From the NCBI RefSeq assembly GCF_000876655.1, contig NZ_JYCN01000004.1:62001-126000 (forward strand): DNA of 64,000 bases. Reading direction: 5' to 3'. This document shows positions 1-64,000 of this stretch, piece after piece. Source of the DNA: Arthrobacter sp. SPG23 (GTDB lineage Bacteria; Actinomycetota; Actinomycetes; Actinomycetales; Micrococcaceae). The position numbers were made by a program, and so were the translations under genes. Positions within the stretch are counted from its first letter, which is position 1; the number at the start of each line of letters is the position of its first letter. Below the pieces are notes generated by a model. It searched no databases. It saw only the letters and a list, made by a program, of their open reading frames with translations, and had not been told where the DNA came from.

Positions 1-1
1 G

Positions 2-1588
2 ATCATCCGCGCGCCGTCCCGCGGCACCCTGGTGGTCGACGGCGGTCCGGGTACGGGCAAAACCGTCGTTGCCCTGCACCGGTCCGCCTACCTCCTGTAT
101 GCCGACCCCCGCATCGGCCATCGGGGGAGTCACAGGCAGAGCAGTGTCCTGTTTATCGGTCCGCACCGGCCCTACCTGGCCTATGTCGCCGATGTCCTTC
201 CCAGCCTCGGCGAGGAGGGCGTGCAGACGTGCACCCTGCGGGACCTCGTCCCGGAGGGTGCCGCAGCGACATTCGAAGCCGACCCGAAGGCGGCCCTCCT
301 GAAGTCGTCGGCGGACATGGTGAAAGCGATCGAGCGTGCCGTCAGGTTCTATGAGGAGCCGCCCGCACAGGGGATGGAGGTCGGGACGCCGTGGGCCGAC
401 GTCTGGCTCAGTGCAGACGAATGGGCCGAGGCGTTCGAGTCGCCCGCCCCGGGTACGCCGCACAACGAGGCACGCGACGAAGTCTGGGAGGAGTTGCTCA
501 GAATCCTCGTCGGCAAGCACGACGACGATGACGTGCCGGAGGACGTGCTCCGCAGGGTTCTGGCGCAGAACGCGGAGTTGGCCGGCACGTTCAGCAGGGC
601 GTGGCCGCTGCTCCAGTACACGGACGTTGTGGGCGATCTTTGGACCGTGCCCGCCTACCTGCGCATGTGCGCACCCTGGCTGAGCCCGGACGACGCTGGG
701 ATGTTGCGGCGCCCGGACCCCACGGCCTGGACTGTGTCCGACGTGCCGCTCCTGGACGCAGCCCGGCAACGGCTTGGCGACCCCGGGGCGTCCCGGCGCA
801 AACGCCGGCAGGACGCCGCCCTGGCAGCAGAACGGGAGCTCATGGACCGGGTGGTGGACGACCTGATCGCGGCGGACGATTCCGAACTGCTGGTGATGTC
901 GATGCTGCGCGGGCAGGACATGCAGGACAAGCTGGCCGATGAGGACACGCTGCCAGGCGCCGACCCTGACCTGCTCGCCGGACCGTTCGCCCACATTGTG
1001 GTCGACGAAGCGCAGGAGCTGACCGATGCCGAGTGGCAGATGCTGCTGCTCCGCTGCCCGTCCCGGAGTTTCACGGTCGTCGGGGACCGCGCCCAGGCCA
1101 GGCACGGCTTCACGGAATCCTGGCAGGAACGGCTCCGCCGGGTTGGAATGGCGGACGTGAACGTGGCGACCCTCAGCATCAACTACCGAACCCCGGCGGA
1201 GGTCATGGCGGAAGCCGAGCCGGTCATCCGCGCCGTGATCCCGGACGCCAACGTGCCCACCTCCATCCGCAGCGGAGGCATCCCGGTGGTCCACGGGTCC
1301 GCGTCGGAGCGGGACTCGATCCTCGACAGCTGGCTCGCCGCGCACGCCGATGGGACTGCCTGCGTCATCGGCCCGAGCGGCGCCGCCAGTTCGTTCCGGG
1401 CGAGCGCACGCGTCCGGCCGCTGACCCCGGAGCTGTCGAAAGGACTCGAGTTCGACCTGGTGGTCCTTATCGACCCGGAGGCGTTCGGCACCGGCATCGA
1501 AGGAACCGTGGACCGCTATGTTGCGATGACCCGCGCGACCCGGCAACTCGTCATCCTCACAACCCCGGACGTCGGCCCGGGATCCTGA
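2..1588 (+). CDS. helR: HelR/HelD-type RNA polymerase recycling motor ATPase, 5'-truncated by window edge
   Basis: The reading frame is already open at base 2, so the true start and roughly the first 200 residues lie outside the window; 528 residues remain. Superfamily 1 helicase motifs are visible in order: Walker A GGPGTGKT, motif II HIVVDEAQE, motif III-like VVGDRAQARHGF, INYRTPAEV, motif V SKGLEFDLVVL and motif VI YVAMTRATRQLVIL. HelD/HelR proteins bind RNA polymerase, remove it from stalled complexes and, in Streptomyces and Mycobacterium, lower rifampicin sensitivity; that role is family knowledge. The motif set and the short APSRGTLVVDGGPGTGKT entry favour HelR over UvrD/PcrA DNA helicases. 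No regulatory region is visible. Confidence 0.85.
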   Translation: MIRAPSRGTLVVDGGPGTGKTVVALHRSAYLLYADPRIGHRGSHRQSSVLFIGPHRPYLAYVADVLPSLGEEGVQTCTLRDLVPEGAAATFEADPKAALLKSSADMVKAIERAVRFYEEPPAQGMEVGTPWADVWLSADEWAEAFESPAPGTPHNEARDEVWEELLRILVGKHDDDDVPEDVLRRVLAQNAELAGTFSRAWPLLQYTDVVGDLWTVPAYLRMCAPWLSPDDAGMLRRPDPTAWTVSDVPLLDAARQRLGDPGASRRKRRQDAALAAERELMDRVVDDLIAADDSELLVMSMLRGQDMQDKLADEDTLPGADPDLLAGPFAHIVVDEAQELTDAEWQMLLLRCPSRSFTVVGDRAQARHGFTESWQERLRRVGMADVNVATLSINYRTPAEVMAEAEPVIRAVIPDANVPTSIRSGGIPVVHGSASERDSILDSWLAAHADGTACVIGPSGAASSFRASARVRPLTPELSKGLEFDLVVLIDPEAFGTGIEGTVDRYVAMTRATRQLVILTTPDVGPGS

Positions 1589-1705
1589 TTGCACCCGCCC
1601 GATGGTGCCGTGGACTGTCACGCGCCCGCAGAAATGCGGCCCTTGTCCTCGGCCGCTCCATGCCCCATTCTTGGCCTAAACGGGGAGTGGCGGAAGGGGA
1701 ATGGA

Positions 1706-2287
1706 ATGTCCGGTGTGGATTTGGAAGGCGTCCGGCGGCCGGCGGTGACGGCCCTCGTTTCGGCTGGCATCTGGCTGGTCGGTGTCAGCCCGGTGCCGGG
1801 AGTTTATCTCGAGCCCGACCCCGTTCGCCGGCTCGAGATGCTCCGCCGGGGGAAGCGCTCATGGGCTGTCGGACAGCACATCGCCGCGGCAGGCACCGCC
1901 GCTGTGCCTGCCGCTTTCGCGCGAGTGGCCCTTGCCCTGCCCCCGGGAAGGACGAGGGTCTTTGCGGCCACCGCCGCTGTGGCGCTCGCCGCCGGGGCAC
2001 CGTTGTTCGTGTCCCAGCTTGCCTTGCGCGCATCGGATCCTGAGCGCTTCGCGTCGGGAGGTCTTCCCGCGTGGCCCTTCCTCGCCTATTCGTGGCTGCA
2101 CGTGCTCGCCCTGGGGTCACTTTCCGGCGCCCTGGCTTCCCTGCCCCACAGGGGGAAGGAAGCCGCGGCCGTAGGCATCGCCGCAGTCGGCTCCGGCGCC
2201 GTCCTGGCCAGGACCGGTGACATCCCGCCCTTTGTGTTCTACGTTTCCGAACAGCTCGCTGCCGGCAGCCTTCTGCGCCGTGTTTGA
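1706..2287 (+). CDS. Small multi-pass membrane protein of unknown function
   Basis: A 193-residue protein with about five hydrophobic segments (around VTALVSAGIWLVGV, IAAAGTAAVPAAFARVALAL, VFAATAAVALAAGAPLFV, LAYSWLHVLALGSLSGAL and AVGIAAVGSGAVLA). The frame is open from just after helR, but the ATG chosen follows a GGAAGGGGA ribosome binding site, and the upstream residues look non-coding. It lies about 117 bases behind helR and may share its transcript. The layout suggests an integral membrane protein; no catalytic motif was recognised and no function is proposed. Confidence 0.6.
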   Translation: MSGVDLEGVRRPAVTALVSAGIWLVGVSPVPGVYLEPDPVRRLEMLRRGKRSWAVGQHIAAAGTAAVPAAFARVALALPPGRTRVFAATAAVALAAGAPLFVSQLALRASDPERFASGGLPAWPFLAYSWLHVLALGSLSGALASLPHRGKEAAAVGIAAVGSGAVLARTGDIPPFVFYVSEQLAAGSLLRRV

Positions 2288-2294
2288 CCTCTCC

Positions 2295-2316
2295 TTCCCG
2301 GGCCCCGTTCCGGGAA
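2295..2316. terminator. Short hairpin between convergent genes
   Basis: A 7-bp stem TTCCCGG / CCGGGAA with an 8-base GC-rich loop fills the 31-base gap between the membrane-protein gene and the convergent DHFR-fold gene. It could terminate both; there is no long T tract. Confidence 0.45.
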
Positions 2317-2318
2317 AG

Positions 2319-2942
2319 TTAACTCTGGTGGTCGCCGGCCGACATATCGCCGACGCCGGGTGTGCCGTCGGCGAGGGCGTAGCGCTGCATCACCGCGCCC
2401 TTCGGTGAGGCCACGACCGGCTCGATGAGTCTGAGATTCGTCGGAACCACCCCGTCGGCGAAGACCTTCTTTCCGCTGCCGAGGAGGATCGGATACACCC
2501 AGAGGGTGAGCCGATCGAAGAGCCGCTCGGCGAACAGGGTCTGCACGAAGTCGAGACTGCCGATGACGTGGATGTTCGCGTGCCGGTCGCGCAGTTCGCG
2601 CACCGCGGCGGCGACATCAGGGCCGAGCAGCGTGGAATCGGCCCACTCGAGAGTCGGCGTCTGGCGTGAGGCAACGTATTTCGGGAGGCTGTTGAACAGC
2701 CGTGCGATGCCGCCGTCCGCGTGCGGCCAGTACCCGGCGAAAATGTCGTAGGTGCGGCGTCCAAGCAGCAGCGCGTCCATCCCCGCCATCCCGGAGGTGA
2801 CCTGTTCGCCGACGACTTCGTCAATGAGAGGCGCCTGCCAGCCGCCAAACGCGAAACCGTCGGCAGGGTCCTCGTCCGGACCGCCGGGCGCCTGCGCGAC
2901 GCCGTCGAGCGTGGTGAACAGGTCGATATGGATGAGCCCCAT
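2319..2942 (-). CDS. Dihydrofolate reductase / RibD C-terminal fold protein
   Basis: The 207-residue protein begins MGLIHIDLFTTLDGVAQAPG and contains LLLGRRTYDIFAGYWP and HVIGSLDFVQTLF, the usual landmarks of the RibD_C/DHFR-like family of NADPH-binding reductases common in actinobacteria. Their substrates are mostly unknown. The start follows an AAAAGGAG site with good spacing; a longer frame upstream lacks coding character. A second family member, with different sequence, lies about 5 kb downstream on the other strand. It is not the folate-pathway folA. Confidence 0.8.
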   Translation of the reverse strand: MGLIHIDLFTTLDGVAQAPGGPDEDPADGFAFGGWQAPLIDEVVGEQVTSGMAGMDALLLGRRTYDIFAGYWPHADGGIARLFNSLPKYVASRQTPTLEWADSTLLGPDVAAAVRELRDRHANIHVIGSLDFVQTLFAERLFDRLTLWVYPILLGSGKKVFADGVVPTNLRLIEPVVASPKGAVMQRYALADGTPGVGDMSAGDHQS

Positions 2943-3085
2943 GCCGTGCTCCTTTTCTGTTGCCCGTCGTCGCCCCGGCGGCGGGATCACTTCGAGGTTG
3001 CCACACGATCCGTAAGGAAACAACGGGTATCACGGGCGCGGCACGAGGACGGAACGACGGTCCTCAGCATGGTTGTGGCAGGTCC

Positions 3086-3550
3086 TCAGTACTTGCCTTT
3101 GATCACAAAGAAGGAGCCGCGGATTACGCCTGCCAGTTTTGATTTCTGTCGGGCGAACTTGAAACGTGATGCCAGTTCCTCTGGAATCTCCATGCCTTCA
3201 GCCAGTTTGAATCCGACCGCCCGCTTCCCGCCGTCGTCGATGCTGTACATGACGTTGATGGAAAGCCCCGACTCGTAGAACACATAAGCCATCTGCAAAC
3301 CGTCCACTTCGAAGGCGGTCGCTTCGAGCGGGCGGGAGCCGATGACGATGTCACGTTCTTCCTTGAGGATGCGGCTTACCCGCTCTACCACTTCCGGGAC
3401 CTCGTTGGCGGGGCTCACGGTGAAAACGTGGTCGTACTTGTTCCGGTAGTAGCGCCCCTCATTGGCGCGCAACCCGGCCAGCGCCTCGGCGACGGGAGAC
3501 GATTCCAGGCCGACTGTGGAAACGTCCTTGAAGTCAACGATGTACGGCAT
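3086..3550 (-). CDS. Conserved-looking hypothetical protein, cytoplasmic
   Basis: A 154-residue soluble protein beginning MPYIVDFKDV with an AGGAGG site four bases before the ATG. Composition is mixed alpha/beta with no signal peptide, membrane segment or cysteine. The C-terminal half is basic (FKFARQKSKLAGVIRGSFF). I do not recognise the family. It is flanked by a reductase gene transcribed the same way and by the polymerase gene transcribed divergently, about 110 bases away. Codon bias matches the neighbours, so it is probably a real gene. Confidence 0.65.
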   Translation of the reverse strand: MPYIVDFKDVSTVGLESSPVAEALAGLRANEGRYYRNKYDHVFTVSPANEVPEVVERVSRILKEERDIVIGSRPLEATAFEVDGLQMAYVFYESGLSINVMYSIDDGGKRAVGFKLAEGMEIPEELASRFKFARQKSKLAGVIRGSFFVIKGKY

Positions 3551-3663
3551 GCGCCCTCCTGGTCAGATGTGTTGGGACCAACGATAACGTGCGGAAGCGG
3601 GAGTCCCACCAGGCTTAGTGGAGAGCCGGTGCTTGCCGGGGGTGTTTAGGGCAGACTGGTGAC

Positions 3664-4737
3664 GTGAGCGGAATCCGGTGGGTGCTGCACGTCGATCTCG
3701 ACCAGTTCATCGCGGCGGTCGAAGTGCTGCGGCGGCCGGAGCTTGCGGGCAAGCCAATCATTGTCGGCGGTCGGGGCGACCCCGCGGAACGTGCTGTGGT
3801 GTCGACCGCATCCTACGAAGCCAGGGCGTTCGGAGTGGGTTCCGGAATGCCCTTACGCATCGCGGCCCGGAAAGTGCCCGACGCCGTGATCCTGCCCGTC
3901 GATCAGGAGGCTTACCTCGCGGCGTCTGAAACGGTGATGGCTACCCTGCGCGCCCAGCCCGGCGCCACCGTGCAGGTGCTGGGCTGGGACGAAGCCTTTA
4001 TAGGCACTGAAACAGAGAATCCGGAAGCCTACGCCCGGCAGGTGCAGGCCGCCGTCCTGGATCGAACGCACCTGCATTGCAGCGTGGGCATCGGCGATAC
4101 CTTGGTCCGAGCGAAGGTCGCCACCGGTTTCGGCAAACCCGCCGGCGTCTTCCGTCTCACTGCCGGGAACTGGCTGGACGTCATGGGCAACCGGCCCACC
4201 AAGGACCTGTGGGGCGTCGGAGCCAAAGTGTCGGGCCGGCTGGCCAAACTCGGCATCAACACAGTCGCCGAGCTTGCCGCGACCGACCCCCAGGACCTGG
4301 TCCCGGAGTTCGGCCCCAGGATGGGTCCTTGGTACGCGGAGCTTGGACGCGGGGACGGCGCCAGCGTTGTGGATGATACCCCATGGGTTGCCCGCGGGCA
4401 TAGCCGGGAGACCACCTTCCAGCAGGACCTGACCGAGCCCGCCCAGGTGGACGACGCCGTCAGGGAGCTGACAGCCCGTGTCCTGGAGGATGTTGAGGCC
4501 GAAGGACGGCCCGTGGTTGGGCTGACCCTCAAGGTTCGGTACGCGCCGTTTTTCACCAAGACCCACGCGAGGAAGATTCCCGAAACATTCGACCGGAACG
4601 AAATCTTCGCGCGGGCGTTGGACCTCGCAGCCGCAATCGAAGAGGGACGCCCGATCCGGCTCCTGGGCCTGCGGGCCGAAATGGCCATGCCCGGTGATGC
4701 CCGACAGGGACATACGCCGACGCGCGGCGGTTGGTGA
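3664..4737 (+). CDS. dinB: DinB2-like Y-family DNA polymerase IV
   Basis: A 357-residue protein starting at GTG. Y-family catalytic residues are visible: the first Asp in WVLHVDLDQFIAAVE (D11) and the Asp-Glu pair in LGWDEAF. SYEARAFGVGSGMPL is the nucleotide-binding segment, LWGVGAKVSGRLAKLGI a helix-hairpin-helix, and the C-terminal part carries the little-finger domain. The WDEAF motif and DLDQF start resemble mycobacterial DinB2 more than canonical DinB (S-x-DEA, DMDAFF). The residue at the steric-gate position is Ile (I16) rather than Tyr/Phe, which is relevant to ribonucleotide discrimination. No beta-clamp-binding tail was recognised at the C terminus. Translesion synthesis is inferred from the family. 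Confidence 0.88.
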   Translation: MSGIRWVLHVDLDQFIAAVEVLRRPELAGKPIIVGGRGDPAERAVVSTASYEARAFGVGSGMPLRIAARKVPDAVILPVDQEAYLAASETVMATLRAQPGATVQVLGWDEAFIGTETENPEAYARQVQAAVLDRTHLHCSVGIGDTLVRAKVATGFGKPAGVFRLTAGNWLDVMGNRPTKDLWGVGAKVSGRLAKLGINTVAELAATDPQDLVPEFGPRMGPWYAELGRGDGASVVDDTPWVARGHSRETTFQQDLTEPAQVDDAVRELTARVLEDVEAEGRPVVGLTLKVRYAPFFTKTHARKIPETFDRNEIFARALDLAAAIEEGRPIRLLGLRAEMAMPGDARQGHTPTRGGW

Positions 4738-4891
4738 CGGCGTCGCTCCTTACTGGCACGGATGAACTGCTTCGCGGTAGCAACGGTCATTTTTCTTCGC
4801 AACGGTATTGGCGGACATCGCCTTGGCTCAGCCGGCGTACCGACGAGCGGAGCGCAGGGGCCAGCCACCGCTCGTTCAGGTTTCGTGGGCG

Positions 4892-5614
4892 TCAGCGCCA
4901 GAACTCGGTGAGTTGCTCGGCAAGGTCTCTGCCTTGGTCGTAGCCAGCTCGCGCAGCGGGCGGACGCAGCGACAGATCCATTGCATTGGCGCCGAACATG
5001 TGCTCCGAGTTGCTGTCCGGAAAGACCGTTGCGACTCTGCTGCCGCTTGCGCGCAGTTCGTCGACCTGCGCTGCAAGGTGCATGCCCCACCGCGAGGCGA
5101 CGGTATAGCGCCACCGCGTTTGTCCCGAGACGTCCGGTGCCGGGTTCAGGTCGAGTGCCGCCGCACCTATTCTGCGGCGCATATCGGCCGCATCCTCAGC
5201 GGCGGCGATGATTCGGCTCGTTCTCTCCATATGGTTCGCCGCTGGTCCAGTGGGAACGCGCCCACCGCCGGATCCCGCCGGAGCAGTCCGTTGCTGGGGT
5301 GCGGCGGAAAGGATGTCGGCAAGCAGCTGGGCCGGGCTCGCGCCGGTTATCTGGGCCGCGGCCGTAGATCCGGCCGACGTCCCGATGATCAGATCGGCCT
5401 TGGTCACATCCAGCCCGGCACCAGACAGACCGGCAATGACGCCGATCAGCCACGCGTTGCCTGTCGATCCGCCACCCCCGAGGACCAACGCCCGCCCGCC
5501 CGCGGCCCGTACCTGCTCGGTGGTGTTGACCTGCGGCTGATCCTGGTCGGACCGCGGCAGGTTGGAGGCCGTCGTCGAGGTTAAATGCAGAGTTGGAAAT
5601 GGTGTTTTGCGCAT
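4892..5614 (-). pseudogene. Patatin-like phospholipase with internal in-frame deletion
   Basis: The 240-residue frame keeps the patatin N-terminal half: glycine-rich oxyanion loop LVLGGGGSTGNAWLIG and nucleophile elbow GTSAGS. It also keeps the family's C-terminal tail (QVDELRASGSRVATVFPD ... APAARAGYDQG). About 90-110 residues that normally lie between them, with the catalytic Asp in a DGG/DGA motif, are missing: the sequence passes directly from RRRIGAAALDLNP to WRYTVASRWGMHLAAQ. The frame is preserved, so a protein could be made, but the Ser-Asp dyad is incomplete. The start is the ATG after GAAAGGCGAC; upstream extension is possible. Probably non-functional as a lipase. Confidence 0.65.
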
Positions 5615-5682
5615 GGGAGTCGCCTTTCGCGAATTGCATGTGGGGCGCTCCCGGTGACGACTACTGCCGAATGCGAGTGCAG

Positions 5683-6021
5683 CTAGCTCGCCGGGTCGTA
5701 CATGAACTCGCGGAGCTCCTGCGAGCAACGGCAGGCCACCGAGATCTTCCTCGCCCACTCGACCGCGTCTTCGCGCGTCGGCAGCTCCAGCACGGTGAAC
5801 CCGCCCCTGAGTTCGGAGCCCGGATAAATCTCGTTGCTCACCGACCCGTCGGCGGTGACCAGTACGGGATCGACTTCCTCATCGATTCCACCGCCGAATA
5901 CGTAGACGCCGGCGGCCTTCGCCTCCTCGATCACGGCGTGGGCTTCGGCGGAGACGATAGGGAAATCCTCGTCCGTGAGCACCATGGCTTCGCTCGGGAA
6001 GGAGATAAGGAATTTGGTCAT
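5683..6021 (-). CDS. YCII-related domain protein
   Basis: A 112-residue protein beginning MTKFLISFPSEAMVL. It has the small ferredoxin-like fold pattern of the YCII/DGPF family, with GGFTVLELPTREDAVEWARK near the C terminus. Such proteins are often encoded beside sigma factors or other small enzymes and are of uncertain function. The ATG was chosen because the family starts there; the open frame upstream for another 78 codons is not family-like. About 260 bases separate it from the divergent VOC gene. Confidence 0.75.
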   Translation of the reverse strand: MTKFLISFPSEAMVLTDEDFPIVSAEAHAVIEEAKAAGVYVFGGGIDEEVDPVLVTADGSVSNEIYPGSELRGGFTVLELPTREDAVEWARKISVACRCSQELREFMYDPAS

Positions 6022-6284
6022 GCCTTGATGGTGCCTCGCGGGCGGCCCGGACAGCAAGGGGTGTGGAGTTGAAGGCAACCACTCGGCCCCGCTGGGAGTA
6101 TTCCGGAACGGGCCACCATTGCTGTGGCTGCGGCAATAAAGACCGTTTCGCGTCCATAAAGCCCTGGCCGCCCGTCGTCGTACACAGGCTCCTGCCACGC
6201 GCAGCAGGAGTCTTCCTCGCGTCGCGAATCCGCCGTAAACTCCGTCTTGGGCCATTCTGAAACGAGAATGTGGAGGTGTTGCTC

Positions 6285-6725
6285 ATGACACGAGTCATGC
6301 GGTTCGACCACGTTGGCGTCACCGTTCAGGATCTCGACCTGGTGACGGCATTCTTCGTGGGACTCGGGCTCGAGGTCGAGGGCCGGACGTTTGTGGAGGG
6401 CGAGTTCATCGACACGGTGATAGCAATCCCGGACTCCCGCACAGAGATCGTCATGTTGCGAACGCCTGACGGCGGCACAGGCGTGGAGCTTTCCAGCTTT
6501 ATCCGGCCAGATCCCGCTCCCGGGTCGCCTGCCGCGATGGCAAACGAACTCGGACTGCGCAGTTTGTCCTTCGAAGTTGACGATCTTCAGTCTCACATCG
6601 ATCGGCTGGCCGCGGAGGGGTACGGGCTGGTCGGCGGCATCGGCCGGTATGAGGATGCCTGGCGTATGGCCTACGTGCGCGGTCCGGAGGGAATTATCGT
6701 GGCGTTGGCTGAACGGATTAGCTGA
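6285..6725 (+). CDS. VOC (glyoxalase/dioxygenase) superfamily protein
   Basis: A 146-residue protein starting MTRVMRFDHVGVTVQDLDLV with a GGAGGTG ribosome binding site six bases upstream. The beta-alpha-beta-beta-beta repeats of the VOC superfamily are visible. Candidate metal ligands are the His of DHVGV, a Glu of TGVELSSF and the Glu in GPEGIIVALAE. Substrate cannot be told from sequence. The gene stands alone between divergent and convergent neighbours. Confidence 0.8.
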   Translation: MTRVMRFDHVGVTVQDLDLVTAFFVGLGLEVEGRTFVEGEFIDTVIAIPDSRTEIVMLRTPDGGTGVELSSFIRPDPAPGSPAAMANELGLRSLSFEVDDLQSHIDRLAAEGYGLVGGIGRYEDAWRMAYVRGPEGIIVALAERIS

Positions 6726-6759
6726 CCCAAGTATCGGCCCGACAAGCGCGGTGCGGACG

Positions 6760-6795
6760 TAACGTTGACCGGGGCGGAATTTTGGCTTTCCGACG
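6760..6795. repeat. Degenerate copy of the dispersed intergenic repeat
   Basis: The segment reads GTAACGTTGACCGGGGCGGA then ATTTTGGCTTTCC, which resembles the better copies further right (CTGACCGGGCCGAAAATCGGC) with several changes. Confidence 0.3.
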
Positions 6796-6810
6796 AGTGC
6801 ACGGTTGTCT

Positions 6811-6966
6811 CTATCCCTGCCACGGTTCGGTGACGATCGGCAGGAGGCTCAGGACCAGCATCACAGGCGTATAAACCATCATGAAGCGGCCGAGACGACG
6901 GAATCTACGCTGCACTTCAGGGCTTGCGGGTGCAGGCTGGAATGCCGAACGCTTCTTTGGCTCCAT
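6811..6966 (-). CDS. Short membrane protein, possible truncated paralogue
   Basis: A 51-residue frame, MEPKKRSAFQPAPASPEVQR and onward, with one hydrophobic helix followed by LLPIVTEPW and a stop. The stretch ASPE-RRR-LPI-EPW parallels the N-terminal half of the 104-residue membrane protein about 4.8 kb to the right (SASPELRRRLRRL ... FLPIESEPW), which continues with a second helix. This copy ends just after EPW, so it may be a truncated duplicate. A longer start 15 codons upstream is possible. Confidence 0.4.
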   Translation of the reverse strand: MEPKKRSAFQPAPASPEVQRRFRRLGRFMMVYTPVMLVLSLLPIVTEPWQG

Positions 6967-7060
6967 ATGAAGTGGCAAGAAATGAGCAGCCCATTGGAAA
7001 GCTACCGTCACAATGCTGTCGGGCTGTCGCCATTCCTGACCGGGTCAGGATCCCGTCGAC

Positions 7061-7501
7061 CTAGGCCCGCTCTGCCAGCCGTTTGATCCTGACGATCGCC
7101 TCCGACCACATGCCGCGCATGTCGTCGGCCCACTCGTCGGGCACCTCAAGCTCGACGACGAGAGTCGTCACCCCGTCCGTCTCGCTGAACGAGTAGCTCT
7201 CGCGCAGCCCGACGGCGGGCCCTTCGCGGTTCTCGACGTCGTTCTCGATATCGCCGAGATAGCGGATCGACACGAACTCGTGGGGCCGGTTCTCGACGAT
7301 GGTGCCGAAGAGACCGCTCGCCGTGCCGTCGTCGTTCGGGCCGAGGAAGCGGATCTCGTCGCCCTCGTTCCAGCCGCCCTCGTAGGTCGATCCCTCGTGG
7401 AAGGCGCCCGTCCATTCGCGGTAGGTGTCGAGGTCGAGCATAACGTTCCAGACGTGCTGCGCGGGGGCGTCGACATCGATGCGGAACCGAAGATTCTCCA
7501 T
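7061..7501 (-). CDS. SRPBCC (START/Bet v1-like) domain protein
   Basis: The 146-residue protein begins MENLRFRIDVDAPAQHVWNV, the opening strand and helix of the SRPBCC hydrophobic-ligand-binding fold. LDTYREWTGAF follows, and a long C-terminal helix GMWSEAIVRIKRLAERA closes the cavity. It resembles polyketide-cyclase/AHSA1-type proteins; ligand unknown. The start matches the family, and the frame upstream is arginine-rich and unlike coding sequence. Confidence 0.8.
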   Translation of the reverse strand: MENLRFRIDVDAPAQHVWNVMLDLDTYREWTGAFHEGSTYEGGWNEGDEIRFLGPNDDGTASGLFGTIVENRPHEFVSIRYLGDIENDVENREGPAVGLRESYSFSETDGVTTLVVELEVPDEWADDMRGMWSEAIVRIKRLAERA

Positions 7502-7871
7502 GCGCGATTGTAGAACCGAGGCACCCTGGCGACGCAAGACCGCCTGCCTTTTTCTCCCTCGTGGTCTCGGCAATTAGATAGCGCTTGGACGTCCGCCATA
7601 GCGGGCGCAGCAGCAATAATGTCACTGGTCCTAACCGGCATCCTGAGGCGACAGAAGCGCAGCCCCCAATGGGAAGGCTGGGTAGTGTCGGTGCACTGGT
7701 TGGTGGGGTCGTGAGCCGAACCCTCAGGGGCACGGTCCGCTCGGAGATCCTTTCCGTACGGAGCATCTGCTTGGCGTGGTGGTCAAGTGGCCGTCGGTGT
7801 GGCCTGACCGATGACTTTTCCGCGCCGTGCTGGTCTGTACAACGAATACCGACTCACGGGAGACTGAGGCC
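7502..7871. other. Intergenic stretch with a partial repeat copy
   Basis: No convincing gene in about 370 bases. Around 7711-7740 the text GTGAGCCGAACCCTCAGGGG matches the left half of the dispersed repeat and then diverges. The final part should hold the promoter of the following reductase gene; no clear -35/-10 pair was seen. Confidence 0.4.
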
Positions 7872-8435
7872 ATGCGCAATCTGACCTTCGGTATGAACCT
7901 GAGCGTGGACGGTTACATCGCCGCGCCCGGCGACGACCTCGGCTGGAGCGTACCGAGCGACGAGCTGTTCCAATGGTGGTCAGACCGGGTGGGGATGACG
8001 GGCCTGGCGCTGTATGGGCGCAAACTGTGGGAGACGATGAGCTCCCACTGGCCGACCGCGGACCAGCAGCCTGGCGCCACACCGGCGCAGATCGAGTTCG
8101 CCCGCCGCTGGCGGGACATGCCGAAGGTGGTGTTCTCCTCGGTGACCAGCACGGTCGACTGGAATACCCGCCTGGTCACCGGCGACGCGGTCACCGAAAT
8201 CACCCGGCTCAAGGCTGACGACGGCGGCCCCATGGACATAGGCGGTGCCACACTCGCCGCGGCGGCCATGCGGGCCGGGCTGATCGACGAGTACGCGATC
8301 GTCACCCATCCGGTCCTGGTCGGCGGCGGCACGCCGTTCTTCACAGCCCTGGACAACTGGGTGAACCTGAGCCTGGTGGAAACCCGGACGTTTCCTGGCA
8401 GTGTTGTCCTTACCAGGTACGAGACCAGGCGCTGA
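7872..8435 (+). CDS. Dihydrofolate reductase family protein (RibD C-terminal fold)
   Basis: A 187-residue protein beginning MRNLTFGMNLSVDGYIAAPG, with GLALYGRKLWETMSSHWP, a long central region and MDIGGATLAAAAMRAGLIDEY, as in the actinobacterial DHFR-like reductases. NADPH binding is family knowledge; the substrate is unknown. It is the second such gene in the window, and differs enough from the first to be an independent family member rather than a recent duplicate. The start follows GGGAGACTGAGGCC. Confidence 0.82.
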   Translation: MRNLTFGMNLSVDGYIAAPGDDLGWSVPSDELFQWWSDRVGMTGLALYGRKLWETMSSHWPTADQQPGATPAQIEFARRWRDMPKVVFSSVTSTVDWNTRLVTGDAVTEITRLKADDGGPMDIGGATLAAAAMRAGLIDEYAIVTHPVLVGGGTPFFTALDNWVNLSLVETRTFPGSVVLTRYETRR

Positions 8436-8692
8436 GTGCCCGATGTCGAGTCAGCGCGCGCTTCAGGCCACCCAAGGACCTCGTGGCGCTGTGTTCGGAC
8501 GCGATCGTGACGTTCCTGCCGGATCCTGTTCTTCACCACGGACGATCCGTCCGGATAGGGTTCGGCTTCCAACTCTTCTAGTGCACGACAATTCCAAAAA
8601 GGACGTATATTCGGGCCCTTTTTCAGAGTCAGTGGGAGGAACGGGGCTCTCAGCGAAGTCGGGGAACTCGTCGCTGCTGAATGTCCTTTGGT

Positions 8693-8821
8693 CTACTTCT
8701 TTCGTCGAAAAAATCTCACGAGGAGAACAGTTCCTATAACAACGAGCGCAATAGCGGCGACGACGATTACTAAAGCTGGATTGATCAGGCTGGTCCCATA
8801 GCTGGGCGCAAGATTCTGCAT
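8693..8821 (-). CDS. 42-residue single-span membrane protein, NLAPSYG type
   Basis: This very short gene has an AAGGAG ribosome binding site five bases before ATG. It encodes MQNLAPSYGTSLINPALVIV and onward: a polar N-terminal tag, one strongly hydrophobic helix (about residues 16-35) and a basic end VRFFRRKK. The N-terminal tag closely parallels a 41-residue protein about 3 kb to the right (VKNFAPSYGG). The basic C terminus predicts an N-out/C-in topology. It lies just downstream of, and antisense to, nothing else; the neighbouring hydrolase is on the same strand upstream. No function known to me. Confidence 0.65.
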   Translation of the reverse strand: MQNLAPSYGTSLINPALVIVVAAIALVVIGTVLLVRFFRRKK

Positions 8822-8847
8822 TCAGACTCCTTCTTCCTGCGGACCCC

Positions 8848-9633
8848 TCACAGGGCAGACGCGCTGGTCCGTATGAGCCAGTCTTTCACTAGCGCGGCAG
8901 TAAGCTCCGGGCGCTCGAGATGAGCGTTATGGCCGGCGGCGTCGAGCACCGCGTAGGTGCCCCGGACATAGTGGTTGCGGAGTTTCCACCCGTCCTCGTA
9001 GCCAGTTACATGGTCCTGACGCCCAAAAAGGTGCAACGAAGGCGCCTCGAAGGGAGCAGGGTGAGCGACCTCCGGTTCTACAGAGAGCGCGTACTCCGCT
9101 GCCACCCGATCGAGAATGGTTTGGTTCGCTGTGCGAAGACCAGGAAGTGCATATCGGGTGAATGCCTCGAGCGTGGCCTCGCTCTGGACGACGGTCAGCT
9201 CTTCGTAGTCATCCCTCACCTGTCCAGCCAAAGCCAGGACGGAGGGGTCCTCTCGGACAACCTGCCGGCGGGGAAGGCTACGCGCCTCATGGGCCGGCTC
9301 GTACACACCCGCAAGAGTAGCCAGGCCAAGGACCTGATCCCGAAGCTCGTGAGCTACGTACCGGGCAATCATGCCTCCGAAGGAGTTGCCGATCAGCGCG
9401 AAGGGCCGGTCTCCAAGACACTCTTGGATGTCGTTCAGAACCCCTTGGGCGACGTGGTCCGTGCTGGTCACGTTGATGTCAGCATTTCCCGCGGCCCACG
9501 GTAGGTCGATATAGATCCGCTGCCATCCGCACTCATCGATGGCGTCCTCCAACGGCAGCATGATCCGATGATCTACACCGAATCCGTGGATTACGACAAG
9601 CGGAAGTCCTTCTCCTAAGATTTGAGCAATCAC
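8848..9633 (-). CDS. Alpha/beta hydrolase
   Basis: A 261-residue protein starting at GTG. Family landmarks: HGFGVDHR (oxyanion region), nucleophile elbow GNSFGG, an acid in FGRQDHVTG and the catalytic His in AGHNAHLERPE. A cap domain lies between LAGVYEP and VAHPAPFEAP. Substrate is not predictable; it resembles small esterase/C-C hydrolase-like proteins. The 42-residue membrane protein gene follows 26 bases downstream on the same strand and may be cotranscribed. Confidence 0.82.
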   Translation of the reverse strand: MIAQILGEGLPLVVIHGFGVDHRIMLPLEDAIDECGWQRIYIDLPWAAGNADINVTSTDHVAQGVLNDIQECLGDRPFALIGNSFGGMIARYVAHELRDQVLGLATLAGVYEPAHEARSLPRRQVVREDPSVLALAGQVRDDYEELTVVQSEATLEAFTRYALPGLRTANQTILDRVAAEYALSVEPEVAHPAPFEAPSLHLFGRQDHVTGYEDGWKLRNHYVRGTYAVLDAAGHNAHLERPELTAALVKDWLIRTSASAL

Positions 9634-9750
9634 GAACCAGAGCCTACAGGCCCAGTTGAAGCCTTCAGCGTTCGCGAGGGGCGCGCATTCGTCCCGCCCA
9701 CAAGCCGTTGATCAACGCTCCTGAGAACGTGGAGTCTCAACTTGTCTTCC

Positions 9751-10209
9751 TCAATGGGGCATTGATCGAAGTCGGAGCAATTGGTACGCCAGCCAAATCG
9801 TTCCGACGATTGGCAGAAGAGGGAACGTGGGTCGGCCCGTAGCGACGAGGAAGGCGAAGACGACCCAGAGAATAGCGGTGATGACAGCTATGGAAATAAG
9901 TGACTTGCGGGTGACCGGATAGGACGGCAGGATGATGCCTTCGGCCCGGAGCTTGCGGGTTTCAATCATGGCCCCACGAATCAATGGACCGAAGAGTGCA
10001 GCTATCCCAGCGATGGCCAATAAAGTACGCCAAGGTTGCGGAACATTGGCAGCGTCCAAAAAACTACCCAGCAGCACGCCAAGGAAGAGGAACCACCACA
10101 GACCCCATACAACAAGTCGCCGTCGCTTCGGCGGCATACCCTCCAGCGAATCGGAAGGCCAGGATTGCCATTCATACTTTGTGCCGTTCTTACCTGCCTC
10201 CGGGTCCAT
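9751..10209 (-). CDS. Membrane protein of unknown function
   Basis: A 152-residue protein with four hydrophobic helices (VVWGLWWFLFLGVLLGSF, LLAIAGIAALFGPLI, SLISIAVITAILWVVFAFL and FPLLPIVGTIWLAYQLL). The N-terminal 28 residues are hydrophilic, and a second possible start (MPPKRRR) would remove 24 of them. I do not recognise the family. It belongs to the run of small membrane proteins in this accessory stretch. Confidence 0.6.
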   Translation of the reverse strand: MDPEAGKNGTKYEWQSWPSDSLEGMPPKRRRLVVWGLWWFLFLGVLLGSFLDAANVPQPWRTLLAIAGIAALFGPLIRGAMIETRKLRAEGIILPSYPVTRKSLISIAVITAILWVVFAFLVATGRPTFPLLPIVGTIWLAYQLLRLRSMPH

Positions 10210-10324
10210 TCGCTTAGCCTAGCCTCAGGACTCACGGTACGACCTCAGGCAGTCGGCGTACTGCCGCTGATTATCCCGCAGGTGGTCCCTTCGCCGAACG
10301 CTCCGCGGGACGTGGCGAAAGATT

Positions 10325-10558
10325 TCAGCCGGTAGTCGGCTCCTCATCATTGGCGACAGCCTCGATCCAATCCACAGCCTCGTCGGAAAGCTGGGGACCG
10401 TCTGCTGATTCGCCAGCCCACCAATTAGAATCGGTCGTTCCGCCGGTAACCGCCATGATGTCGGCGATGACATGCGGCGGCATCGGCTCGCCGTTGTGCT
10501 CAATGAGCCAGCCGCGTGTTTTCGCATCAACCAGTGGCCACCACTCGAGGATGTTCAT
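10325..10558 (-). CDS. Small acidic hypothetical protein
   Basis: A 77-residue soluble protein, MNILEWWPLVDAKTRGWLIE and onward, rich in Trp, Asp and Glu, with no membrane segment. ATG is preceded directly by an in-frame GTG, so the start is uncertain by one codon. The composition (NGEPMPPHVIADIMAVTGG) looks protein-like. Neither family nor function is recognised. It resembles the immunity-like small acidic proteins found in accessory regions, but nothing beside it supports a toxin. Confidence 0.5.
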   Translation of the reverse strand: MNILEWWPLVDAKTRGWLIEHNGEPMPPHVIADIMAVTGGTTDSNWWAGESADGPQLSDEAVDWIEAVANDEEPTTG

Positions 10559-10687
10559 CACCGCAGTGTTGCACCGAAAAAGTCGTGCGTACAGATTCCG
10601 CTGTGGGACGAGCTCCGGGCTAGGCGCCGGTTAACGAGCGCAGCTTCCACCTCAGCGATGCCCCAGTGGCGTCACGCTGGGGATCGC

Positions 10688-10720
10688 GAGCCGAACCCTG
10701 ACCGGGCCGAAAATCGGCTC
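10688..10720 (+). repeat. Dispersed intergenic repeat with hairpin, best copy
   Basis: GAGCCGAACCCTGACCGGGC followed by CGAAAATCGGCTC. The right half folds as GCCGA-AAA-TCGGC. The same sequence recurs, more or less changed, at several intergenic sites between about 6.7 and 17.1 kb. Confidence 0.7.
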
Positions 10721-10763
10721 TCCGACGGGAGAGAGCCAAACTGACGAGAGCTGGCACGCCACG

Positions 10764-10790
10764 GGGAAAGCTACCTCTACCGGGCGGCCG
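10764..10790 (+). repeat. Dispersed repeat, GGGAAAGCTACC variant
   Basis: GGGAAAGCTACCTCTACCGG then GCGGCCG. It shares the (C)TACCGGGC core with the hairpin copies but starts with GGGAAAGCTACC instead of GAGCCGAACCC. It lies about 45 bases after the best copy in the same orientation. Confidence 0.5.
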
Positions 10791-10835
10791 GTTGACCGTT
10801 GAACAGACGTGGCCCGGGAGTCTTACGACGCGAAA

Positions 10836-10967
10836 TTACTTTCTGTTCTTCTTGCGGAGAACCACTATTGCAGTGATGATAAGGCCCACCAGGCCGACTG
10901 CAACGAGTGCGAACACGAGGCCAACGTAATCCGCCCCTCCTCCAAGATCGGGACCGATCATCGGCAT
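10836..10967 (-). CDS. 43-residue single-span membrane protein
   Basis: ATG follows TAGGAGAAACC. The protein begins MPMIGPDLGGGADYVGLVFA, runs through one hydrophobic helix (about residues 14-36) and ends VVLRKKNRK. Size, glycine-rich polar N terminus, single span and basic tail match the two APSYG-type proteins in this region, although the N-terminal tag differs. Inferred topology is N-out/C-in. Function unknown. Confidence 0.6.
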   Translation of the reverse strand: MPMIGPDLGGGADYVGLVFALVAVGLVGLIITAIVVLRKKNRK

Positions 10968-11124
10968 GGTTTCTCCTAGTATTCAAGAATTCGTTCGTTT
11001 GCACATCCTATGGACCAAACGATTCTTTCGATAGCGAAGCGCTCGTCTTAGGGATCTGCTAACTCATGAGCTCCTGTCATCCACGAGCCAAATTGGCTGG
11101 CCGATTCGCGGGCGATCAGAGCGG

Positions 11125-11346
11125 TTATCGGCCGGAGATCACGCCGTAAACTGCGGTGATGAGGCCGGCAAAGGCCATCCCGAGGCCTCCAATGAGATAG
11201 CCCCGGTCGGACTGGAAACTATTGAGTAGCTCACCCGGCGGCCCGGATCGCTTGTTCCAGCGGGTGCTCCAATCCATTAGCCGCTTACGCTGCCATGCTC
11301 CGAGCAAGCCCACAGCGAGAGCTACGCAACCCAAAAGTATGTACAT
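11125..11346 (-). CDS. Small two-span membrane protein
   Basis: A 73-residue protein with a helix at residues 1-18 (MYILLGCVALAVGLLGAW), a basic loop RKRLMDWSTRWNKRSG, and a second helix GGLGMAFAGLITAVYGVIS. A purine-rich stretch precedes the ATG but is very close to it. Another member of the small membrane protein run; no family recognised. Confidence 0.5.
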   Translation of the reverse strand: MYILLGCVALAVGLLGAWQRKRLMDWSTRWNKRSGPPGELLNSFQSDRGYLIGGLGMAFAGLITAVYGVISGR

Positions 11347-11607
11347 TCCCTCTCATTTCTTCCGTGCGACTCGCTAGCCATTGCCCTAATCTAAACCCTG
11401 GGCAGCGCCGATTGCCGGCGCGCCGAAAGGCTGCCAGTCTTCAACCTTGACCTGGACGAATATTGGTCATGCGACGAGTGAGGCTAGTTATTGCCAGGAA
11501 TTGGTTGCGCAGAGCGATTGCGACCTTTACCGGGCATCTACACGGGGCCGGAGGATCAGCTGGTATGGGCCCTATCGGAATGCTTTCGCTTGTGGTTCAG
11601 TACACTC

Positions 11608-11922
11608 ATGCCAGAGCGATCCCCACGAAAGCCGACGACGGGCAAGCCTCCGGTCAGCGCAAGCCCTGAGCTGAGGCGCAGGCTCCGCCGCCTCACCTAC
11701 TATGGGTCAGCCTTGGCCTTGGCAATGATTATTCTGAACTTCCTACCCATTGAGTCCGAGCCGTGGGTTTGGGGCAAGGTGGCAGTTCTTGCCGTTGGCA
11801 CGATCATATTCATCATCTGGGCGACTCGGTTTTCATTGTGGCAACGCGATGAGTACTGGCGCGGACGCGGCAGAGACCCTAAGCATCCCGACCGCTTCCC
11901 TGAGCGCTCAGACGATAACTAG
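11608..11922 (+). CDS. Small two-span membrane protein (SPELRRR ... PIESEPW type)
   Basis: A 104-residue protein with a basic, proline-rich N terminus (MPERSPRKPTTGKPP), helix YYGSALALAMIILNFLPI, motif PIESEPW, helix VAVLAVGTIIFIIWATRF and a charged tail with WRGRGRDPKHPDRFPE. The frame is open for 39 codons upstream without coding character. The 51-residue protein about 4.8 kb to the left looks like its truncated copy. It lies 28 bases before the APSYG-type gene on the same strand, probably in one transcript. Confidence 0.55.
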   Translation: MPERSPRKPTTGKPPVSASPELRRRLRRLTYYGSALALAMIILNFLPIESEPWVWGKVAVLAVGTIIFIIWATRFSLWQRDEYWRGRGRDPKHPDRFPERSDDN

Positions 11923-11950
11923 CCGCACACCACAAGAGGCAGGAGTACAT

Positions 11951-12076
11951 GTGAAGAATTTTGCTCCCAGCTATGGAGGAGTGGGACTTGACCCCCTGTT
12001 CGTCGTGGTTTTTTCCGCCGTCATGTTAGTGATTCTGGGAATCAGCGCGTTCGTGATCATGAGGCGGCGTAAATAG
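11951..12076 (+). CDS. 41-residue single-span membrane protein, NFAPSYG type
   Basis: The GTG start follows an AGGAG site. The protein reads (M)KNFAPSYGGVGLDPLFVV and onward, with one hydrophobic helix at about residues 15-35 and the end IMRRRK. Aligned with the 42-residue protein about 3 kb to the left, it shares N-[LF]-APSYG, a Pro six to seven residues later, the helix position and the arginine/lysine end. These are therefore probably paralogues. The gene closely follows the two-span membrane protein gene. Confidence 0.6.
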   Translation: MKNFAPSYGGVGLDPLFVVVFSAVMLVILGISAFVIMRRRK

Positions 12077-12240
12077 AGGGGGGAGTTCTTGGTCGAGGTT
12101 TGTTGAAGTGGCCATGAATCCGATCCGGTGGGGTTCTCCCCAGACGCCGAGCACATGTTCTGCCCCCTGCTAATGCGTCGCTGAAGGTGTAAGTCGTTTA
12201 TGTGCATCAGCATTGACCTGCTCGCGAAGGAACTTCCACC

Positions 12241-12271
12241 GGCCGAACCCTTACCGGGCCGAAAATCGGCT
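12241..12271 (+). repeat. Dispersed intergenic repeat with hairpin
   Basis: GGCCGAACCCTTACCGGGCC then GAAAATCGGCT. It differs from the best copy by very few bases and keeps the GCCGA-AAA-TCGGC hairpin. Confidence 0.65.
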
Positions 12272-12317
12272 GCTGTGCATCGGCGACTGGAATTTGAAAG
12301 GAATGCGCCTCCCGTCC

Positions 12318-12349
12318 GAAAGCTACCCTGACCGGGCCGAAATTTGGCC
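12318..12349 (+). repeat. Dispersed repeat, hybrid copy
   Basis: GAAAGCTACCCTGACCGGGC then CGAAATTTGGCC. It joins the GAAAGCTACC left end of one variant to the hairpin right end of the other; the hairpin is GGCCGAAATTTGGCC, nearly palindromic. Confidence 0.6.
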
Positions 12350-12394
12350 GTTTCAGTCGCTGGGCCCAAATTGGCCATGGGTGGGCAGCTCATA

Positions 12395-12420
12395 GGGAAA
12401 GCTACCTTCACCGGGCCGGT
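12395..12420 (+). repeat. Dispersed repeat, GGGAAAGCTACC variant
   Basis: GGGAAAGCTACCTTCACCGG then GCCGGT; the right-hand hairpin is missing. Confidence 0.5.
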
Positions 12421-12566
12421 CGTGAGAGCTACCCTCAGGGCGGCACGCGCGGTCTTAGATCCTGGAGTTCGGGGATATAGGGATCAGCCTGGCTGCGCGC
12501 GCATCTTGACTGCTTGGATAGTATGCAGAGACGGTGCGGAATCCATCCTTTATCCAAGGAATCCTG

Positions 12567-12824
12567 ATGAACATCTTTTGGCCCGGCATGATCATCGGTC
12601 CGCTACTAGTTGCAATTTGTCTATTTGGATACATCAAGCGAGACGCGCTGGCCGACAGAGTCGGAGCGAGTATGTCCTGGTTACTTCCCAAGAAGGCTGC
12701 CGAGAGGGTCCGCGAAAGCCGCGACCAAAATGTCACAAATCTGATGCTTCCGCTTTTCGGTGGCATGGCAATGGGAGTGGCGATATTCATCCTTTCCGCA
12801 ACCGGCGTCATGCGCGGCGCATGA
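12567..12824 (+). CDS. Small two-span membrane protein
   Basis: An 85-residue protein beginning MNIFWPGMIIGPLLVAICLF. It has a first helix near the N terminus, a basic loop with LPKKAAERVRESRDQN and a second helix PLFGGMAMGVAIFILSATGV. The start follows AAGGAATCC. Three small membrane genes (85, 59 and 28 residues) follow each other on this strand with short gaps, suggesting one transcript. No family recognised. Confidence 0.5.
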   Translation: MNIFWPGMIIGPLLVAICLFGYIKRDALADRVGASMSWLLPKKAAERVRESRDQNVTNLMLPLFGGMAMGVAIFILSATGVMRGA

Positions 12825-12838
12825 TCTGAGAGGTGCCA

Positions 12839-13018
12839 GTGTTTCCAGTACTTTTAGTCTTGATCCTGATCGGTTTCGGCTTCGGAGCGCTTGCGCTCAT
12901 ACAGATAGTCAGACGATCGAAAGACCGCCCGTCTTCCAAAGCATTGCCTCTCGTGTACGCAACGCTCGGAATGCTATGCATCATCGCCGCCGGCGTCCTG
13001 TGGACACCGGGATCTTAA
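12839..13018 (+). CDS. 59-residue two-span membrane protein
   Basis: GTG start four bases after GAGAGGT. The protein begins (M)FPVLLVLILIGFGFGALALI, has a charged loop VRRSKDRPSSK and a second helix LVYATLGMLCIIAAGVLW. It lies 14 bases behind the preceding small membrane gene. Function unknown. Confidence 0.5.
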   Translation: MFPVLLVLILIGFGFGALALIQIVRRSKDRPSSKALPLVYATLGMLCIIAAGVLWTPGS

Positions 13019-13093
13019 AACGGCGATGGACGTCCGAACCGGGGGACCGGAAGAGCTTGGCTTCCCAGATTTCAAACTGCAGAGGAGGTACGC

Positions 13094-13180
13094 ATGGATC
13101 CCGTGATCATTTTCGTCATCATTGGCGTGATCGGAATTATCTACGCCAGCTTCATGATCTTTAGGAACCGAGGGAAGTAG
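13094..13180 (+). CDS. 28-residue single-span membrane peptide
   Basis: An AGAGGAGGT ribosome binding site, among the best in the region, precedes ATG by three to four bases. The peptide is MDPVIIFVIIGVIGIIYASF followed by MIFRNRGK: almost entirely one hydrophobic helix with a basic end. The strong site makes translation likely. The shape resembles small hydrophobic membrane peptides, either regulatory or of the type I toxin kind; nothing here decides between these. Confidence 0.5.
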   Translation: MDPVIIFVIIGVIGIIYASFMIFRNRGK

Positions 13181-13308
13181 CGGCGTATATTTCCTCGGCG
13201 GAACGACTGAGGCTTTCCAGCCACAGGCCCAGTTATGAACGCCCAACGGGACGGTTCTTGGCGTCGCGGAGAGGACTCAGGGGAGCAATCGGAACGGGTG
13301 GGTGCCGA

Positions 13309-13407
13309 TTAGGGGACTGCGGTGTTTCCTAAAAGCCCATTGAAATAGAGAATCACAAATGCGGCCACGAAAATCAGCGTGATGATGGGCAGCTGCCAAT
13401 TTTTCAT
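13309..13407 (-). CDS. 32-residue single-span membrane peptide
   Basis: ATG follows GGAAGGACAAGCG. The peptide is MKNWQLPIITLIFVAAFVIL then YFNGLLGNTAVP. One hydrophobic helix with a Lys near the N terminus suggests N-in/C-out, opposite to the RRK-tailed proteins nearby. It faces the 28-residue peptide gene across about 130 bases, convergently. Confidence 0.5.
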   Translation of the reverse strand: MKNWQLPIITLIFVAAFVILYFNGLLGNTAVP

Positions 13408-13495
13408 CGCTTGTCCTTCCACGGGCCCTTATGGATGAGACGATATCCCGCCAGCTAGCAATCGATGCTCATGCTCCCCTTTCCCTAGGTTGGAC

Positions 13496-14071
13496 TCAAA
13501 GAATGCGTCCGCTCATACGGAGACCGCCCACGGTCTTTGTATAGATCGATGCGGGTATGACCGCTTGCTCCGTCCCGAGCCACATGAATATCCGGTCACG
13601 GTGTTCGCAGGCTATTCCAGTCGCGCCCTTCGCGAGCAGGGCCCAACCGAGGACGGGGTCGCCGTCGACGTTCACGCTGTGCGGGGTGCCTTGCGCCAAG
13701 CTGATAGATCTGAGGGTGTCGGCGAGACCTGAGAGCAACCGCATCCTGGCAAACTCGGTCAGCTCGTTGGCGAGGGCTGTCATGAGGAATGCTGCGTGAT
13801 ACGGCCCGGGTCGATCGGGCTTGAAGGTCGCCAGGCACTCGGGTGCGTCGGCTCCGGCGCCCGGTCCTGACGCGATGGCGAAGCGTGCACTGACCGTCTC
13901 CCCGGTTGTACCTCGCCGCCGTGCGGGTGTGGATACGCTGCCAGGCTCGATTCCCTTTGTGTCTGTGCGGACTGCGTAGGGGCCAAAGGCTTCGAGTTTC
14001 GCCCTCATGCGGTCACGGAGGGAGGAATGGTGTGGGAGGGAGTCCCTGCGCTCGTACATCGATCCGCCCAT
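13496..14071 (-). CDS. Hypothetical soluble protein
   Basis: A 191-residue protein (from the ATG after AATGGAGAATAGCGCC; starts five codons earlier or four later are possible). It has a basic N-terminal third and a mixed alpha/beta remainder (YHAAFLMTALANELTEFARM, GDPVLGWALLAKGATGIACE). There is no signal peptide, membrane span or catalytic motif that I recognise. The sequence has protein-like composition and normal actinobacterial codon bias, so it is probably a gene of an uncharacterised family. Confidence 0.5.
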   Translation of the reverse strand: MGGSMYERRDSLPHHSSLRDRMRAKLEAFGPYAVRTDTKGIEPGSVSTPARRRGTTGETVSARFAIASGPGAGADAPECLATFKPDRPGPYHAAFLMTALANELTEFARMRLLSGLADTLRSISLAQGTPHSVNVDGDPVLGWALLAKGATGIACEHRDRIFMWLGTEQAVIPASIYTKTVGGLRMSGRIL

Positions 14072-14134
14072 GGCGCTATTCTCCATTGAGCCGCTGCGTG
14101 ATGGCCATCCCCACTAGGGATTGCTCGGCAATAC

Positions 14135-14560
14135 AGCCCGAACTTGTCGGAATGCTACTTGGAGGTCCACCAGTACATCCACGTTGGGAGCGCGCAGAAG
14201 CCGCCAGAATCGAGGCGCAAGCCGCCATCCGTAAGGAAGTGGAAGGGCGCGGCACTGAAAGAGCTGCGGGAATCCAGGGACAACCTGCGTGGACTCCAGC
14301 AGCGGGGCATTTGAGAGCCTGGTCGCCATGCTCGACGCCGTCGAAGAGGACAGAGCGCTGCAGGACGATGTCGTGGGAAGGCTGGAAGCTGTGGGCATCC
14401 CTTCCACCGAGGTCCGCACGCCAGCGAGGGGCCACACCCGGAAGACGGTCGTGGCCGGCGAAGCCTTCCCGTTCTTCCACAAGATGGGGCTTTCAGCTGC
14501 CCAGGACTGTCAGCCGCGATGGCTAAGCTGGCCCCATCAGCATCCCGAGAAGGAGAAACC
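14135..14560 (+). other. Possible degraded coding remnants
   Basis: Two overlapping frames look partly coding. One ends at 14314 with KGAALKELRESRDNLRGLQQ and has no good start. The other starts at a GTG at 14289 (VDSSSGAFESLVAMLDAVEE ... GRLEAVGIP), then runs out of frame into the next gene. Neither has a clear ribosome binding site. They may be pieces of a broken small gene or chance frames. Confidence 0.25.
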
Positions 14561-14562
14561 CT

Positions 14563-14880
14563 ATGGCCGTCTGCGACGTGCTCCGGTGCCAGAACCAGCC
14601 CACCGAAAGATTCATCACCAACGAGGACGTTTTCATGGAGGCCGCTGTCTGCGGTGAGCACATGGCGAAGCTCAGCGCGGGCGAGGGCTGGGAGTATAAC
14701 GGCATGGACCGTGAGCTGGTGATGGGGTCCGACCTGGCGCCGGCCCTGGTCAACTTTGAAATCACCGAATGCGTCGGAAACGGTGCCACCCTGACCATCG
14801 AGAGGGCCGGCGACGAAAAGCCGTACACCGTCTGGCTCAGCGAGAAGGACCAGCGGGAAATCGCCGCCATGTTCTACTGA
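14563..14880 (+). CDS. Small hypothetical protein
   Basis: A 105-residue soluble protein with a clear GAGAAGGAGAAACCCT ribosome binding site before ATG. The N-terminal part carries spaced cysteines (MAVCDVLRCQNQPTERF, then AAVCGEHM), which could bind a metal. The rest is acidic and beta-rich and ends WLSEKDQREIAAMFY. Its own strong terminator follows directly, indicating an independent transcription unit. Family not recognised. Confidence 0.65.
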   Translation: MAVCDVLRCQNQPTERFITNEDVFMEAAVCGEHMAKLSAGEGWEYNGMDRELVMGSDLAPALVNFEITECVGNGATLTIERAGDEKPYTVWLSEKDQREIAAMFY

Positions 14881-14899
14881 CCCACTGACAGCCCTTCCA

Positions 14900-14933
14900 G
14901 GAAGCCCCCGAGCAGCCCCCGCCGGGGGCTTCC
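14900..14933. terminator. Strong hairpin terminator
   Basis: 10-bp perfect stem GGAAGCCCCC / GGGGGCTTCC with a 14-base loop, 19 bases after the stop of the preceding gene, followed by ATTTGCCC. Confidence 0.75.
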
Positions 14934-15432
14934 ATTTGCCCTCGAGATCGCGGCGCTGGCCCGGACCCGCACGGTAGGCCTGCCTTGTTCCGAGCGTTCC
15001 CCTGCCGAGTGTCACCGGAGGACGATGCTGGCCCCTCTGCCTTCCAGGGCGAAGACCGTGATTCACGCGCGCTGCAATGTCGCGTGTGCGGCACTAGTGC
15101 TCACGACCACATCGTCTCAGACCGATGGCTCGTTCTCGCAAGGGCCGTCAGCTGATCGTGAGCCGAACCCTGACCGGGCCGAAAAGGGGCCGTCTCATGC
15201 ACCGGACCCAGTAACCGCGAAGAATGCGCGGCCCGAGGGATAGCGACCCCTTGCGGGCATTCCCACGGGAAGGCAGTGGGGTTCACGAATTATCCTGCAG
15301 CCTTGTTGGCTGAGGAAGACTCGCGGCGGCCGTCGGTGCTTTCCGGGATCTTGAGAGGTAATCGTTGACACTGGCGAAGCGCGGGCGTTCGATGATCTCA
15401 CAGGGTCACACCCTGCGAGGAGGCGACCGTCG
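14934..15432. other. Intergenic stretch with one repeat copy
   Basis: About 500 bases without a convincing gene. It contains one copy of the dispersed repeat (listed separately). The right end carries the GAGGAGG ribosome binding site of the following gene. Confidence 0.4.
15158..15192 (+). repeat. Dispersed intergenic repeat
   Basis: GTGAGCCGAACCCTGACCGG then GCCGAAAAGGGGCCG. The left 26 bases match the best copy; the hairpin is altered to CCGAAAAGGGG, so GGCC...GGCC pairing replaces the original stem. Confidence 0.65.
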
Positions 15433-16221
15433 ATGCGGGTGGTTAGCAAGCCTAAACGAGTGGCCGTGATCGTCGGCGGTGCTTTGGTGGTTGCCGGGTG
15501 TCTCGGCATATGGCATGCCGCCATAATTTCGAATGGGCTGGAGAGTGGCAGGAGGATCGGGCTGTCGTTTTTCTTGGCCATCTTTGCCTTGGTCCGGGGC
15601 GTCGTCATCCTGTCCTGGAATCGCCGGACTGAGCCCATGGTCCTTATGCGCGTGCAGGCAGCGGATGCCCTTCTAGGGATTCTTCCTCTGGCCTTCTTCG
15701 CTTCCAGTCTTCTGTCCATGCCCGTGCCTGAGCTCGCAGATCCTGCCCAACCGTACTTGTGGATGGCCGGCCTGGTTCTGGCGTCGGCTGCCTTTTCAGT
15801 GGTACCGGCGGAAGAGGCGGCGCTCTTGGAGATCCCGCCACTGCGTCCCGGACGTTACCTGGACTGGCTCAGATGGCAGAACTTCGGCGCTGGCACTCTG
15901 CTGTTCTCGGTTCTCGTTCCAGTCATGTACTTTTCCTATCCACTGCAGTCTTACGCCTTTGCACCACTGATCGTCGTGTTGGCCCTGGCCCAGGCGACTG
16001 TGAGCGTCTGGCGCATCATCGAACACCGCCAGCTTTCAAAAGCGGGGGTGCACCTGTCCGGGCTGCAGATTAGCTGGCTGAGAGTCATCCATATCAAGCG
16101 CGGACACGAGGCGGCCGTGAAGGAGCTGCGCACGATGTATCCCAAGATCAGCCCCCTCCAGGCCGGGACCATCATCGAAAACCTTTACCGCACGGAAGAG
16201 CAACCAACGGAGGTCGCATGA
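15433..16221 (+). CDS. Multi-pass membrane protein of unknown function
   Basis: A 262-residue protein with a GAGGAGG ribosome binding site. About six hydrophobic segments are seen, including VAVIVGGALVVAGCLGIW, IGLSFFLAIFALVRGVVIL, LLGILPLAFFASSLL, YLWMAGLVLASAAFSVV and FAPLIVVLALAQATVSV. A cytoplasmic C-terminal domain of about 60 residues follows (HIKRGHEAAVKELRTMYPKI ... IIENLYRTEEQ). No known family recognised. A 35-residue membrane gene follows 16 bases later and is probably cotranscribed. Confidence 0.6.
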   Translation: MRVVSKPKRVAVIVGGALVVAGCLGIWHAAIISNGLESGRRIGLSFFLAIFALVRGVVILSWNRRTEPMVLMRVQAADALLGILPLAFFASSLLSMPVPELADPAQPYLWMAGLVLASAAFSVVPAEEAALLEIPPLRPGRYLDWLRWQNFGAGTLLFSVLVPVMYFSYPLQSYAFAPLIVVLALAQATVSVWRIIEHRQLSKAGVHLSGLQISWLRVIHIKRGHEAAVKELRTMYPKISPLQAGTIIENLYRTEEQPTEVA

Positions 16222-16237
16222 CGGAAGGGGAGCCGGG

Positions 16238-16345
16238 ATGGCCAAGCGGCGGATGCGCGATAACTGGGTGGTGTATTTAATACCACCCGTCGCCGTTGCC
16301 GCCGTCTTGGTTTGGCTCATGAGGGACGTCTGGCGCTGGTTCTGA
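16238..16345 (+). CDS. 35-residue single-span membrane protein
   Basis: Too short for most gene finders. ATG follows GGAAGGGGAGCCGGG. The peptide is MAKRRMRDNWVVYLIPPVAV and AAVLVWLMRDVWRWF: basic N terminus, one helix, aromatic end. Positive charges at the start predict N-in/C-out. It closely follows the multi-pass membrane protein gene and could be its small partner subunit (inference). Confidence 0.5.
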   Translation: MAKRRMRDNWVVYLIPPVAVAAVLVWLMRDVWRWF

Positions 16346-16414
16346 CGGCCCGGTTTCGTTATAAGGGAGCATTAAGGCCACAGGGGTCGGCCTGATGACC
16401 CTCAAGCCAGACCC

Positions 16415-17026
16415 TCAGTGAATGGGGTTTCCATGGGAATCTATCGGCATCTTTTCCGCCGCGAACAGCAGACCACGATATAGCTCGGCGTCGTGGACCA
16501 GATTGGGCGGCCACACCCCGGGGTTGTTGCTGTAGGTGATGTAGCTGGACGTGTACATAATCTCGGTGTGCATTTTTGCGACTCCAAGCTTGCGCCAAGT
16601 GGTTCTCCCGTCCACCATTGCCTGCACTTGGAACGGCACTGATTGGGTGAAGACTGGCATCGCATCCATTGCAAAGTGGGCATGCTTGGTAACGACCTGC
16701 CGAGCGGGTATTGCGTAGGCGTGTGCCATATCGTCCATGTCTTCTGCTCTGGGATCGATGGTCTTCCTGAACGACTGGCATTCCAAAATGACCTCTTTGC
16801 CGCGTTCATCTGTGGCAACCAGACGAAGCGCTGTCACCACTCTTGGACGGGCGCCTGAGTTGAAGAGGATCACGGGGATTCGCAGGACCATTCGGGTCTT
16901 GGTGATGTACCCGCTGAACGTGACCACTGGATATAGTTTTAGACGCCCACGACGCGCCTGCAGCCAGTAAAAAGAGCTGATAGTGAATACCAGAGCAAGA
17001 GACGCAATGAACACTGATTCAGTCAT
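16415..17026 (-). CDS. Single-span membrane-anchored protein, unknown
   Basis: A 203-residue protein with an N-terminal hydrophobic anchor (SVFIASLALVFTISSFYWLQ) followed by a basic stop-transfer and a beta-rich soluble domain (VVTFSGYITKTRMVLRIPVI, ALRLVATDERGKEVILEC). The soluble part should be cytoplasmic if the RRGR after the helix stays inside. No motif recognised. It is isolated, with the dispersed repeat located upstream. Confidence 0.55.
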   Translation of the reverse strand: MTESVFIASLALVFTISSFYWLQARRGRLKLYPVVTFSGYITKTRMVLRIPVILFNSGARPRVVTALRLVATDERGKEVILECQSFRKTIDPRAEDMDDMAHAYAIPARQVVTKHAHFAMDAMPVFTQSVPFQVQAMVDGRTTWRKLGVAKMHTEIMYTSSYITYSNNPGVWPPNLVHDAELYRGLLFAAEKMPIDSHGNPIH

Positions 17027-17089
17027 ACCCAGACGGTCTCACGACTCCACAGCCTTCGTGGGCATCTCCGTACTGCGTGGTCGTGAATC

Positions 17090-17114
17090 AATCCCGACCG
17101 GGCCGAAAATTGGC
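17090..17114 (+). repeat. Dispersed intergenic repeat, right half
   Basis: ATCCCGACCGGGCCGAAAAT then TGGCA. It keeps the GACCGGGCCGAAAA core; the stem is GCCGA-AAA-TTGGC with one mismatch. Confidence 0.55.
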
Positions 17115-17234
17115 ACCGTATCGCACGATACGCAAGGTCATCGCCGACCTGGGCTTGGCATCGTAGCAACAGGCTGCGAGCGAGAGGCTCAAAACCATCG
17201 TCGCGAATTGGCAGTAGGGGCAAGTAGCGTCCAG

Positions 17235-17423
17235 CTACAAATTCAGTGCCGGCAGTGCGAGGCTAAGACCTACCGCCGTAGCCAAAAGGATTCCCGCAAT
17301 AACCCAGTTGCGTGTTGGAATGTGTTTCTTGTCGAATTCTCTTGCACGAATCACGGGAACGAAAATTAGGGCCAGGGCGCCAAAGGCCAACGAAATTAGC
17401 AGCAGTACTGCGAAGGTAAACAA
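17235..17423 (-). CDS. Small two-span membrane protein
   Basis: The best start is a TTG five bases after AAGGAG, giving 62 residues: (M)FTFAVLLLISLAFGALALIF, a charged loop RAREFDKKHIPTR, then a second helix VIAGILLATAVGLSLALPAL. The frame is open further upstream but arginine/histidine-rich there. Another member of the small membrane protein run. Confidence 0.5.
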   Translation of the reverse strand: MFTFAVLLLISLAFGALALIFVPVIRAREFDKKHIPTRNWVIAGILLATAVGLSLALPALNL

Positions 17424-17876
17424 AGCATCTCCTTGCCTGTGGGCATGTCTTCGGTGCTGTGAGTATTCCCCTCGGGGCCGCACGAAACAATTCACCCCAA
17501 CGATGGCTCAGCATAACCGGTTGCGGCAACAGGAGGATGTTTGTCGCCCCACAGTTCTGCAGGCTTCTCGGTCCGCTCAAGCTTCGGGACGTTCCGGGCC
17601 ACAGCCGGAACGGGGATTGAGAAACGGCCGGAAACACCCGAGGTACCCTTCCGGGCACCCGGGCGGGCCCACCACCCACGAAACAGTACGAAACATTTCT
17701 CGCATACCCGCCCGTACAAGCTGTCCCGAAAGCCGGTCCTCTTCCGGACGACCCGCCTCTCACCAGCACAAACGCAGCTCCGCGAGGACACCCCCGCCGT
17801 AAGACCCGTCCGGTGAACTGCCCGGTGACGGTGGCATATCTGGTCCACCAAAAAGTCGCGTGGCACACTGTTGCGC
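17424..17876. other. Gene-free stretch upstream of the serine recombinase
   Basis: About 450 bases with several short inverted and direct repeats (ACGAAACAGTACGAAACA, CCGGCCGG) but no convincing gene. Serine resolvases act on sites beside their own gene, so this is where a res-like site would be expected; I could not define paired half-sites by eye. A promoter for the recombinase should also lie here. Confidence 0.35.
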
Positions 17877-18470
17877 ATGACCGCTTTGCTGGTCGGCTAC
17901 GCGCGGGTGTCCACGGAGCAACAGGACCTCACGGCGCAGCGCGACGCACTGTCAGCTATGGGGATCACGCCGGACCGGATCTACGTGGATCACGGGCTGA
18001 CCGGCACTGACCGGAACCGTCCGGGACTCCGGGAAGCGATGGCGGCCTGCCGGGACGGTGACACCTTCGTGGTCACCAAGCTGGACCGCCTCGCCAGGTC
18101 CGTTCGGGATGCCCACGAAATCGTCGACGAGCTCGCCCAGCGGAATGTGAAACTCAGCATCGGCGGATCGGTGCACGATCCCACGGACCCCATCGGAAAG
18201 CTGCTGTTCAATGTCCTGGCCATGGTGGCCGAATTCGAGAGCGACCTGATCCGGGCGCGTACCCGCGAGGGCATGAAAATAGCCAAAGCCAAGGGCCGCC
18301 TGAAAGGCAAAAAACCGAAGCTGTCTCCGGCGCAGGAAGCTCACCTGGTCAAACTGCACGATGCCGGCGAGCACACCACAGGGGAACTCGCAGAACTCTT
18401 TTCCGTAGCCAGGTCCACGGTGTACCGGGCGGTGCAGCGCGCCCGCCACAAGACGGGAGCGGCCCGCTAG
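17877..18470 (+). CDS. Serine recombinase (resolvase/invertase family)
   Basis: A 197-residue small serine recombinase. The catalytic Ser is S12 in VGYARVSTEQQ. The conserved TKLDRLARSVRD block holds the active-site arginines, a long helix (IGKLLFNVLAMVAEFESDLI) forms the dimer/tetramer interface, and LSPAQEAHLVKLHDAGEHTT begins a C-terminal helix-turn-helix ending SVARSTVYRAVQRA. Length and layout match Tn3-type resolvases and Gin/Hin invertases. ATG was chosen; a TTG two codons earlier is possible. No transposase is nearby. It marks the right end of the repeat-rich accessory stretch. Confidence 0.9.
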   Translation: MTALLVGYARVSTEQQDLTAQRDALSAMGITPDRIYVDHGLTGTDRNRPGLREAMAACRDGDTFVVTKLDRLARSVRDAHEIVDELAQRNVKLSIGGSVHDPTDPIGKLLFNVLAMVAEFESDLIRARTREGMKIAKAKGRLKGKKPKLSPAQEAHLVKLHDAGEHTTGELAELFSVARSTVYRAVQRARHKTGAAR

Positions 18471-18484
18471 CCGGAATCTCAACG

Positions 18485-18525
18485 CAACAGCCCCTCCGCA
18501 CCGGAATGGTTCGGAGGGGCTGTTG
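18485..18525. terminator. Strong bidirectional terminator hairpin
   Basis: 14-bp perfect stem CAACAGCCCCTCCG / CGGAGGGGCTGTTG with a 13-base loop, placed between the convergent recombinase and cold-shock genes. Confidence 0.8.
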
Positions 18526-18573
18526 GTGGTGCAGGGAGGTCCGGCTAGGCGCCGGGACCATTACCCCAAGCCT

Positions 18574-18777
18574 TTAGAGAGGGCGGATGTTCTCTGCCTG
18601 AGGGCCCTTCGGACCCTGGGTCACATCGAATTCGACCTTCTGGTTCTCATCCAGTGAACGGTAACCGCTGCTCGCGATTGCCGAATAGTGGGCGAAAACG
18701 TCTGCTGATCCGTCATCGGGGGCAATGAAGCCAAAACCCTTTTCGGCGTTGAACCATTTAACTGTGCCTGTTGCCAT
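18574..18777 (-). CDS. Cold-shock domain protein (CspA family)
   Basis: A 67-residue single cold-shock domain: [20 protein letters not shown] carries RNP1 (KGFGFI), and DVFAHYSAI is the RNP2 segment (VFAHY where many family members have VFVHF). It ends [10 protein letters not shown], as usual for actinobacterial Csp. It binds single-stranded RNA/DNA as a chaperone (family knowledge). The long AT-richer leader upstream (about 140 bases) fits a regulated 5' UTR, which is typical for csp genes. Confidence 0.93.
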
Positions 18778-18921
18778 GGCTGCATTCCTTTATGTGACTC
18801 TGATTCTCTCTGCAGACACGAATGGCCGCAGAGCGGAGAACGTCCCCCGCTGTCCCCAACGTACGGGTCGGACGCCCTGCTTGCAAGGGTATAAGTGCCC
18901 TTGCGACACTATATGTCCGTT

Positions 18922-19845
18922 TCAGCTGCCCTCGGCGTACATGGCAAGCAGGTCCCGGCCGAACTGATGCGGCGACGTTTCGGACGGGCTGTGCCCGCCG
19001 CGGTACACCGAAATCCGGGCTCCGATGGACTGCGCGAACTGGCGGTGCAGCTGCAGCGGCCACAGATCGTGCTCGCCCACGGCCACGAATTTCGGCACGG
19101 TTGCGGCGGCGAGCACCTCCCTCAGGTCCGGGACGTTCTTCATCAGCCCGTAGATGTCCCGCACCGACTGGCGCCGCGTAAACGTGAACCGGTTCCGGAC
19201 AAACCGCAGCCGGTGGGGGGAGACCTTGTTGACGTTCCGCCGGATGCCCCAGATCATCAGCGCAGCGCCCACCCGTCCGTTGGCCCAATCGGTGAACCGC
19301 CCGAACCTGCTGATTCCCCGGAAGCATTGCCCTGTCAGGGGCGGGCAGCTAAGGAGGGTAAAGCTGCGGAACAGCTCCGGGCGCTTCGAATACGCAATCT
19401 GCGCCACGATCGCGGCAAAGGAATAACCCACCACATGGACAGGAACCCCACCCGACTCGAGGACGGCGATGAAATCGTTCACGAACAGCTCGTAGTCATA
19501 ATGCCTGCGGGGCGGGACAAGGTTCTCCGGCCCGGCGCCTGCCGATTCGTACTGGCCCGCCAGGTCGTAACTCAGTACATAGAACCCTGCCTCGGCAAGC
19601 TCCGGCATCATCACGGCGAAATCCTCTTTGGAGCCCGTGGCGCCGGGAACCAGCACCACCCGCGGGTTCTGCGGCTTTCCCATGGACACCATCGCAAGGC
19701 TCCCGCTCGGCGCCGCAAAACGGGTGCTCACCGAGCCTTTGGGCAGTACGGCCCAGTTCCAGTCGCGGATCTCCGCGTCCTTCAGCGCCGCGTCATCCAT
19801 CACCCCGTCCGTGGAAGGGTATTCCTCGTGCTCGGGGGACGCCAT
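18922..19845 (-). CDS. Alpha/beta hydrolase
   Basis: A 307-residue protein with VVLVPGATGSKEDF (oxyanion region), YDLAGQYES, nucleophile elbow GYSFAA, an acid in VGEHDLWPL and a C-terminal His in YRGGHSPSE. It has a cap domain rich in Arg and aromatic residues. The nucleophile context GYSFAA deviates from G-x-S-x-G by Ala at the last position. Substrate unknown. About 45 bases separate it from the dikinase-like gene upstream on the same strand, so the two may share a transcript. Confidence 0.8.
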   Translation of the reverse strand: MASPEHEEYPSTDGVMDDAALKDAEIRDWNWAVLPKGSVSTRFAAPSGSLAMVSMGKPQNPRVVLVPGATGSKEDFAVMMPELAEAGFYVLSYDLAGQYESAGAGPENLVPPRRHYDYELFVNDFIAVLESGGVPVHVVGYSFAAIVAQIAYSKRPELFRSFTLLSCPPLTGQCFRGISRFGRFTDWANGRVGAALMIWGIRRNVNKVSPHRLRFVRNRFTFTRRQSVRDIYGLMKNVPDLREVLAAATVPKFVAVGEHDLWPLQLHRQFAQSIGARISVYRGGHSPSETSPHQFGRDLLAMYAEGS

Positions 19846-19890
19846 GGCTCAACGATAGCCCCGGCGGAACACGTTTCTTTAAGAAGGACA

Positions 19891-22650
19891 TCACCACGTC
19901 ACGGTTCCGGCCGCGCCGTCCACGGTGACAGTCTGTCCGTCGCGCAGCCGCACGGTAGCGTCAGCCACACCCACGACGGCGGGGATGCCGTACTCCCGCG
20001 CCACTACCGCGCCATGGGAAATGACGCCGCCCATCTCCATCACCAGGGCACCCGCGGTCAGGAAGAGCGGCGTCCAGCCCGGATCAGTGGAGGGGGCCAC
20101 CAGAATTTCCCCTGGTTCCACATGGGCGCCCACCGGATCCATGACCACCCTGACCTTCCCGGTGGCGGTGCCGGCCGAGGCCGGCGTTCCCGCGAGGCGG
20201 TCCGCGGCAGCCGGCCGGGGCAGCGCGGCGGCCGCAGCCATCATGGCGGCCTCGACGTCGGTGCCGTCCGAGAGCAAAAGGCGCGGAACGCGCCGCCGCC
20301 GCAGTTCGACGTCGTACACCCGACGGCGGGCGGCGACCATTTCCTTCAGGTCCGCACCGCGCAGCCCCACACGCAGTTCATCAAAGTCTAGGAAGAAGAC
20401 GTCGCCGGCAGCCGCGACGGTGCCGGTCTTCGCCAGTTCTTCGCCGACGGCGGTGAGCTGCCGGTGCATCTCCGCGAGCACCATCACGATGTAGAACTTG
20501 GGCAGTTCCCGCAGGCCGGACAGCTGGCGTGCCCGGCGCAGGCACAGCGCCACCAGGCGTCCCCGCAACCGGCTCCTGGCCGCCGCCCGTTCCACGAGTT
20601 CGCTGACCCGGGCCTCCGCGTGATCGGCAGCGCGGGCAAACTGGCGGTCCGGAGCCTGCTCCGGATCCTCAACCCGGAGGTAGTTCGAGATCATCCCCAG
20701 AAGGTGGTCCGGTTCTTCGGCCCACCGCGGCATCCCCAGGTCGATCTCCGCCACGGCCCGGTGGCCGTACTTGGACAGGAATGTCCGCAGCCCCGCTTGG
20801 GCCACCCCAGGCAGAGCGCCCGCCTTGTAGAGGGCCGCCAGCTCATCCGGCCGCAGCTCCGTGAACACCCTGCGTGCCTCCGGGTCCTGGCCGAGGGACA
20901 CCGCCAGCTGCCACAATTCCAGGTCCATGATGGTGGTCACGTTGTGGGGAAGCCCCCGAAGGACCGCTTCAAGTTCGCGCGGTTTGGCAATCCCGCGCAG
21001 CAGCCTTCGGGCCGCAGCCAGCATCAGGTATCCCGCGGACGGAGCCGGCAAAGTGGCCTCGATCAGCCCGTTGACCGTGCTTCCCAGAAGGTCCTCCGCG
21101 TGCTGCAGCCGCCGCGCCGGAGTCGCAGGGAGGGGGAGCGCCAGCTGGGCCTGCAGGCGGTCCTGGTAGCGCCGCGCCCGGCGGAGTTCCCAATCCGGCC
21201 ACAGCAGTGTCCTGATCATCGCCGGAAGGAGCCCGAGAACCAGGGCAAGGCTCTGGGTTCCCTCGGTACCCTTTGTGCGTGTTCCGGCGGGGCCCTGCGT
21301 TCGCTTCCGGCCCGGGTTCCTGCGGGCCGGGCGGACAATGCTGAACCGCGGGTCTTCCAGCAGCGCGGGGAAGACCGCGGCCGACCTCCCGTCAGCCAGC
21401 GGCAGCAGCCTCAACAGTGCCTTGCGGCCGGATTTGTTGCGGACCACCGCCGTCAGGTCGACGTACATCCTCAATCCCGGGTTCACGTACTTCCATGGCC
21501 CCTTGCTGTTCCTCATGAGGCCCAGTACGGAGAGGCCCATGGGCGTGATGGGGCGGGTAAGTCCCTGGAGCAGCGTGCCGCACAGGTAGACGCGGGTGTC
21601 CCCGCCCGCTGCTGCGCGGTCCGCGCCGCCAGGCCCGCCAGGTGATTCGTCCTCCGGCAGCGGATACAGCGTGGTGATGGGCCGCGACTGGGTCAGCCAG
21701 GCCTTGCCGCCGGCGTCGATCACCCATTCCACGTCCTGGGGAGCGTCAAACAGCCGCTGGGCGGCGTCACCGAGGGATGTCAGTTCGCGTACCTGGGCCG
21801 GGGCCAAGCTGCTCCCGGTGCCCTGCGGCCCCTGCAGGATCCGCGCAGTGGCCGTGTCCACCACGAAGTGGTCCGGATTAACGGCGCCGGACACCACCGC
21901 CTGTCCCGGCCCGGGGCTGGAATCGATGACGCTTTCGGTCCGCGTGCCCGTCACCGGGTTGGCGGTGAACAGCACGCCCGCCGTGCCGGCGTCGACCATT
22001 TGTTGAACGACGACGGCGAGGCCCGCCTCGCGGTTGCTGATCCCGTTCGCTGTGCGGTACGCCACCGCACGGTCCGTCCATAGCGACGCCCAGCAGCGCC
22101 GGACGGCCTGGACGACGGCGTCGGCGCCGACGACGTCCATGAAGGAGTCCTGCTGCCCCGCGAAGCTGGCAAAGGGCAGGTCCTCAGCGGTGGCGGAAGA
22201 CCGGACCGCCACCGGAACGTTGCCCATCGCGGCATAGGCTCCGCGGACGGCGGCCTCGACCTCGGCCGGAACCGGCGCTGCGGCCATCGCCTCGCGGGCG
22301 TGCCGCGCAAGGCCGTCCCGCTGGTCGTCCGGCAGCCCGGGAACGCCGTCGAACTTTTTCGCCCCGTCCGGACTGTCCATCCCGTCCGGACTGTCCGCCC
22401 CGTCCAGACTGTCCACCCCGTCCAGGTGGGCGGCGATGGAGCCCAGTTCCGAAGGTGCGGCCATCCGGTAGCCCATTGTGGTCAGGCAGAATCCTGCCGG
22501 GACGGGGAAGCCTGAGGCGGCGAGCTTGCCGAGGTTCATGGCCTTGCCGCCCACCAGCGCCAGCGATCCTGCTGCCAGTTGGCCGAGATCGACCACCAGG
22601 CTGTTTCCGGCGCCGCTGGCCGTCTCCGGAGCGGGGCTTACGGAAGCCAT
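19891..22650 (-). CDS. PEP-synthase-related dikinase with rifampicin phosphotransferase-type layout
   Basis: A 919-residue protein. The N-terminal ATP-grasp domain shows VGGKAMNLGKLAASGFPVP, VAVRSSATAEDLPFASFAGQ and WVIDAGGKAWLTQSRPI. A long helical middle part follows. The swivelling phospho-His domain with GGVISHGAVVAREYGIP (His at about residue 879) is at the extreme C terminus. True PEP synthases and PPDK carry a PEP/pyruvate TIM barrel after this His domain; it is absent here, as in rifampicin phosphotransferase (ATP + rifampicin + water -> phosphorifampicin). Whether rifampicin is the substrate is inference. Six-residue repeats (DSPDG type) lie near residues 75-100. The gene follows the small ABM gene by nine bases. 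Confidence 0.72.
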   Translation of the reverse strand: MASVSPAPETASGAGNSLVVDLGQLAAGSLALVGGKAMNLGKLAASGFPVPAGFCLTTMGYRMAAPSELGSIAAHLDGVDSLDGADSPDGMDSPDGAKKFDGVPGLPDDQRDGLARHAREAMAAAPVPAEVEAAVRGAYAAMGNVPVAVRSSATAEDLPFASFAGQQDSFMDVVGADAVVQAVRRCWASLWTDRAVAYRTANGISNREAGLAVVVQQMVDAGTAGVLFTANPVTGTRTESVIDSSPGPGQAVVSGAVNPDHFVVDTATARILQGPQGTGSSLAPAQVRELTSLGDAAQRLFDAPQDVEWVIDAGGKAWLTQSRPITTLYPLPEDESPGGPGGADRAAAGGDTRVYLCGTLLQGLTRPITPMGLSVLGLMRNSKGPWKYVNPGLRMYVDLTAVVRNKSGRKALLRLLPLADGRSAAVFPALLEDPRFSIVRPARRNPGRKRTQGPAGTRTKGTEGTQSLALVLGLLPAMIRTLLWPDWELRRARRYQDRLQAQLALPLPATPARRLQHAEDLLGSTVNGLIEATLPAPSAGYLMLAAARRLLRGIAKPRELEAVLRGLPHNVTTIMDLELWQLAVSLGQDPEARRVFTELRPDELAALYKAGALPGVAQAGLRTFLSKYGHRAVAEIDLGMPRWAEEPDHLLGMISNYLRVEDPEQAPDRQFARAADHAEARVSELVERAAARSRLRGRLVALCLRRARQLSGLRELPKFYIVMVLAEMHRQLTAVGEELAKTGTVAAAGDVFFLDFDELRVGLRGADLKEMVAARRRVYDVELRRRRVPRLLLSDGTDVEAAMMAAAAALPRPAAADRLAGTPASAGTATGKVRVVMDPVGAHVEPGEILVAPSTDPGWTPLFLTAGALVMEMGGVISHGAVVAREYGIPAVVGVADATVRLRDGQTVTVDGAAGTVTW
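22363..22426. repeat. 18-bp tandem repeat inside the dikinase gene
   Basis: Three full copies and a partial fourth of an 18-bp unit (CCCGTCCGGACTGTCCAT and close variants). Because 18 is a multiple of three, the repeats add six-residue blocks of D-S/G-rich linker and can change in number without breaking the frame. Confidence 0.8.
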
Positions 22651-22659
22651 GTCCGGCTC

Positions 22660-22977
22660 CTAGCCGTTGTCCGAACCCTCTCCGGTGTCCTCCCACAGGA
22701 CATCCAGGTTGCGGAAGATCAGCGGCCCGTCGCACAGCGCCGCCATCTTCGCGGCGAACTCCGACGTCTCCGGCCGGTTGGAATTCTCCATCGCCGATTC
22801 ATAGGAATCGAAGTCGACGATGGTGAAGTACGTTCCGGGGCGATCCCTGTCCGCGGTGGCCACAATGCGGCGGAACGTGGCCGGGGTGCCTCCCTCGGTC
22901 CGTGACGGGCGCCCCAGTTGTTCTATCTCCTCGATGCGGGAGGTCTGGAATTCGATGATCTGCACAAACCCGGCCAT
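22660..22977 (-). CDS. Small dimeric alpha+beta barrel (ABM-like) protein
   Basis: A 105-residue protein starting MAGFVQIIEFQTSRIEEIEQ after a GAGGAG site. It has the pattern of small monooxygenase-like/stress proteins: strand, helix, then GTYFTIVDFDSYESAMENSN and a C-terminal FRNLDVLWE. Ferredoxin-like dimers of this type include antibiotic-biosynthesis monooxygenases, but no catalytic residues are certain. It is the first gene before the dikinase on the same strand (nine-base gap), so the two are probably coexpressed. Confidence 0.65.
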   Translation of the reverse strand: MAGFVQIIEFQTSRIEEIEQLGRPSRTEGGTPATFRRIVATADRDRPGTYFTIVDFDSYESAMENSNRPETSEFAAKMAALCDGPLIFRNLDVLWEDTGEGSDNG

Positions 22978-23084
22978 GACTGCTCCTCGACGGCGGTGGA
23001 TGCTGACGCGGATCACGTTAGACCCGGCGGCGTCCGGTGCAAAGAGGAGAAATGCCCTACTTCGTGGACTGCGTCCCCTGCGGA

Positions 23085-24236
23085 CTACGGTGTGTGGATC
23101 CCGCGGACCGTGCGGTTGCGGCCCAGCGATTTGGCCCGGTACAAGGCGGCGTCCGCGGTCGCGATCAGCTCATCAAGGCCGGACGTTCCTTTGCCGATAG
23201 GGGCGATGCCGTAACTGACCGTGGGCATCCTGGAACCGTCAGGGCCCTCCACCGCTTCAAGCTGCTTGTTGATCTCCGCCGTGATGGCCTCAGCGCGGTC
23301 CGGGCTCACACCGGGCAACAGGAAGATGAATTCCTCCCCGCCGTAGCGTCCCACGAGGTCGGTTGAGCGGACCGTCCCGCTGCAGGCGGAGGCGAACGAC
23401 TGCAGCGCAGCGTCGCCGGCCGCATGGCCGTAGGTATCGTTGACGGCCTTGAAGTGGTCCAGGTCGGCCAGGACCAGGGTGCCGTGCGCCCGGGTGTGCC
23501 GCAGCCGGAGCAGCTCCTCGGAAGCGAGGTCCAGGAACGCCGCCCTGTTGAGCAGCCCCGTGAGGCCGTCCTGGGTGGCCACCGCCCGGAGCGCGCGTGT
23601 CTGCTGCTCGCTGCTCAGCGCCGCCATGCTGAAGGACACCACCACCAGAAGCACCATGGTCACCAGCGTGGTCACCGCCGACCCGAAATAGGTGACGAAG
23701 ACCAGTCCGTCCGGGCCTTCGCCCAAGTACACGACCAGCCGGCAGAAATAGTAGGCGGAGAAGAACGCCGCCGCGATGGCCAGCGGAATCCGGACCCGGG
23801 AGTACCCGGGCTCCAGCCGCCAGAGTTCGCGGGACGCCAGGCCCAGCATCAAACTCATCAGGGCAAGGAAGACAGCGCCGCCGGCCCAGATGTTCACTCC
23901 CGGGTTTTCCAGGGCTGATGACACCGTCACCAGGGCGGGACCCGCCGCCAGCTGCCAGGAGCGCGGCCGTGCAGCCCGCAGGGACCGGGCTCCGGCCCAG
24001 ACGCAGGCTCCGCCGGCAACCAGCAGGCAGTTCCCCAGCGGATTGGCCCACACCTGGTGCGGTGTTCCGTTGAAGAGGTAGGCCGCTGACCCGGCGAGGA
24101 AGAGCGTCAGGGCCACGCACCACCAGGCACTGTAAGGCGACCGGGTGCTCCGGTACGCGGCAAAGTAGAACAGGAGCGCCAACGTGAACGCCACAATGGC
24201 GAAGGCAACCCGGAGGGTTAAGGTGTCGAGTTGCAT
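23085..24236 (-). CDS. Membrane-bound diguanylate cyclase (GGDEF domain)
   Basis: A 383-residue protein. About six or seven hydrophobic helices occupy residues 1-210 (LRVAFAIVAFTLALLFYFAA, SAWWCVALTLFLAGSAAYL and so on), forming a probable sensory membrane domain. A GGDEF domain follows, with DGLTGLLNRAAF, LADLDHFKAVNDTYGHAAGD and the active-site loop GGEEF at residue 299. An RxxD inhibitory site (RSTD) lies five residues before it, so product inhibition by c-di-GMP is expected. The protein should make c-di-GMP from two GTP. No EAL domain is present. It appears monocistronic. Confidence 0.92.
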   Translation of the reverse strand: MQLDTLTLRVAFAIVAFTLALLFYFAAYRSTRSPYSAWWCVALTLFLAGSAAYLFNGTPHQVWANPLGNCLLVAGGACVWAGARSLRAARPRSWQLAAGPALVTVSSALENPGVNIWAGGAVFLALMSLMLGLASRELWRLEPGYSRVRIPLAIAAAFFSAYYFCRLVVYLGEGPDGLVFVTYFGSAVTTLVTMVLLVVVSFSMAALSSEQQTRALRAVATQDGLTGLLNRAAFLDLASEELLRLRHTRAHGTLVLADLDHFKAVNDTYGHAAGDAALQSFASACSGTVRSTDLVGRYGGEEFIFLLPGVSPDRAEAITAEINKQLEAVEGPDGSRMPTVSYGIAPIGKGTSGLDELIATADAALYRAKSLGRNRTVRGIHTP

Positions 24237-24265
24237 TCAGTTTCCCCCAGTTCGCAACCAAGCAA

Positions 24266-24291
24266 GACCCGGACCGTGCGCGGACCGGGTC
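24266..24291. terminator. Imperfect hairpin between ADH and cyclase genes
   Basis: GACCCGGACCG / CGGACCGGGTC around a four-base loop, one internal mismatch. Reading leftwards it lies beyond the alcohol dehydrogenase gene and just before the cyclase start, so it could end the former or affect the leader of the latter. Confidence 0.35.
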
Positions 24292-24340
24292 CCCTACGCA
24301 GACTTAGTATCGCATTCCGGGCCGCCGGCCGGGCCCCGAT

Positions 24341-24409
24341 GTCGCGCTGCCTGCTGAGCCGGCGTCGGGCTGCCTGCTGAGCCGGTGTCGCGCTGCCTGC
24401 CGGGTCAGG
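24341..24409. repeat. 23-bp tandem repeat at the 3' end of the alcohol dehydrogenase gene
   Basis: Three copies of a 23-bp unit (GTCGCGCTGCCTGCTGAGCC plus GGC) with increasing divergence; the last copy overlaps the stop codon of the dehydrogenase. Confidence 0.75.
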
Positions 24410-25460
24410 GTGTGAGCAGCACCTTGATGGCTCGGCGTTCATCCATGGCCTTGTAGGCCTCCGGCGCTTCCTCCAGCGGCATGACGGAGTCGAACACGCG
24501 CCCGGGGTTGATGGTTCCGGCCAGCACGTCCGCCAGCAGTTCGGGGATGTAGGTCCGCGCAGGTGCCATGCCGCCCGCGATGGACACGTTGGAGTCGAAC
24601 AGGTACCGCAAGGGGACCTCGCCCCCGCCGGTGGGCACGCCCACGAAACCAAGAGCGCCGCCCGGGCGGACGCAGTGCAGGGCCTGCTCCATGGATTCCT
24701 TGGTGCCCACGCATTCCAGCACTGAGTCGGCCAGCACGCCGCCCAGCAGCGCGCGGACCTTGGCCACGCCGTCGTCGCCCCGTTCCTCCACGATGTCCGT
24801 GGCGCCGAACTCCCGGGCCAGGGCCTGCCGGTCCGCGTGGCGGGACATGGCAATGATCCGCTCTGCCCCAAGCCGTTTGGCCGCGAGAACACCGCAAAGC
24901 CCGACGGCGCCGTCGCCCACCACTACAACGGTGCGGCCGGGCCCCACCTTCGCGGCGAGGGCGGCGTGGTGGCCGGTGGCCATGACGTCGGACAGCGTCA
25001 GCAGGTTGGCTGTCAGTTCAGCGTCAGGTTCGGTGACACCCGGGACCTTGACCAGGGTGCTCTCGGCCAGTGGGACCCGGACGGCCTGGCCCTGGCCGCC
25101 GTCGATCTTGTGTCCGGTGTCGTCCCGGCCGCCCCAGCCGGCCAGGTGCTCGCAGGCAACGGTGACGCCGTTCAGGCACTGCGGACACTCGCCGCAGCTG
25201 ATCACGAAGGGAGCGATGACGAAATCGCCCTCCGCAAGCCCGGTCACGGCCTCGCCGACGCTTTCCACCACGCCGACAAACTCGTGGCCGATGGCTGAGG
25301 GCCTGCGGGTCGGCCTGACGCCGCGGTACGGCCACAGGTCCGAGCCGCAGACGCAGGACGCCGTCACCTTGACCACCACGTCCGTGGGCAGCTGGATGGT
25401 GGGGTAGTCCCGGTCCTCGACCCGGATGTCTCCAGGACCGTGGATGATGGTGGCGCGCAT
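24405..25460 (-). CDS. Zinc-dependent alcohol dehydrogenase (MDR superfamily)
   Basis: A 351-residue medium-chain dehydrogenase. Catalytic zinc ligands are Cys in ASCVCGSDLWPYRG and His-Glu in IGHEFVG. The structural-zinc loop CGECPQCLNGVTVAC has all four cysteines. The Rossmann motif is VVVVGDGAVGLCG. NAD(P)-linked oxidation of an alcohol, or reduction of an aldehyde, is expected; the substrate is unknown. The gene is followed by tandem repeats rather than another gene. Its start follows AAGGAG. Confidence 0.88.
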   Translation of the reverse strand: MRATIIHGPGDIRVEDRDYPTIQLPTDVVVKVTASCVCGSDLWPYRGVRPTRRPSAIGHEFVGVVESVGEAVTGLAEGDFVIAPFVISCGECPQCLNGVTVACEHLAGWGGRDDTGHKIDGGQGQAVRVPLAESTLVKVPGVTEPDAELTANLLTLSDVMATGHHAALAAKVGPGRTVVVVGDGAVGLCGVLAAKRLGAERIIAMSRHADRQALAREFGATDIVEERGDDGVAKVRALLGGVLADSVLECVGTKESMEQALHCVRPGGALGFVGVPTGGGEVPLRYLFDSNVSIAGGMAPARTYIPELLADVLAGTINPGRVFDSVMPLEEAPEAYKAMDERRAIKVLLTP

Positions 25461-25527
25461 GGGGCTCCTTCGAACGAGTGCTGGGCTAGCACCGAGTCTA
25501 GACCCGGCTCCGGGCAGCCGGAATCCG

Positions 25528-26139
25528 CTAGCGCATCCCCTCGCGCCGGATTGCCGTGGCGATCGCAGCGGCCCGGGTTTCCACTCCGAGCTTGGCGTAG
25601 ATGTGCGCCAAGTGGGTCTTCATCGTGGCCTCGGAGATGAACAGCCGCTGGCCGAGCTCCCGGTTGCTGAGGCCCTCGGTCAGCAGGCTCAGCAGCTCCG
25701 CCTCACGCGGAGTCAGGATCTCGTCCGGGCTCCGCAGCTGCTGGAAGAGCCGCGAAGCCACCGGGGCGCTCATCACGCTCCTTCCCTGGACCGCGCCACG
25801 GATCGCGGCGAAAATCTCCTCCGGCGCGGCGTCCTTGAGCAGGTATCCCATGGCTCCCGCGTCGACGGCCCGGACAATGTCCGCGTCCGAGTCGTACGTG
25901 GTGAACACCAGCACGGCCTGCCCGGCGTTGCGCCGGCGCAGCTGCTTGATGGCCTCGATTCCGTCCATGCCCGCACCCATGGCCAGGTCCATCACCACCA
26001 CGGCGGGGCTGAGCTGCGCCGCCAGGGCCAGCGCGTCCTCCCCGGATGCCGCCTCCGCCACCACCTCGATGTCGGGCTGCGTTCCCAGCAGCGCCTTGAG
26101 CCCGCTGCGGACCACCAGGTGGTCATCCACCAGCAGCAC
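25528..26139 (-). CDS. NarL/FixJ-type response regulator
   Basis: A 203-residue protein with a receiver domain (VLLVDDHLVVRSGLKALLG; phospho-acceptor Asp in VVVMDLAMG; Thr in VFTTYDSD; Lys in YLLKDAAPEEI) and a LuxR-type HTH (LTPREAELLSLLTEGLSNRE ... SEATMKTHLAHIYAKLGV). No ATG precedes the receiver; GTG at the Val before LLVDDH is the likely start, with a weak ribosome binding site. No sensor kinase is adjacent, although such regulators usually follow one, and the open frame running upstream is antisense to the ankyrin gene and not kinase-like. It is therefore an orphan in this window. Confidence 0.88.
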   Translation of the reverse strand: MLLVDDHLVVRSGLKALLGTQPDIEVVAEAASGEDALALAAQLSPAVVVMDLAMGAGMDGIEAIKQLRRRNAGQAVLVFTTYDSDADIVRAVDAGAMGYLLKDAAPEEIFAAIRGAVQGRSVMSAPVASRLFQQLRSPDEILTPREAELLSLLTEGLSNRELGQRLFISEATMKTHLAHIYAKLGVETRAAAIATAIRREGMR

Positions 26140-26190
26140 GATAGGCCATTGCTGGTGCGGCGGCCGGAACTGCGAAGTAGGCTCTGGTTC

Positions 26191-26922
26191 ATGGTGCGGT
26201 TCGCGACAGGGCGCAAGACGTCGCGCAGGCCGGGGTTGGCAAAGCTCGTGGCCACTGGTGGCGTGGCAACTTGCCTGGCTGTTTGCCTGGCCGTTTGCCT
26301 GGCTGCGTGCCAGGCGAGTCCGGGCGGGCCGGAGCGCTTGGACTCCCCGCCGTCGACCGCTCGCGTCAGCCCCGCGACGGCAACGGCGACGCCTGCCACC
26401 AGCACCCGTCGTCCCATGTCCGCAGAGGCGCAGGCTCAGCTGGACCAGGAGCTGATCCTTGCCGCAAAGGCCAACAACGTGTCGCTTGTCGGTGACCTGA
26501 TCGACCGCGGGGGCAACGTCAATGCCAAGGACGCCATCCAGGACTCCGCGTTCCTCTATGCCGGGGCCGAAGGCTTCAACGAGGTGCTTCAGCTGACCCT
26601 GGCCGCCGGGGCGGACGTGCGCAGCACCAACCGCTTCGGCGGAACGGCGCTGATCCCCGCCAGCGAACACGGACACGTTGACACCGTACGGATCCTCATT
26701 GCTGCCGGCGTGCCCGTGAACCACGTGAACAACCCGGGCTGGACCGCGCTGCAGGAAGCCATCCTGCTCAACGACGGCGGGCCAAGGCAGCAGGACGTGG
26801 TCCGCCAGCTACTCGACGCCGGTGCCGACCCCGGTATTCGGGACCCGCAGGGGAGGACCGCGCTGGAAAATGCCGAGCGGCTGGGGTTCAGCGCAATCGC
26901 GGGGCTGATCCGGGGACGCTAG
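26191..26922 (+). CDS. Ankyrin-repeat lipoprotein
   Basis: A 243-residue protein. The N terminus is basic, then a hydrophobic signal with the unusual internal repetition LAVCLAVCLAACQAS; the lipobox LAAC predicts lipidation of Cys. A Pro/Thr/Ala-rich linker leads to at least four ankyrin repeats (LILAAKANNVSLVGDLIDRG, ALIPASEHGHVDTVRILIAA, ALQEAILLNDGGP, TALENAERLGFSAIAGLI). It probably sits on the outer face of the membrane and binds a partner protein. It is divergent from the response regulator with about 50 bases between starts. A strong terminator follows. Confidence 0.82.
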   Translation: MVRFATGRKTSRRPGLAKLVATGGVATCLAVCLAVCLAACQASPGGPERLDSPPSTARVSPATATATPATSTRRPMSAEAQAQLDQELILAAKANNVSLVGDLIDRGGNVNAKDAIQDSAFLYAGAEGFNEVLQLTLAAGADVRSTNRFGGTALIPASEHGHVDTVRILIAAGVPVNHVNNPGWTALQEAILLNDGGPRQQDVVRQLLDAGADPGIRDPQGRTALENAERLGFSAIAGLIRGR

Positions 26923-26963
26923 GACGCCGTCAACTCCGCCGTCCTGACCCTCATTCAGCGGCC

Positions 26964-27005
26964 ACCCGGTCCGACACGCCGGTGCATTCGCGTGTCGGAC
27001 CGGGT
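26964..27005. terminator. Very strong hairpin terminator
   Basis: 16-bp perfect stem ACCCGGTCCGACACGC / GCGTGTCGGACCGGGT with a 10-base loop, 41 bases after the ankyrin gene. It separates that gene from the carboxylase operon promoter region. Confidence 0.8.
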
Positions 27006-27131
27006 CTGCGGACAAAAGAAGGTCAGGACGGGCGCTGGCGCCGCTAACCACTCCACCACCCACCCGGGTGGCCGTGCGGGCCTCGAATAGTCCACCCGGT
27101 CAGGTGGTTGCGGGCCACTCCGGCTGCTGGG

Positions 27132-27158
27132 CCACACTGAGGTCAGTCCTCAATGTGG
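27132..27158. promoter_or_regulatory. Inverted repeat upstream of the carboxylase operon, candidate activator site
   Basis: CCACACTGAGG-TCAGT-CCTCAATGTGG, 11-bp arms with one mismatch, about 70 bases before the first start codon. The position suits an activator or operator site. The MalT-like regulator at the far end of the island is a plausible binder (inference). The remaining gap from the terminator to this site holds a palindrome CCACCCGGGTGG and no gene. Confidence 0.45.
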
Positions 27159-27229
27159 CTTGGATCACAGTCGCATGTTGGGGAATCCGCCGCTGGTGTC
27201 ACCGCGCCTCAACATACAAAGGAGTATCA

Positions 27230-29158
27230 ATGGAACGGCTCATTAACATCGACAACGGTGGGACGCTGACCGATATCTGTGTCTGGGACGGTGAGAATTT
27301 TTCGTTCACGAAGACTCTCACCACGCCCTTTGACCTCTCCCAGTGTCTCTTCGACGGCATGGCCAAAGCTTCCAAGGAAATCTTCGGTGAAGAGGATCTC
27401 CCCGGGCTTCTGCACTCAACCCGTCACATCCGGTACTCCACCACCCAGGGAACCAACGCGCTCGTGGAGCGCAAGGGTCCCCGGATCGGCATCCTCACTG
27501 ACAGCCCCACACTGGCCGGCAAACTCCGCGAGGGCCAGACGGCAGCTGAGCTCTTTGAAGACCTCGTCGGCACCCGGGTGGCAGTCATCAACGCTGAACA
27601 GGACGTGGAGGAGCTCTCCCAGGACATCGTCAAGCATGTCAACCGGCTGACCACCGACGGCGCCGCACGGCTTGTCATCGCCATGGCGGACCGCAACAAG
27701 GAGAAGGCCGTCAAAGGCGTCCTGCTCCGGAAGTTCCCCCGCCACCTGCTGGGTTCGGTTCCCATGTTGTTCTCCTGGGAGTTCACGCCCGACACCGTGC
27801 AGGCCCGCAGGGTGTGGTCCGGAATCATCAACTCTTTCCTGCATCCCACCATGGAGCGGTTCCTCTACAACACCGAGCACCGGCTGCGCGACCACAAGGT
27901 CAAGAACCCGCTCCTCATCTATCGCAATGACGGAGCTTCTTCACGGGTGGCCAAGTCCGTCGCGTTGAAGACCTACTCCTCCGGTCCCCGCGGCGGCCTG
28001 GAAGGAACCAAGGCACTCTCGGAGGCGTATGGACTCGCACACGTTCTGATGATCGACGTCGGCGGCACCACCACGGACGTCGGCTCGGTCAAGAACTCGG
28101 CCATCTCGACCGATCGCCGGGGTTCCATCCAGGGAGTTCCGGTGTCATTCGAGATGAGCAACGTCCACTCCAGCGGCGTGGGAGGCAGTTCCGTCATCGC
28201 CGTCCGCCACGGCGTCATCACCGTCGGCCCCGAGAGCGTCGGGGCTGCGCCGGGGCCTGCTTGTTTTGGTTTTGGGGGCAAGCAGGCCACCATCACGGAC
28301 GTCAATCTGCTGCTGGGCGTGCTGGATCCGGACACCTACCTCGATGGAGGTTTCAGCCTGGACGCGGAACGCTCCCGCGCCGTCATCACCGAAGCCATCG
28401 CCGAACCTTTGGGGATCACCCTGAATGACGCCCTGATCCGGATGGAGGCTGCCTACTTCGAACGCATGTCGCAGTCCTTCGCTGCCGACGTCGAGGCCGC
28501 GGACGCCACAACGGTTGCCGCGTTCGGGGGTGCCGGACCGATGAGCGCCTGTGGTGCCGCACGGATCGCAGGAGTCCGCCGTGTCCTGGTGCCCAAGATG
28601 GCCGCTGTCTTCTCAGCCTTCGGAATCGGGTTTTCAGACATTGCACAGACCTACGAGGCGAACGTCGCGGGAATGGACGCGGAAAACTTCGGCGCAACCA
28701 AGGAGACGCTGCTGGCCCGGGCTACGCGGGACATGTTCCAGGAGGGCCACGACATCGGCGAATGCCGGCTGGAATGGAACGTGGTGCTGGAAGACGCCGA
28801 AGGCCAGCTGGTTTCCGAACTGCCGTACCTGGCGTCCGATCCGCAGCCGGGCACCAGCGAACACAACACCATGCTGACCCTGACCGCCCGGTACGAACTG
28901 CCGCACGCATCGATCAGGCAGTCCGAATCAGTGGCCAAGACGCCCGCCGTCGCCGCCTCAACCCGAAAGGTCCGCTCCGCCGTGGACAGGGTGGACGAGG
29001 TTCAGGTCTTCGACTTGGACAGCCAAACGGCCGGGGCTTCGGCGGCGGGTCCCGCAATCGTCGAAGGCCCCTACTTCACGGCCCGCGTGCCGCACGGCTG
29101 GGTCTTCGACGTGACGGTCTCCGGTGACCTCATGCTCACAGACATGCTCCAGAAGTGA
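27230..29158 (+). CDS. HyuA-like ATPase subunit (alpha'-type) of an acetone/acetophenone-carboxylase-like enzyme
   Basis: A 642-residue hydantoinase A/oxoprolinase family protein with an AAAGGAG site before ATG. The N-terminal actin-fold phosphate loop is INIDNGGTLTDICVWDG; a second nucleotide-binding segment is LMIDVGGTTTDVGSVKN; FGGAGPMSACGAARIAG is the C-terminal adenosine motif. In this class ATP hydrolysis activates bicarbonate and the ketone enolate by phosphorylation. It is first of five same-strand genes, and a second, longer HyuA-like gene lies two genes downstream. Two different HyuA subunits are characteristic of acetophenone carboxylase, whereas acetone carboxylase has one. The DNGGT loop differs from the usual D-I/V-GGT. 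Confidence 0.8.
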   Translation: MERLINIDNGGTLTDICVWDGENFSFTKTLTTPFDLSQCLFDGMAKASKEIFGEEDLPGLLHSTRHIRYSTTQGTNALVERKGPRIGILTDSPTLAGKLREGQTAAELFEDLVGTRVAVINAEQDVEELSQDIVKHVNRLTTDGAARLVIAMADRNKEKAVKGVLLRKFPRHLLGSVPMLFSWEFTPDTVQARRVWSGIINSFLHPTMERFLYNTEHRLRDHKVKNPLLIYRNDGASSRVAKSVALKTYSSGPRGGLEGTKALSEAYGLAHVLMIDVGGTTTDVGSVKNSAISTDRRGSIQGVPVSFEMSNVHSSGVGGSSVIAVRHGVITVGPESVGAAPGPACFGFGGKQATITDVNLLLGVLDPDTYLDGGFSLDAERSRAVITEAIAEPLGITLNDALIRMEAAYFERMSQSFAADVEAADATTVAAFGGAGPMSACGAARIAGVRRVLVPKMAAVFSAFGIGFSDIAQTYEANVAGMDAENFGATKETLLARATRDMFQEGHDIGECRLEWNVVLEDAEGQLVSELPYLASDPQPGTSEHNTMLTLTARYELPHASIRQSESVAKTPAVAASTRKVRSAVDRVDEVQVFDLDSQTAGASAAGPAIVEGPYFTARVPHGWVFDVTVSGDLMLTDMLQK

Positions 29159-29195
29159 CCCCATACAACCAGCAAGAAAACAGGTGAGACACGCT

Positions 29196-29648
29196 ATGCG
29201 AATTCCAATGACGGAATATCTGATCATCGATCTCGACACCGAGCGGTGGAACTGCAAGGTATGCGACCACGACCTCGGCGACGCCAGAGGCAACTACAAG
29301 GAGGGGACACTGGTCTACGACCGGGACCCCACCGAAATCCACCAGTCGATCCTGGACCCGGAGAAGTACGAATTCACGTTCGCTCCGGACCCCACCTTCT
29401 GCCGGATTCTCGAGTTCTACTGCCCGGGTTGCGGGACACAGCTGGAAACGGAGTACGTACCGCCGGGACACCCGCCCACAGTGGACATGCTGTGGGACAT
29501 CGACTCGCTCCGCGAAACCTGGATCAAGCGGGGCACCAAGCCTGAGGTCGTCATCAACTACGGACCCGGCGAAGAGGCCGTTGCCGATTTCACCCCGGCC
29601 CTCGGCTCCTACAACACCCACAACCATTCCCCCCATTCGTTCAGCTAG
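29196..29648 (+). CDS. Carboxylase gamma subunit, zinc-ribbon type (AcxC/ApcB-like)
   Basis: A 150-residue protein, MRIPMTEYLIIDLDTERWNC and onward. Two Cys pairs, CKVC and CPGC, about 65 residues apart suggest a zinc ribbon, as in the small gamma subunit of acetone and acetophenone carboxylases. YKEGTLVYDRDPTEIHQSIL and TEYVPPGHPP are also family-like. It is expected to be a structural part of the cytoplasmic complex. It sits between the two HyuA-like genes, the order reported for acetophenone carboxylase genes (small subunit second). Confidence 0.82.
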   Translation: MRIPMTEYLIIDLDTERWNCKVCDHDLGDARGNYKEGTLVYDRDPTEIHQSILDPEKYEFTFAPDPTFCRILEFYCPGCGTQLETEYVPPGHPPTVDMLWDIDSLRETWIKRGTKPEVVINYGPGEEAVADFTPALGSYNTHNHSPHSFS

Positions 29649-29675
29649 TACTTGGAATAAAGGAGACCACTGGTC

Positions 29676-31802
29676 ATGAAACGAATCTCCGTCGACATCG
29701 GCGGCACATTTACCGACTGCTTCTTTGCCTGGGAAGACCAATACGTTGAAGCAAAGGCGCTCACAACGCACCACAACCTGGCCCAAGGCTTCAATGAAGC
29801 ACTCGACCTCGCCTGCTCCCGGGCCGGACTGGACCGGGACCTCGTCCTGAAGGAAGTCGATTCCGTCCGCTATGCCACCACACTCGGCACCAACGCCCTG
29901 ATCGAAGGCAAAGGCCCGCGTGTGGGGGCACTGGTCACCCACGGCTTCGAGGACACCATCCCGCTTTCCCGCGGCCGTGGCTACGGAGAAGGCCTGGATC
30001 CTTCCAAGCAACAGAACATGCCTGATGCCACCCGCCCTGACCCGCTCGTGCCCCGCGCGCTGATCCGGTCGGTGAAGGAGCGGATCAACTCGGCCGGCAA
30101 CGTGGTCGTTTCACTGATGGAAGACGACGTCCGCACCCAGGTGCGGGAACTCGTTGACGCCGGGGCGGAGGCGATCGTGGTCTCCCTGGTCAACTCGACC
30201 GAGAACCCGGTCCATGAGCAGCAGATCCTGGAGATCATCCTGGACGAGTACCCGGCCCACGAGCTCGGGGCGATCCCCGTCCTGCTGGGAAGCCAGGTGT
30301 CGGGCCGAAAAGGCGAGTACGTCCGTGCGACGTCGACGATCGTGGACGCGTTCCTGCACGAGATCATGTTCCACGCGCTGGGACAGCTCTCCAACAACCT
30401 GCGCACGTCCGGTTACGACAAGCCCATGCTGGTGATCCACAACTCGGGCGGCATGGCGCAGTCCAACTCGACGGATGCCCTGCAGACTATCCACTCCGGT
30501 CCCATCGCCGGCGTGGGCGCTGCCCAGCACCTGGCTGACAGCACCGGTCTGGGAAACGTGATTTCGACGGACATGGGCGGCACGTCCTTCGACATCGGGC
30601 TGGTCCCGGAAGGCGGCGTCAAGCACTACGACTTCCAGCCGACCATCGGCCGCTGGCTGGTATCCGTTCCCATGATCCACCTTCTGACGCTGGGTGCGGG
30701 TGGCGGTTCGATTGCCAGTTATGACCGCATCCACCACGCAGTCCAGATCGGGCCGGAATCAGCTGGCTCGGATCCGGGCCCCGCCTGCTACGACCGCGGC
30801 GGCCTCCGCCCCACAGTCACGGACGCCGACCTGGTCCTTGGGTACCTGGACCCGGACAACTACGCCAACGGGTACATCAAGCTGAACAAGAAACGTTCCG
30901 CCTACGCAATCGACGAGGTCCTCGCTGATGACCTGAACATGGACACCATCCAGGTCGCCAAGATCATCAAGAATGCTGTCGACGAGCAGATGGCGATCGG
31001 AATGGCCAAAGAACTGCGGGTCCGGGGATACCTTCCGGAAGACTTCACCATGCTGGCCTATGGCGGCAACGGCCCCCTGCACGCCTGCGGCATCGCAGAT
31101 CACGCCGGCATCCGCAGGATCCTTGCACCGCCGTTTTCCTCGGTATTCTCGGCCTGCGGCGCCGGCAACATGAAACCCCTGCACATCCACGAACGCGGTT
31201 CCCATGTGGTGCTGTACAACCCAACAGACCGCAGCCTCTACCAAAGCTACGACGAGCTGAACAACGTCATCCAGGAGCTGGAAGCCAAGGGCAAGGAAGA
31301 CCTGATCCGCCAGGGCTACGACGCCGCCGACATCCGCTACAGCCTCGAAATGGACATGCGCTACGGCAACCAGCTGGTGACCACCGCCGTCGTTTTCGAC
31401 ATCAACCGCGTGAACGGCGTCGCCGACGTGCTTCACCTGATCCGGACGTTCTCGGACATCTATGGCAAGCGCTATGGTGCTGGCAGCCAGGCTCCCGAGG
31501 CCGGCATTCGGGCCCAGACCGTGCGGGTGTCGTCCTACGTGGACGGGGACGTGGTCAAGTTTGACTCGATCGACTCCGGGCATGACAGGACCATGCCCAG
31601 CCCGGTGGGCACCCGGCAGGTCCACTTCGTGAAGATCGACGGGGCCGTCGACACTCCGGTGTACGACGCGGAGGCCCTCCACCACCAGCACGTCATCCAC
31701 GGACCGGCCATCGTCACCACGGAAAACACCACGTACCTGGTGGAACCGGGCTGGCGCCTGGAACCGACATCGCAAGGAGCCGTGTGGTTCCTCAAAGACT
31801 GA
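29676..31802 (+). CDS. HyuA-like ATPase subunit (AcxA/alpha-type) of the carboxylase
   Basis: A 708-residue hydantoinase A family protein. The phosphate loop is ISVDIGGTFTDCFF, followed by YATTLGTNALIEGKGPRVG, STDMGGTSFDIGLVPEGGV and YGGNGPLHACGIADHAG. Length is close to AcxA (about 717 residues) of acetone carboxylase. It should bind ATP and phosphorylate substrate and/or bicarbonate before transfer to the HyuB-like subunit. An AAAGGAG sequence lies ten bases before ATG. The gaps to its neighbours are 27 and 62 bases, so a single operon is likely. Confidence 0.85.
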   Translation: MKRISVDIGGTFTDCFFAWEDQYVEAKALTTHHNLAQGFNEALDLACSRAGLDRDLVLKEVDSVRYATTLGTNALIEGKGPRVGALVTHGFEDTIPLSRGRGYGEGLDPSKQQNMPDATRPDPLVPRALIRSVKERINSAGNVVVSLMEDDVRTQVRELVDAGAEAIVVSLVNSTENPVHEQQILEIILDEYPAHELGAIPVLLGSQVSGRKGEYVRATSTIVDAFLHEIMFHALGQLSNNLRTSGYDKPMLVIHNSGGMAQSNSTDALQTIHSGPIAGVGAAQHLADSTGLGNVISTDMGGTSFDIGLVPEGGVKHYDFQPTIGRWLVSVPMIHLLTLGAGGGSIASYDRIHHAVQIGPESAGSDPGPACYDRGGLRPTVTDADLVLGYLDPDNYANGYIKLNKKRSAYAIDEVLADDLNMDTIQVAKIIKNAVDEQMAIGMAKELRVRGYLPEDFTMLAYGGNGPLHACGIADHAGIRRILAPPFSSVFSACGAGNMKPLHIHERGSHVVLYNPTDRSLYQSYDELNNVIQELEAKGKEDLIRQGYDAADIRYSLEMDMRYGNQLVTTAVVFDINRVNGVADVLHLIRTFSDIYGKRYGAGSQAPEAGIRAQTVRVSSYVDGDVVKFDSIDSGHDRTMPSPVGTRQVHFVKIDGAVDTPVYDAEALHHQHVIHGPAIVTTENTTYLVEPGWRLEPTSQGAVWFLKD

Positions 31803-31864
31803 TCCCGTGCCCACGGATCCCATCCACACCTTCCAGCTACTCCCATTGAAGGAGCTCGACAGCA

Positions 31865-34204
31865 ATGACGCTTACAGCAAATGAACCCAGCACTTCCGGC
31901 ACGTCCGGCCCAGCCGGAGAAGCCTCCCAGCCGCTGACTGCCCAGGAGCAGCAGTGGGTGGACCAGTTCATGGACGAAACAACCCTGTTCCTCGGCCCGG
32001 ACCCGGCCATCATGCGAAGCCACCAGATCACGTCCCGCTCCGCCTACGAGGAAGAGTGCATCTCCAAGGGCGTGGACCCCATCAAAGTGGACCGCATCCG
32101 TAAGCGCCTGGCCGGCGCCCTGGATGAGGGCTACGAAATGTGCGAGGCCATGGGTGCCGCTCCAGGTGCCAAATGGGGGGACCTGACGACGGCGATCTAC
32201 ACCGCCGAAGGGGACGTCACGTACCTGTCATGCCACGGCGTGATCGCGTTCTCGGCGATCTTGCACCACCCGATCCGCTACATCATGAAGTACTGGAAGG
32301 ACGAGCCGACGGTGGGGATCAACCCCGGCGACGGATTCATCCACAATGACGCCTGGTACGGAAACGTCCACAACACTGACCAGTCCATGATCATGCCGAT
32401 CTTCCGCGGGGGAAAGATCATCGCCTGGGTCGCCGCGACCATCCACGAAGGCGAAAACGGGGCCTGCGAGCCCGGCGGCATGCCGTCAGGCTCCGAGACC
32501 CCGTTCGACGACGGACTCCGGATGTCCCCGTTCAAGATCGTTGAGAAGGGCGAGCTGCGCCGGGACCTGCTGACGTTCCTGCAGCACTCGGTTCGCGACC
32601 CCAAGCTGCAACTGGCTGACCTCAAGGTCAAGATCGGTGCCGTCCAGCGGATCCAGGAGCGGGTTGACAGCATCATCGACGAAGTGGGAGTGGAGACCTT
32701 CGTCGCTGCCCTGCGGGTCACCGTTGAAGACGTGGAACAGGAAGTCAAGCGCCGCATCAGTGAACTGCCGGATGGGACCGTGTCCTTCAACCAGTTCATG
32801 GACTCCACGCTCAAAGAGAACATCCTCATCAAGTTCGCCTGCAAGGTGACGGTCAAGGGTGACAAAATGACCGTGGACTTGAGGGGCACAGGCCCCGAAA
32901 TCCTCAACCGGGCCATCAACTCCCCGCTGTGCTCGGTCAAGTCGATGATGATGCAGGCGATCCTGGCATTCTGGTGGCCTGACCTGCCCCGCTGTACTTC
33001 GGCAATGTCGCCCATCGACATCATCTCGGATGAACACACGTGGGCCGACGCCGGTTACGACGCACCGATGGGGCAGTCGCTGCAGGCCTCGTTCCGGGGA
33101 TTCTCTGCCCTCCAGACAGCCTTTGCCAAGATGCAGTTCTCCAACCCGGAGAAGTTCTCCAATGTCCTGGCTCCGTGGTTCAACCAGATCAACACCTTCC
33201 TGTGGGGAGGCCTGACCCAGCACGGCGACCAGGTAGGAAACCTGTGTGCCGACCTCAACGGCATGGGCGGCGGTGCCAAGGCATTCCGCGACGGTGAAGA
33301 CGCCGTCTCACCGCTGTTCTGTGCCATGGCGGACACCGCTGAACAGGAAGTCATGGAAGAGGAAGTACCTTTCATGCAGCTGGTCAGCAAGCGGATCGTC
33401 CGGGACAACCAGGGCTTCGGCAAGAACAGCGGCGGCATGGGCTACGAGATGATTGTTGCCGCCGAGGGAACGCCGATGTGGGGCTTCATGACCGTGACCT
33501 CGGGGTCCAAGTTCTCGTCCGTCACCGGAATGTTCGGCGGCTACGGCTGCAGCACAACACCGCTGGCCATGGTCAAGGGCATCAACATCTACGACGTGAT
33601 CCGCAAGGACTCCAGCAAATTCGATTTGTCCATGGAGCGGATCATGAACGAGCAGCCCTATGAGGGCGGTAAGTACACCACTTCCCATATGGGGCTGCAG
33701 TTCGACGTCGCCAAGGACGGCGAGATGTACATGATCGCCCAGGGCTCCGGCGGGGGGTACGGCGACGTTCTGGAACGCGATCCGGAAGCGGTGGCCAAGG
33801 ACCTGGAACTCGGCCGCATTTCACCGAAGGTCGCCACCAGCATCTACGGCGTCGTCTGGGATCCCGAAACCTTCGTGGTGGACCAGGAGGCAACTGCACG
33901 GTTGCGCCACGACTCACGTCAGGCGCGGATCGCCCGCGGCAAGCCGTACAAGGAGTTCCTTGAGGGCTACGTGAAGACCGAGCCCCCGAAAGACCTGCTC
34001 TACTACGGGTCCTGGGGCGACGACACGGAGGAGCTCACCGCCACCCACTTCACCAACAACGGACCGGAACGGGTCAAGGCGACCATCGACAAGCTGCCGC
34101 TGATCATGCTTCCGGACCGCAGGGAAGTGAAGATCAGCGCACTGGAGGACCGGATCCGCGAGCTCGAACTCAAGCACGGGGAAGTTGTCCACCGTAAGTC
34201 CTAG
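31865..34204 (+). CDS. HyuB-like catalytic subunit of the carboxylase (AcxB-like)
   Basis: A 779-residue hydantoinase B/oxoprolinase family protein, close to the 776 residues of acetone carboxylase AcxB. The conserved metal-site region is GDGFIHNDAWYGNVHNTDQS (His160, Asp162 and His169 are candidate ligands), followed by GGKIIAWVAATIHEGENG. The C-terminal part carries YEMIVAAEGTPMWGFMT and a helical end DRIRELELKHGEV. In acetone carboxylase this subunit binds Mn and joins the phosphorylated enolate to CO2, giving acetoacetate. Ribosome binding site GAAGGAG. It follows the ATPase gene by 62 bases. Confidence 0.86.
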   Translation: MTLTANEPSTSGTSGPAGEASQPLTAQEQQWVDQFMDETTLFLGPDPAIMRSHQITSRSAYEEECISKGVDPIKVDRIRKRLAGALDEGYEMCEAMGAAPGAKWGDLTTAIYTAEGDVTYLSCHGVIAFSAILHHPIRYIMKYWKDEPTVGINPGDGFIHNDAWYGNVHNTDQSMIMPIFRGGKIIAWVAATIHEGENGACEPGGMPSGSETPFDDGLRMSPFKIVEKGELRRDLLTFLQHSVRDPKLQLADLKVKIGAVQRIQERVDSIIDEVGVETFVAALRVTVEDVEQEVKRRISELPDGTVSFNQFMDSTLKENILIKFACKVTVKGDKMTVDLRGTGPEILNRAINSPLCSVKSMMMQAILAFWWPDLPRCTSAMSPIDIISDEHTWADAGYDAPMGQSLQASFRGFSALQTAFAKMQFSNPEKFSNVLAPWFNQINTFLWGGLTQHGDQVGNLCADLNGMGGGAKAFRDGEDAVSPLFCAMADTAEQEVMEEEVPFMQLVSKRIVRDNQGFGKNSGGMGYEMIVAAEGTPMWGFMTVTSGSKFSSVTGMFGGYGCSTTPLAMVKGINIYDVIRKDSSKFDLSMERIMNEQPYEGGKYTTSHMGLQFDVAKDGEMYMIAQGSGGGYGDVLERDPEAVAKDLELGRISPKVATSIYGVVWDPETFVVDQEATARLRHDSRQARIARGKPYKEFLEGYVKTEPPKDLLYYGSWGDDTEELTATHFTNNGPERVKATIDKLPLIMLPDRREVKISALEDRIRELELKHGEVVHRKS

Positions 34205-34250
34205 CCCGTTTCGGGGCCTCCCGGCCCGGGACCGCAGCAACTCACGAAGC

Positions 34251-34295
34251 CTTCAGCGCCGCATCCTCCCCATCCAGGACGGTGCGGCGCTGAAG
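34251..34295. terminator. Stem-loop inside the operon, possible attenuator or processing site
   Basis: 13-bp perfect stem CTTCAGCGCCGCA / TGCGGCGCTGAAG with a 19-base loop, followed by TCCTTT, between the HyuB-like gene and the fifth gene. A partial terminator or 3'-end stabiliser here would lower expression of the fifth gene relative to the first four. Confidence 0.6.
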
Positions 34296-34328
34296 TCCTT
34301 TATCAGCCAAAGTATGGAGAAAGATGTC

Positions 34329-35150
34329 ATGACCACTTCCACAGCCACCACCCTCGCCAGCGTTGTTGCCTCCCCTCCGTCCGGGCGGCCGAAAGCCGTG
34401 GTGTTCGACCACCACGAGTACGCAGCTTCCGTGATTCTTCGCGGGCGGCCCGTCCCGTGGGACAACGCCACTGCGTACGCGGCTTTCTTCGCCCAGGCAC
34501 AGGGGCTGCTCCGGCCGGACGTGGCGCTCCTGGACCTGAACCGTTTGTACGGTCACCTGACAGCCGGCGACACCAGGCTCGAGGCCGGCATGGCGGCCAG
34601 ATCCCGGACAGGGTTCGCGCTGAGGACTTTGCTGGGGGACGAGGACCTTAACCGGGCGGTGCTGGACTTCGTCACCGTGTTCGCCAAGACAGCCCGCCAA
34701 CCCGTGGTGCTGCGCATCCCGTCGCCGATGATGTGGCTCAGGGGCACGCATCACCTGTCGGGTGCGGAGGACGCCAGCGACCTCGACGCCGACAACGCCG
34801 AGAATGCCTCCATGTATGTCAGTGACTGGCTGCGGGCGTTCGCGGGACTCCCCATCGCCGGCCTCCTGCTGGACAACCGGACCCCTGCCGGGGCCTCCAG
34901 CGGCGTGCACGTTCCGTTGGAGGCCTACACCCCGATTGCCAATCTGGCCGGCAACTACCGTTGGACGCTGGGGCAGCTCGACGACGACCAGGCGCGTCTG
35001 CACGGGGACGCTGCCGTTGGCGCCAATATTCCTGCAGGGTTCTGGCTGGAGCGGGACGTCGAACTCCCTGCCGGTGACTTCTACCTGGGCGAGATCCCCG
35101 GCGCCGCTTCGCCGGAGGTGGTCCTGGCCAGGCTGGAAATCCTGGGGTGA
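34329..35150 (+). CDS. Unassigned fifth gene of the carboxylase operon, candidate epsilon-like subunit
   Basis: A 273-residue soluble protein starting after GGAGAAAG. I recognise no domain. Visible segments: VVFDHHEYAASVILRGRPVP, LRPDVALLDLNRLYGHLTAG, VVLRIPSPMMWLRGTHHLSG, IAGLLLDNRTPAG and NYRWTLGQLDDDQARLHGDA. The gene order (HyuA-like, small zinc subunit, HyuA-like, HyuB-like, then this) parallels the five acetophenone carboxylase genes, whose fifth product (about 34 kDa) is a loosely bound essential epsilon subunit. Equivalence is inferred from position and size (about 29 kDa), not from sequence. It ends 11 bases before the stop of the convergent regulator. Confidence 0.55.
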   Translation: MTTSTATTLASVVASPPSGRPKAVVFDHHEYAASVILRGRPVPWDNATAYAAFFAQAQGLLRPDVALLDLNRLYGHLTAGDTRLEAGMAARSRTGFALRTLLGDEDLNRAVLDFVTVFAKTARQPVVLRIPSPMMWLRGTHHLSGAEDASDLDADNAENASMYVSDWLRAFAGLPIAGLLLDNRTPAGASSGVHVPLEAYTPIANLAGNYRWTLGQLDDDQARLHGDAAVGANIPAGFWLERDVELPAGDFYLGEIPGAASPEVVLARLEILG

Positions 35151-35161
35151 CTGACCCCGGG

Positions 35162-37966
35162 TTACTTCGGCGGGAGCAGGTGCCGGCGTCGGGCCTCTAC
35201 GACGCAGGCCCTTCTGTCGCTGACGCCGAGAGTGTTGAACAGGCTCTTGAGATACCACTTGACGGTGTTGATGCCCAGATGCAGCTCCTGGGCGATTTCG
35301 CGGTTGGACCGATCCTTCTCGACAAGGCGCAGGATCATCTGTTCGCGTTGCGACAGGCCTGGTTCCGGAACAGTGGTGCCCGCGCCGGTAGTGGGAGAGA
35401 GTGCCTCTGCAGGCCACCCGGCATCGCGGGTGGTCCTGGCCTGGGCATCCAGCCGGATGAGGATACTGAGGAAACGCGCTAGCTCGTGGCTGCTCCCTTC
35501 CGCGACGGGCTCGCGCCGGAGCCTGGCCGAGGTGGCGCGCACCAGCTCCAGGCAGCTTGCGCCGCCATCAAGCACGGGCCGGACCAGGCCCAGCCGGGAA
35601 CACGTCTCCAGGGCCGGCCGGAGCGTTGATTCGGCTTCCCCGCGGTTCCCCGCCTGTTCGAGGGCGGCCGCCAGCAGGATACGGGCATTCAGCTCTGCCC
35701 TCGGCCCCAGATAGGCTGCGGCCCGCGACAGCAGTCGGCGGGCCCCGTTCACCGTGTCCAGCTTGCCGGGGGAGTCCGGGCCTTCGTGCCCCGCGTCAGC
35801 CATGGCGGACCGCAGCTGCGTGGCCAGCCGGATCTGGTGCTTGGTCTCGGCCAGCCCTTCCAACCGTGGTCCGGTGGTGTCCGCCGGGTCCCGGGCGGCG
35901 CCCACCAGGGCACCATGGGGTTCGGCGTTGACAGGCCGGGGGCTGATTCCCAACTGCACGCGTTCCAGATTCATGGCCAGTTTGAGCCGGCTGAGGCCGA
36001 GACTGTCGGCCACCAGATCGCCTTCATCGAGTATTTCCCGCGCCCGCGGCGTGTCCCCCCGGAGTGCTTTGATCCTTGCCAGCGTCCCGTACGTGGACAA
36101 CATGAAGTCCACCACCCCGCCTTCGGAACCCAGCTCGCGGGTTTCCTCCAGCAACTTCTCGGCTTTGTCGAGTTCGCCGCGTTCGTACAGGAGCTGGCCC
36201 ATCATCGCTCCTGCCAGCCGCGCCGCATGCGAGTACCGCCCTGCCTTGCGGCGGCCGAGTTCCACCGCGGACGTGAAGTGCTGGTCCACGCTGTCCAGAT
36301 CGAGCAGGGCGTAGGCGGCAAGACCTGCGAAACAGTGTCCGTACACGCCGCTGAAGGGGCCGGAGGTGAGGCCGTGGAACTTCGCGGCCCAGCGCTGTTG
36401 TTCCAGTGCGAGAGGGTAATCGCCGTCGTGGATCTTCTTGAACGTTGAGACATTCGCGGCCACTGAGACGATCCAGGGCCGGAGCAGGTCCGCCTGGGCG
36501 AAGCACCTCTCGTCCAGTTCGTCCACGTGATTCACCCGGTCGCTGTACATGTCGATGCAGCTCTGCACCACCAGCCCTTCGACGTCCAGTTCAAAACGGT
36601 CGTGATCGGTCAGCGTCGCATCGGAGGGCATCACGGCTTCGGCCCGGTCCAGGGCACTCTGCGCCGCTGCAGATTGGTGGAGCAGCGTATGGGCCCACGA
36701 TATCGCCGTCTGGAGACGGGCTTGGCCGGCCACGTGGTCAGCGGGGATCTTGCCGACAAGAGCCAACAGGGTGGACATGCTGGAGTGTTCCACCAGCCAC
36801 ATTGCACGGAATTCGACAATTTCCACCGCGAGCTCAACGTCCCCGGCGGCGAGCGCATGGTCCACTGCGTCGCTGGGGAACCCGTTTTCCGAATACCAGC
36901 GGGCCGCGATCAGGTTCAATTCCTTGGTCCGGCCCGGGTAATCGCGCTCCAGGCGGCGGCGCAGGTAGTCCTCAAACAGGTGGTGATAGCGGTACCACGT
37001 GCCGTCCTCGTCAAGCGGCTGCAGGAAAAGGTCCTGTGCCTGGATCTTCTCCAGCATTGCCTGGCCCAGTTCCACCCCCGAGAGGGCTGACGCCAGCCCC
37101 GCGCACAGCCGCTCCGGAACCGACGTCATCAGGAGGAAGTCCAGCGTCTCGGGGTCGAGGGTGTCGAGGACGTTTTCAGCCAGATATTCACCGATGGACG
37201 CGTGCCTGCCGGAGAGCCGTTCGATCAGCTCGGAGGCCTCGCGGTGGTCCCTCAGGGACAGGGAAACCAGCTGCAACGCAGCGATCCAGCCCTCGGTCGT
37301 CCGGTGGAGGCTGGCCACGTCTCCCGCGTCCAGATCGAGCCGGTTGATGCCTACCAGGAAGTCCTGGGATTCATTTTCATCGAACCTCAGCGCGACCGCG
37401 TCCACTTCGACCAACTGGTCCCGCACCATCAGCCGGCCCAGTGGCAGGCCCGAGCGCGTACGGCTGGTGATGATGAAGGACAGATGTGAACCGCCGGCTT
37501 CGAGCAGCCGTTCCACCACCGCCCGGGTTCGGGGCTCCGTGACCAGGTGCCAGTCATCCAGGGTGATGACGATGTCCCGGCCGGCTTCATCGATGGCGTT
37601 GATGAGTGCGGGAACCACGTATTGCTCGGCGTCGTCGGGACGCTCCTCCAGCAACTGCTGCAGTTCCTCCTCGAGTCCGGGCCAGGCTTTCCGGATTGCC
37701 TGCAGCAGATGGGAAAGGAACCAGATGGTGTTGTTGTCGTCCCGGTCCAGGGACAACCAGACGGTAACGAGGCCCTGGGAGGCCAAATTTTCCATCCATT
37801 GGGCGGCAAGGGTCGACTTGCCAAAGCCAGCGGGGGCATGGATCAACGCCAGCCGCCGTTTCCGGTCCGAGTGGAGCATCTCGGTCAGCCGGGTGCGATG
37901 AACCCACTGTCCAACCGGCTCGGGCGCGCGGAACTTGCTTGACGCACTGGGTGGTCCTGTCGGCAT
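35162..37966 (-). CDS. MalT-like LuxR-family ATP-dependent transcriptional activator
   Basis: A 934-residue STAND-type regulator. The ATPase domain carries Walker A HAPAGFGKST and Walker B IVITLDDWHL. A long winged-helix/TPR sensor region follows, and the C-terminal LuxR HTH is LSQREQMILRLVEKDRSNRE ... INTVKWYLKSLFNTLGV. Ligand and ATP binding should drive oligomerisation and promoter activation. The start after AAGGAGGTGGCGG is far better than the longer frame. Placed convergent to the carboxylase operon and downstream of the thiolase on its own strand, it is the obvious candidate activator of the island. Proteobacterial acetone carboxylase is instead controlled by the sigma54 activator AcxR. 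Confidence 0.88.
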   Translation of the reverse strand: MPTGPPSASSKFRAPEPVGQWVHRTRLTEMLHSDRKRRLALIHAPAGFGKSTLAAQWMENLASQGLVTVWLSLDRDDNNTIWFLSHLLQAIRKAWPGLEEELQQLLEERPDDAEQYVVPALINAIDEAGRDIVITLDDWHLVTEPRTRAVVERLLEAGGSHLSFIITSRTRSGLPLGRLMVRDQLVEVDAVALRFDENESQDFLVGINRLDLDAGDVASLHRTTEGWIAALQLVSLSLRDHREASELIERLSGRHASIGEYLAENVLDTLDPETLDFLLMTSVPERLCAGLASALSGVELGQAMLEKIQAQDLFLQPLDEDGTWYRYHHLFEDYLRRRLERDYPGRTKELNLIAARWYSENGFPSDAVDHALAAGDVELAVEIVEFRAMWLVEHSSMSTLLALVGKIPADHVAGQARLQTAISWAHTLLHQSAAAQSALDRAEAVMPSDATLTDHDRFELDVEGLVVQSCIDMYSDRVNHVDELDERCFAQADLLRPWIVSVAANVSTFKKIHDGDYPLALEQQRWAAKFHGLTSGPFSGVYGHCFAGLAAYALLDLDSVDQHFTSAVELGRRKAGRYSHAARLAGAMMGQLLYERGELDKAEKLLEETRELGSEGGVVDFMLSTYGTLARIKALRGDTPRAREILDEGDLVADSLGLSRLKLAMNLERVQLGISPRPVNAEPHGALVGAARDPADTTGPRLEGLAETKHQIRLATQLRSAMADAGHEGPDSPGKLDTVNGARRLLSRAAAYLGPRAELNARILLAAALEQAGNRGEAESTLRPALETCSRLGLVRPVLDGGASCLELVRATSARLRREPVAEGSSHELARFLSILIRLDAQARTTRDAGWPAEALSPTTGAGTTVPEPGLSQREQMILRLVEKDRSNREIAQELHLGINTVKWYLKSLFNTLGVSDRRACVVEARRRHLLPPK

Positions 37967-38105
37967 CCGCCACCTCCTTGTGGTCCGGCGTTTGCCGGGA
38001 ATGCATTTGGCCCTCTGAAATCCTATGGGAACCGCGGCATCATAGACAGCGGTGACCCCTTCCTGCTCTTTCCTGCGGTTCCCGGACCCCCGCAGGTTGG
38101 TTCCC

Positions 38106-39292
38106 CTAGACCGCCTCAAGCACGCTGACGTAGTTGGCGATGCCCACTCCACCCATGTTCTGCACGGCGGCGCGGCGCGGGGTGGCCAGCTGCATGGCGC
38201 CGGCGGTTCCGGTGAGCTGCATGGCGGCGATCACGTGCTGGGAGACGCCGGTGGCACCCACGGGGTGGCCCTTGGCCTTGAGCCCGCCGGAGACGTTGAT
38301 GGGCAGCTTGCCGTCCTTGAAGACCCAGCCTTCCTCAATAGCGCGGGTCCCCTGGCCGGGTTCGGTCAGTCCCATGGCCTCGTACATCAGCAGCTCGGCG
38401 ATGGTGAAGCAGTCGTGCACTTCGGCGAAGTCCAGGTCTTCAAGCCCGACGCCGGCCATCCCCAGCGCGCGCTGCCAGGACGCCCGCGTCGCCGCAAACG
38501 CCGTGGGGTCGCGGCGCTCGGCGGGGAAGAAATCGTTCGCATGGCCGAAGCCGGCGAGCCGCACCGGGGCGGTGGCCCCGCCGGTGGGCGAGACGGAAAG
38601 CACGACGGCGGCGGCGCCGTCGGACACGGGGGAGCAGTCGGTGCGGCGCAGAGGGTCGGCCACCATCGGATTCTTGTCCGAAACGGTGCGGCAGAATTCC
38701 TCGCCGAGGTCCTTGCGGAGCTGGGCGTAAGGGTTGTCCACGCCGTTGCGGTGGTTCTTCGCGGCGATCGTTCCCAGGACGTCGGATACCGGTCCATAGC
38801 GCTTCTCGTAATGCTTGGCCACCTCGGCGAACAGGCCGGTGAAGCCGGTGGTGGAGGTTTTGCCGGCCATGTCGTAGTCCGCGCCGAGCAGGGCCGCCCC
38901 CCACGACGTCGGCGCCGGCCTGGGTCATCTTCTCGGCGCCGATCACGAGGACGGTCTTCGCGGTACCGGCCAGCAGGGACTTGGTGCCCTGCTGGAACGC
39001 GGCCGATCCGGAGGCGCAGGCGTTCTCCACCCGCGTGGACGGGACGTTGGCGAGCTGCTCCGAGACCTGCAGGGCCAGCGAGGACGGGAACGCCAGCGGC
39101 ATCATGCCGGAGTTGAACTGGCCGAGGTAGATCTCGTCAATCTGGCCCGGCTCGATCCCGGCGTTGCCGATCGCCTCCGTGGCAACCTGGACGATCAGGG
39201 ACTCCAGGGTCTCGTCCGTGAGTTTGCCGAAGCGGCTGTGGCCCCAGCCGGTGAGCAGGATATCTTTTTCCGAATTGTTCGCGCAGGCTCAT
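38106..39292 (-). pseudogene. SCP-x-type acetyl-CoA acetyltransferase/thiolase, two apparent frameshifts
   Basis: Reading with two bases removed gives a 394-residue thiolase of normal length: [20 protein letters not shown], the catalytic Cys region ENACASGSAAF, then HDCFTIAELLMYEAMGL and GGLKAKGHPVGATG. The first break is an extra A in a five-A run (39265-39269 as T on the plus strand). The second is an extra G in a six-G run (38897-38902 as C). Both sit in homopolymers, so assembly error is as likely as real decay. The ATG overlaps the CoA-transferase stop as ATGA, indicating translational coupling. Role: acetoacetyl-CoA + CoA -> two acetyl-CoA. SCP-x-like, unlike PcaF. Confidence 0.85.
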
Positions 39293-39978
39293 GCTGTGGC
39301 TCCTTCAAGGGTGGGGGTTGAGTCGAGGGAAGGGGCGACGTCGAACGCGGCTTCGGTCTTCCCGCGGATCTCGTCGACGGTGACGCCGGGGGCGAGGCGG
39401 GTCAGCGTGAGCTGCCGGCCGCCGTCGTCCGTCTTGTCAAGGTCAAAGACCGCGAGGTCGCTGATGATCCGGTCAACGCAGCTCAGCCCGGTGAGGGGCA
39501 GGGTGCATTCGGTGACAATCTTGGCGGTGCCGTCCTTGGCGTTGTGTTCGGTGAGGACCACGACGCGCGGGGTGCCGGCCACGAGGTCCATGGCGCCGCC
39601 CATGCCCTTGACCATCTTGCCCGGGATGGTCCAGTTGGCGAGGTCGCCGCTGCCGGAGACCTGCATGGCGCCGAGGATGGCCACCTTCACGTGGCCGCCG
39701 CGGATCATTCCGAAGGAGGCGGCGGAGTCGAAAATGCTGCCGCCGGGCAGCACCGTGACCGTTTGCTTTCCGGCGTTGATCAGGTCCGCGTCCTCCTCGC
39801 CCTCGTAGGGGAAAGGTCCCATGCCGAGCAGGCCGTTCTCGCTCTGGAGGACGACGCGGACGCCGTCGGGCAGGTTGTTGGCCACCAGCGTGGGGATGCC
39901 GATGCCGAGGTTCACGTAGTCGCCGTCGTTCAGTTCTTCGGCCGCGATGGCAGCCATTTCATCCCTGGTCCAGGCCAT
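39289..39978 (-). CDS. scoB: 3-oxoacid CoA-transferase subunit B
   Basis: A 229-residue protein. The active-site Glu lies in [52 protein letters not shown] and [16 protein letters not shown] are the conserved class I CoA-transferase blocks. With subunit A it moves CoA from succinyl-CoA to acetoacetate (or to 3-oxoadipate in the PcaIJ homologues). The linked carboxylase makes acetoacetate the likelier acceptor. It lies between subunit A (about 85-base gap) and the thiolase (ATGA overlap). Confidence 0.9.
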
Positions 39979-40063
39979 GGGGTTCTCCTTGGGTTCTTGA
40001 AGTCTTTTAGGGCGGGGCTTAAGTGTTCGTTCGCGCTGCGGCGCCGGGCCGGAGCGCCGGCTG

Positions 40064-40783
40064 TCAGACGGGAACCGGCTCGGCGGCGCGGGAGCGTACC
40101 GTGCGCTGTTCGATGTCCTTGACCCTGTCGCTGGCCTGCACCAGGCGCTGGACGAAGACGCCGGGGGTGATGATGTGGTTGGGGTCCAGCTGGCCGGGCT
40201 CCACGATCACCTCCGCCTCGGCGACCGTCACCGCACCGGCCGTGGCCACCACCGGGTTGAAGTTGCGGGCGGTGTAGCGGTAGATCAAATTGCCGTCGGT
40301 ATCTGCGGTGTGCGCGTGGACCAGTGCGACGTCGGCCAGGATGGCGCGCTCCTGGACGTACGTTTCGCCGTCGAACTCCGCGAGCGGCTTCCCCTCGGCG
40401 ACGAGGGTGCCCACACCGGTCTTGGTGAAGAACGCCGGGATGCCGGCGCCGCCGGCGCGGAGGCGCTCGGCGAGGGTGCCCTGCGGGGTGAACTCCACTT
40501 CCAGCTTGCCGGCGAGGTACTGCTCGGCGAAGAGCTTGTTCTCGCCCACATAGGAGGCGATCACCTTGCGGACCTGTCCGGCTTCGATCAGGATGCCGAG
40601 GCCTTTGCCGTCCACGCCCATGTTGTTGGACACCACGGTGAGGTCCCTGACGCCGGAATCGCGGACGGCCTCGATCAGGTCCGCCGGGATGCCGCTGAGG
40701 CCAAAGCCTCCGACGGCGAGCGTCATGCCGTCCCGCAGTACGTCCTGGAGCGCGGCGGCCGCGCCGGATTTCACCTTTGACAT
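40064..40783 (-). CDS. scoA: 3-oxoacid CoA-transferase subunit A
   Basis: A 239-residue protein with [57 protein letters not shown] and VELTPQGT-like [20 protein letters not shown], all diagnostic for class I CoA-transferase A subunits. First gene of the subunit A / subunit B / thiolase unit, possibly continuing into the MalT-like regulator. A perfect inverted repeat lies just upstream of the start and probably operates its promoter. Divergent from the IclR gene. Confidence 0.9.
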
Positions 40784-40811
40784 TGCATCTCCTCATTGAG
40801 CTTTAAAGCAA

Positions 40812-40824
40812 TCCACTTTGTGGA
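40812..40824. promoter_or_regulatory. Perfect inverted repeat, candidate IclR operator (scoA side)
   Basis: TCCAC-TTT-GTGGA, 29 bases before the scoA start. A second, related palindrome lies about 110 bases away near the IclR gene; both fit TCCAY-NNN-RTGGA. Confidence 0.55.
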
Positions 40825-40931
40825 CTGTTCCTCTGGTGTTGGAGCCTACGGTGCCGAAATGGGCACTGTCAATGGACGATTTTGCCCTAAACGGCAGCAT
40901 TTTTACAGTGTGGACGGTAGGCTTGTGAGGG

Positions 40932-40944
40932 TCCATAATATGGA
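40932..40944. promoter_or_regulatory. Inverted repeat, candidate IclR operator (regulator side)
   Basis: TCCAT-AAT-ATGGA, 39 bases before the IclR start. It shares the TCCA...TGGA arms with the scoA-side site, so one regulator could hold both promoters and control itself. Confidence 0.55.
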
Positions 40945-40982
40945 TAGTTTGGGTGGATCTAACGCAAAGTCCGAGGAAAAAG

Positions 40983-41768
40983 ATGTCTTCATTACCGGTC
41001 CAGGGCGCACAAGTCGTCAGCCGCGTCGCGTCCCTGCTGCGCATTGTCGGACGGAAACCGGAAGGTTCCCCGCTCGTGGAACTCGTCAGAGAATCCGGGC
41101 TCACGCGCCCCACCGTGCACAGGCTGCTTTCCTCCCTGGCTTCCGAGGGCTTGCTGGACCAGGACCCGCAGAGCGGCAACTGGGTGCTAGGTCCTGAGAT
41201 CCTGCTGATGGGGTCCGTGGCCTCAGCCCGCTTTCCGCTCGAGGACATTGCCCGGCCCAGCCTCCGCCGGCTCGCTGAGGAGACCGGCGAGAGCGCCTTC
41301 TTCTCCATCCGCCGCGGAGCGGAAACCGTGTGCCTGCTCCGCGAGGAAGGCAGCTTCCCGGTGCGCTCCTTTGTGCTGCATGAAGGCGTCCGGTTCCCGC
41401 TGGGGGTGGCATCCGCCGGGACCGCGATCATGGCGTTCCTGCCCGAGGCGGAGCAGGAGGAGCTGCTGGCCGGCTGGGCCGCACATGCCGGCAGTTTTGC
41501 GGCGGCTCACACCGAGGCGCTGGTCCGGGAGAACCTGGCCAAGACCCGGCAGGCCGGCTACTCGGTCAACCCCGGGCTGGTACTGGAGGGCAGCTGGGGC
41601 ATGGGTGCAGCGGTCTTCGACCAGCGCGGGCGTCCGGCCTGGGCGTTGTCCCTGACCGGAATCGAGCCGCGTTTCAAGGGGGAGCGGCAGGAGACGCTGG
41701 GCCGCCTCCTGATGGAAGAAGCGCACCGGATCTCCACGCTGCTGACGCGGTCGCCGGGCCGAGCCTGA
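40983..41768 (+). CDS. IclR-family transcriptional regulator
   Basis: A 261-residue protein. The N-terminal winged HTH is VSRVASLLRIVGRKPEGSPL ... GLTRPTVHRLLSSLASEGLL, followed by the IclR effector domain (SAFFSIRRGAETVCLLREEG, VRFPLGVASAGTAIMAFL, QAGYSVNPGLVLEG). Start after GAGGAAAAAG. Divergent from the CoA-transferase/thiolase unit with two matching palindromes between them, which makes it the likely local regulator, probably responding to a 3-oxoacid or its CoA ester (inference). Confidence 0.9.
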   Translation: MSSLPVQGAQVVSRVASLLRIVGRKPEGSPLVELVRESGLTRPTVHRLLSSLASEGLLDQDPQSGNWVLGPEILLMGSVASARFPLEDIARPSLRRLAEETGESAFFSIRRGAETVCLLREEGSFPVRSFVLHEGVRFPLGVASAGTAIMAFLPEAEQEELLAGWAAHAGSFAAAHTEALVRENLAKTRQAGYSVNPGLVLEGSWGMGAAVFDQRGRPAWALSLTGIEPRFKGERQETLGRLLMEEAHRISTLLTRSPGRA

Positions 41769-42083
41769 CGTTGCGCTGGAGTATCGACAAATCCCCGGGC
41801 TCGGAGCACGATAGGACTGTATCGGCAGCTCCCAGTGCGGCAGCTGCGCTAGTGGTACTTCTGAAGTTCACAGGAACCGCGTCACGCCTCATAACGGGTG
41901 GCGCGTCGGATCCTCATCACTTCTTCCCCGCCTTGAGCCTGGGTAGCCGCGGGGGAGGAGGCACGTGGCTGGCGTATGCCGGGCGGGCACCGGGCCGACG
42001 TCGTTGACGACAACCGGAACCGTCAGACCGGTCTCCCGGCCCCACACGAGAACACAGCGAAACATACAGAAGGAATGAGTCTT
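41769..42083. other. Intergenic stretch before the cupredoxin gene
   Basis: About 315 bases without a gene or a hairpin I can support. It ends with the AGAAGGA ribosome binding site of the cupredoxin. Promoter not identified. Confidence 0.4.
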
Positions 42084-43040
42084 ATGGCTCTCCAAAAAGA
42101 AAGCCGCCGAATGGTGCGCGCGCTCCTGGCGGCCTTAATCTCGCTGCTCATGCCGGTGGCACTCAGTGGCACCGCCGTCGCGGACGGCGGGAAATCACCC
42201 AGGACCTGGACTGTCCAGGTTGGTTCCGAGTCAGCGGATCAGGCGATCCAGGGGATGTCCTTCCTCCCGGAAAACATCTACATCAATGCCGGGGACAGGA
42301 TTACCTGGAAAGCGAACGCGGCAGAAATCCATACCGTGACGTTCCTTGCCGAAGGCCAGTCTCTGGAGTCCACGCAGCCGTTCAACCCGGGCAACCCCCA
42401 GTACGTCGAAGCGCAGGGTGGCAAGTCCTACGACGGAAAGTCGTACTACAACTCCGGTGTGATGACGAACGTGTCAGACAGCGGCTTCAAGGAAGTGGGA
42501 CGCTACTCGCTGAAATTCCCGGACCCTGGCGAGTTCACGTACTACTGCCTGGTCCACGGCATGGCCATGAAGGGGACCGTCCACGTGCGCGAGGCGGGAA
42601 CTGACTACCCTTACACCCAGTCGCAGTACGACCGTCAGTCAAACAAACAGGAGAGGAAAATCCTGCGGGACGGATACGAGCAGTGGGACGCAGCACGGGC
42701 CAAAGCAGATGACCACACCGTCATCGCAGGCACCGACAACGAAACGGCCATGCTCATGCGGTTCGTCCGGGCCCACATCGTGGTCCACGTTGGCGACGAA
42801 GTGACCTTCGTGAATGACGGCATGGGAGCCCCGCACACTGTCACTTTCGGTGAAGAGCCGGCGGATGAGTTCGCCGCAGTGGGAGATCCCGCTGACTTCA
42901 CCGGCGGGGACCTGAGCTCGGGCCTGATGCTGCCGAAGGGCACGTTCACCGTGAAGTTCAACAAGGCCGGCGAATTCGACTACATCTGCGCCCTCCACGA
43001 CTTCATGGGGATGAAGGGGACGGTGGAAGTCCGGGACTGA
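42084..43040 (+). CDS. Exported protein with two cupredoxin (plastocyanin-like) domains
   Basis: A 318-residue protein. A basic start and hydrophobic segment (MVRALLAALISLLMPVALSG) end at TAVADGG, a good signal-peptidase site without a lipobox. Domain 1 has ligands His in EIHTVTF, Cys in YYCLVHGM, then His and Met in the same loop. Domain 2 repeats this with APHTVTF and YICALHDFMGM. Each domain thus shows a His-Cys-His-Met type 1 copper set. The two are separated by a charged linker (about residues 175-205). Role: extracytoplasmic electron transfer or copper binding. It ends convergently with nadE. Confidence 0.85.
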   Translation: MALQKESRRMVRALLAALISLLMPVALSGTAVADGGKSPRTWTVQVGSESADQAIQGMSFLPENIYINAGDRITWKANAAEIHTVTFLAEGQSLESTQPFNPGNPQYVEAQGGKSYDGKSYYNSGVMTNVSDSGFKEVGRYSLKFPDPGEFTYYCLVHGMAMKGTVHVREAGTDYPYTQSQYDRQSNKQERKILRDGYEQWDAARAKADDHTVIAGTDNETAMLMRFVRAHIVVHVGDEVTFVNDGMGAPHTVTFGEEPADEFAAVGDPADFTGGDLSSGLMLPKGTFTVKFNKAGEFDYICALHDFMGMKGTVEVRD

Positions 43041-43099
43041 CCTGAACCTGCGGACCCTACTGAATGAATTCGGCGGCAGGGAGGTGGTCACGGCCGGCC

Positions 43100-43135
43100 G
43101 TCTCGGGTCATGCAGCTGTCTCGGGTCATGCAGCT
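43100..43135. repeat. 18-bp direct repeat, two copies
   Basis: GTCTCGGGTCATGCAGCT occurs twice without interruption in the gap between cupredoxin and nadE. Confidence 0.85.
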
Positions 43136-43143
43136 TCGGTTCA

Positions 43144-43161
43144 GAGCCCCATCCGGGGCTC
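43144..43161. terminator. Short hairpin between convergent genes
   Basis: GAGCCCC-ATCC-GGGGCTC, a 7-bp stem with a 4-base loop, between the cupredoxin and nadE stops. Confidence 0.6.
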
Positions 43162-43171
43162 CCGGCTCAGG

Positions 43172-43993
43172 CTACTTCCACCAGGTATCGAAGATGGTGA
43201 CCGGGACTGTGCGCTTGTGGCGGGTACGGAGGTATTTCTGCTCGATCGATTCGGCAACGGCGTCCGGGACGTCGCGGCCTTCGAGGTAGTCGTCGATCTG
43301 GTCGTACTTCAGGCCCAGTTCGTCCTCGTCCGTGCGGCCGGGTTTGCCATCGAGGAGGTCGGCCGTGGGGACCTTCTCCCAGATGCGGGCGGGGGCGCCA
43401 AGCTCGGCGAGGAGCGCCCGGTTCTGGCGCTTGTTCAGCCCGAACAGCGGCAGGATGTCCGCGCCGCCGTCGCCGTACTTGGTGAAGAATCCCGTGACTG
43501 ATTCGGCGCCGTGGTCCGTTCCGATGACCAGGTAGTTGTGCTCGCCGGCAAGGGCGTACTGCGCGATCATCCGGGTGCGGGCCTTGGTGTTGCCTTTGTG
43601 GAAGTCGGAGATCCCGTTGCCCACCGTCTTTTCGAATTCGTCCTCGAAACCGTCCACCGCGGCAGAGATGTTGAACGTCCACTCGGTCTTGGCCTGGATG
43701 AAGTCCAGTGCTGCCTGGGCGTCGTCCTCATCGTGCTGCACGCCGTAAGGAAGGCGGACAGCCACGAAGTTGGCTTCGGTTCCTTCCGCCGCGAGCTCTT
43801 CGACGGCGAGCTGGGCCAGCCGGCCCGCGAGCGAAGAATCAAGGCCTCCGGAGATGCCCAGGACGAAGCCCTTGGTGTTCGTGGCCTTGAGGTATTCCTT
43901 CAGGAACGTGACGCGCTTGCGCACCTCCCCGGCGGGGTCGATCCGGGGCTGGACGCCCATTTCTTCAATGATCCTGGCCTGGAGTTCGCGCAT
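43172..43993 (-). CDS. nadE: Ammonia-dependent NAD+ synthetase
   Basis: A 273-residue protein, the length of bacterial NH3-dependent NadE, with no glutaminase domain. The PP-loop is [14 protein letters not shown] (SGGLDS at residues 48-53); [33 protein letters not shown] and [16 protein letters not shown] are conserved. It catalyses nicotinate adenine dinucleotide + NH3 + ATP -> NAD+. The start at [13 protein letters not shown] matches the family; a TTG nine codons earlier also exists. Confidence 0.95.
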
Positions 43994-44056
43994 GTGATCC
44001 AGACTAGCCAGCAGTGTCAACCATGCTCAACTGTGTCCGCCTGAATCAGCGGGGAA

Positions 44057-45076
44057 TTACTGCGGCGCCGGACCGGTGGAGGCCCTGACGGTGAGGTGGG
44101 TGGGCATCACAGACCGGCTGCGGGTGCCGCCGCCGGCCAGCGGGTTCAGCTGGGCCAGCAGCATGGACACCGCCACCCGGCCGGCCTGCTCGATCGGGGA
44201 CGCCATGGTGGAGAGCGGCGGATTGCAGAAGTCTGCACCGAAGATGTCGTCACAGCCCACAATGCTCATGTCCTCCGGAACCCGGATGCCGCGCTCGCGG
44301 AGCCGCTGCAGCATGCCGATGGCGATGAGGTCGTTGAACGCGATGCAGGCGGTTACTCCGCTGTGCACGGCAGCGTCCGCGGCAGCTGCACCGGACTGTG
44401 TCTTGGGGGCGAACGGCCCCAGCCGGCGCACTTCGACGCCGCGCTCCTCGGCCGCCTTGGACAGGGCGGTCCAGCGCCGTTCGCTGGATTGTGAGGTAGG
44501 AGGTCCTGACATGTAGGCGATCCGGGTGTGGCCCAGCGAAACGAGATGGTCCAGTGCCTGGCTGGTGGCGGACGGAGTGTCAATGAGGACAGCGGGGACG
44601 CCCGGGACGTCCCGGTTGATGGTGACCATGGGCATCTTCGCCGCGGCCGCGAGCAGGGCTTCGTCACTCAGGCGGGACGCGGCCACCACGATTCCGTCCG
44701 CGCTCTTGCGCAGTTGTTCCATGGTGCTGGCCTCCACCTCGTCGGATTCCTCGGTGTCCACCAGCAGCTGGGTGTACCCGGCCGCTTTGAGCTGGAGCTG
44801 GGTGCCCCTGATGAGGTCGAAGTAGAACGGGTTGGTGATGTCCGGAACCAGCACTCCCACTGCGCCCGTGCGGCCGGAGCTCAGCGCCTTGGCCTGGCTG
44901 TTGGGGATGTAGTTCAGCTGGGCCGCCGCGGCCTCGATCCGCTGCCGTGTCCTGATATTGACGCGGTCCGGGGTGGAGAGCGCCCGGGACACGGTGGAGG
45001 CCGCCACGCCGCAGAGGGCGGCAATGTCGTGGATCGTGGGCGGGCGGTCCACTGCTGCTGGTTGCGTCGTAGCCAC
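44057..45076 (-). CDS. LacI-family transcriptional regulator (first)
   Basis: A 339-residue protein. The GTG start after GAGAGGAG is favoured over an ATG 11 codons upstream. HTH: TIHDIAALCGVAASTVSRAL, hinge AAAQLNYIPNSQAKALSSG, then a periplasmic-binding-protein-like core (VGVLVPDITNPFYFDLIRGT ... IVGCDDIFGADFCNPPLST). It is divergent from the epimerase/oxidoreductase operon. The operator TGGCAACCGGTTGTCA between them matches three more in the sugar-acid region. Expected to be released by a sugar-acid or glycoside catabolite. Confidence 0.9.
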   Translation of the reverse strand: MATTQPAAVDRPPTIHDIAALCGVAASTVSRALSTPDRVNIRTRQRIEAAAAQLNYIPNSQAKALSSGRTGAVGVLVPDITNPFYFDLIRGTQLQLKAAGYTQLLVDTEESDEVEASTMEQLRKSADGIVVAASRLSDEALLAAAAKMPMVTINRDVPGVPAVLIDTPSATSQALDHLVSLGHTRIAYMSGPPTSQSSERRWTALSKAAEERGVEVRRLGPFAPKTQSGAAAADAAVHSGVTACIAFNDLIAIGMLQRLRERGIRVPEDMSIVGCDDIFGADFCNPPLSTMASPIEQAGRVAVSMLLAQLNPLAGGGTRSRSVMPTHLTVRASTGPAPQ

Positions 45077-45188
45077 GGCGCTCCTCTCTGAACGTGGTGG
45101 CCGGGCCATGACGGCCGGGTCGGTGGAACGGCCCTGTGACTGCGGCCACAGTTCCGTACAGCAAAGAATGCCACAGATTGTCAAAGAA

Positions 45189-45227
45189 TGGCAACCGGTT
45201 GTCACACGTCGCCGGGCTGGCTACACT
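45189..45227 (+). promoter_or_regulatory. Promoter with overlapping LacI-type operator
   Basis: Operator TGGCAACCGGTTGTCA (45189-45204) overlaps a -35 TTGTCA, followed after 17 bases by a -10 TACACT (45222-45227), reading towards the epimerase gene. Confidence 0.75.
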
Positions 45228-45316
45228 GGGCTCGACACCGTTTGTGAACTGCGTCACCGCGCTGGAGCCGGAATGCGAGCTGCCGCGCGGCGGCCGCGAA
45301 ACCCAGGAGATCCCGC

Positions 45317-46165
45317 GTGAGCAATACGACAACCGCAGTCTGGCCGCTTTCAGGCTTCGGCGATGAAATTGATCCGGACCCCGCGGTGCAGGCCGCAGTG
45401 TTGCTGGCGCTGGGGGCGAGCCACATCGAGGTCCGCAGCGCCTGGGGCACCAACGTTTCCGAACTGGAACCGCAGCAGGTTGCCACGCTCAAGGAAATCC
45501 TTGACGAGAAGGGCCTCAAAGTCTCTGCCGTGGCCAGCCCCATCGGGAAGGTGGACGTGGGCCTGCCGGTGGAACACGAACTGGACCGGCTCCGTCAGAT
45601 CATTTCCGTGGCCAGGGGCCTGGACGCCAAGTACGTCCGGATTTTCTCGTTCTACCGGGCGGAAGGCCGCAGCGCTGAAGACATCCGCGACGCCGTCATG
45701 GTCCGCATGGGTGCGCTGGCAGCGCTTGCTGAAGAGTCCGGCGTCGTACTCCTGCATGAAAACGAAAAGGGCATCTACGGGGACACCCCCGAGCGTGTCC
45801 TGGACATCATGAAAACCGTGGACTCCCCGGCGCTGCGCATCGCGTGGGACAACGCCAACTTCGTCCAGGTGGGCGTCAAGCCCTACACCGACGGCTACGC
45901 CATGCTGCGCCCCTACCTCGAGTACTTCCAGGTCAAGGACGCCCTGTCCACCACCGGCGAAGTGGTGCCCTCCGGCGAAGGCGACGGCGAACTGGACGCC
46001 ACCATTGCCGCCCTGAAGGCAGACGGCTTCACCGGCTTTGCCTCGCTGGAGCCCCACCTGGCCAGCGCCCACGAGCTGGGCGGCTTCTCCGGGCCGGTGG
46101 CCTTCGGCATCGCTGCCCGCGCTTTTGCCGCGCTCGCCGCAAAGAACGGGATTGAACTCTCGTGA
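45317..46165 (+). CDS. Sugar phosphate isomerase/epimerase-like TIM-barrel protein
   Basis: A 282-residue AP-endonuclease-2-fold protein (xylose isomerase-like) with a GTG start. Metal-ligand-bearing strands are visible: LLHENEKGIYGDTPERVLDI (Glu), IAWDNANFVQVG (Asp), YFQVKDALSTTG and a late Glu in GFASLEPHLA. The family covers hydroxypyruvate isomerases, inosose dehydratases, epimerases and 3-keto-glycoside eliminases. The stop overlaps the start of the Gfo/Idh gene (GTGA), indicating coupled translation and a common pathway step. Confidence 0.82.
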   Translation: MSNTTTAVWPLSGFGDEIDPDPAVQAAVLLALGASHIEVRSAWGTNVSELEPQQVATLKEILDEKGLKVSAVASPIGKVDVGLPVEHELDRLRQIISVARGLDAKYVRIFSFYRAEGRSAEDIRDAVMVRMGALAALAEESGVVLLHENEKGIYGDTPERVLDIMKTVDSPALRIAWDNANFVQVGVKPYTDGYAMLRPYLEYFQVKDALSTTGEVVPSGEGDGELDATIAALKADGFTGFASLEPHLASAHELGGFSGPVAFGIAARAFAALAAKNGIELS

Positions 46166-47172
46166 GTACGACGGCGGCGGTGATCGGGTGCGGGGACGTT
46201 TCTGCCGTGCACTTCGAGGCGGTGGCAAAGCTCGACGGCGCCGCGCTGGTTGCGGTCTGTGACGCGGATCCGCAGCGGCTGGCTTCCGCGGTGGCCGCCT
46301 ACGGCGTCCCCGGTTTCGCCGACCACCTGAGCCTGATCGACGCCGTCCGGCCGGACGTGGTGCACATCTGCACCCCGCATGACCAGCACGCCTCGCTGGC
46401 CGCCGACTGCCTGGAACGCGGCGTCAACGTCATCGTGGAGAAGCCGCTGGCCCACACCCTGGCCGAGGGCCGGCGGCTGGTTGAAGCCGCCGCGGCGGGC
46501 ACGGCGAAAATAGCGGTGTGCTTCCAGAACCGGTACAACGCGACATCGCAGGCGATGCACGCGCTGCTGCAGTCCGGCGAGCTGGGCGCGGTGGTGGGAG
46601 CATCGGCGACGGTGATGTGGCAGCGCTCCGCCGGGTACTACCAGGACCGGCCGTGGCGGGGGACCTGGGCCGGCGGTGGCGGCGGGTTGATGATGAACCA
46701 GGCCATCCACACCGTGGACCTGCTGCAATGGCTGGTGGGCGACGTGGTCGCTGTCAGTGGAAACGCCTCCACGCGGTTCCTGGGCGGCGCCATCGAGGTG
46801 GAAGACACTGCGGAATTCGTGGCGGAACACGCCAACGGCGCCCGGAGTGCCTTCTATGCCACCCTGGCCAATGCCTTCAATGCGCCGGTGACGCTCGACG
46901 TCGTCACCAAACAGGCGGTCCTGAGCCTGCGCGGCGACCTTACCGTGACCCATGCGGACGGACGCGTGGAGGTCATTCCTGAGCGCAGGAGTGACTCCGG
47001 CGGCCGGTCCTACTGGGGTGTCTCGCACGAACTGCTGATCAACGATTTCTATGGCCGTCTGGACGACGCGGAGCCGTTCTGGATCAGCCCCGCGGAAGCC
47101 GAAAAGTCGCTGGCAATCATCAAGGATGTCTACCGGCAGAGCTACCCGGAGTCCGCGGACCAAGTGTCCTAA
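46162..47172 (+). CDS. Gfo/Idh/MocA-family NAD(P)-dependent oxidoreductase
   Basis: A 336-residue protein with a GTG start. Rossmann motif AAVIGCGDVSAVHFEAV (GxGxxxxxH variant of GxGxxG), catalytic-Lys motif VIVEKPLAHTLAEGR and MMNQAIHTVDLLQWLVGDV with the conserved His. It oxidises or reduces a hydroxyl of a sugar, inositol or glycoside. It is translationally coupled to the TIM-barrel gene before it; the combination often performs oxidation followed by epimerisation or elimination. Confidence 0.87.
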   Translation: MSTTAAVIGCGDVSAVHFEAVAKLDGAALVAVCDADPQRLASAVAAYGVPGFADHLSLIDAVRPDVVHICTPHDQHASLAADCLERGVNVIVEKPLAHTLAEGRRLVEAAAAGTAKIAVCFQNRYNATSQAMHALLQSGELGAVVGASATVMWQRSAGYYQDRPWRGTWAGGGGGLMMNQAIHTVDLLQWLVGDVVAVSGNASTRFLGGAIEVEDTAEFVAEHANGARSAFYATLANAFNAPVTLDVVTKQAVLSLRGDLTVTHADGRVEVIPERRSDSGGRSYWGVSHELLINDFYGRLDDAEPFWISPAEAEKSLAIIKDVYRQSYPESADQVS

Positions 47173-47259
47173 ACGGGTTCAGAAGCAGTCGATTGCAGCC
47201 GGTTGCGGCCCTTAGAACGTTTCATTTGCGGGTGTTTATCACGATTATTGCAACACTTT

Positions 47260-47289
47260 TGACAATCGGTTGCCAAAGCGGGCCACACT
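47260..47289 (+). promoter_or_regulatory. Promoter with overlapping LacI-type operator before the ABC operon
   Basis: Operator TGACAATCGGTTGCCA (47261-47276) overlaps a -35 TTGACA; CACACT 18 bases further is a weak -10. It lies about 90-120 bases before the binding-protein start. Confidence 0.6.
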
Positions 47290-47379
47290 GCGTACTGTGA
47301 GTCTCACAAGGCCGGTGTGGCCCACGCCACACCCGCCTACTCCGTAAGCCCCAAGTTCCACAGATTCAAGGAGCCAACA

Positions 47380-48906
47380 ATGAAGTTAGGTCCCAAGGCG
47401 GCAGCGACCGCCCTCACAGTCAGCGCGGCACTCGCACTGACCGCGTGTGGCGGCGCCGCGAACTCCGGTCCGGCGGCCGGTGCGGCTGCCACCGCACTGA
47501 CGATCGGCACCATCCAGGACGTACGTTCCTGGGACCCGGCCCAGGCTCACGTGGGGCACGTGCTCCAGCCGTACCAGGCTGTGTACGACACACTGATCCT
47601 GCGCGAGCCGGACGGAAAGCTCAGCCCCATGCTGGCCACCGAGTGGAAGTACAACGACGCCAACACCAAGCTCACCGTCGACCTGCGCACGGACGTGACG
47701 TTCAGCGACGGCGCCAAGTTCGACGCCGAAGCGGCCAAGGCCAACATGGACCACTTCAAGAAGGCCAACGGCCCGCAGATGGCCCAGCTCGCCTCGGTCC
47801 AGGACGTGGCTGTGGTGGACGCGGACACTATTGATATCAACCTCAGCACGCCGGACCCGGCACTGGAATACTTCCTCAGCCAGGCCGCCGGCCTGATGGG
47901 CAGCCCCAAGGCACTCGGCAGCGAAGGCATCAAGACCGAACCGGTGGGCTCAGGTCCGTACGTGATGGACAAGGCGGCTTCGGTCAAGGATTCCCAGACC
48001 GTGTTCAATGCGCGCAAGGACTACTGGAACAAGGACCTGCAGAAGTACCAGAAGCTCACATTCAAGATCCTGGCGGACATCACCGCCCGCACCAACGCCC
48101 TGGTTTCCGGCCAGGTTGACGCCACAATCCTGGACCCCAAGACGGGCAAGCAGGCCGAGGGCGCCAAGATGAAGCTCGCCGCCAACGAGGTGGACTGGCA
48201 AGGACTGCTGCTGCTGGACCGTGACGGCACCAAGAACGCTCCGCTGAAGGACGTCAGGGTCCGGCAGGCCATCAACTACGCGTTCGACCGCAAGACCATC
48301 CTGGACCAGGTCATGCTGGGCCAGGGCACCCCCACGTCCCAGCCGTTCGGCAAGGCCAGCGGGGCCTGGACCGAAGAGTTGGAGAACCACTACAGCTACG
48401 ATCCGGCCAAGGCCAAGCAGCTCCTCAAGGAAGCCGGCTACGAAAACGGCGTCACCCTGGAAATCCCGAGCATCCAGAACTTCGAAACCCAGATCTCCGT
48501 CGTGAAGCAGCAGTTGGCGGACGTGGGCATCACGCTCAACGTAGGCGCGGCCCTGACCAACACCTTCACGTCCGACGTCGCAGCACAGAAGTACACCACC
48601 ATGTTCTTCTCCCTCTTCCAGGGCGAGCCGACGGTTGCCATCAACCAGATCATCTCCACCAAGGCGCTCTACAACCCGTTCAAGAACGCTTCCCCGGAGC
48701 TGGACGCCAAGATTGAGGCCGTGCGCACCGGTGGCGCCGAGGCCGGCAAGCTGGCCCAGGACGTGAACAAGTACGTCGTTGAGCAGGCATGGTTCGCCCC
48801 GCTGTTCCGCGTCAACCAGATGTACTACCACAACTCCAAGGTGGACGTGGAGCCGCAGATCCAGCAGGCCGTTCCTTCCATCTACAACTACTCACCGGCC
48901 AAGTAG
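47380..48906 (+). CDS. ABC transporter substrate-binding lipoprotein, family 5
   Basis: A 508-residue protein with an AAGGAG site. The signal peptide MKLGPKAAATALTVSAALAL ends in lipobox LTAC, so it is anchored to the membrane outer face. The mature part has the DppA/OppA-type pattern (SWDPAQAHVGHVLQPYQAVY, VTFSDGAKFDAEAAKANMDH, VGSGPYVMDKAA, VRQAINYAFDRKTILDQVML). Family 5 proteins bind peptides, nickel or oligosaccharides. The surrounding sugar-acid genes make a glycoside or oligosaccharide likely here (inference). First gene of a four-gene transporter set. Confidence 0.9.
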   Translation: MKLGPKAAATALTVSAALALTACGGAANSGPAAGAAATALTIGTIQDVRSWDPAQAHVGHVLQPYQAVYDTLILREPDGKLSPMLATEWKYNDANTKLTVDLRTDVTFSDGAKFDAEAAKANMDHFKKANGPQMAQLASVQDVAVVDADTIDINLSTPDPALEYFLSQAAGLMGSPKALGSEGIKTEPVGSGPYVMDKAASVKDSQTVFNARKDYWNKDLQKYQKLTFKILADITARTNALVSGQVDATILDPKTGKQAEGAKMKLAANEVDWQGLLLLDRDGTKNAPLKDVRVRQAINYAFDRKTILDQVMLGQGTPTSQPFGKASGAWTEELENHYSYDPAKAKQLLKEAGYENGVTLEIPSIQNFETQISVVKQQLADVGITLNVGAALTNTFTSDVAAQKYTTMFFSLFQGEPTVAINQIISTKALYNPFKNASPELDAKIEAVRTGGAEAGKLAQDVNKYVVEQAWFAPLFRVNQMYYHNSKVDVEPQIQQAVPSIYNYSPAK

Positions 48907-48912
48907 GACACC

Positions 48913-49854
48913 ATGATCAGGTTCATTGCGAAGAGGCTGGGCAGCGGGCTGGTGGTGCTGTTTGTTGTCTCGGCGATCACCTTCTTCCTGCTGTACATGT
49001 CCAGCGGGAGCATCGCCCGGAACATCCTGGGCGACCAGGCCACGGCTGAGCAGGTGGCGCTGAAAGAAGCGGAACTGGGGCTGGACCAGCCCCTAGTGGC
49101 CCGCTACTTCTCCTGGGTGCTCGATGCCCTGGGCGGCAACCTGGGTGCTTCGTGGTTCACCTCGGAACCGGTGGCCAACTCCCTGGCCAGCCGGATTCCG
49201 GTCACCATGACCATGGTTTTCGCCGCAATGATCCTGATCGCTATTTGCGCCGCCCTCATCGGTGTTACTGCCGCGGTGAAGCGCGGCTGGGTGGACAGGG
49301 TGGTCCAGGTTGGCGCCATCATCGGGGACTCCGTACCGGGCTTCGTGATCGGCGTCATCCTGGTCACCGTCCTGGCCATCCAGCTGGGCCTCTTCCCGGC
49401 CACCAGCACCATTTCCCCCGAATCCGGGCCCGACGCGTGGGTCTACTCCATGTCACTGCCGGTGATCGCACTGCTGGTCAACGGCGTCACCGGCGGCGCG
49501 CAGCAAATCCGCAGCGCCGTCATCAAACAGCTCGAGCGGGACTATGTCCGCACTTTGCGCAGCCGCGGCATCGGTGAGCGCGAGATCCTGTTCAAGCACG
49601 TACTGCGCAGCGCCGCTCCGGCCGGCCTCACCGTGCTGAGCCTGCAGCTGATCGGCATGCTTGGCGGCGTGGTGATCATCGAGCAGATCTTCGCCCTCCC
49701 GGGTATGGGGCCGCTGGCGGTCACCGCCACCGGCCAGTCGGATCTACCCGTGGTGATGGGCGTCGTGATGTACACGGTGGTCGTCGTCATCGTGGTGAAC
49801 CTGCTGGTGGACATTCTCAATGGCTGGCTCAACCCGAAGGTACGTGTGTCATGA
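48913..49854 (+). CDS. ABC transporter permease (DppB type)
   Basis: A 313-residue membrane protein with about six helices. The EAA-type loop EREILFKHVLRSAAPAGLTV and the ending FALPGMGPLAVTATGQSDLPVVMGV are typical of DppB/OppB. The N terminus FIAKRLGSGLVVLFVVSAIT is the standard first helix. It lies six bases behind the binding-protein gene and overlaps the following fused gene (ATGA). Confidence 0.9.
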   Translation: MIRFIAKRLGSGLVVLFVVSAITFFLLYMSSGSIARNILGDQATAEQVALKEAELGLDQPLVARYFSWVLDALGGNLGASWFTSEPVANSLASRIPVTMTMVFAAMILIAICAALIGVTAAVKRGWVDRVVQVGAIIGDSVPGFVIGVILVTVLAIQLGLFPATSTISPESGPDAWVYSMSLPVIALLVNGVTGGAQQIRSAVIKQLERDYVRTLRSRGIGEREILFKHVLRSAAPAGLTVLSLQLIGMLGGVVIIEQIFALPGMGPLAVTATGQSDLPVVMGVVMYTVVVVIVVNLLVDILNGWLNPKVRVS

Positions 49855-51572
49855 GCGATTCAGTAGAAACCGCGGCAGTAGCCGCCACCGTGCCGCCCGG
49901 GCAGAGCGGTACGGTGGTCCGTTCCACCGTCCTGCGGCGCCTGTTCAAGAACCCACTTGGCATCGTTGCCATGGCGATCCTGCTGGTGATTGCGCTCCTG
50001 GCCATCCTTGCTCCGGTCCTGGCGCCGTTCGAGGAGAACTACTCGAACATCGCCAAGACGCTGGCCGCGCCGGACTCCGTGAACATCCTGGGAACGGACA
50101 GCGCCGGGCGCGATGTCTGGAGCCGCCTGCTGTTCGGGGCGCAGCTGACCCTTCTGTCCGCTTTGCTCTGCGCGGGCGTTGCCATCGCCATCGGCCTGCC
50201 CGCCGGCCTGATCGCAGGCTACTACGCCGGAAAGTTTGAGGCGGTCTCCAACTGGGTAGTCAGCATCCTCATGAGCCTTCCCGGCCTGATCGTGCTGCTG
50301 ACCATCCGGGCGGCATTCGGACCGTCCGTATGGATTTCCATGATCGCCTTCGGCATCCTGATCAGCCCGTCCTACTTCCGGCTGACCCGCACGGCCGTGC
50401 AGTCGGTACGCAATGAGCTGTACGTTGACGCCGCCCGGGTGTCCGGACTCTCCGACTGGAGCATCATCGCCCGCCACATCTTCTCCGTGGTCCGCGCCCC
50501 CATCATCATCCAGACCGCGGCCATCGCCGGCGTGGCCATCGCCATCCAGTCCGGCCTCGAGTTCCTTGGCCTGGGTGATCCCAGTAAGGCAACCTGGGGC
50601 GTGATGCTCTCCGAGGGTTTCAAGAACGTCTACCTCACGCCCACGCTGCTCTTTTGGCCGGCCTTTGCCATGGCGCTCACCATCGGCGCCCTGGTGCTGC
50701 TCGGCAACGCCATCCGTGACGCGCTGGAAGACGGCGAGAAGATCAAGCACCGCAGGAAGCATCTGTCCGCGGCCACCGCCACAAACAATCGCACGACGGC
50801 GGCGCCCGCCGCCGGGCGCCCGTCGCGCAAGTCCGTGGCCGTGGGTGAATCCGGTTCGGGCAAGTCCCAGACGGCGTTCTCCATCCTGGGGCTGCTCCCG
50901 GATAACGCCCGCATCGTGGCAGGTTCCATCCAGTTCGATGGGAACTACACCGTGGCCCCCGGCGACGAACGCGTCAACCAGGGGCGGCTGTCCAAGCTGC
51001 GGGGCAAGCGGATCTCCTACATTCCGCAGGAACCCATGAGCAACCTGGACCCGGCCTTCACCATCGGCTACCAACTGGTCACGCCCATGGTGCGTGTCCT
51101 CGGCATCTCCAAGGACGAAGCCCGCAAGAGGGCACTGAAACTGTTGACCGACGTCGGAATCACCAACCCGGAACGGACCTTCAGCGCCTACCCGCACGAG
51201 GTATCCGGAGGCATGGCCCAGCGTGTGCTGATTGCCGGGGCCATCAGCTGCGAACCGGACCTGGTGATCGCGGATGAGCCCACCACGGCCCTGGACGTCA
51301 CGGTGCAGGCGGATGTGCTGGACCTCCTGCGCGAGCTCCAGCAGCGCCTGAACATCGGCGTGATCCTGGTGACCCACAACTTCGGTGTGGTGGCGGACCT
51401 CTGCGACCGCGTGGCCGTAATGCAGAACGGCCGCCTGGTGGAGGAAGGCTCCGTCCGCGACATCCTCCGCAACCCCAAAGAGCAGTACACCCGGACCCTC
51501 CTGGCGTCCATGCTCGAAGGCAAAACCCCCATGTCCATGCTTGTATCCAGCCAGAAGGAGCCGGTCGCGTGA
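49851..51572 (+). CDS. Fused ABC permease (DppC type) and ATPase (DppD type)
   Basis: 573 residues in one frame. Residues 1-300 are a DppC permease (NPLGIVAMAILLVIALLAIL, LGTDSAGRDVWSRLLFGAQL, EAA loop VDAARVSGLSDWSIIARHIF). After an Ala/Thr-rich linker the ATPase part begins abruptly at SVAVGESGSGKSQTAFSILG (Walker A at about residue 332), then PQEPMSNLDP (Q-loop), signature VSGGMAQR and Walker B LVIADEPTTALD. The usual 30-40 residues before Walker A (first strands and A-loop aromatic) are missing, and one residue appears lost at VAVGES. An in-frame deletion in a naturally fused gene is the simplest reading. Confidence 0.85.
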   Translation: MSDSVETAAVAATVPPGQSGTVVRSTVLRRLFKNPLGIVAMAILLVIALLAILAPVLAPFEENYSNIAKTLAAPDSVNILGTDSAGRDVWSRLLFGAQLTLLSALLCAGVAIAIGLPAGLIAGYYAGKFEAVSNWVVSILMSLPGLIVLLTIRAAFGPSVWISMIAFGILISPSYFRLTRTAVQSVRNELYVDAARVSGLSDWSIIARHIFSVVRAPIIIQTAAIAGVAIAIQSGLEFLGLGDPSKATWGVMLSEGFKNVYLTPTLLFWPAFAMALTIGALVLLGNAIRDALEDGEKIKHRRKHLSAATATNNRTTAAPAAGRPSRKSVAVGESGSGKSQTAFSILGLLPDNARIVAGSIQFDGNYTVAPGDERVNQGRLSKLRGKRISYIPQEPMSNLDPAFTIGYQLVTPMVRVLGISKDEARKRALKLLTDVGITNPERTFSAYPHEVSGGMAQRVLIAGAISCEPDLVIADEPTTALDVTVQADVLDLLRELQQRLNIGVILVTHNFGVVADLCDRVAVMQNGRLVEEGSVRDILRNPKEQYTRTLLASMLEGKTPMSMLVSSQKEPVA

Positions 51573-52453
51573 GCACTGTGGAAGTTAATGAAATCGCCCC
51601 GCTCCTGACGGTGGACAACCTGGTGGTGGAATACCCCAGCAAGAAGTTCCGGGCCAAGCCGTTCCGTGCCCTGACGGACATCAACATCACCATCGGCCAG
51701 GGCGAGACGCTCGGCCTGGTGGGGGAGTCCGGTTCCGGAAAGACCACGCTGGGGCGGGCCGTACTGGGCCTGGCCCCGGTGACCGGCGGCAAGATCATCT
51801 TCGAAGGCCAGGACATCAGCCACGCCACGCGCAAGCAGCGGCGGACCTTGAGCAGGGACCTCCAGGTGGTCTTCCAGGACCCGTATACCTCGCTCAACCC
51901 TGCACTGGAGATCGGCGATATCCTCGCCGAACCCCTCGGCGTGCAGGGCATGGAACAGGCGGCGGCGAAGAAACGGGTCAAGGAACTGCTCGACCAGGTG
52001 GGGCTGCCCTCGGACGCCATCCACCGCCTGCCGCGGGAGTTCAGCGGCGGCCAGCGCCAGCGCGTGGCGATCGCCCGGGCCCTTGCCCTCTCGCCCAAGC
52101 TGATCGTCTGCGACGAACCCGTCAGCGCACTGGATCTGTCCACCCAGGCGCGCGTCCTGGACCTGTTCCTGCAGATCCAGAAGGACACCGGAGTTTCCTA
52201 CCTGTTCGTCTCCCACGACCTGGACGTCGTCCGGCACATCAGTCACCGCGTGGCCGTGATGTACCACGGCGAGATTGTGGAGCAGGGGCCGGCGGAGATC
52301 GTCACCCGGGACCCGGAACACCCCTACACCCAGCGTCTGCTGCTGGCGTCCCCGGTGCCCGATCCGGACCGGCAGGAGCAACGCCGCGCGGACCGCCACC
52401 GGCTCCTGGAGATCCAGCGGCAACAGACAGAACAGGCCGGCGCCCTCGCCTGA
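51569..52453 (+). CDS. ABC transporter ATP-binding protein (DppF/OppF type)
   Basis: A 294-residue protein with a GTG start overlapping the previous stop. The domain is complete: VEYPSKKFRAKPFRALTDIN (A-loop region), Walker A VGESGSGKTTLGRAVLG, FQDPYTSLNPALEIGDI (Q-loop), signature FSGGQRQRVAIARALAL, Walker B LIVCDEPVSALD, switch His in FVSHDLDVV, and the oligopeptide/dipeptide C-terminal region (EHPYTQRLLLASPVPDPDRQ). It should pair with the fused ATPase domain; if that one is defective, this may be the working half. Confidence 0.92.
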   Translation: MSTVEVNEIAPLLTVDNLVVEYPSKKFRAKPFRALTDINITIGQGETLGLVGESGSGKTTLGRAVLGLAPVTGGKIIFEGQDISHATRKQRRTLSRDLQVVFQDPYTSLNPALEIGDILAEPLGVQGMEQAAAKKRVKELLDQVGLPSDAIHRLPREFSGGQRQRVAIARALALSPKLIVCDEPVSALDLSTQARVLDLFLQIQKDTGVSYLFVSHDLDVVRHISHRVAVMYHGEIVEQGPAEIVTRDPEHPYTQRLLLASPVPDPDRQEQRRADRHRLLEIQRQQTEQAGALA

Positions 52454-52532
52454 CACCGGGCGTCGGCAAAGGTAACAGCAGCAAACCGGCAAAGCGGCCC
52501 CTCGAGGGGCCGGAACATTACGGAGGAACACA

Positions 52533-53393
52533 GTGGCCAAAATAGGCGTACAGGCGATGATGCTGAAAGGCAGCTTCAGCGAACTCGGGGCGTTTGAGAC
52601 GCTCCGCAAGGTCAGCGCGATCGGTTACAACGCCGTCGAGATCTCCCAGATTCCGATGACTCCGGAGAACGTTGCGGAGCTGGACCGGTCCCGCAGTGAA
52701 CTGGGCATGGACATTGCGGCGCTGTCCGTGGCGATGGAAACCCCCAAGGGCATGCCGGCCGATTCGCTCAAGGACCATTTCGACAAGGTCGTGGATGACG
52801 CCCGGCGGCTGGACACGAAGCTCCTGCGGATCGGCATGCTCCCGTTCCCTGCCATGAAATCGATCCACGCCCTGGTGGACTTCGCCAAGCAGGCCAACGA
52901 GTACGCCGAGCGGCTGCAGGAGCAGGGCATCGGTCTGTACTACCACAACCATCACATCGAGTTCGCGAAGTTCGACGGCAAGTACATGCTGGACGTCATC
53001 GCGGAGAACTCCCCGGCCATGGGCATGGAAATCGACGTCCACTGGGTGCAGCGCGGCGGCCTTGATCCGGTCCGGACGCTGGAGAAGTATGCAGGGCGCA
53101 CGGCCATGGTCCACCTGAAGGACTACCGGATCGGCCAGATGCCGGAATCGTCCTTCACCCTCCTGGAATCGGGTGACTTCGCTGGCTTTATGGCGGAGTT
53201 CAGGAATGTGGTCCAGTTTGCCGAAGTGGGCGAAGGAAACCTGGACTTCCCCGCCATCATCCCGGCTGCGGAGGCCGCCGGCGCTCAGTACCTGCTGGTG
53301 GAGCAGGACGAACTCTACGGCCGCACGGTGTGGGACGCGCTACAGACGTCCTACGACAACCTGGCCGCCATGGGCCACTCGAACCTTTTCTAG
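52533..53393 (+). CDS. Sugar phosphate isomerase/epimerase-like TIM-barrel protein (second)
   Basis: A 286-residue protein with a GTG start after GGAGGA. Xylose-isomerase-like barrel: AIGYNAVEISQIPMTPENVA, LYYHNHHIEFAKFDGKYMLD (His/Glu metal ligands), MEIDVHWVQRGG (Asp), MVHLKDYRIGQ and a late Glu in EVGEGNLDFP with LLVEQDELYGR. It is closer to the inosose-isomerase/3-keto-sugar group than the first barrel in the window. A matching Gfo/Idh gene follows 31 bases later. Confidence 0.85.
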   Translation: MAKIGVQAMMLKGSFSELGAFETLRKVSAIGYNAVEISQIPMTPENVAELDRSRSELGMDIAALSVAMETPKGMPADSLKDHFDKVVDDARRLDTKLLRIGMLPFPAMKSIHALVDFAKQANEYAERLQEQGIGLYYHNHHIEFAKFDGKYMLDVIAENSPAMGMEIDVHWVQRGGLDPVRTLEKYAGRTAMVHLKDYRIGQMPESSFTLLESGDFAGFMAEFRNVVQFAEVGEGNLDFPAIIPAAEAAGAQYLLVEQDELYGRTVWDALQTSYDNLAAMGHSNLF

Positions 53394-53424
53394 ACCACAC
53401 CGACTGACTACGGAGAATCACCGC

Positions 53425-54591
53425 ATGAGCAAGAAAGTACGCCTCGGCATCATCGGCCTGGGCCAGCAGGGCGGCGCCTACGCCAGGTTCATCACGGAGG
53501 GCATGGTCCCCAACATGGTGGTCGGCGCCATCTGTGACACCGACCCCGCGAAGAAGGAACTGGCCGCTTCCCAGTACCCGGACGCACCCTTCTACGACGA
53601 CTACATCACCATGCTCGAAAGCGGCGATGTGGACGCGGTCGTCACCTGCGTGCCGCACTTCCTGCACCCCGAAATGGGCATTGAAACGCTCAAGCGCAAC
53701 ATCCACGCCCTGGTGGAGAAGCCGGCCGGCGTGTACACCAAGCAGGTCAGGGAGCTCAACGAGTTTGCCGCGGGCAAGCCGGAACTGTCCTTCGCCATCA
53801 TGTTCAACCAGCGCAACAACCCGCTGTACCGGAAGCTGAAGGAGATCGTCGAGAACGGCGAAATCGGCGCCATCCGCCGCACCAACTGGATCATCACCAA
53901 CTGGTGGCGCCCGCAGGGGTACTACAACTCCAGCGAATGGCGCGCCACGTGGGGCGGCGAGGGCGGCGGCGTGCTGGTCAACCAGGCACCGCACCAACTG
54001 GACCTGTGGCAGTGGATCTGCGGCGTGCCCAAGTCCGTCTACTCCAAGGTTGCCTACGGCTTCCGCCGCGACATCGCCGTGGAAGACGAGGTCACCGCCG
54101 TCGTCGACTATGGAAACGGTGCCACCGGCGTCTTCGTCACCGCCACGCACGACCTCGTGGGAACCGACCGCTTCGAAATCCTGGGAGACCAGGGCAAGAT
54201 CGTCGTCGAAAATTCCAAGACCGCCACGGTGACCCGCCTGAAGAAGCCCGAGCGCGAACTCAGCGACGCCATGGACATGGACGATGTCCGCAAGCTCTTT
54301 ATGGGCGAGCTGAACCCGGAGCAGTACTACAGCACCGAGGTCATCGAGTTCGAGTCCGTCTGGGGCGGGCAGCATGCCGGCGTCCTGGAGAACTTCGCAG
54401 CCAACATCCTGGACGGCACCCCGTTGCTGGCCCCGGGATCGGACGGCATCAACGGCGTCCGCCTGGCCAACGCCATCCACCTCTCCAGCTGGACCGGCAC
54501 GGAAGTGGGCCTGGACTTCGACGAGGACGTGTTCCTGGCCGAGCTGAACAAGCGCATCGCGGACGAGGGCAAGTTCCCCGAGCGCTCCTAG
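53425..54591 (+). CDS. Gfo/Idh/MocA-family oxidoreductase (second)
   Basis: A 388-residue protein. Rossmann motif LGIIGLGQQGGAYARF, catalytic-Lys motif ALVEKPAGVYTKQVRE, then FNQRNNPLYRKLKEIVENGE, EGGGVLVNQAPHQLDLWQWI with the conserved His, and a C-terminal substrate domain. Probably NAD-dependent oxidation of a sugar or glycoside hydroxyl. It works beside the TIM-barrel protein encoded just upstream. A long hairpin follows, ending the ABC/epimerase operon. Confidence 0.88.
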   Translation: MSKKVRLGIIGLGQQGGAYARFITEGMVPNMVVGAICDTDPAKKELAASQYPDAPFYDDYITMLESGDVDAVVTCVPHFLHPEMGIETLKRNIHALVEKPAGVYTKQVRELNEFAAGKPELSFAIMFNQRNNPLYRKLKEIVENGEIGAIRRTNWIITNWWRPQGYYNSSEWRATWGGEGGGVLVNQAPHQLDLWQWICGVPKSVYSKVAYGFRRDIAVEDEVTAVVDYGNGATGVFVTATHDLVGTDRFEILGDQGKIVVENSKTATVTRLKKPERELSDAMDMDDVRKLFMGELNPEQYYSTEVIEFESVWGGQHAGVLENFAANILDGTPLLAPGSDGINGVRLANAIHLSSWTGTEVGLDFDEDVFLAELNKRIADEGKFPERS

Positions 54592-54638
54592 CCCGAGCCT
54601 GCTGGCGGCCCGTTCCCGGCAACCGCTGGCCAACTCAG

Positions 54639-54704
54639 CCCAACCGGCTCGCAGTTAATGTCGTAATGAGCACTTTTCACGACATTAACTGCGACCCAGT
54701 TGGG
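54639..54704. repeat. 66-nt near-perfect palindrome
   Basis: Inner arms TCGCAGTTAATGTCGT / ACGACATTAACTGCGA (16 bp, perfect) around a 14-base loop. Outer arms CCCAAC / GTTGGG extend the stem past a four-base mismatch. It sits between an operon end and the start of the second LacI gene, 25 bases before that GTG. It may serve as terminator, but the AT-rich stem and the length also fit a small mobile or REP-like element. Confidence 0.7.
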
Positions 54705-54728
54705 TTCTTACCTCGTTAGGATGGGGCG

Positions 54729-55790
54729 GTGACTGAACCCAAGACGCCGGACGCTGCCGCACCGACAGGCCCGGCCAAGAAGCACCCCCGGGACGGAAAA
54801 CCCCACGCCACCATTTACGACATTGCCAGGGTTGCCGGCGTCAATCCCTCCACGGTGTCCCGCGCGCTCAGCAAGCCGGGCCGGGTCAGCGCCAAGACGC
54901 AGAAGCTCATCGAGGACGCCGCCGCCGAGCTGAACTACCAGGTCAACCCGTTCGCCCGCGCCCTGCCCACAGGCCGCACCAACACCTTCGGCCTGATCGT
55001 CGCGGACATCACCAACCCCACCTTTTTCGACATCATCCGCGGGGCGCAGACCACCGCCACCGTGCGGGACTACACGCTGGTGCTGGCCGAGTCCGCAGAG
55101 TCCGGCGCCACCGAACTGACGGCAGCCCGCCGGATGATGGCCACCGTGGACGGCCTCATCCTGGCCAGCCCGCGGATGGACGACGACGACATCAGGGTCC
55201 TGGCCCGGGACAAGCCTGTGGTGGTCATCAACCGCGAAGTGGACGGCGTGCCCTGCGTGGTCCCGGACGTGCACAAGGGCATCAGCGAGGCGGTCCGCAG
55301 CCTGGCCGCCAACGGGCACACGAAAGTTGCCTTTGTTGCCGGGCCTCAGCAGTCCTGGATGTCCGCCCGCCGCTGGGAAGGCGTGCAGGCAGCCTGCGAA
55401 TGGTCCCGGCTTGAGGCTGTGCGGCTGGAATCAACCAAACCCACGGTCGACGGCGGCAGGCAGGTGGCGCGCGACGTCCGCGCCAGCGGCGCCACGGCCG
55501 TGCTGACGTACAACGACCTCCTGGCCATCGGACTCATGCAGGAACTCCAGGCCGCGGGCATGGTGGTGCCGGACCAGATCAGCATCGTGGGCTTCGACGA
55601 CATCTTCGGCGCCGACTTCACCACACCTCCGCTCACCACCGTCCGCTCGCCGCTGGGGGAGTGCGGCTCGGGCGCCGCCACCCTGCTGCTCGACCTGCTG
55701 CACGGCACGGGGGACCCGGCGGCTACGCTGCGCGTCGAAACGGAGCTGGTGCTGCGGGGCTCGAGCGGAAGGCTGCTGCCCGCCGGCTAG
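54729..55790 (+). CDS. LacI-family transcriptional regulator (second)
   Basis: A 353-residue protein with a GTG start. HTH TIYDIARVAGVNPSTVSRAL, hinge region AAAELNYQVNPFARALPTGR, core GLIVADITNPTFFDIIRGAQ ... SIVGFDDIFGADFTTPPLTT. It resembles the first LacI regulator closely in the recognition helix (VSRAL) and at FDDIFGADF, so both may bind TGGCAACCGGTTGNCA. Located between the ABC operon and the uronate genes. Confidence 0.9.
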   Translation: MTEPKTPDAAAPTGPAKKHPRDGKPHATIYDIARVAGVNPSTVSRALSKPGRVSAKTQKLIEDAAAELNYQVNPFARALPTGRTNTFGLIVADITNPTFFDIIRGAQTTATVRDYTLVLAESAESGATELTAARRMMATVDGLILASPRMDDDDIRVLARDKPVVVINREVDGVPCVVPDVHKGISEAVRSLAANGHTKVAFVAGPQQSWMSARRWEGVQAACEWSRLEAVRLESTKPTVDGGRQVARDVRASGATAVLTYNDLLAIGLMQELQAAGMVVPDQISIVGFDDIFGADFTTPPLTTVRSPLGECGSGAATLLLDLLHGTGDPAATLRVETELVLRGSSGRLLPAG

Positions 55791-55807
55791 GTCCCGGGAC
55801 GCAGAAT

Positions 55808-55845
55808 CGGTCCGGGGACACCCGGATTCGCGCGTCCCCGGACCG
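55808..55845. terminator. Hairpin terminator after the second LacI gene
   Basis: 12-bp perfect stem CGGTCCGGGGAC / GTCCCCGGACCG with a 14-base loop, 17 bases after the stop codon. Confidence 0.75.
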
Positions 55846-55906
55846 AAACGGTGTCCTCAGCCTAAATCTAGGCCCCTAGCCACCCCGCAACCGGAGTGGC
55901 AATTTT

Positions 55907-55922
55907 TGGCAACCGGTTGACA
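55907..55922 (+). promoter_or_regulatory. LacI-type operator before uxaC
   Basis: TGGCAACCGGTTGACA, overlapping a possible -35 TTGACA, only 31 bases before the uxaC ATG. No convincing -10 was seen at the usual distance. A related half-site CGCAACCGGAGTGGCA lies just upstream. Confidence 0.6.
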
Positions 55923-55952
55923 AACGCCCACGGCAGGCCGGACCATTGATCT

Positions 55953-57359
55953 ATGTCACAGTCGATTGCCGCCAACCCAGACCGGCTCCTGCCCGCGGAT
56001 CCCGGAACGCGCAGCATTGCGCGCGACCTCCTGCAGCGCGTCCAGGACCTCCCCATCATTTCCCCGCACGGGCACGTTGACGCCGCAGTCATCGAGCACA
56101 ACACACCCTTCCCGGACCCGGCAGCGCTGCTGGTCAGCCCGGACCACTACGTCACCCGCCTGATCCACGCCAGCGGCGTCCCGCTGGACCGGCTGCGCGG
56201 CTCCAACACCTCGGAGCCTGACTCCCGCGCCGTGTGGCACGAGTTCTGCAAGGCCTGGCCCCTGTTCGAAGGCACCGCTTCCGGCTACTGGCTCCGCACC
56301 CAGTTCGACAGCGTGTTCGGCCTCCGGCAGGAGATCAGCGCCGAAACCGCCGACGCCAGCTACGACGCGATTTCCGCCAAGCTGCTGGAGCCCGGTTTCC
56401 GGCCCCGCCAGCTCTTCAAGGACTTCAACATCGAGGTCCTGGCCACCACGGACGATCCCCTGGATACCTTGGCCAGCCACAAGGCAATTGCCCAGGACCC
56501 CACCTTCCACGGGCGCGTGCTGCCCACGTTCCGCCCGGACGCCTACCTCAACATCGCCCACCCCGCGTGGTCCGCGAACGTTGACCGGCTCATCGCGGCA
56601 GCGGGCGACGGCGCCACCGGCTATGCCGGGTACATCACCGCGCTGGAGAACCGGCGTCGTTATTTCGTGGAACACGGCGCCGTTTCCGCCGACCACGGAG
56701 TCCGCACTCCCGCCACGCTCAAGCTCGACGCCGGCGACGCGGCCAAGCTGTTCGACCGCGCCCGTTCGGGCCAGGCCACGGCGCAGGACCGCGAAGACTT
56801 CGAAGCCCACATGATGTACCAGATGGCCCGGATGTCCGTGGAGGACGGCCTGGTCATGACCATCCACCCGGGGTCCTACCGCAACCACCACGAGCCCACG
56901 TTCAACGCGTACGGCGCGGACACCGGCCACGACATCCCGTTCGCCGTGAACTACACCGAGGCCATCCGCCCGCTGCTGCAGGACTTCGGCACCGCCGAGG
57001 ACTTCCACCTGGTGCTGTTCACCCTGGATGAGACCGTCTTCTCCCGTGAACTGGCGCCGCTGGCGGGCTTCTACCCGTCCGTGTACCTCGGCGCCCCGTG
57101 GTGGTTCCTCGACGCGCCGGACGCCATGCTGCGCTTCCGCTCCGCGGTCACCGAGACCGCCGGCTTCTCGCGCTCGTCCGGATTCATCGACGACACCCGC
57201 GCGTTCTGCTCCATCCCCGCGCGCCACGACGCCTCCCGCCGGATCGAGGCCTCCTTCCTGGCGCGCCTCGTCGCCGAGCACCGCGTCAGCGAGGACCGCG
57301 CACACGAACTGATCGTCGATATCGTGGACGGCTCGCCCCGGCGGGTGTTCAAGCTGTGA
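55953..57359 (+). CDS. uxaC: Glucuronate isomerase
   Basis: A 468-residue protein of the amidohydrolase-like UxaC family, usual length about 470. ISPHGHVDAAVIEHNTPFPD carries the metal-binding HxH; SGYWLRTQFDSVFG, LATTDDPLDTL, MTIHPGSYRNHHEPTF and YLGAPWWFLDAPDAMLRFR are conserved. It interconverts D-glucuronate and D-fructuronate (or galacturonate and tagaturonate). No ribosome binding site is obvious before the ATG. The stop overlaps the GTG of the reductase gene (GTGA), so translation is coupled. Confidence 0.92.
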   Translation: MSQSIAANPDRLLPADPGTRSIARDLLQRVQDLPIISPHGHVDAAVIEHNTPFPDPAALLVSPDHYVTRLIHASGVPLDRLRGSNTSEPDSRAVWHEFCKAWPLFEGTASGYWLRTQFDSVFGLRQEISAETADASYDAISAKLLEPGFRPRQLFKDFNIEVLATTDDPLDTLASHKAIAQDPTFHGRVLPTFRPDAYLNIAHPAWSANVDRLIAAAGDGATGYAGYITALENRRRYFVEHGAVSADHGVRTPATLKLDAGDAAKLFDRARSGQATAQDREDFEAHMMYQMARMSVEDGLVMTIHPGSYRNHHEPTFNAYGADTGHDIPFAVNYTEAIRPLLQDFGTAEDFHLVLFTLDETVFSRELAPLAGFYPSVYLGAPWWFLDAPDAMLRFRSAVTETAGFSRSSGFIDDTRAFCSIPARHDASRRIEASFLARLVAEHRVSEDRAHELIVDIVDGSPRRVFKL

Positions 57360-58786
57360 GCATCGAACTGCAACCGACGGCGGAACCGGCAGCGCACCTT
57401 CCGCGGCTGAGCCGCAGCCTGCGCCCGTCCGCCAAGGCGCCGGTAAGGATCGTCCACCTGGGGCTGGGCGCGTTCCACCGCTCACACCAGGCCTGGTACA
57501 CCCAGCAGGCGGGCGACTCCGCGGACTGGGGAATCGCCGCCTTCACCGGCCGGCGCCCCGACGCAGCGTTGGCCCTGGCGGAACAGGACGGGCTGTACAC
57601 CGTCGTGGAACGCGCCGACGCCGGCGACTCCTTCACGGTGGTGAGCAGCATCGTGGAGGCCGTGGATGGCGCGGACGTGCAGCGGCTGGCGGAGCTCCTT
57701 GCGGCTCCCGCCACCGCCGTCGTCACCCTGACCATCACCGAAGCCGCCTACCGGCTCGGCTCCGACGGGCAGCTTGACCGCACGGCGTCCGACGTCGTTG
57801 CCGACCTTGCGCTGCTGGCCTCCGGCAGCGGAAACCCGACGACGCCGCTGGGCCGGCTGGTGCTGGCCCTCGCCGCCCGCCGGGCAGCCGGGGGAGGACC
57901 GCTTGCCGTGGTTTGCTGCGACAACCTTTCCAAGAACGGCACCGTGGCCCGCAACGCGGTGGTGGGCATGGCCGGGGCCTGGGACGAAGGCCTGGCCGGC
58001 TGGATCGACGCCAACGTCAGCTTCGTCAGCACGTCCGTGGACCGCATCACGCCGCGAACCACGGATGCGGACATTGCGGCGGTTGAGGCCGCGTGCGGCT
58101 ACCGGGACAATTCCCCCGTGGTGGCCGAGCCGTTCTCCAACTGGGTGCTCAGCGGGAATTTCCCCGCCGGGCGTCCCCGCTGGGAAGACGCCGGCGCAGT
58201 GTTCGTGGCCGGGATCGAACCCTACGAGAACCGGAAGCTGTGGCTCCTGAACGGCGCGCACTCCCTGCTGGCCTACGCGGGACAGCTCCGCGGGCACGCC
58301 ACTGTGGCCCAGGCGCTGGCGGACCCGGCATGCCTGCAGGCTGTTGAAAGCTTCTGGGATGAGGCGGAGGCGAACCTTTCCGGCTCGGAAGGGGCAGCAG
58401 ACCTGCAGATCCCGGCCTACCGGGCCGCCCTGCTGGCTCGCTTCAGCAACGCCCGGATTGCCCACCACCTGGCGCAAATCGCCATGGACGGCAGCACCAA
58501 GCTGCGGATGCGCGCCGTTCCCGTACTGCAGGCCGAACGTGCCGCGGGCAGGTCCGGGGCGGCGGCCGCGCTCATGTTTGCGGCCTGGATGGACTACAGC
58601 GCTGCCGCTGAGGCATTACAGGATCCCCTGGCTGACGAGGTGGCTGCTGCCAACCGGCTCAGCGGCACCGAGCGGATCCGTACCCTGCTGGCCCTGGTGG
58701 ACCCGGGCCTGGCCGGGGATGACGCCGTTGTGGGCCTGATCGAAGACCTGTGCGGAACGTTCGGGGAGCGGGCTGTCTCCCTCTAG
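57356..58786 (+). CDS. uxuB: Mannitol dehydrogenase-family oxidoreductase, probable fructuronate reductase
   Basis: A 476-residue long-chain polyol dehydrogenase. IVHLGLGAFHRSHQAWYT is the NAD-binding segment of the family, followed by VVCCDNLSKNGTVARNAVVG, TSVDRITPRTTD, EPFSNWVLSGNFPAGRPRWE and the catalytic Lys region ENRKLWLLNGAHSLLAYAG. The GTG start overlapping the uxaC stop is chosen; the longer frame is antisense-like. In this context fructuronate + NADH -> mannonate is the expected reaction, feeding the mannonate dehydratase gene downstream. Tagaturonate reductase is the alternative. Confidence 0.85.
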   Translation: MSIELQPTAEPAAHLPRLSRSLRPSAKAPVRIVHLGLGAFHRSHQAWYTQQAGDSADWGIAAFTGRRPDAALALAEQDGLYTVVERADAGDSFTVVSSIVEAVDGADVQRLAELLAAPATAVVTLTITEAAYRLGSDGQLDRTASDVVADLALLASGSGNPTTPLGRLVLALAARRAAGGGPLAVVCCDNLSKNGTVARNAVVGMAGAWDEGLAGWIDANVSFVSTSVDRITPRTTDADIAAVEAACGYRDNSPVVAEPFSNWVLSGNFPAGRPRWEDAGAVFVAGIEPYENRKLWLLNGAHSLLAYAGQLRGHATVAQALADPACLQAVESFWDEAEANLSGSEGAADLQIPAYRAALLARFSNARIAHHLAQIAMDGSTKLRMRAVPVLQAERAAGRSGAAAALMFAAWMDYSAAAEALQDPLADEVAAANRLSGTERIRTLLALVDPGLAGDDAVVGLIEDLCGTFGERAVSL

Positions 58787-58806
58787 CGTCCTCCGCACAC
58801 GCGCTA

Positions 58807-58839
58807 CTGCCCGGCTCCCGGATCACGGGGGCCGGGCAG
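58807..58839. terminator. Hairpin terminator after the reductase gene
   Basis: 14-bp stem CTGCCCGGCTCCCG / CGGGGGCCGGGCAG (one G-T pair) with a 5-base loop, followed by CGGTGTTTC. Confidence 0.75.
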
Positions 58840-58870
58840 CGGTGTTTCAATGAACTTTCAACAAAAGTTA

Positions 58871-58909
58871 TGGCAACCGCTTGCCATTTGATTGCCAAGT
58901 GATTAGGAT
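58871..58909 (+). promoter_or_regulatory. Promoter with overlapping LacI-type operator before the symporter operon
   Basis: Operator TGGCAACCGCTTGCCA (58871-58886) overlaps -35 TTGCCA; after 17 bases comes -10 TAGGAT (58904-58909). A leader of about 120 bases follows before the start codon. Confidence 0.75.
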
Positions 58910-59039
58910 TACAACAAGAGCTAGTGGCGGGATCCCGGGGCTTCGCACCCGCCGGACGCTCAGGACTTTCCAAGCACCAAGCATTTTCACAATTTTCTGC
59001 CGGCTCCACGGGGCGGGCACCGGGTAAAGGAGCCCAATA

Positions 59040-60503
59040 ATGAAAAAGCTGAGCAAGCTAAGCATCGTCGGCTACGGCGCCGGCGATGCCGCCAACAACC
59101 TGGCCTTCACCACCGCCACCATGTTCCTCCTGGTCTACTACACGGACGTTGCAGGAATCTCGGCCGCCGCGGCAGGCACCCTTCTCCTGGTGGTCAGGAT
59201 CTTTGATGCCTTCGCCGACGTTTTCGCCGGGCGCATGGTGGACCGCACCTTCAGCAAGCGTTTCGGGAAGTTCCGCCCGTTCATCATGTTCGGCTCCATC
59301 CCGCTGCTGCTCCTGAGCGTGGCAACGTTCTCCGTGCCGCAGCTGGGCGAATCCGGCACCCTGCTCTACGCCTATGTCACCTACGCGGCACTCGGCCTGG
59401 CCTATAGCCTGGTCAACATCCCCTATGGCTCGCTGGCCGGTGCCATGACCCAGGACCCGGGGGAGCGGGCCAAGCTTGGCTCCGCCCGCATGGTGGGCGG
59501 CCTGCTGGTGGGTTCGGCCCTTGGCATTTTCGTGGCACCGCTGATCAAGCCCGGCGCCGACCTGCAGGGAACGTTCACCACCATCACCCTGCTGTTCGTG
59601 GTGATCGGTGCGGCCCTCTACTTCTTCACCGTGATGACCGCCAAGGAACGCGTCCACCGCGCCGTCCCGAACGTCTCGGTCAGGCAGAGCATGGAAACCC
59701 TGAAGGGCAACAAGCCCCTCCTGATGCTGTGCATCAGCTCCTTCTTCTTCCTCTCCGGCTACCTGGCGCTGACCTCGGTGCAGCTCTACTACCTGCGCGA
59801 TGTCCTGGGCCGCCTTGACCTGTACCCGGTGCTGTCCATCATCCAGCTGGCGGCCACCTTCGTGCTGGCCGGGTTCATGCCCAGGCTGGTCCGCACCATC
59901 GGCAAGAAGCGCGTCTACATCTACTCGTCAGTGCTCACCGTCATCGGCGGCGCCATCATCTTCTTCACCCCTGCCGGCCAGATCTGGATCGGTTTCTCCG
60001 GCCTCGTGATCAGCCTCGTGGGCGTCCTCGCCGTCAACATCGTGGTGTGGGCCCTGGAGGCCGACACCGTGGAATACGGCGAATGGAAGACCGGCGTCCG
60101 GACCGAGGGCATCACCTACGCCCTGTTCTCCTTCACCCGCAAGACCGGCCAGGCCGTAGGCGGCGCCCTCGCCGCCTACGCACTGGCACTGGGCGGCTAC
60201 AAGTCCGGCGGTGCACAGACTGCCGACGCCCTCTTCGGAATCCAGCTCGCGGCCGGCGCCATACCCGCAGTGCTGACCATCCTCGCCGTCCTGGTCATGT
60301 CCAAGTACAAGCTCACGGACGCCATGCACGCCGAAATCCTCACCGAAATCCAGGCACGCCGCACCAGCGGCGAAGCCGCCGCCTCGGAGGCAGCTCCGGA
60401 ATCAGCCTCGGAGGCAGCTCCGGACGCCGCCTCGGAGGCAGCTCCGGACGCCGCAGGCAAAACCGCTGCCGCCGCCAAGCCTCTCCCCACCTCCACCAAC
60501 TAA
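59040..60503 (+). CDS. GPH-family (glycoside-pentoside-hexuronide) cation symporter
   Basis: A 487-residue MFS-type membrane protein with 12 predicted helices. SIVGYGAGDAANNLAFTTAT, IFDAFADVFAGRMVDRTFSK (family motif DAxxDxxxGxxxD), FGKFRPFIMFG and EADTVEYGEWKTGVRTEGIT are hallmarks of GPH transporters such as UidB and YihO. It imports glucuronides or related sugars with H+ or Na+. The last 45 residues are a cytoplasmic tail of Ala/Ser/Glu/Pro repeats. First gene of an operon with mannonate dehydratase and the kinase-GH3 fusion. Confidence 0.92.
   Translation: MKKLSKLSIVGYGAGDAANNLAFTTATMFLLVYYTDVAGISAAAAGTLLLVVRIFDAFADVFAGRMVDRTFSKRFGKFRPFIMFGSIPLLLLSVATFSVPQLGESGTLLYAYVTYAALGLAYSLVNIPYGSLAGAMTQDPGERAKLGSARMVGGLLVGSALGIFVAPLIKPGADLQGTFTTITLLFVVIGAALYFFTVMTAKERVHRAVPNVSVRQSMETLKGNKPLLMLCISSFFFLSGYLALTSVQLYYLRDVLGRLDLYPVLSIIQLAATFVLAGFMPRLVRTIGKKRVYIYSSVLTVIGGAIIFFTPAGQIWIGFSGLVISLVGVLAVNIVVWALEADTVEYGEWKTGVRTEGITYALFSFTRKTGQAVGGALAAYALALGGYKSGGAQTADALFGIQLAAGAIPAVLTILAVLVMSKYKLTDAMHAEILTEIQARRTSGEAAASEAAPESASEAAPDAASEAAPDAAGKTAAAAKPLPTSTN
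60381..60452. repeat. 24-bp tandem repeat in the symporter tail
   Basis: Three copies of GCCTCGGAGGCAGCTCCGGA plus four variable bases, encoding the eight-residue unit ASEAAPDA/ASEAAPES. Copy number can change without a frameshift. Confidence 0.85.
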
Positions 60504-60536
60504 GCCTCGCCCCAGCCCCGCTCGAAAGGAACAGCT

Positions 60537-61766
60537 GTGAAAATCATTGCCGCGGAAGTCTTCGTGACAAGCCCTTCCCGTAACTTCGTGACCCTCCGGA
60601 TCACCACGGAGGACGGCGTGACCGGCATCGGTGACGCCACCCTGAACGGCCGCGAACTCGCCGTCGCCGCCTACCTCAAGGAGCACGTCGCCCAGCTGCT
60701 GATCGGCAAGGACCCGCACCGGATCGAGGACACCTGGCAGTTCCTGTACCGGTCCTCGTACTGGCGCCGCGGCCCGGTGACCATGGCAGCGATCGCCGCC
60801 GTGGACATGGCCCTCTGGGACATCAAGGGCAAAATGGCCGGCATGCCGGTCTACCAGCTCCTCGGCGGGGCTTCCCGCAACGGCCTGCGCGCTTACGGCC
60901 ATGCCTCCGGCGCGGACATCCCCTCGCTGTTCGACTCCGTCCGCGAGCACCTGGAACTCGGCTACAAGTCGGTCCGCATCCAGACCGCCGTCCCCGGCAT
61001 CAAGGCCGTTTACGGCGTGGCCGCCCAGGCCCAGGCCTCCGGTGAGCGCTACGACTACGAGCCCGCCGGCCGCGGCGCCTTCCCGGTGGAGGAGGACTGG
61101 GACACCCGCGCATACCTGCGGCACCTGCCCACCGTGTTCGAAGCCGTCCGGAACGAATTCGGCCCGGAACTGCCGCTGCTGCACGACGGCCACCACCGGA
61201 TGACCCCGATCCAGGCCGCCAAGCTGGGCAAGGCCCTGGAACCGTACGACCTGTTCTGGCTCGAGGACTGCACCCCGGCTGAAAACCAGGAAGCGCTGCG
61301 CTGGGTCCGCCATCACACCACCACCCCGCTGGCCATCGGTGAAATCTTCAACACGGTGTACGACTACCAGACCATCATCAAGGAACAGCTGATCGACTAC
61401 GTCCGGGCAGCCTCCACGCACTTCGGCGGCATTTCACCGCTGAAGAAGGTCATGGACTTCGCCGCGCAGTACCAGATCAAGTCCGGCTTCCACGGCCCCA
61501 CCGACATCTCCCCGGTGGGCTTCGCCGCGCAGCTTCACGTGGGCCTGGCCATCCACAACTACGGCATCCAGGAATACATGCAGCACTCGGACAAGACCAA
61601 CGAGGTCTTCGAACAGTCCATGACCTTCGTGGACGGCTACCTGCACCCGGGAGACAAGCCCGGCATCGGCGTCGAATTCAACGAGGAAGCCGCGGCCGCG
61701 TTCCCGTACCAGCAGGCCTACCTGCCCTACAACCGCCTCGTCGACGGCACAGTCCATGACTGGTGA
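60537..61766 (+). CDS. manD: Mannonate dehydratase, enolase superfamily (ManD/RspA type)
   Basis: A 409-residue protein with a GTG start after GAAAGGAACAGCT. Enolase-superfamily signs: [20 protein letters not shown], acid/base motif [15 protein letters not shown] (Asp and His), metal Glu in [14 protein letters not shown] and [13 protein letters not shown], then [20 protein letters not shown]. The HDGHHR and ISPVG motifs fit ManD, which dehydrates D-mannonate (sometimes D-gluconate) to 2-keto-3-deoxygluconate. The reductase two genes upstream makes mannonate, so the assignment fits the context. Confidence 0.88.
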
Positions 61767-61776
61767 GGCACGGCTC

Positions 61777-64000
61777 GTGACAACGCAAGATAAACGACAC
61801 CGCATCATCGTCATGGGGGTCTCCGGCTGCGGCAAGACCACCATCGGCGACCTCGTGGCCCGCGAACTGGGCGTACCGTTCCTCGACGGCGACTCCCTCC
61901 ACCCGGTGGAGAACGTCGCCAAGATGGCTGCCGGCACGCCCCTCACCGACGAGGACCGCTGGCCCTGGCTGGCCACCGTGGGCGCCGAGCTCGCCAACGC
62001 CGGCGACGGCGGCATGGTGCTTGCATGCTCCGCCCTGCGGCGCAGCTACCGCGACGCCATCCGGGAGCAGGCACCGGACACCGTGTTCCTGCACCTGCAC
62101 GGCAGCAAAGAGGTGCTGAGGGCACGGACTGAAGGGCGGACCGGCCACTTCATGCCGCCCGCCCTCCTCGATTCGCAGCTCGCCACCCTGGAACCGCTCG
62201 ACGCCGACGAAGCCGGCGTCGTGGTGGACATCGCCGCCCCGGTTGACCAGGTGGTGACCGAAGCGCTGGCGGGCCTCGCCCTCCTGAACGCTGCCGCCGT
62301 CGCCGGTTCCACGGCAGCGGGCACCCGCGAAGGTGCCGCCGGCACCCAGCCGCGGCAGTTCGACGTCGACCTCCAGGCCGCGCCGTTCAACCTCGACGAC
62401 GCAGCGGTTCAGTGGGTGAACAGCACCCTCGAGTCGATGAGCCTCGAGGAAAAGATCGGACAGCTGTTCATCAACCACAACAACGACTACTCCCCGGAGT
62501 ACCTCGACGGTGTGCTGGAGAACTACTACGTGGGCGGCATGCGCTACCGGCCCGGCCCCTCGGCCGCGGTGCAGGAACACATCCGCTACGCGCAGTCCAA
62601 GACCCGCATCCCGCTGCTGGTGGCCTCCAACCCGGAAATGGGGGGAGCCGGAAGCTGCGACGACGGGACGTTCGTGTCCACGCACCTGCAGGCCGGTTCG
62701 CACCCGGACAAGGCCATCGCCCGGCAGATGGGCCAGGTGGCCGGCGTCGAAACCGCGGCGCTGGGCTGCAACTGGGCCTTCGCGCCGATCGTGGACATCC
62801 ACTACAACTGGCGGAACACGGTCATCTCCACCCGGGCCTTCGGCAACACCCCGGAGATCGTGGTGGAGCGCGCCAAGGAGTACTTCGACGGCATCAGCGA
62901 GTCACCCACCGCCTGCGCCATGAAGCACTTCCCCGGCGACGGCATGGACGAGCGCGACCAGCACGTGGTCACGTCCTACAACACCCTTGGCTACGAGGAG
63001 TGGAACCGGACCTACGGGCACGTGTACCGCGAAATGATCGGCCACGGCGTGCAGTCCATCATGATCGGCCACATCGGCGCACCGGAACTGTCCCGGCACT
63101 TCCGCCCGGGCCTCGCGGACAAGGACATCAAGCCTGCCACGCTGGCGCCGGAACTGCTGCAGGACCTGCTCCGCGGCGAGCTGGGCTTCAACGGGCTGAT
63201 CCTCACGGACGCCTCGCAGATGATCGGGCTGACCCAGGCCATGAAGCGCAAGGACCTGGTGCCGGCCACCATCGCCGCCGGCTGCGACATGTTCCTGTTC
63301 TTCCGCAACCCGGCGGAGGACTTCCAGTACATGCTGGACGGCTACAAGTCCGGCGTCATCACCGAGCAGCGGCTGCAAGACGCGCTGCGCCGGATCCTGG
63401 GACTGAAAGCCTCCCTGGGCCTCCACCGGAAGGCACGCCACGAGCTGGTCCCGCCGGCGGACGCGCTCGCCGTGATCGGTTGCGACGCCCACCGGGCCAT
63501 TGCGGCAGAGATCGCGGACAAGACCGTCACCCTGGTCAAGGACACTGCCGGCAACCTGCCCATCACGCCGGAGACGCACAAGCGGATCCGCCTGTACGGC
63601 ATTTCCGGCGGCTCGGACTTCACCAGGGCTGACCCGCTGGCCTACCTGGACACCGTCAAGGCGGAGCTGGAGAATGCCGGCTTCGAGGTGCACCTGTTCA
63701 AGACGGCGGACCAGCGCGAGGCGGCAGGGGAGACCGGCGTGAACTTCATGTCGGTCATCTCGGAGGAAGCCACCGGCGACTACGCGGACAAGTACGACGC
63801 CGCCTTCGTGTTCGCCAACGTGAAGGGCTTCGCCCAGGAGGCAGCCATCCGGATCAAGTGGTCCACCCCGATGGCCGCGGAGATCCCGTGGTATGTCACC
63901 GAGGTCCCCACCGTGTTCGTCTCGCTCAACCAGCCCAACCACCTGATTGATGTGCCGATGGTGAAGACTGCCATCCACGCCCACGCAGGCTCGCCCGAGG
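61777..64000 (+). CDS. Gluconokinase fused in frame to a GH3 glycoside hydrolase, 3' end outside window
   Basis: I read every codon from the GTG to the window end and found no stop: at least 741 residues. Residues 1-170 are gluconokinase (P-loop MGVSGCGKTTIGDLVARE, FLDGDSLHPVENVAKMAAG, LACSALRRSYRDAIREQ, HFMPPALLDSQLATLEPL). An Ala/Gly/Thr linker (about 170-200) leads to a GH3 N-terminal domain: SLEEKIGQLFINHN, CAMKHFPGDGMDERDQH (His384) and LILTDASQMIGLTQAM, with D478 as likely nucleophile, then a GH3 C-terminal domain. No ATG or GTG with a ribosome binding site precedes the GH3 part. GTG lies ten bases after the manD stop; an ATG seven codons earlier overlaps manD. It should phosphorylate gluconate and hydrolyse a glycoside. 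Confidence 0.85.
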   Translation, partial: MTTQDKRHRIIVMGVSGCGKTTIGDLVARELGVPFLDGDSLHPVENVAKMAAGTPLTDEDRWPWLATVGAELANAGDGGMVLACSALRRSYRDAIREQAPDTVFLHLHGSKEVLRARTEGRTGHFMPPALLDSQLATLEPLDADEAGVVVDIAAPVDQVVTEALAGLALLNAAAVAGSTAAGTREGAAGTQPRQFDVDLQAAPFNLDDAAVQWVNSTLESMSLEEKIGQLFINHNNDYSPEYLDGVLENYYVGGMRYRPGPSAAVQEHIRYAQSKTRIPLLVASNPEMGGAGSCDDGTFVSTHLQAGSHPDKAIARQMGQVAGVETAALGCNWAFAPIVDIHYNWRNTVISTRAFGNTPEIVVERAKEYFDGISESPTACAMKHFPGDGMDERDQHVVTSYNTLGYEEWNRTYGHVYREMIGHGVQSIMIGHIGAPELSRHFRPGLADKDIKPATLAPELLQDLLRGELGFNGLILTDASQMIGLTQAMKRKDLVPATIAAGCDMFLFFRNPAEDFQYMLDGYKSGVITEQRLQDALRRILGLKASLGLHRKARHELVPPADALAVIGCDAHRAIAAEIADKTVTLVKDTAGNLPITPETHKRIRLYGISGGSDFTRADPLAYLDTVKAELENAGFEVHLFKTADQREAAGETGVNFMSVISEEATGDYADKYDAAFVFANVKGFAQEAAIRIKWSTPMAAEIPWYVTEVPTVFVSLNQPNHLIDVPMVKTAIHAHAGSPE

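Follow-up and report, generated by a model that had tools for sequence, protein, structure and literature searches.

The window, a 64,000-nt stretch of DNA from Arthrobacter sp. SPG23, carries at 27230-35150 (+) an operon that forms a deep sub-branch inside the acetophenone carboxylase (Apc) branch, apart from the acetone carboxylases (Acx). Judged from its sequence, the operon probably encodes an ATP-dependent, presumably biotin-free ketone carboxylase of Apc architecture, whose substrate would most likely be acetone and possibly butanone and similar short alkyl ketones. The Apc sub-branch that includes the window operon is called the window clade below.

A five-gene operon with the gene order of acetophenone carboxylase

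Open reading frame analysis and comparisons with Pfam, NCBIfam and the PDB gave five co-directional genes in the order apcABCDE, whose products are two ATPases of the ASKHA (HyuA) type, a subunit with a zinc ribbon, one resembling HyuB and a fifth protein. A sequence-only reading of this DNA had proposed a five-gene ketone carboxylase in acetophenone carboxylase order, and the genes, domains and best PDB relatives agree with it. In the PDB, the four core subunits come closest to those of the Apc of Aromatoleum, with 33-56% identity. The first gene (27230..29158, +) encodes alpha', an ApcA-like ASKHA kinase of 642 aa predicted to phosphorylate bicarbonate; its reading frame is listed from 27068, but translation probably begins at the ATG at 27230, preceded by AAGGAG. 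Its best PDB match is the alpha subunit (ApcA) of 5l9w (280 bits; 33.2% identity to ApcA), and it shows the motifs DNGGTLTD, DVGGTTTD and GAAPGPA. The second gene (29196..29648, +) encodes the ApcB-like zinc-ribbon gamma subunit of 150 aa, which matches PF08882 (acetone carboxylase gamma, 133.6 bits), contains two CxxC pairs and is 55.6% identical to chain C of 5l9w over 108 residues. The third (29676..31802, +) encodes alpha, an ApcC-like ASKHA kinase of 708 aa and predicted ketone kinase, scoring 513.8 bits against ApcC of 5l9w versus 301.3 against Acx. Both HyuA-like proteins contain PF05378 and PF01968. The fourth gene (31865..34204, +) encodes beta, an ApcD/HyuB-like protein of 779 aa with PF02538 (302.7 bits against ApcD of 5l9w versus 143.7 against Acx), and its predicted metal site, D106 H169 D172 H194, has ligands that align with those of Apc.

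All the Apc hallmarks are found in the window, that is, both ATP sites, the Apc-alpha fingerprint, a four-cysteine gamma and the metal ligands. The R/KERiDsxG fingerprint, a test for alpha only, reads KERINSAG in the window, and across the window clade its regular expression fits 74 of 87 alpha sequences, while that for the four cysteines fits 86 of 87 gamma sequences. A strict phosphate-1 expression fits 64/87 alpha rows and 86/87 alpha' rows, the latter count not being independent because the phosphate-2 site of alpha' fits the same expression. Predicted promoters and terminators of the operon were about as many as in shuffled sequence. The gene upstream of the operon may be terminated by a perfect inverted repeat of 16 nt (26964-27005).

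At least 352 related loci were found, and the 80 best of them were studied here; these come from Actinomycetota, Psychrobacter, Marinobacter and gastric Helicobacter. Plasmid-borne members occur in Neorhizobium, Cupriavidus and the archaeon Halorientalis, and Rhodococcus jostii RHA1 has a copy on plasmid pRHL2. The earlier label "actinobacterial" is therefore too narrow. The clade is large and tightly conserved. As far as contigs reach, homologous genes lie in apcABCD(E) order in the 80 loci, except that genes are missing at contig ends in L084, L104, L120, L121, L124 and L146, that six Helicobacter loci have no epsilon gene and that alpha' is split over frames in L149 and L154; the order is not due to chance, because homologous genes recur in these loci. 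Members are annotated piecemeal as hydantoinase, acetone carboxylase gamma or hypothetical protein. We found no biochemical work on the clade (activity, induction or growth) in the openly licensed literature, a scope outside which most subscription papers lie.

The fifth gene encodes a predicted ApcE-like barrel

The epsilon gene (34329..35150, +) most likely starts at 34329 and encodes a protein of 273 aa, a predicted UROD-type TIM barrel. Its sequence gave no Pfam, NCBIfam or PDB match, and two stray Pfam matches occurred in one of 60 members each. The AlphaFold2 model (pLDDT 95.2) has ApcE of 9fou as its best Foldseek match (E 5.1e-6, TM 0.52); VIA gave a Z of 13.6 against ApcE, level with UROD chains at 13-14, and identity to ApcE in structural alignments is 10-15%. 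By fold class and gene position, and with no sequence match, epsilon is predicted to be an ApcE homologue. The Aromatoleum Apc needs epsilon (PMC5214803), although six of eight named Helicobacter loci lack this gene, an observation that counts against our best explanation.

The operon belongs to the Apc branch

Trees were built for alpha and beta, with midpoint roots for drawing only. In the alpha tree, Apc and the window clade (39 rows) split from Acx and the other sequences with a support of 100/100; the beta tree agrees in shape, with a support of only 84 (quick method, long branches flagged). Alpha is 38.2% identical to Apc and 29.4% to Acx. The operon has neither the three subunits in the order acxABC and the single kinase of Acx nor an alpha and beta that cluster with Acx. 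These results bear on the "intermediate class" of the sequence-only reading, which had noted that subunit sizes match acetone carboxylase. The size match holds for beta (779 aa against 776 in Acx and 684 in Apc), and one pocket position has Ile/Leu as in Acx; however, an evolutionary intermediate between Apc and Acx is very improbable given the position of the clade, with alpha in the Apc branch, and we rejected it on the alpha tree and the identities, the length of beta alone being weak evidence.

An ATP-dependent hydantoinase, oxoprolinase or lactamase, instead of a carboxylase, would share the HyuA and HyuB domains, and there is a weaker relation to caprolactamase models (alpha, 436.7 of 1000 bits). 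The window is not the two-gene HydAB type that has no gamma, since it contains a PF08882 subunit and a second HyuA, and two-gene hydantoinases lack gamma, the second kinase and epsilon alike (PMC5214803). We rejected a hydantoinase identity on the presence of gamma, alpha' and epsilon, and the trees also speak against this reading, which is scarcely credible. The clustering of HyuA subunits with hydantoinases, a check raised earlier, was not seen in the NCBIfam and PDB comparison of the HyuA subunits or in the tree of alpha.

Neighbouring genes suggest acetoacetate metabolism

A 3-oxoacid CoA-transferase pair and an SCP-x thiolase, which had been taken as acetoacetate-type wiring, were confirmed as neighbours on the strand opposite to the operon. 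They lie behind a MalT-like LuxR-family regulator of uncertain start (35162..38152, -; NF003420 345 bits, below the cut-off of 537; C-terminal GerE; in 16/80 related loci). The SCP-x-type thiolase (38106..39292, -) matches PRK07516 with 429.5 bits on its C-terminal part and is broken twice in the assembly, by two one-base length differences relative to three relatives with an open frame. CoA-transferase subunits B (39289..39978, -; TIGR02428 313 bits, cut-off 243.55) and A (40064..40783, -; TIGR02429 259 bits, cut-off 128.5) follow, and only three pairs of this kind occur in the 4.70 Mb of the SPG23 genome. Three points here count against our best explanation: 3-oxoadipate is another substrate in this CoA-transferase family (models pcaI/pcaJ_sco), the window thiolase is broken in the assembly, and the SCP-x type may suit other substrates. 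Farther out lie an IclR-family regulator (40953..41768, +; PF01614 and PF09339; in 14/80 related loci) and, on the other side of the operon, a zinc alcohol dehydrogenase (24405..25460, -; PF08240 and PF00107), possibly a feeder from 2-propanol or secondary alcohols as far as its sequence suggests; an alcohol dehydrogenase of its group is found near 19/80 related loci versus 0/23 control loci. No CoA ligase occurs among the neighbour genes scanned between 18922 and 43040.

The controls came from 32 phylum loci (L036-L067), of which 4 fell in the clade, 13 were counted as Acx-type and 10 as other Apc-type, while five weak or short ones (L062-L065 and L067), none with a CoA-transferase match, were left out of the context counts. 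Of the clade loci, 36/80 have a 3-oxoacid CoA-transferase at a distance of up to about 10 kb (17 of the 30 genus-level labels, which include higher-rank MAG names), and none of the 13 Acx-type or 10 other Apc-type control loci has one. In Mycolicibacterium, Nocardia, Gordonia and Corynebacterium it follows the operon on its own strand, in Helicobacter it lies upstream, and in Neorhizobium it faces the operon. Counting against our best explanation, it was found in only 1/14 Cryobacterium and 0/6 Rhodococcus loci. SCP-x thiolases occur in 16/80 clade loci (11 genus-level labels), as do acetoacetyl-CoA-type thiolases (16/80, 7 labels). Thiolases do not discriminate, because other Apc-type loci (SCP-x type 5/10, AtoB type 3/10) and Acx-type loci (AtoB type 4/13) have them nearby as well. 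Neither a CoA-transferase nor a thiolase is present in the fetched stretch of 40/80 loci, some of which are shortened by contig ends; this, too, counts against our best explanation.

Helicobacter genomes carry at most one of the two types

Among 34 Helicobacter genomes, 15 have the Acx type, 16 the window-clade type, three neither and none both. The genes thiolase-scoA-scoB precede the carboxylase in all eight Helicobacter loci compared, two of the Acx type and six of the window-clade type. In H. pylori, conversion of acetone to acetyl-CoA was proposed from the thiolase/sco/acx cluster (PMC2244623). Beta is broken in 4 of the 16 genomes with the window-clade type, which counts against our best explanation. 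In genome G619, an intact gamma of the Acx type is accompanied by a weak second gamma-like match that contains stops (E 3.8e-4); an Acx-to-Apc "fossil" was rejected there, since no Helicobacter Apc-type protein matches the surrounding 17-kb stretch (L185), and G619 was counted as Acx-type for this reason.

The neighbourhood also bears on whether the enzyme carboxylates larger aliphatic or cyclic ketones (butanone, pentanones or isophorone-like compounds), with acetone as a side substrate. SCP-x thiolases (16/80 loci) could suit alkyl-branched 3-oxoacyl-CoA; however, acetoacetyl-CoA-type thiolases are equally frequent and the genes around the Helicobacter loci point to acetoacetate, and we hold this reading to be unlikely. 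The zinc alcohol dehydrogenase is silent on chain length.

The ketone pocket differs from that of Apc

By alignment to Apc at 38% identity, the pocket residues L81/F281/N282/Q344/T345 of Apc are replaced by T/I/H/H/L in 84-86 of 86 clade members, corresponding in the window to T72 I272 H273 H335 L336. At the position of ApcC F281, Ile is found in 84/86 members and Leu or Ile in 10 Acx rows. The pocket residues of alpha' are also changed relative to Apc.

Such replacements argue against a genuine carboxylase of acetophenone or another aryl ketone. An enzyme of that kind would make benzoylacetate or a relative, which the CoA-transferase would activate and the SCP-x thiolase would cleave. In keeping with this possibility, the core subunits and their order are those of Apc, as is epsilon by its fold, the window thiolase scores weakly against BbsB (109.6 of 750 bits), oil or petroleum soil is the source of some carriers, and a Rhodococcus ruber Chol-4 cluster, which we liken by name only, is called acetophenone carboxylase by its authors (PMC6498646). 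Yet scores against the NCBIfam equivalog models of ApcA-D stay far below the cut-offs (331.8/1250, 136.7/250, 552/1500 and 328.9/1500 bits), the Helicobacter thiolase-scoA-scoB set precedes either carboxylase type, and a CoA ligase is missing from the genes scanned around the operon. An aryl ketone as substrate is thus improbable. At the time of PMC5214803, a single Apc-type enzyme had been characterised, and the branch was termed highly diverse, with function assignments requiring caution.

Proposed function

Acetone or butanone, named as candidate substrates by the sequence-only reading, are plausible on the sequence evidence, and acetone is our preferred substrate. In a mechanism modelled on that of PMC5214803, alpha would phosphorylate the ketone enol(ate) from one ATP and alpha' would phosphorylate bicarbonate from a second, giving 2 ATP to 2 ADP. 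The core would be formed by beta, which has the D/H/D/H metal site, and gamma, which has the zinc ribbon, and the UROD-type barrel of epsilon would dock and couple the two kinase sites, so that CO2 from carboxyphosphate meets the enol phosphate. The linked CoA-transferase would then turn acetoacetate, or a homologue, into the CoA ester, which a thiolase would cleave to acetyl-CoA; the ketone itself may come from 2-propanol through the linked zinc alcohol dehydrogenase. Clark and Ensign (1999) reportedly detected acetone carboxylase activity in Rhodococcus rhodochrous B276, with polypeptides said to be about 85, 74 and 16 kDa, which would fit beta, alpha and gamma here; this was not used as evidence.

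It is an evenly balanced proposition that nature has two acetone carboxylases, the three-subunit Acx (one kinase, ATP to AMP) and an Apc-type enzyme of five subunits, in which two kinases turn 2 ATP into 2 ADP and epsilon is a barrel. The latter would be widespread in Actinomycetota, and about half of the genomes of gastric Helicobacter would have it where others have Acx, following thiolase-scoAB; in several of these it may work without epsilon. If the window operon encodes an acetone carboxylase, it would give Gram-positive bacteria a CO2-dependent way to use acetone, the same reaction would be paid in two ways, ATP to AMP or 2 ATP to 2 ADP, and the Helicobacter swap would be a natural experiment on the purpose of epsilon and of the second kinase.

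Comparison with known systems

ATP-dependent hydantoinases, 5-oxoprolinases and caprolactamase share HyuA and HyuB domains with the window but have two subunits only, with no gamma, alpha' or epsilon (PMC5214803). In Helicobacter bizzozeronii, HBZC1_00410-00460 are named acetophenone carboxylase 1-4 and lie beside scoAB and a thiolase; by its description this would be the same cluster as in the window-clade loci of Helicobacter. PMC3234257 assigns it no definite function and mentions a possible "alternative pathway". ApcABCDE of Aromatoleum aromaticum (core 5l9w, epsilon 9fou) shares with the window the five subunits and their gene order, both ASKHA kinases with their motifs, the alpha fingerprint, the four-cysteine gamma, the metal ligands and the fold class of epsilon; its beta is shorter, and it has a benzoylacetate-CoA ligase nearby where the window has a CoA-transferase and a thiolase instead. 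AcxABC (Xanthobacter 5svb/5m45; H. pylori acxABC) shares the thiolase-scoA-scoB context in Helicobacter, the length of beta and an aliphatic residue at one ketone-pocket position, but it forms a separate clade and, according to PMC5214803 and PMC5543143, has three subunits in the order alpha-beta-gamma, one kinase subunit and a conversion of ATP to AMP.

An operon of acetophenone carboxylase type

The five genes at 27230-35150, all in the same direction, encode a HyuA-like protein (alpha', 642 aa), a zinc-ribbon protein (gamma, 150 aa), a second HyuA-like protein (alpha, 708 aa), a HyuB-like protein (beta, 779 aa) and a protein of 273 aa (epsilon), which is the gene order of acetophenone carboxylase (Apc), as the sequence-only reading had claimed. 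The first gene most likely starts at ATG 27230, preceded by AAGGAG, and the fifth at ATG 34329. The genome contains one further HyuB gene, in which a HyuA domain is fused to HyuB, and no other PF08882 gene was found in it.

The best solved relative of all four core subunits is Apc from Aromatoleum aromaticum (5l9w), ahead of acetone carboxylase (Acx), with 280 versus 124 bits for alpha', 119 versus 35 for gamma, 514 versus 301 for alpha and 303 versus 144 for beta. Identity to Apc over the aligned parts is 33.2, 55.6, 38.2 and 32.9%, respectively. We took the features that define the class from part of Weidenweber et al. 2017 (PMC5214803). The operon shows the order apcABCD(E), ATP motifs in both kinases, alpha and alpha', the R/KERiDsxG motif in alpha (as KERINSAG; absent from alpha') and the four cysteines of gamma, and the metal site of ApcD (D65, H123, D126, H148) is conserved in beta as D106, H169, D172 and H194. 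Subunit length gives a mixed picture: the earlier remark that sizes match Acx holds for beta, which is as long as its Acx counterpart. None of the NCBIfam equivalog cut-offs for ApcA-D is reached by the window subunits, so by the NCBIfam rule the name acetophenone carboxylase should not be given. The operon and its close relatives (hereafter the clade) are a real, well-conserved and widespread sub-branch of Apc-type ketone carboxylases.

Phylogeny and distribution of the clade

For alpha, a tree of 56 rows was built by a careful method and rooted at the midpoint; it takes in the window and 27 of the 90 clade loci available. Support for the clade is 100/100 without the archaeon Halorientalis and only 84/44 with it. 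Together with Halorientalis and two loci of genome G176 lying next to the clade, it groups with Aromatoleum Apc and other Apc-type loci (100/100), apart from Acx. A tree of the HyuB-like subunit beta, built from 55 rows by a quick method and also rooted at the midpoint, is broadly similar in shape; long branches were flagged in it, support for the joint Apc branch is only 84, and Halorientalis falls beside a G176 locus. The two G176 operons (L045, L059) are of Apc type and carry the T/I/H pocket pattern common to the clade; no epsilon homologue was found near them within the fetched stretches.

A contig scan confirmed at least 352 loci, of which the best 80 (71-98% identity) were used. The closest named relatives among the matches listed are Arthrobacter, and the best 80 also include Cryobacterium, Rhodococcus, Mycolicibacterium, Nocardia, Gordonia, Corynebacterium, Streptomyces and Brevibacterium, as well as Psychrobacter, Marinobacter and Helicobacter. 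Plasmid copies occur in Rhodococcus jostii RHA1 (pRHL2, 83%), Rhodococcus DK17, R. qingshengii, Neorhizobium petrolearium (52%), Cupriavidus necator N-1 (49%) and Halorientalis (40%). Counting the own genome, epsilon is present in 14 of 198 same-genus genomes, and PF08882, which takes in Apc-type and Acx-type alike, in 4/59 relatives and 22/396 genomes of the phylum. This patchy presence would fit frequent horizontal transfer. In one genome of the same genus (G031, L037:12516-14869), beta lies in two overlapping frames.

The fifth subunit

The fifth protein had no match by sequence in Pfam, NCBIfam or PDB. Among the best 80 of at least 352 loci, 70 have a homologue at the same position; the ten others are six of the eight Helicobacter loci and four where the contig stops right after beta. 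An AlphaFold2 model built from 60 of the 71 sequences, namely that of the window plus 59 of the 70 homologues, reached a pLDDT of 95.2 and a pTM of 0.92. With this model, the top three Foldseek matches, the sole ones below 0.001, were chains of 9fou (ApcE, released in December 2025), with E 5.1e-6, TM 0.52, rmsd 6.7 and identity of 13-15%. In VIA-align, the model scored Z 13-14 against UROD-type barrels and 13.6 against 9fou, so that Z by itself cannot separate ApcE from UROD. Predicted fold and gene position together make ApcE-like the most fitting name for the fifth gene, even though its sequence can hardly be recognised. In the model, several conserved positions (D27, P131-S132-P133, D182 and R184) fall where barrel strands end, which suggests that epsilon may have a functional pocket and not serve solely as a scaffold.

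Gene context

As claimed earlier, 3-oxoacid CoA-transferase and SCP-x thiolase genes neighbour the operon: downstream, on the opposite strand, lie a MalT-like LuxR regulator, the thiolase and both CoA-transferase subunits, followed by an IclR regulator on the plus strand. The thiolase gene (38106-39292, minus strand) is flanked by the regulator and the CoA-transferase pair. Compared with three relatives that have it as a single open frame, it differs in length by one base at two places, each in a short run, and these differences split it over frames; the breaks may be sequencing error or decay. Elsewhere in the window, 19891-22650 (minus strand) encodes a PEP-synthase/rifamycin-phosphotransferase-like protein of 919 aa that stays under the curated cut-off in each of 25 listed families, and an ORF of 498 aa whose C-terminal part carries ankyrin repeats (25426-26922, plus strand) overlaps a response-regulator-like ORF (25528-26724, minus strand), both with Pfam matches.

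In the stretches retrieved around the best 80 of at least 352 loci (at most 10 kb on each side), a CoA-transferase was found near 36, a thiolase near 32 and either near 40; the loci with a CoA-transferase come from 17 of the 30 labels used at genus level, a set that includes some MAG names of higher rank. No CoA-transferase was found near the controls of the phylum (0/13 Acx-type, 0/10 other Apc-type loci). Thiolases also occur there (SCP-x type 5/10 and AtoB type 3/10 near other Apc-type loci, AtoB type 4/13 near Acx-type loci), so that only the CoA-transferase discriminates. With three CoA-transferase pairs in the 4.70 Mb of the window genome, we calculate that a chance neighbour is expected in about 1-2% of such stretches. 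The orientation of the partner genes differs between lineages. In half of the 80 loci neither partner is linked, partly due to contig ends, and the CoA-transferase is rare near Cryobacterium (1/14) and Rhodococcus (0/6) loci. On pRHL2 of R. jostii RHA1 (L069:18698-19826), CoA-transferase A-like pieces, apparently a remnant, directly follow epsilon. A Rhodococcus aetherivorans plasmid (NZ_CP106984.1 59983-62552) joins a thiolase and both CoA-transferase subunits, 78% identical to those of the window, with no carboxylase within the match. A DhaR-related regulator (127.5 bits against a cut-off of 551) lies near 49/80 loci and a zinc alcohol dehydrogenase near 19/80, each with 0/23 controls.

Acx-type and clade-type operons in Helicobacter

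Among 34 Helicobacter genomes, 15 carry an Acx-type operon and 16 a clade-type operon; no genome carries the two together, and 3 carry neither. In the two Acx loci compared, nearly 3 kb separate thiolase-scoA-scoB (scoA and scoB being the CoA-transferase subunits) from the Acx genes that follow; the six clade-type loci compared have thiolase-scoA-scoB-apcABCD(E). Identity between the two sets amounts to 62-63% for scoA, 57% for scoB and 41-43% for the thiolase. In H. pylori, according to the portion of PMC2244623 used here, a pathway from acetone to acetyl-CoA was proposed from a cluster of the thiolase-scoA-scoB-Acx kind, and an acxB mutant colonised mice more weakly. For the same neighbourhood in the H. 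bizzozeronii genome, the authors of PMC3234257 suggested an alternative pathway, citing low similarity to acxABC.

Beta is one frame in 12 of the 16 clade-type genomes and broken in 4 (L189, L190, L191 and genome G620), some of which have other operon genes in pieces. Epsilon is absent from L132, L133, L135, L137, L140 and L142, where the four core genes are open, and present in L136 and L149; in L149, alpha' is split across two frames. This absence in six of the eight named loci would mean either that some of these enzymes can do without epsilon or that the Helicobacter operons are in decay.

Ketone pocket, probable substrate and proposed mechanism

We compared seven residues lining the proposed acetophenone pocket of ApcC with 86 clade rows and 10 Acx rows. 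Five are changed almost invariably across the clade: L81 to T (86/86), F281 to I (84/86), N282 to H (86/86), Q344 to H (85/86) and T345 to L (85/86). P285 and I333 are retained. In place of F281, the 10 Acx rows carry L or I. In alpha', E248 is replaced by S (84/86) and K281 by D (86/86).

CoA-transferase context, Helicobacter loci and pocket residues together suggest that the substrate is likely acetone or some other short alkyl ketone. The clade enzyme would then probably be an acetone carboxylase whose evolution was separate from that of Acx. In a model carried over and adapted from the part of PMC5214803 on Apc, the ketone would be activated on alpha and bicarbonate on alpha', with coupling involving epsilon and 2 ATP converted to 2 ADP. 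Acx converts ATP to AMP, as stated in the part of PMC5543143 drawn on here; since the second kinase is intact, this mode appears less likely for the clade enzyme.
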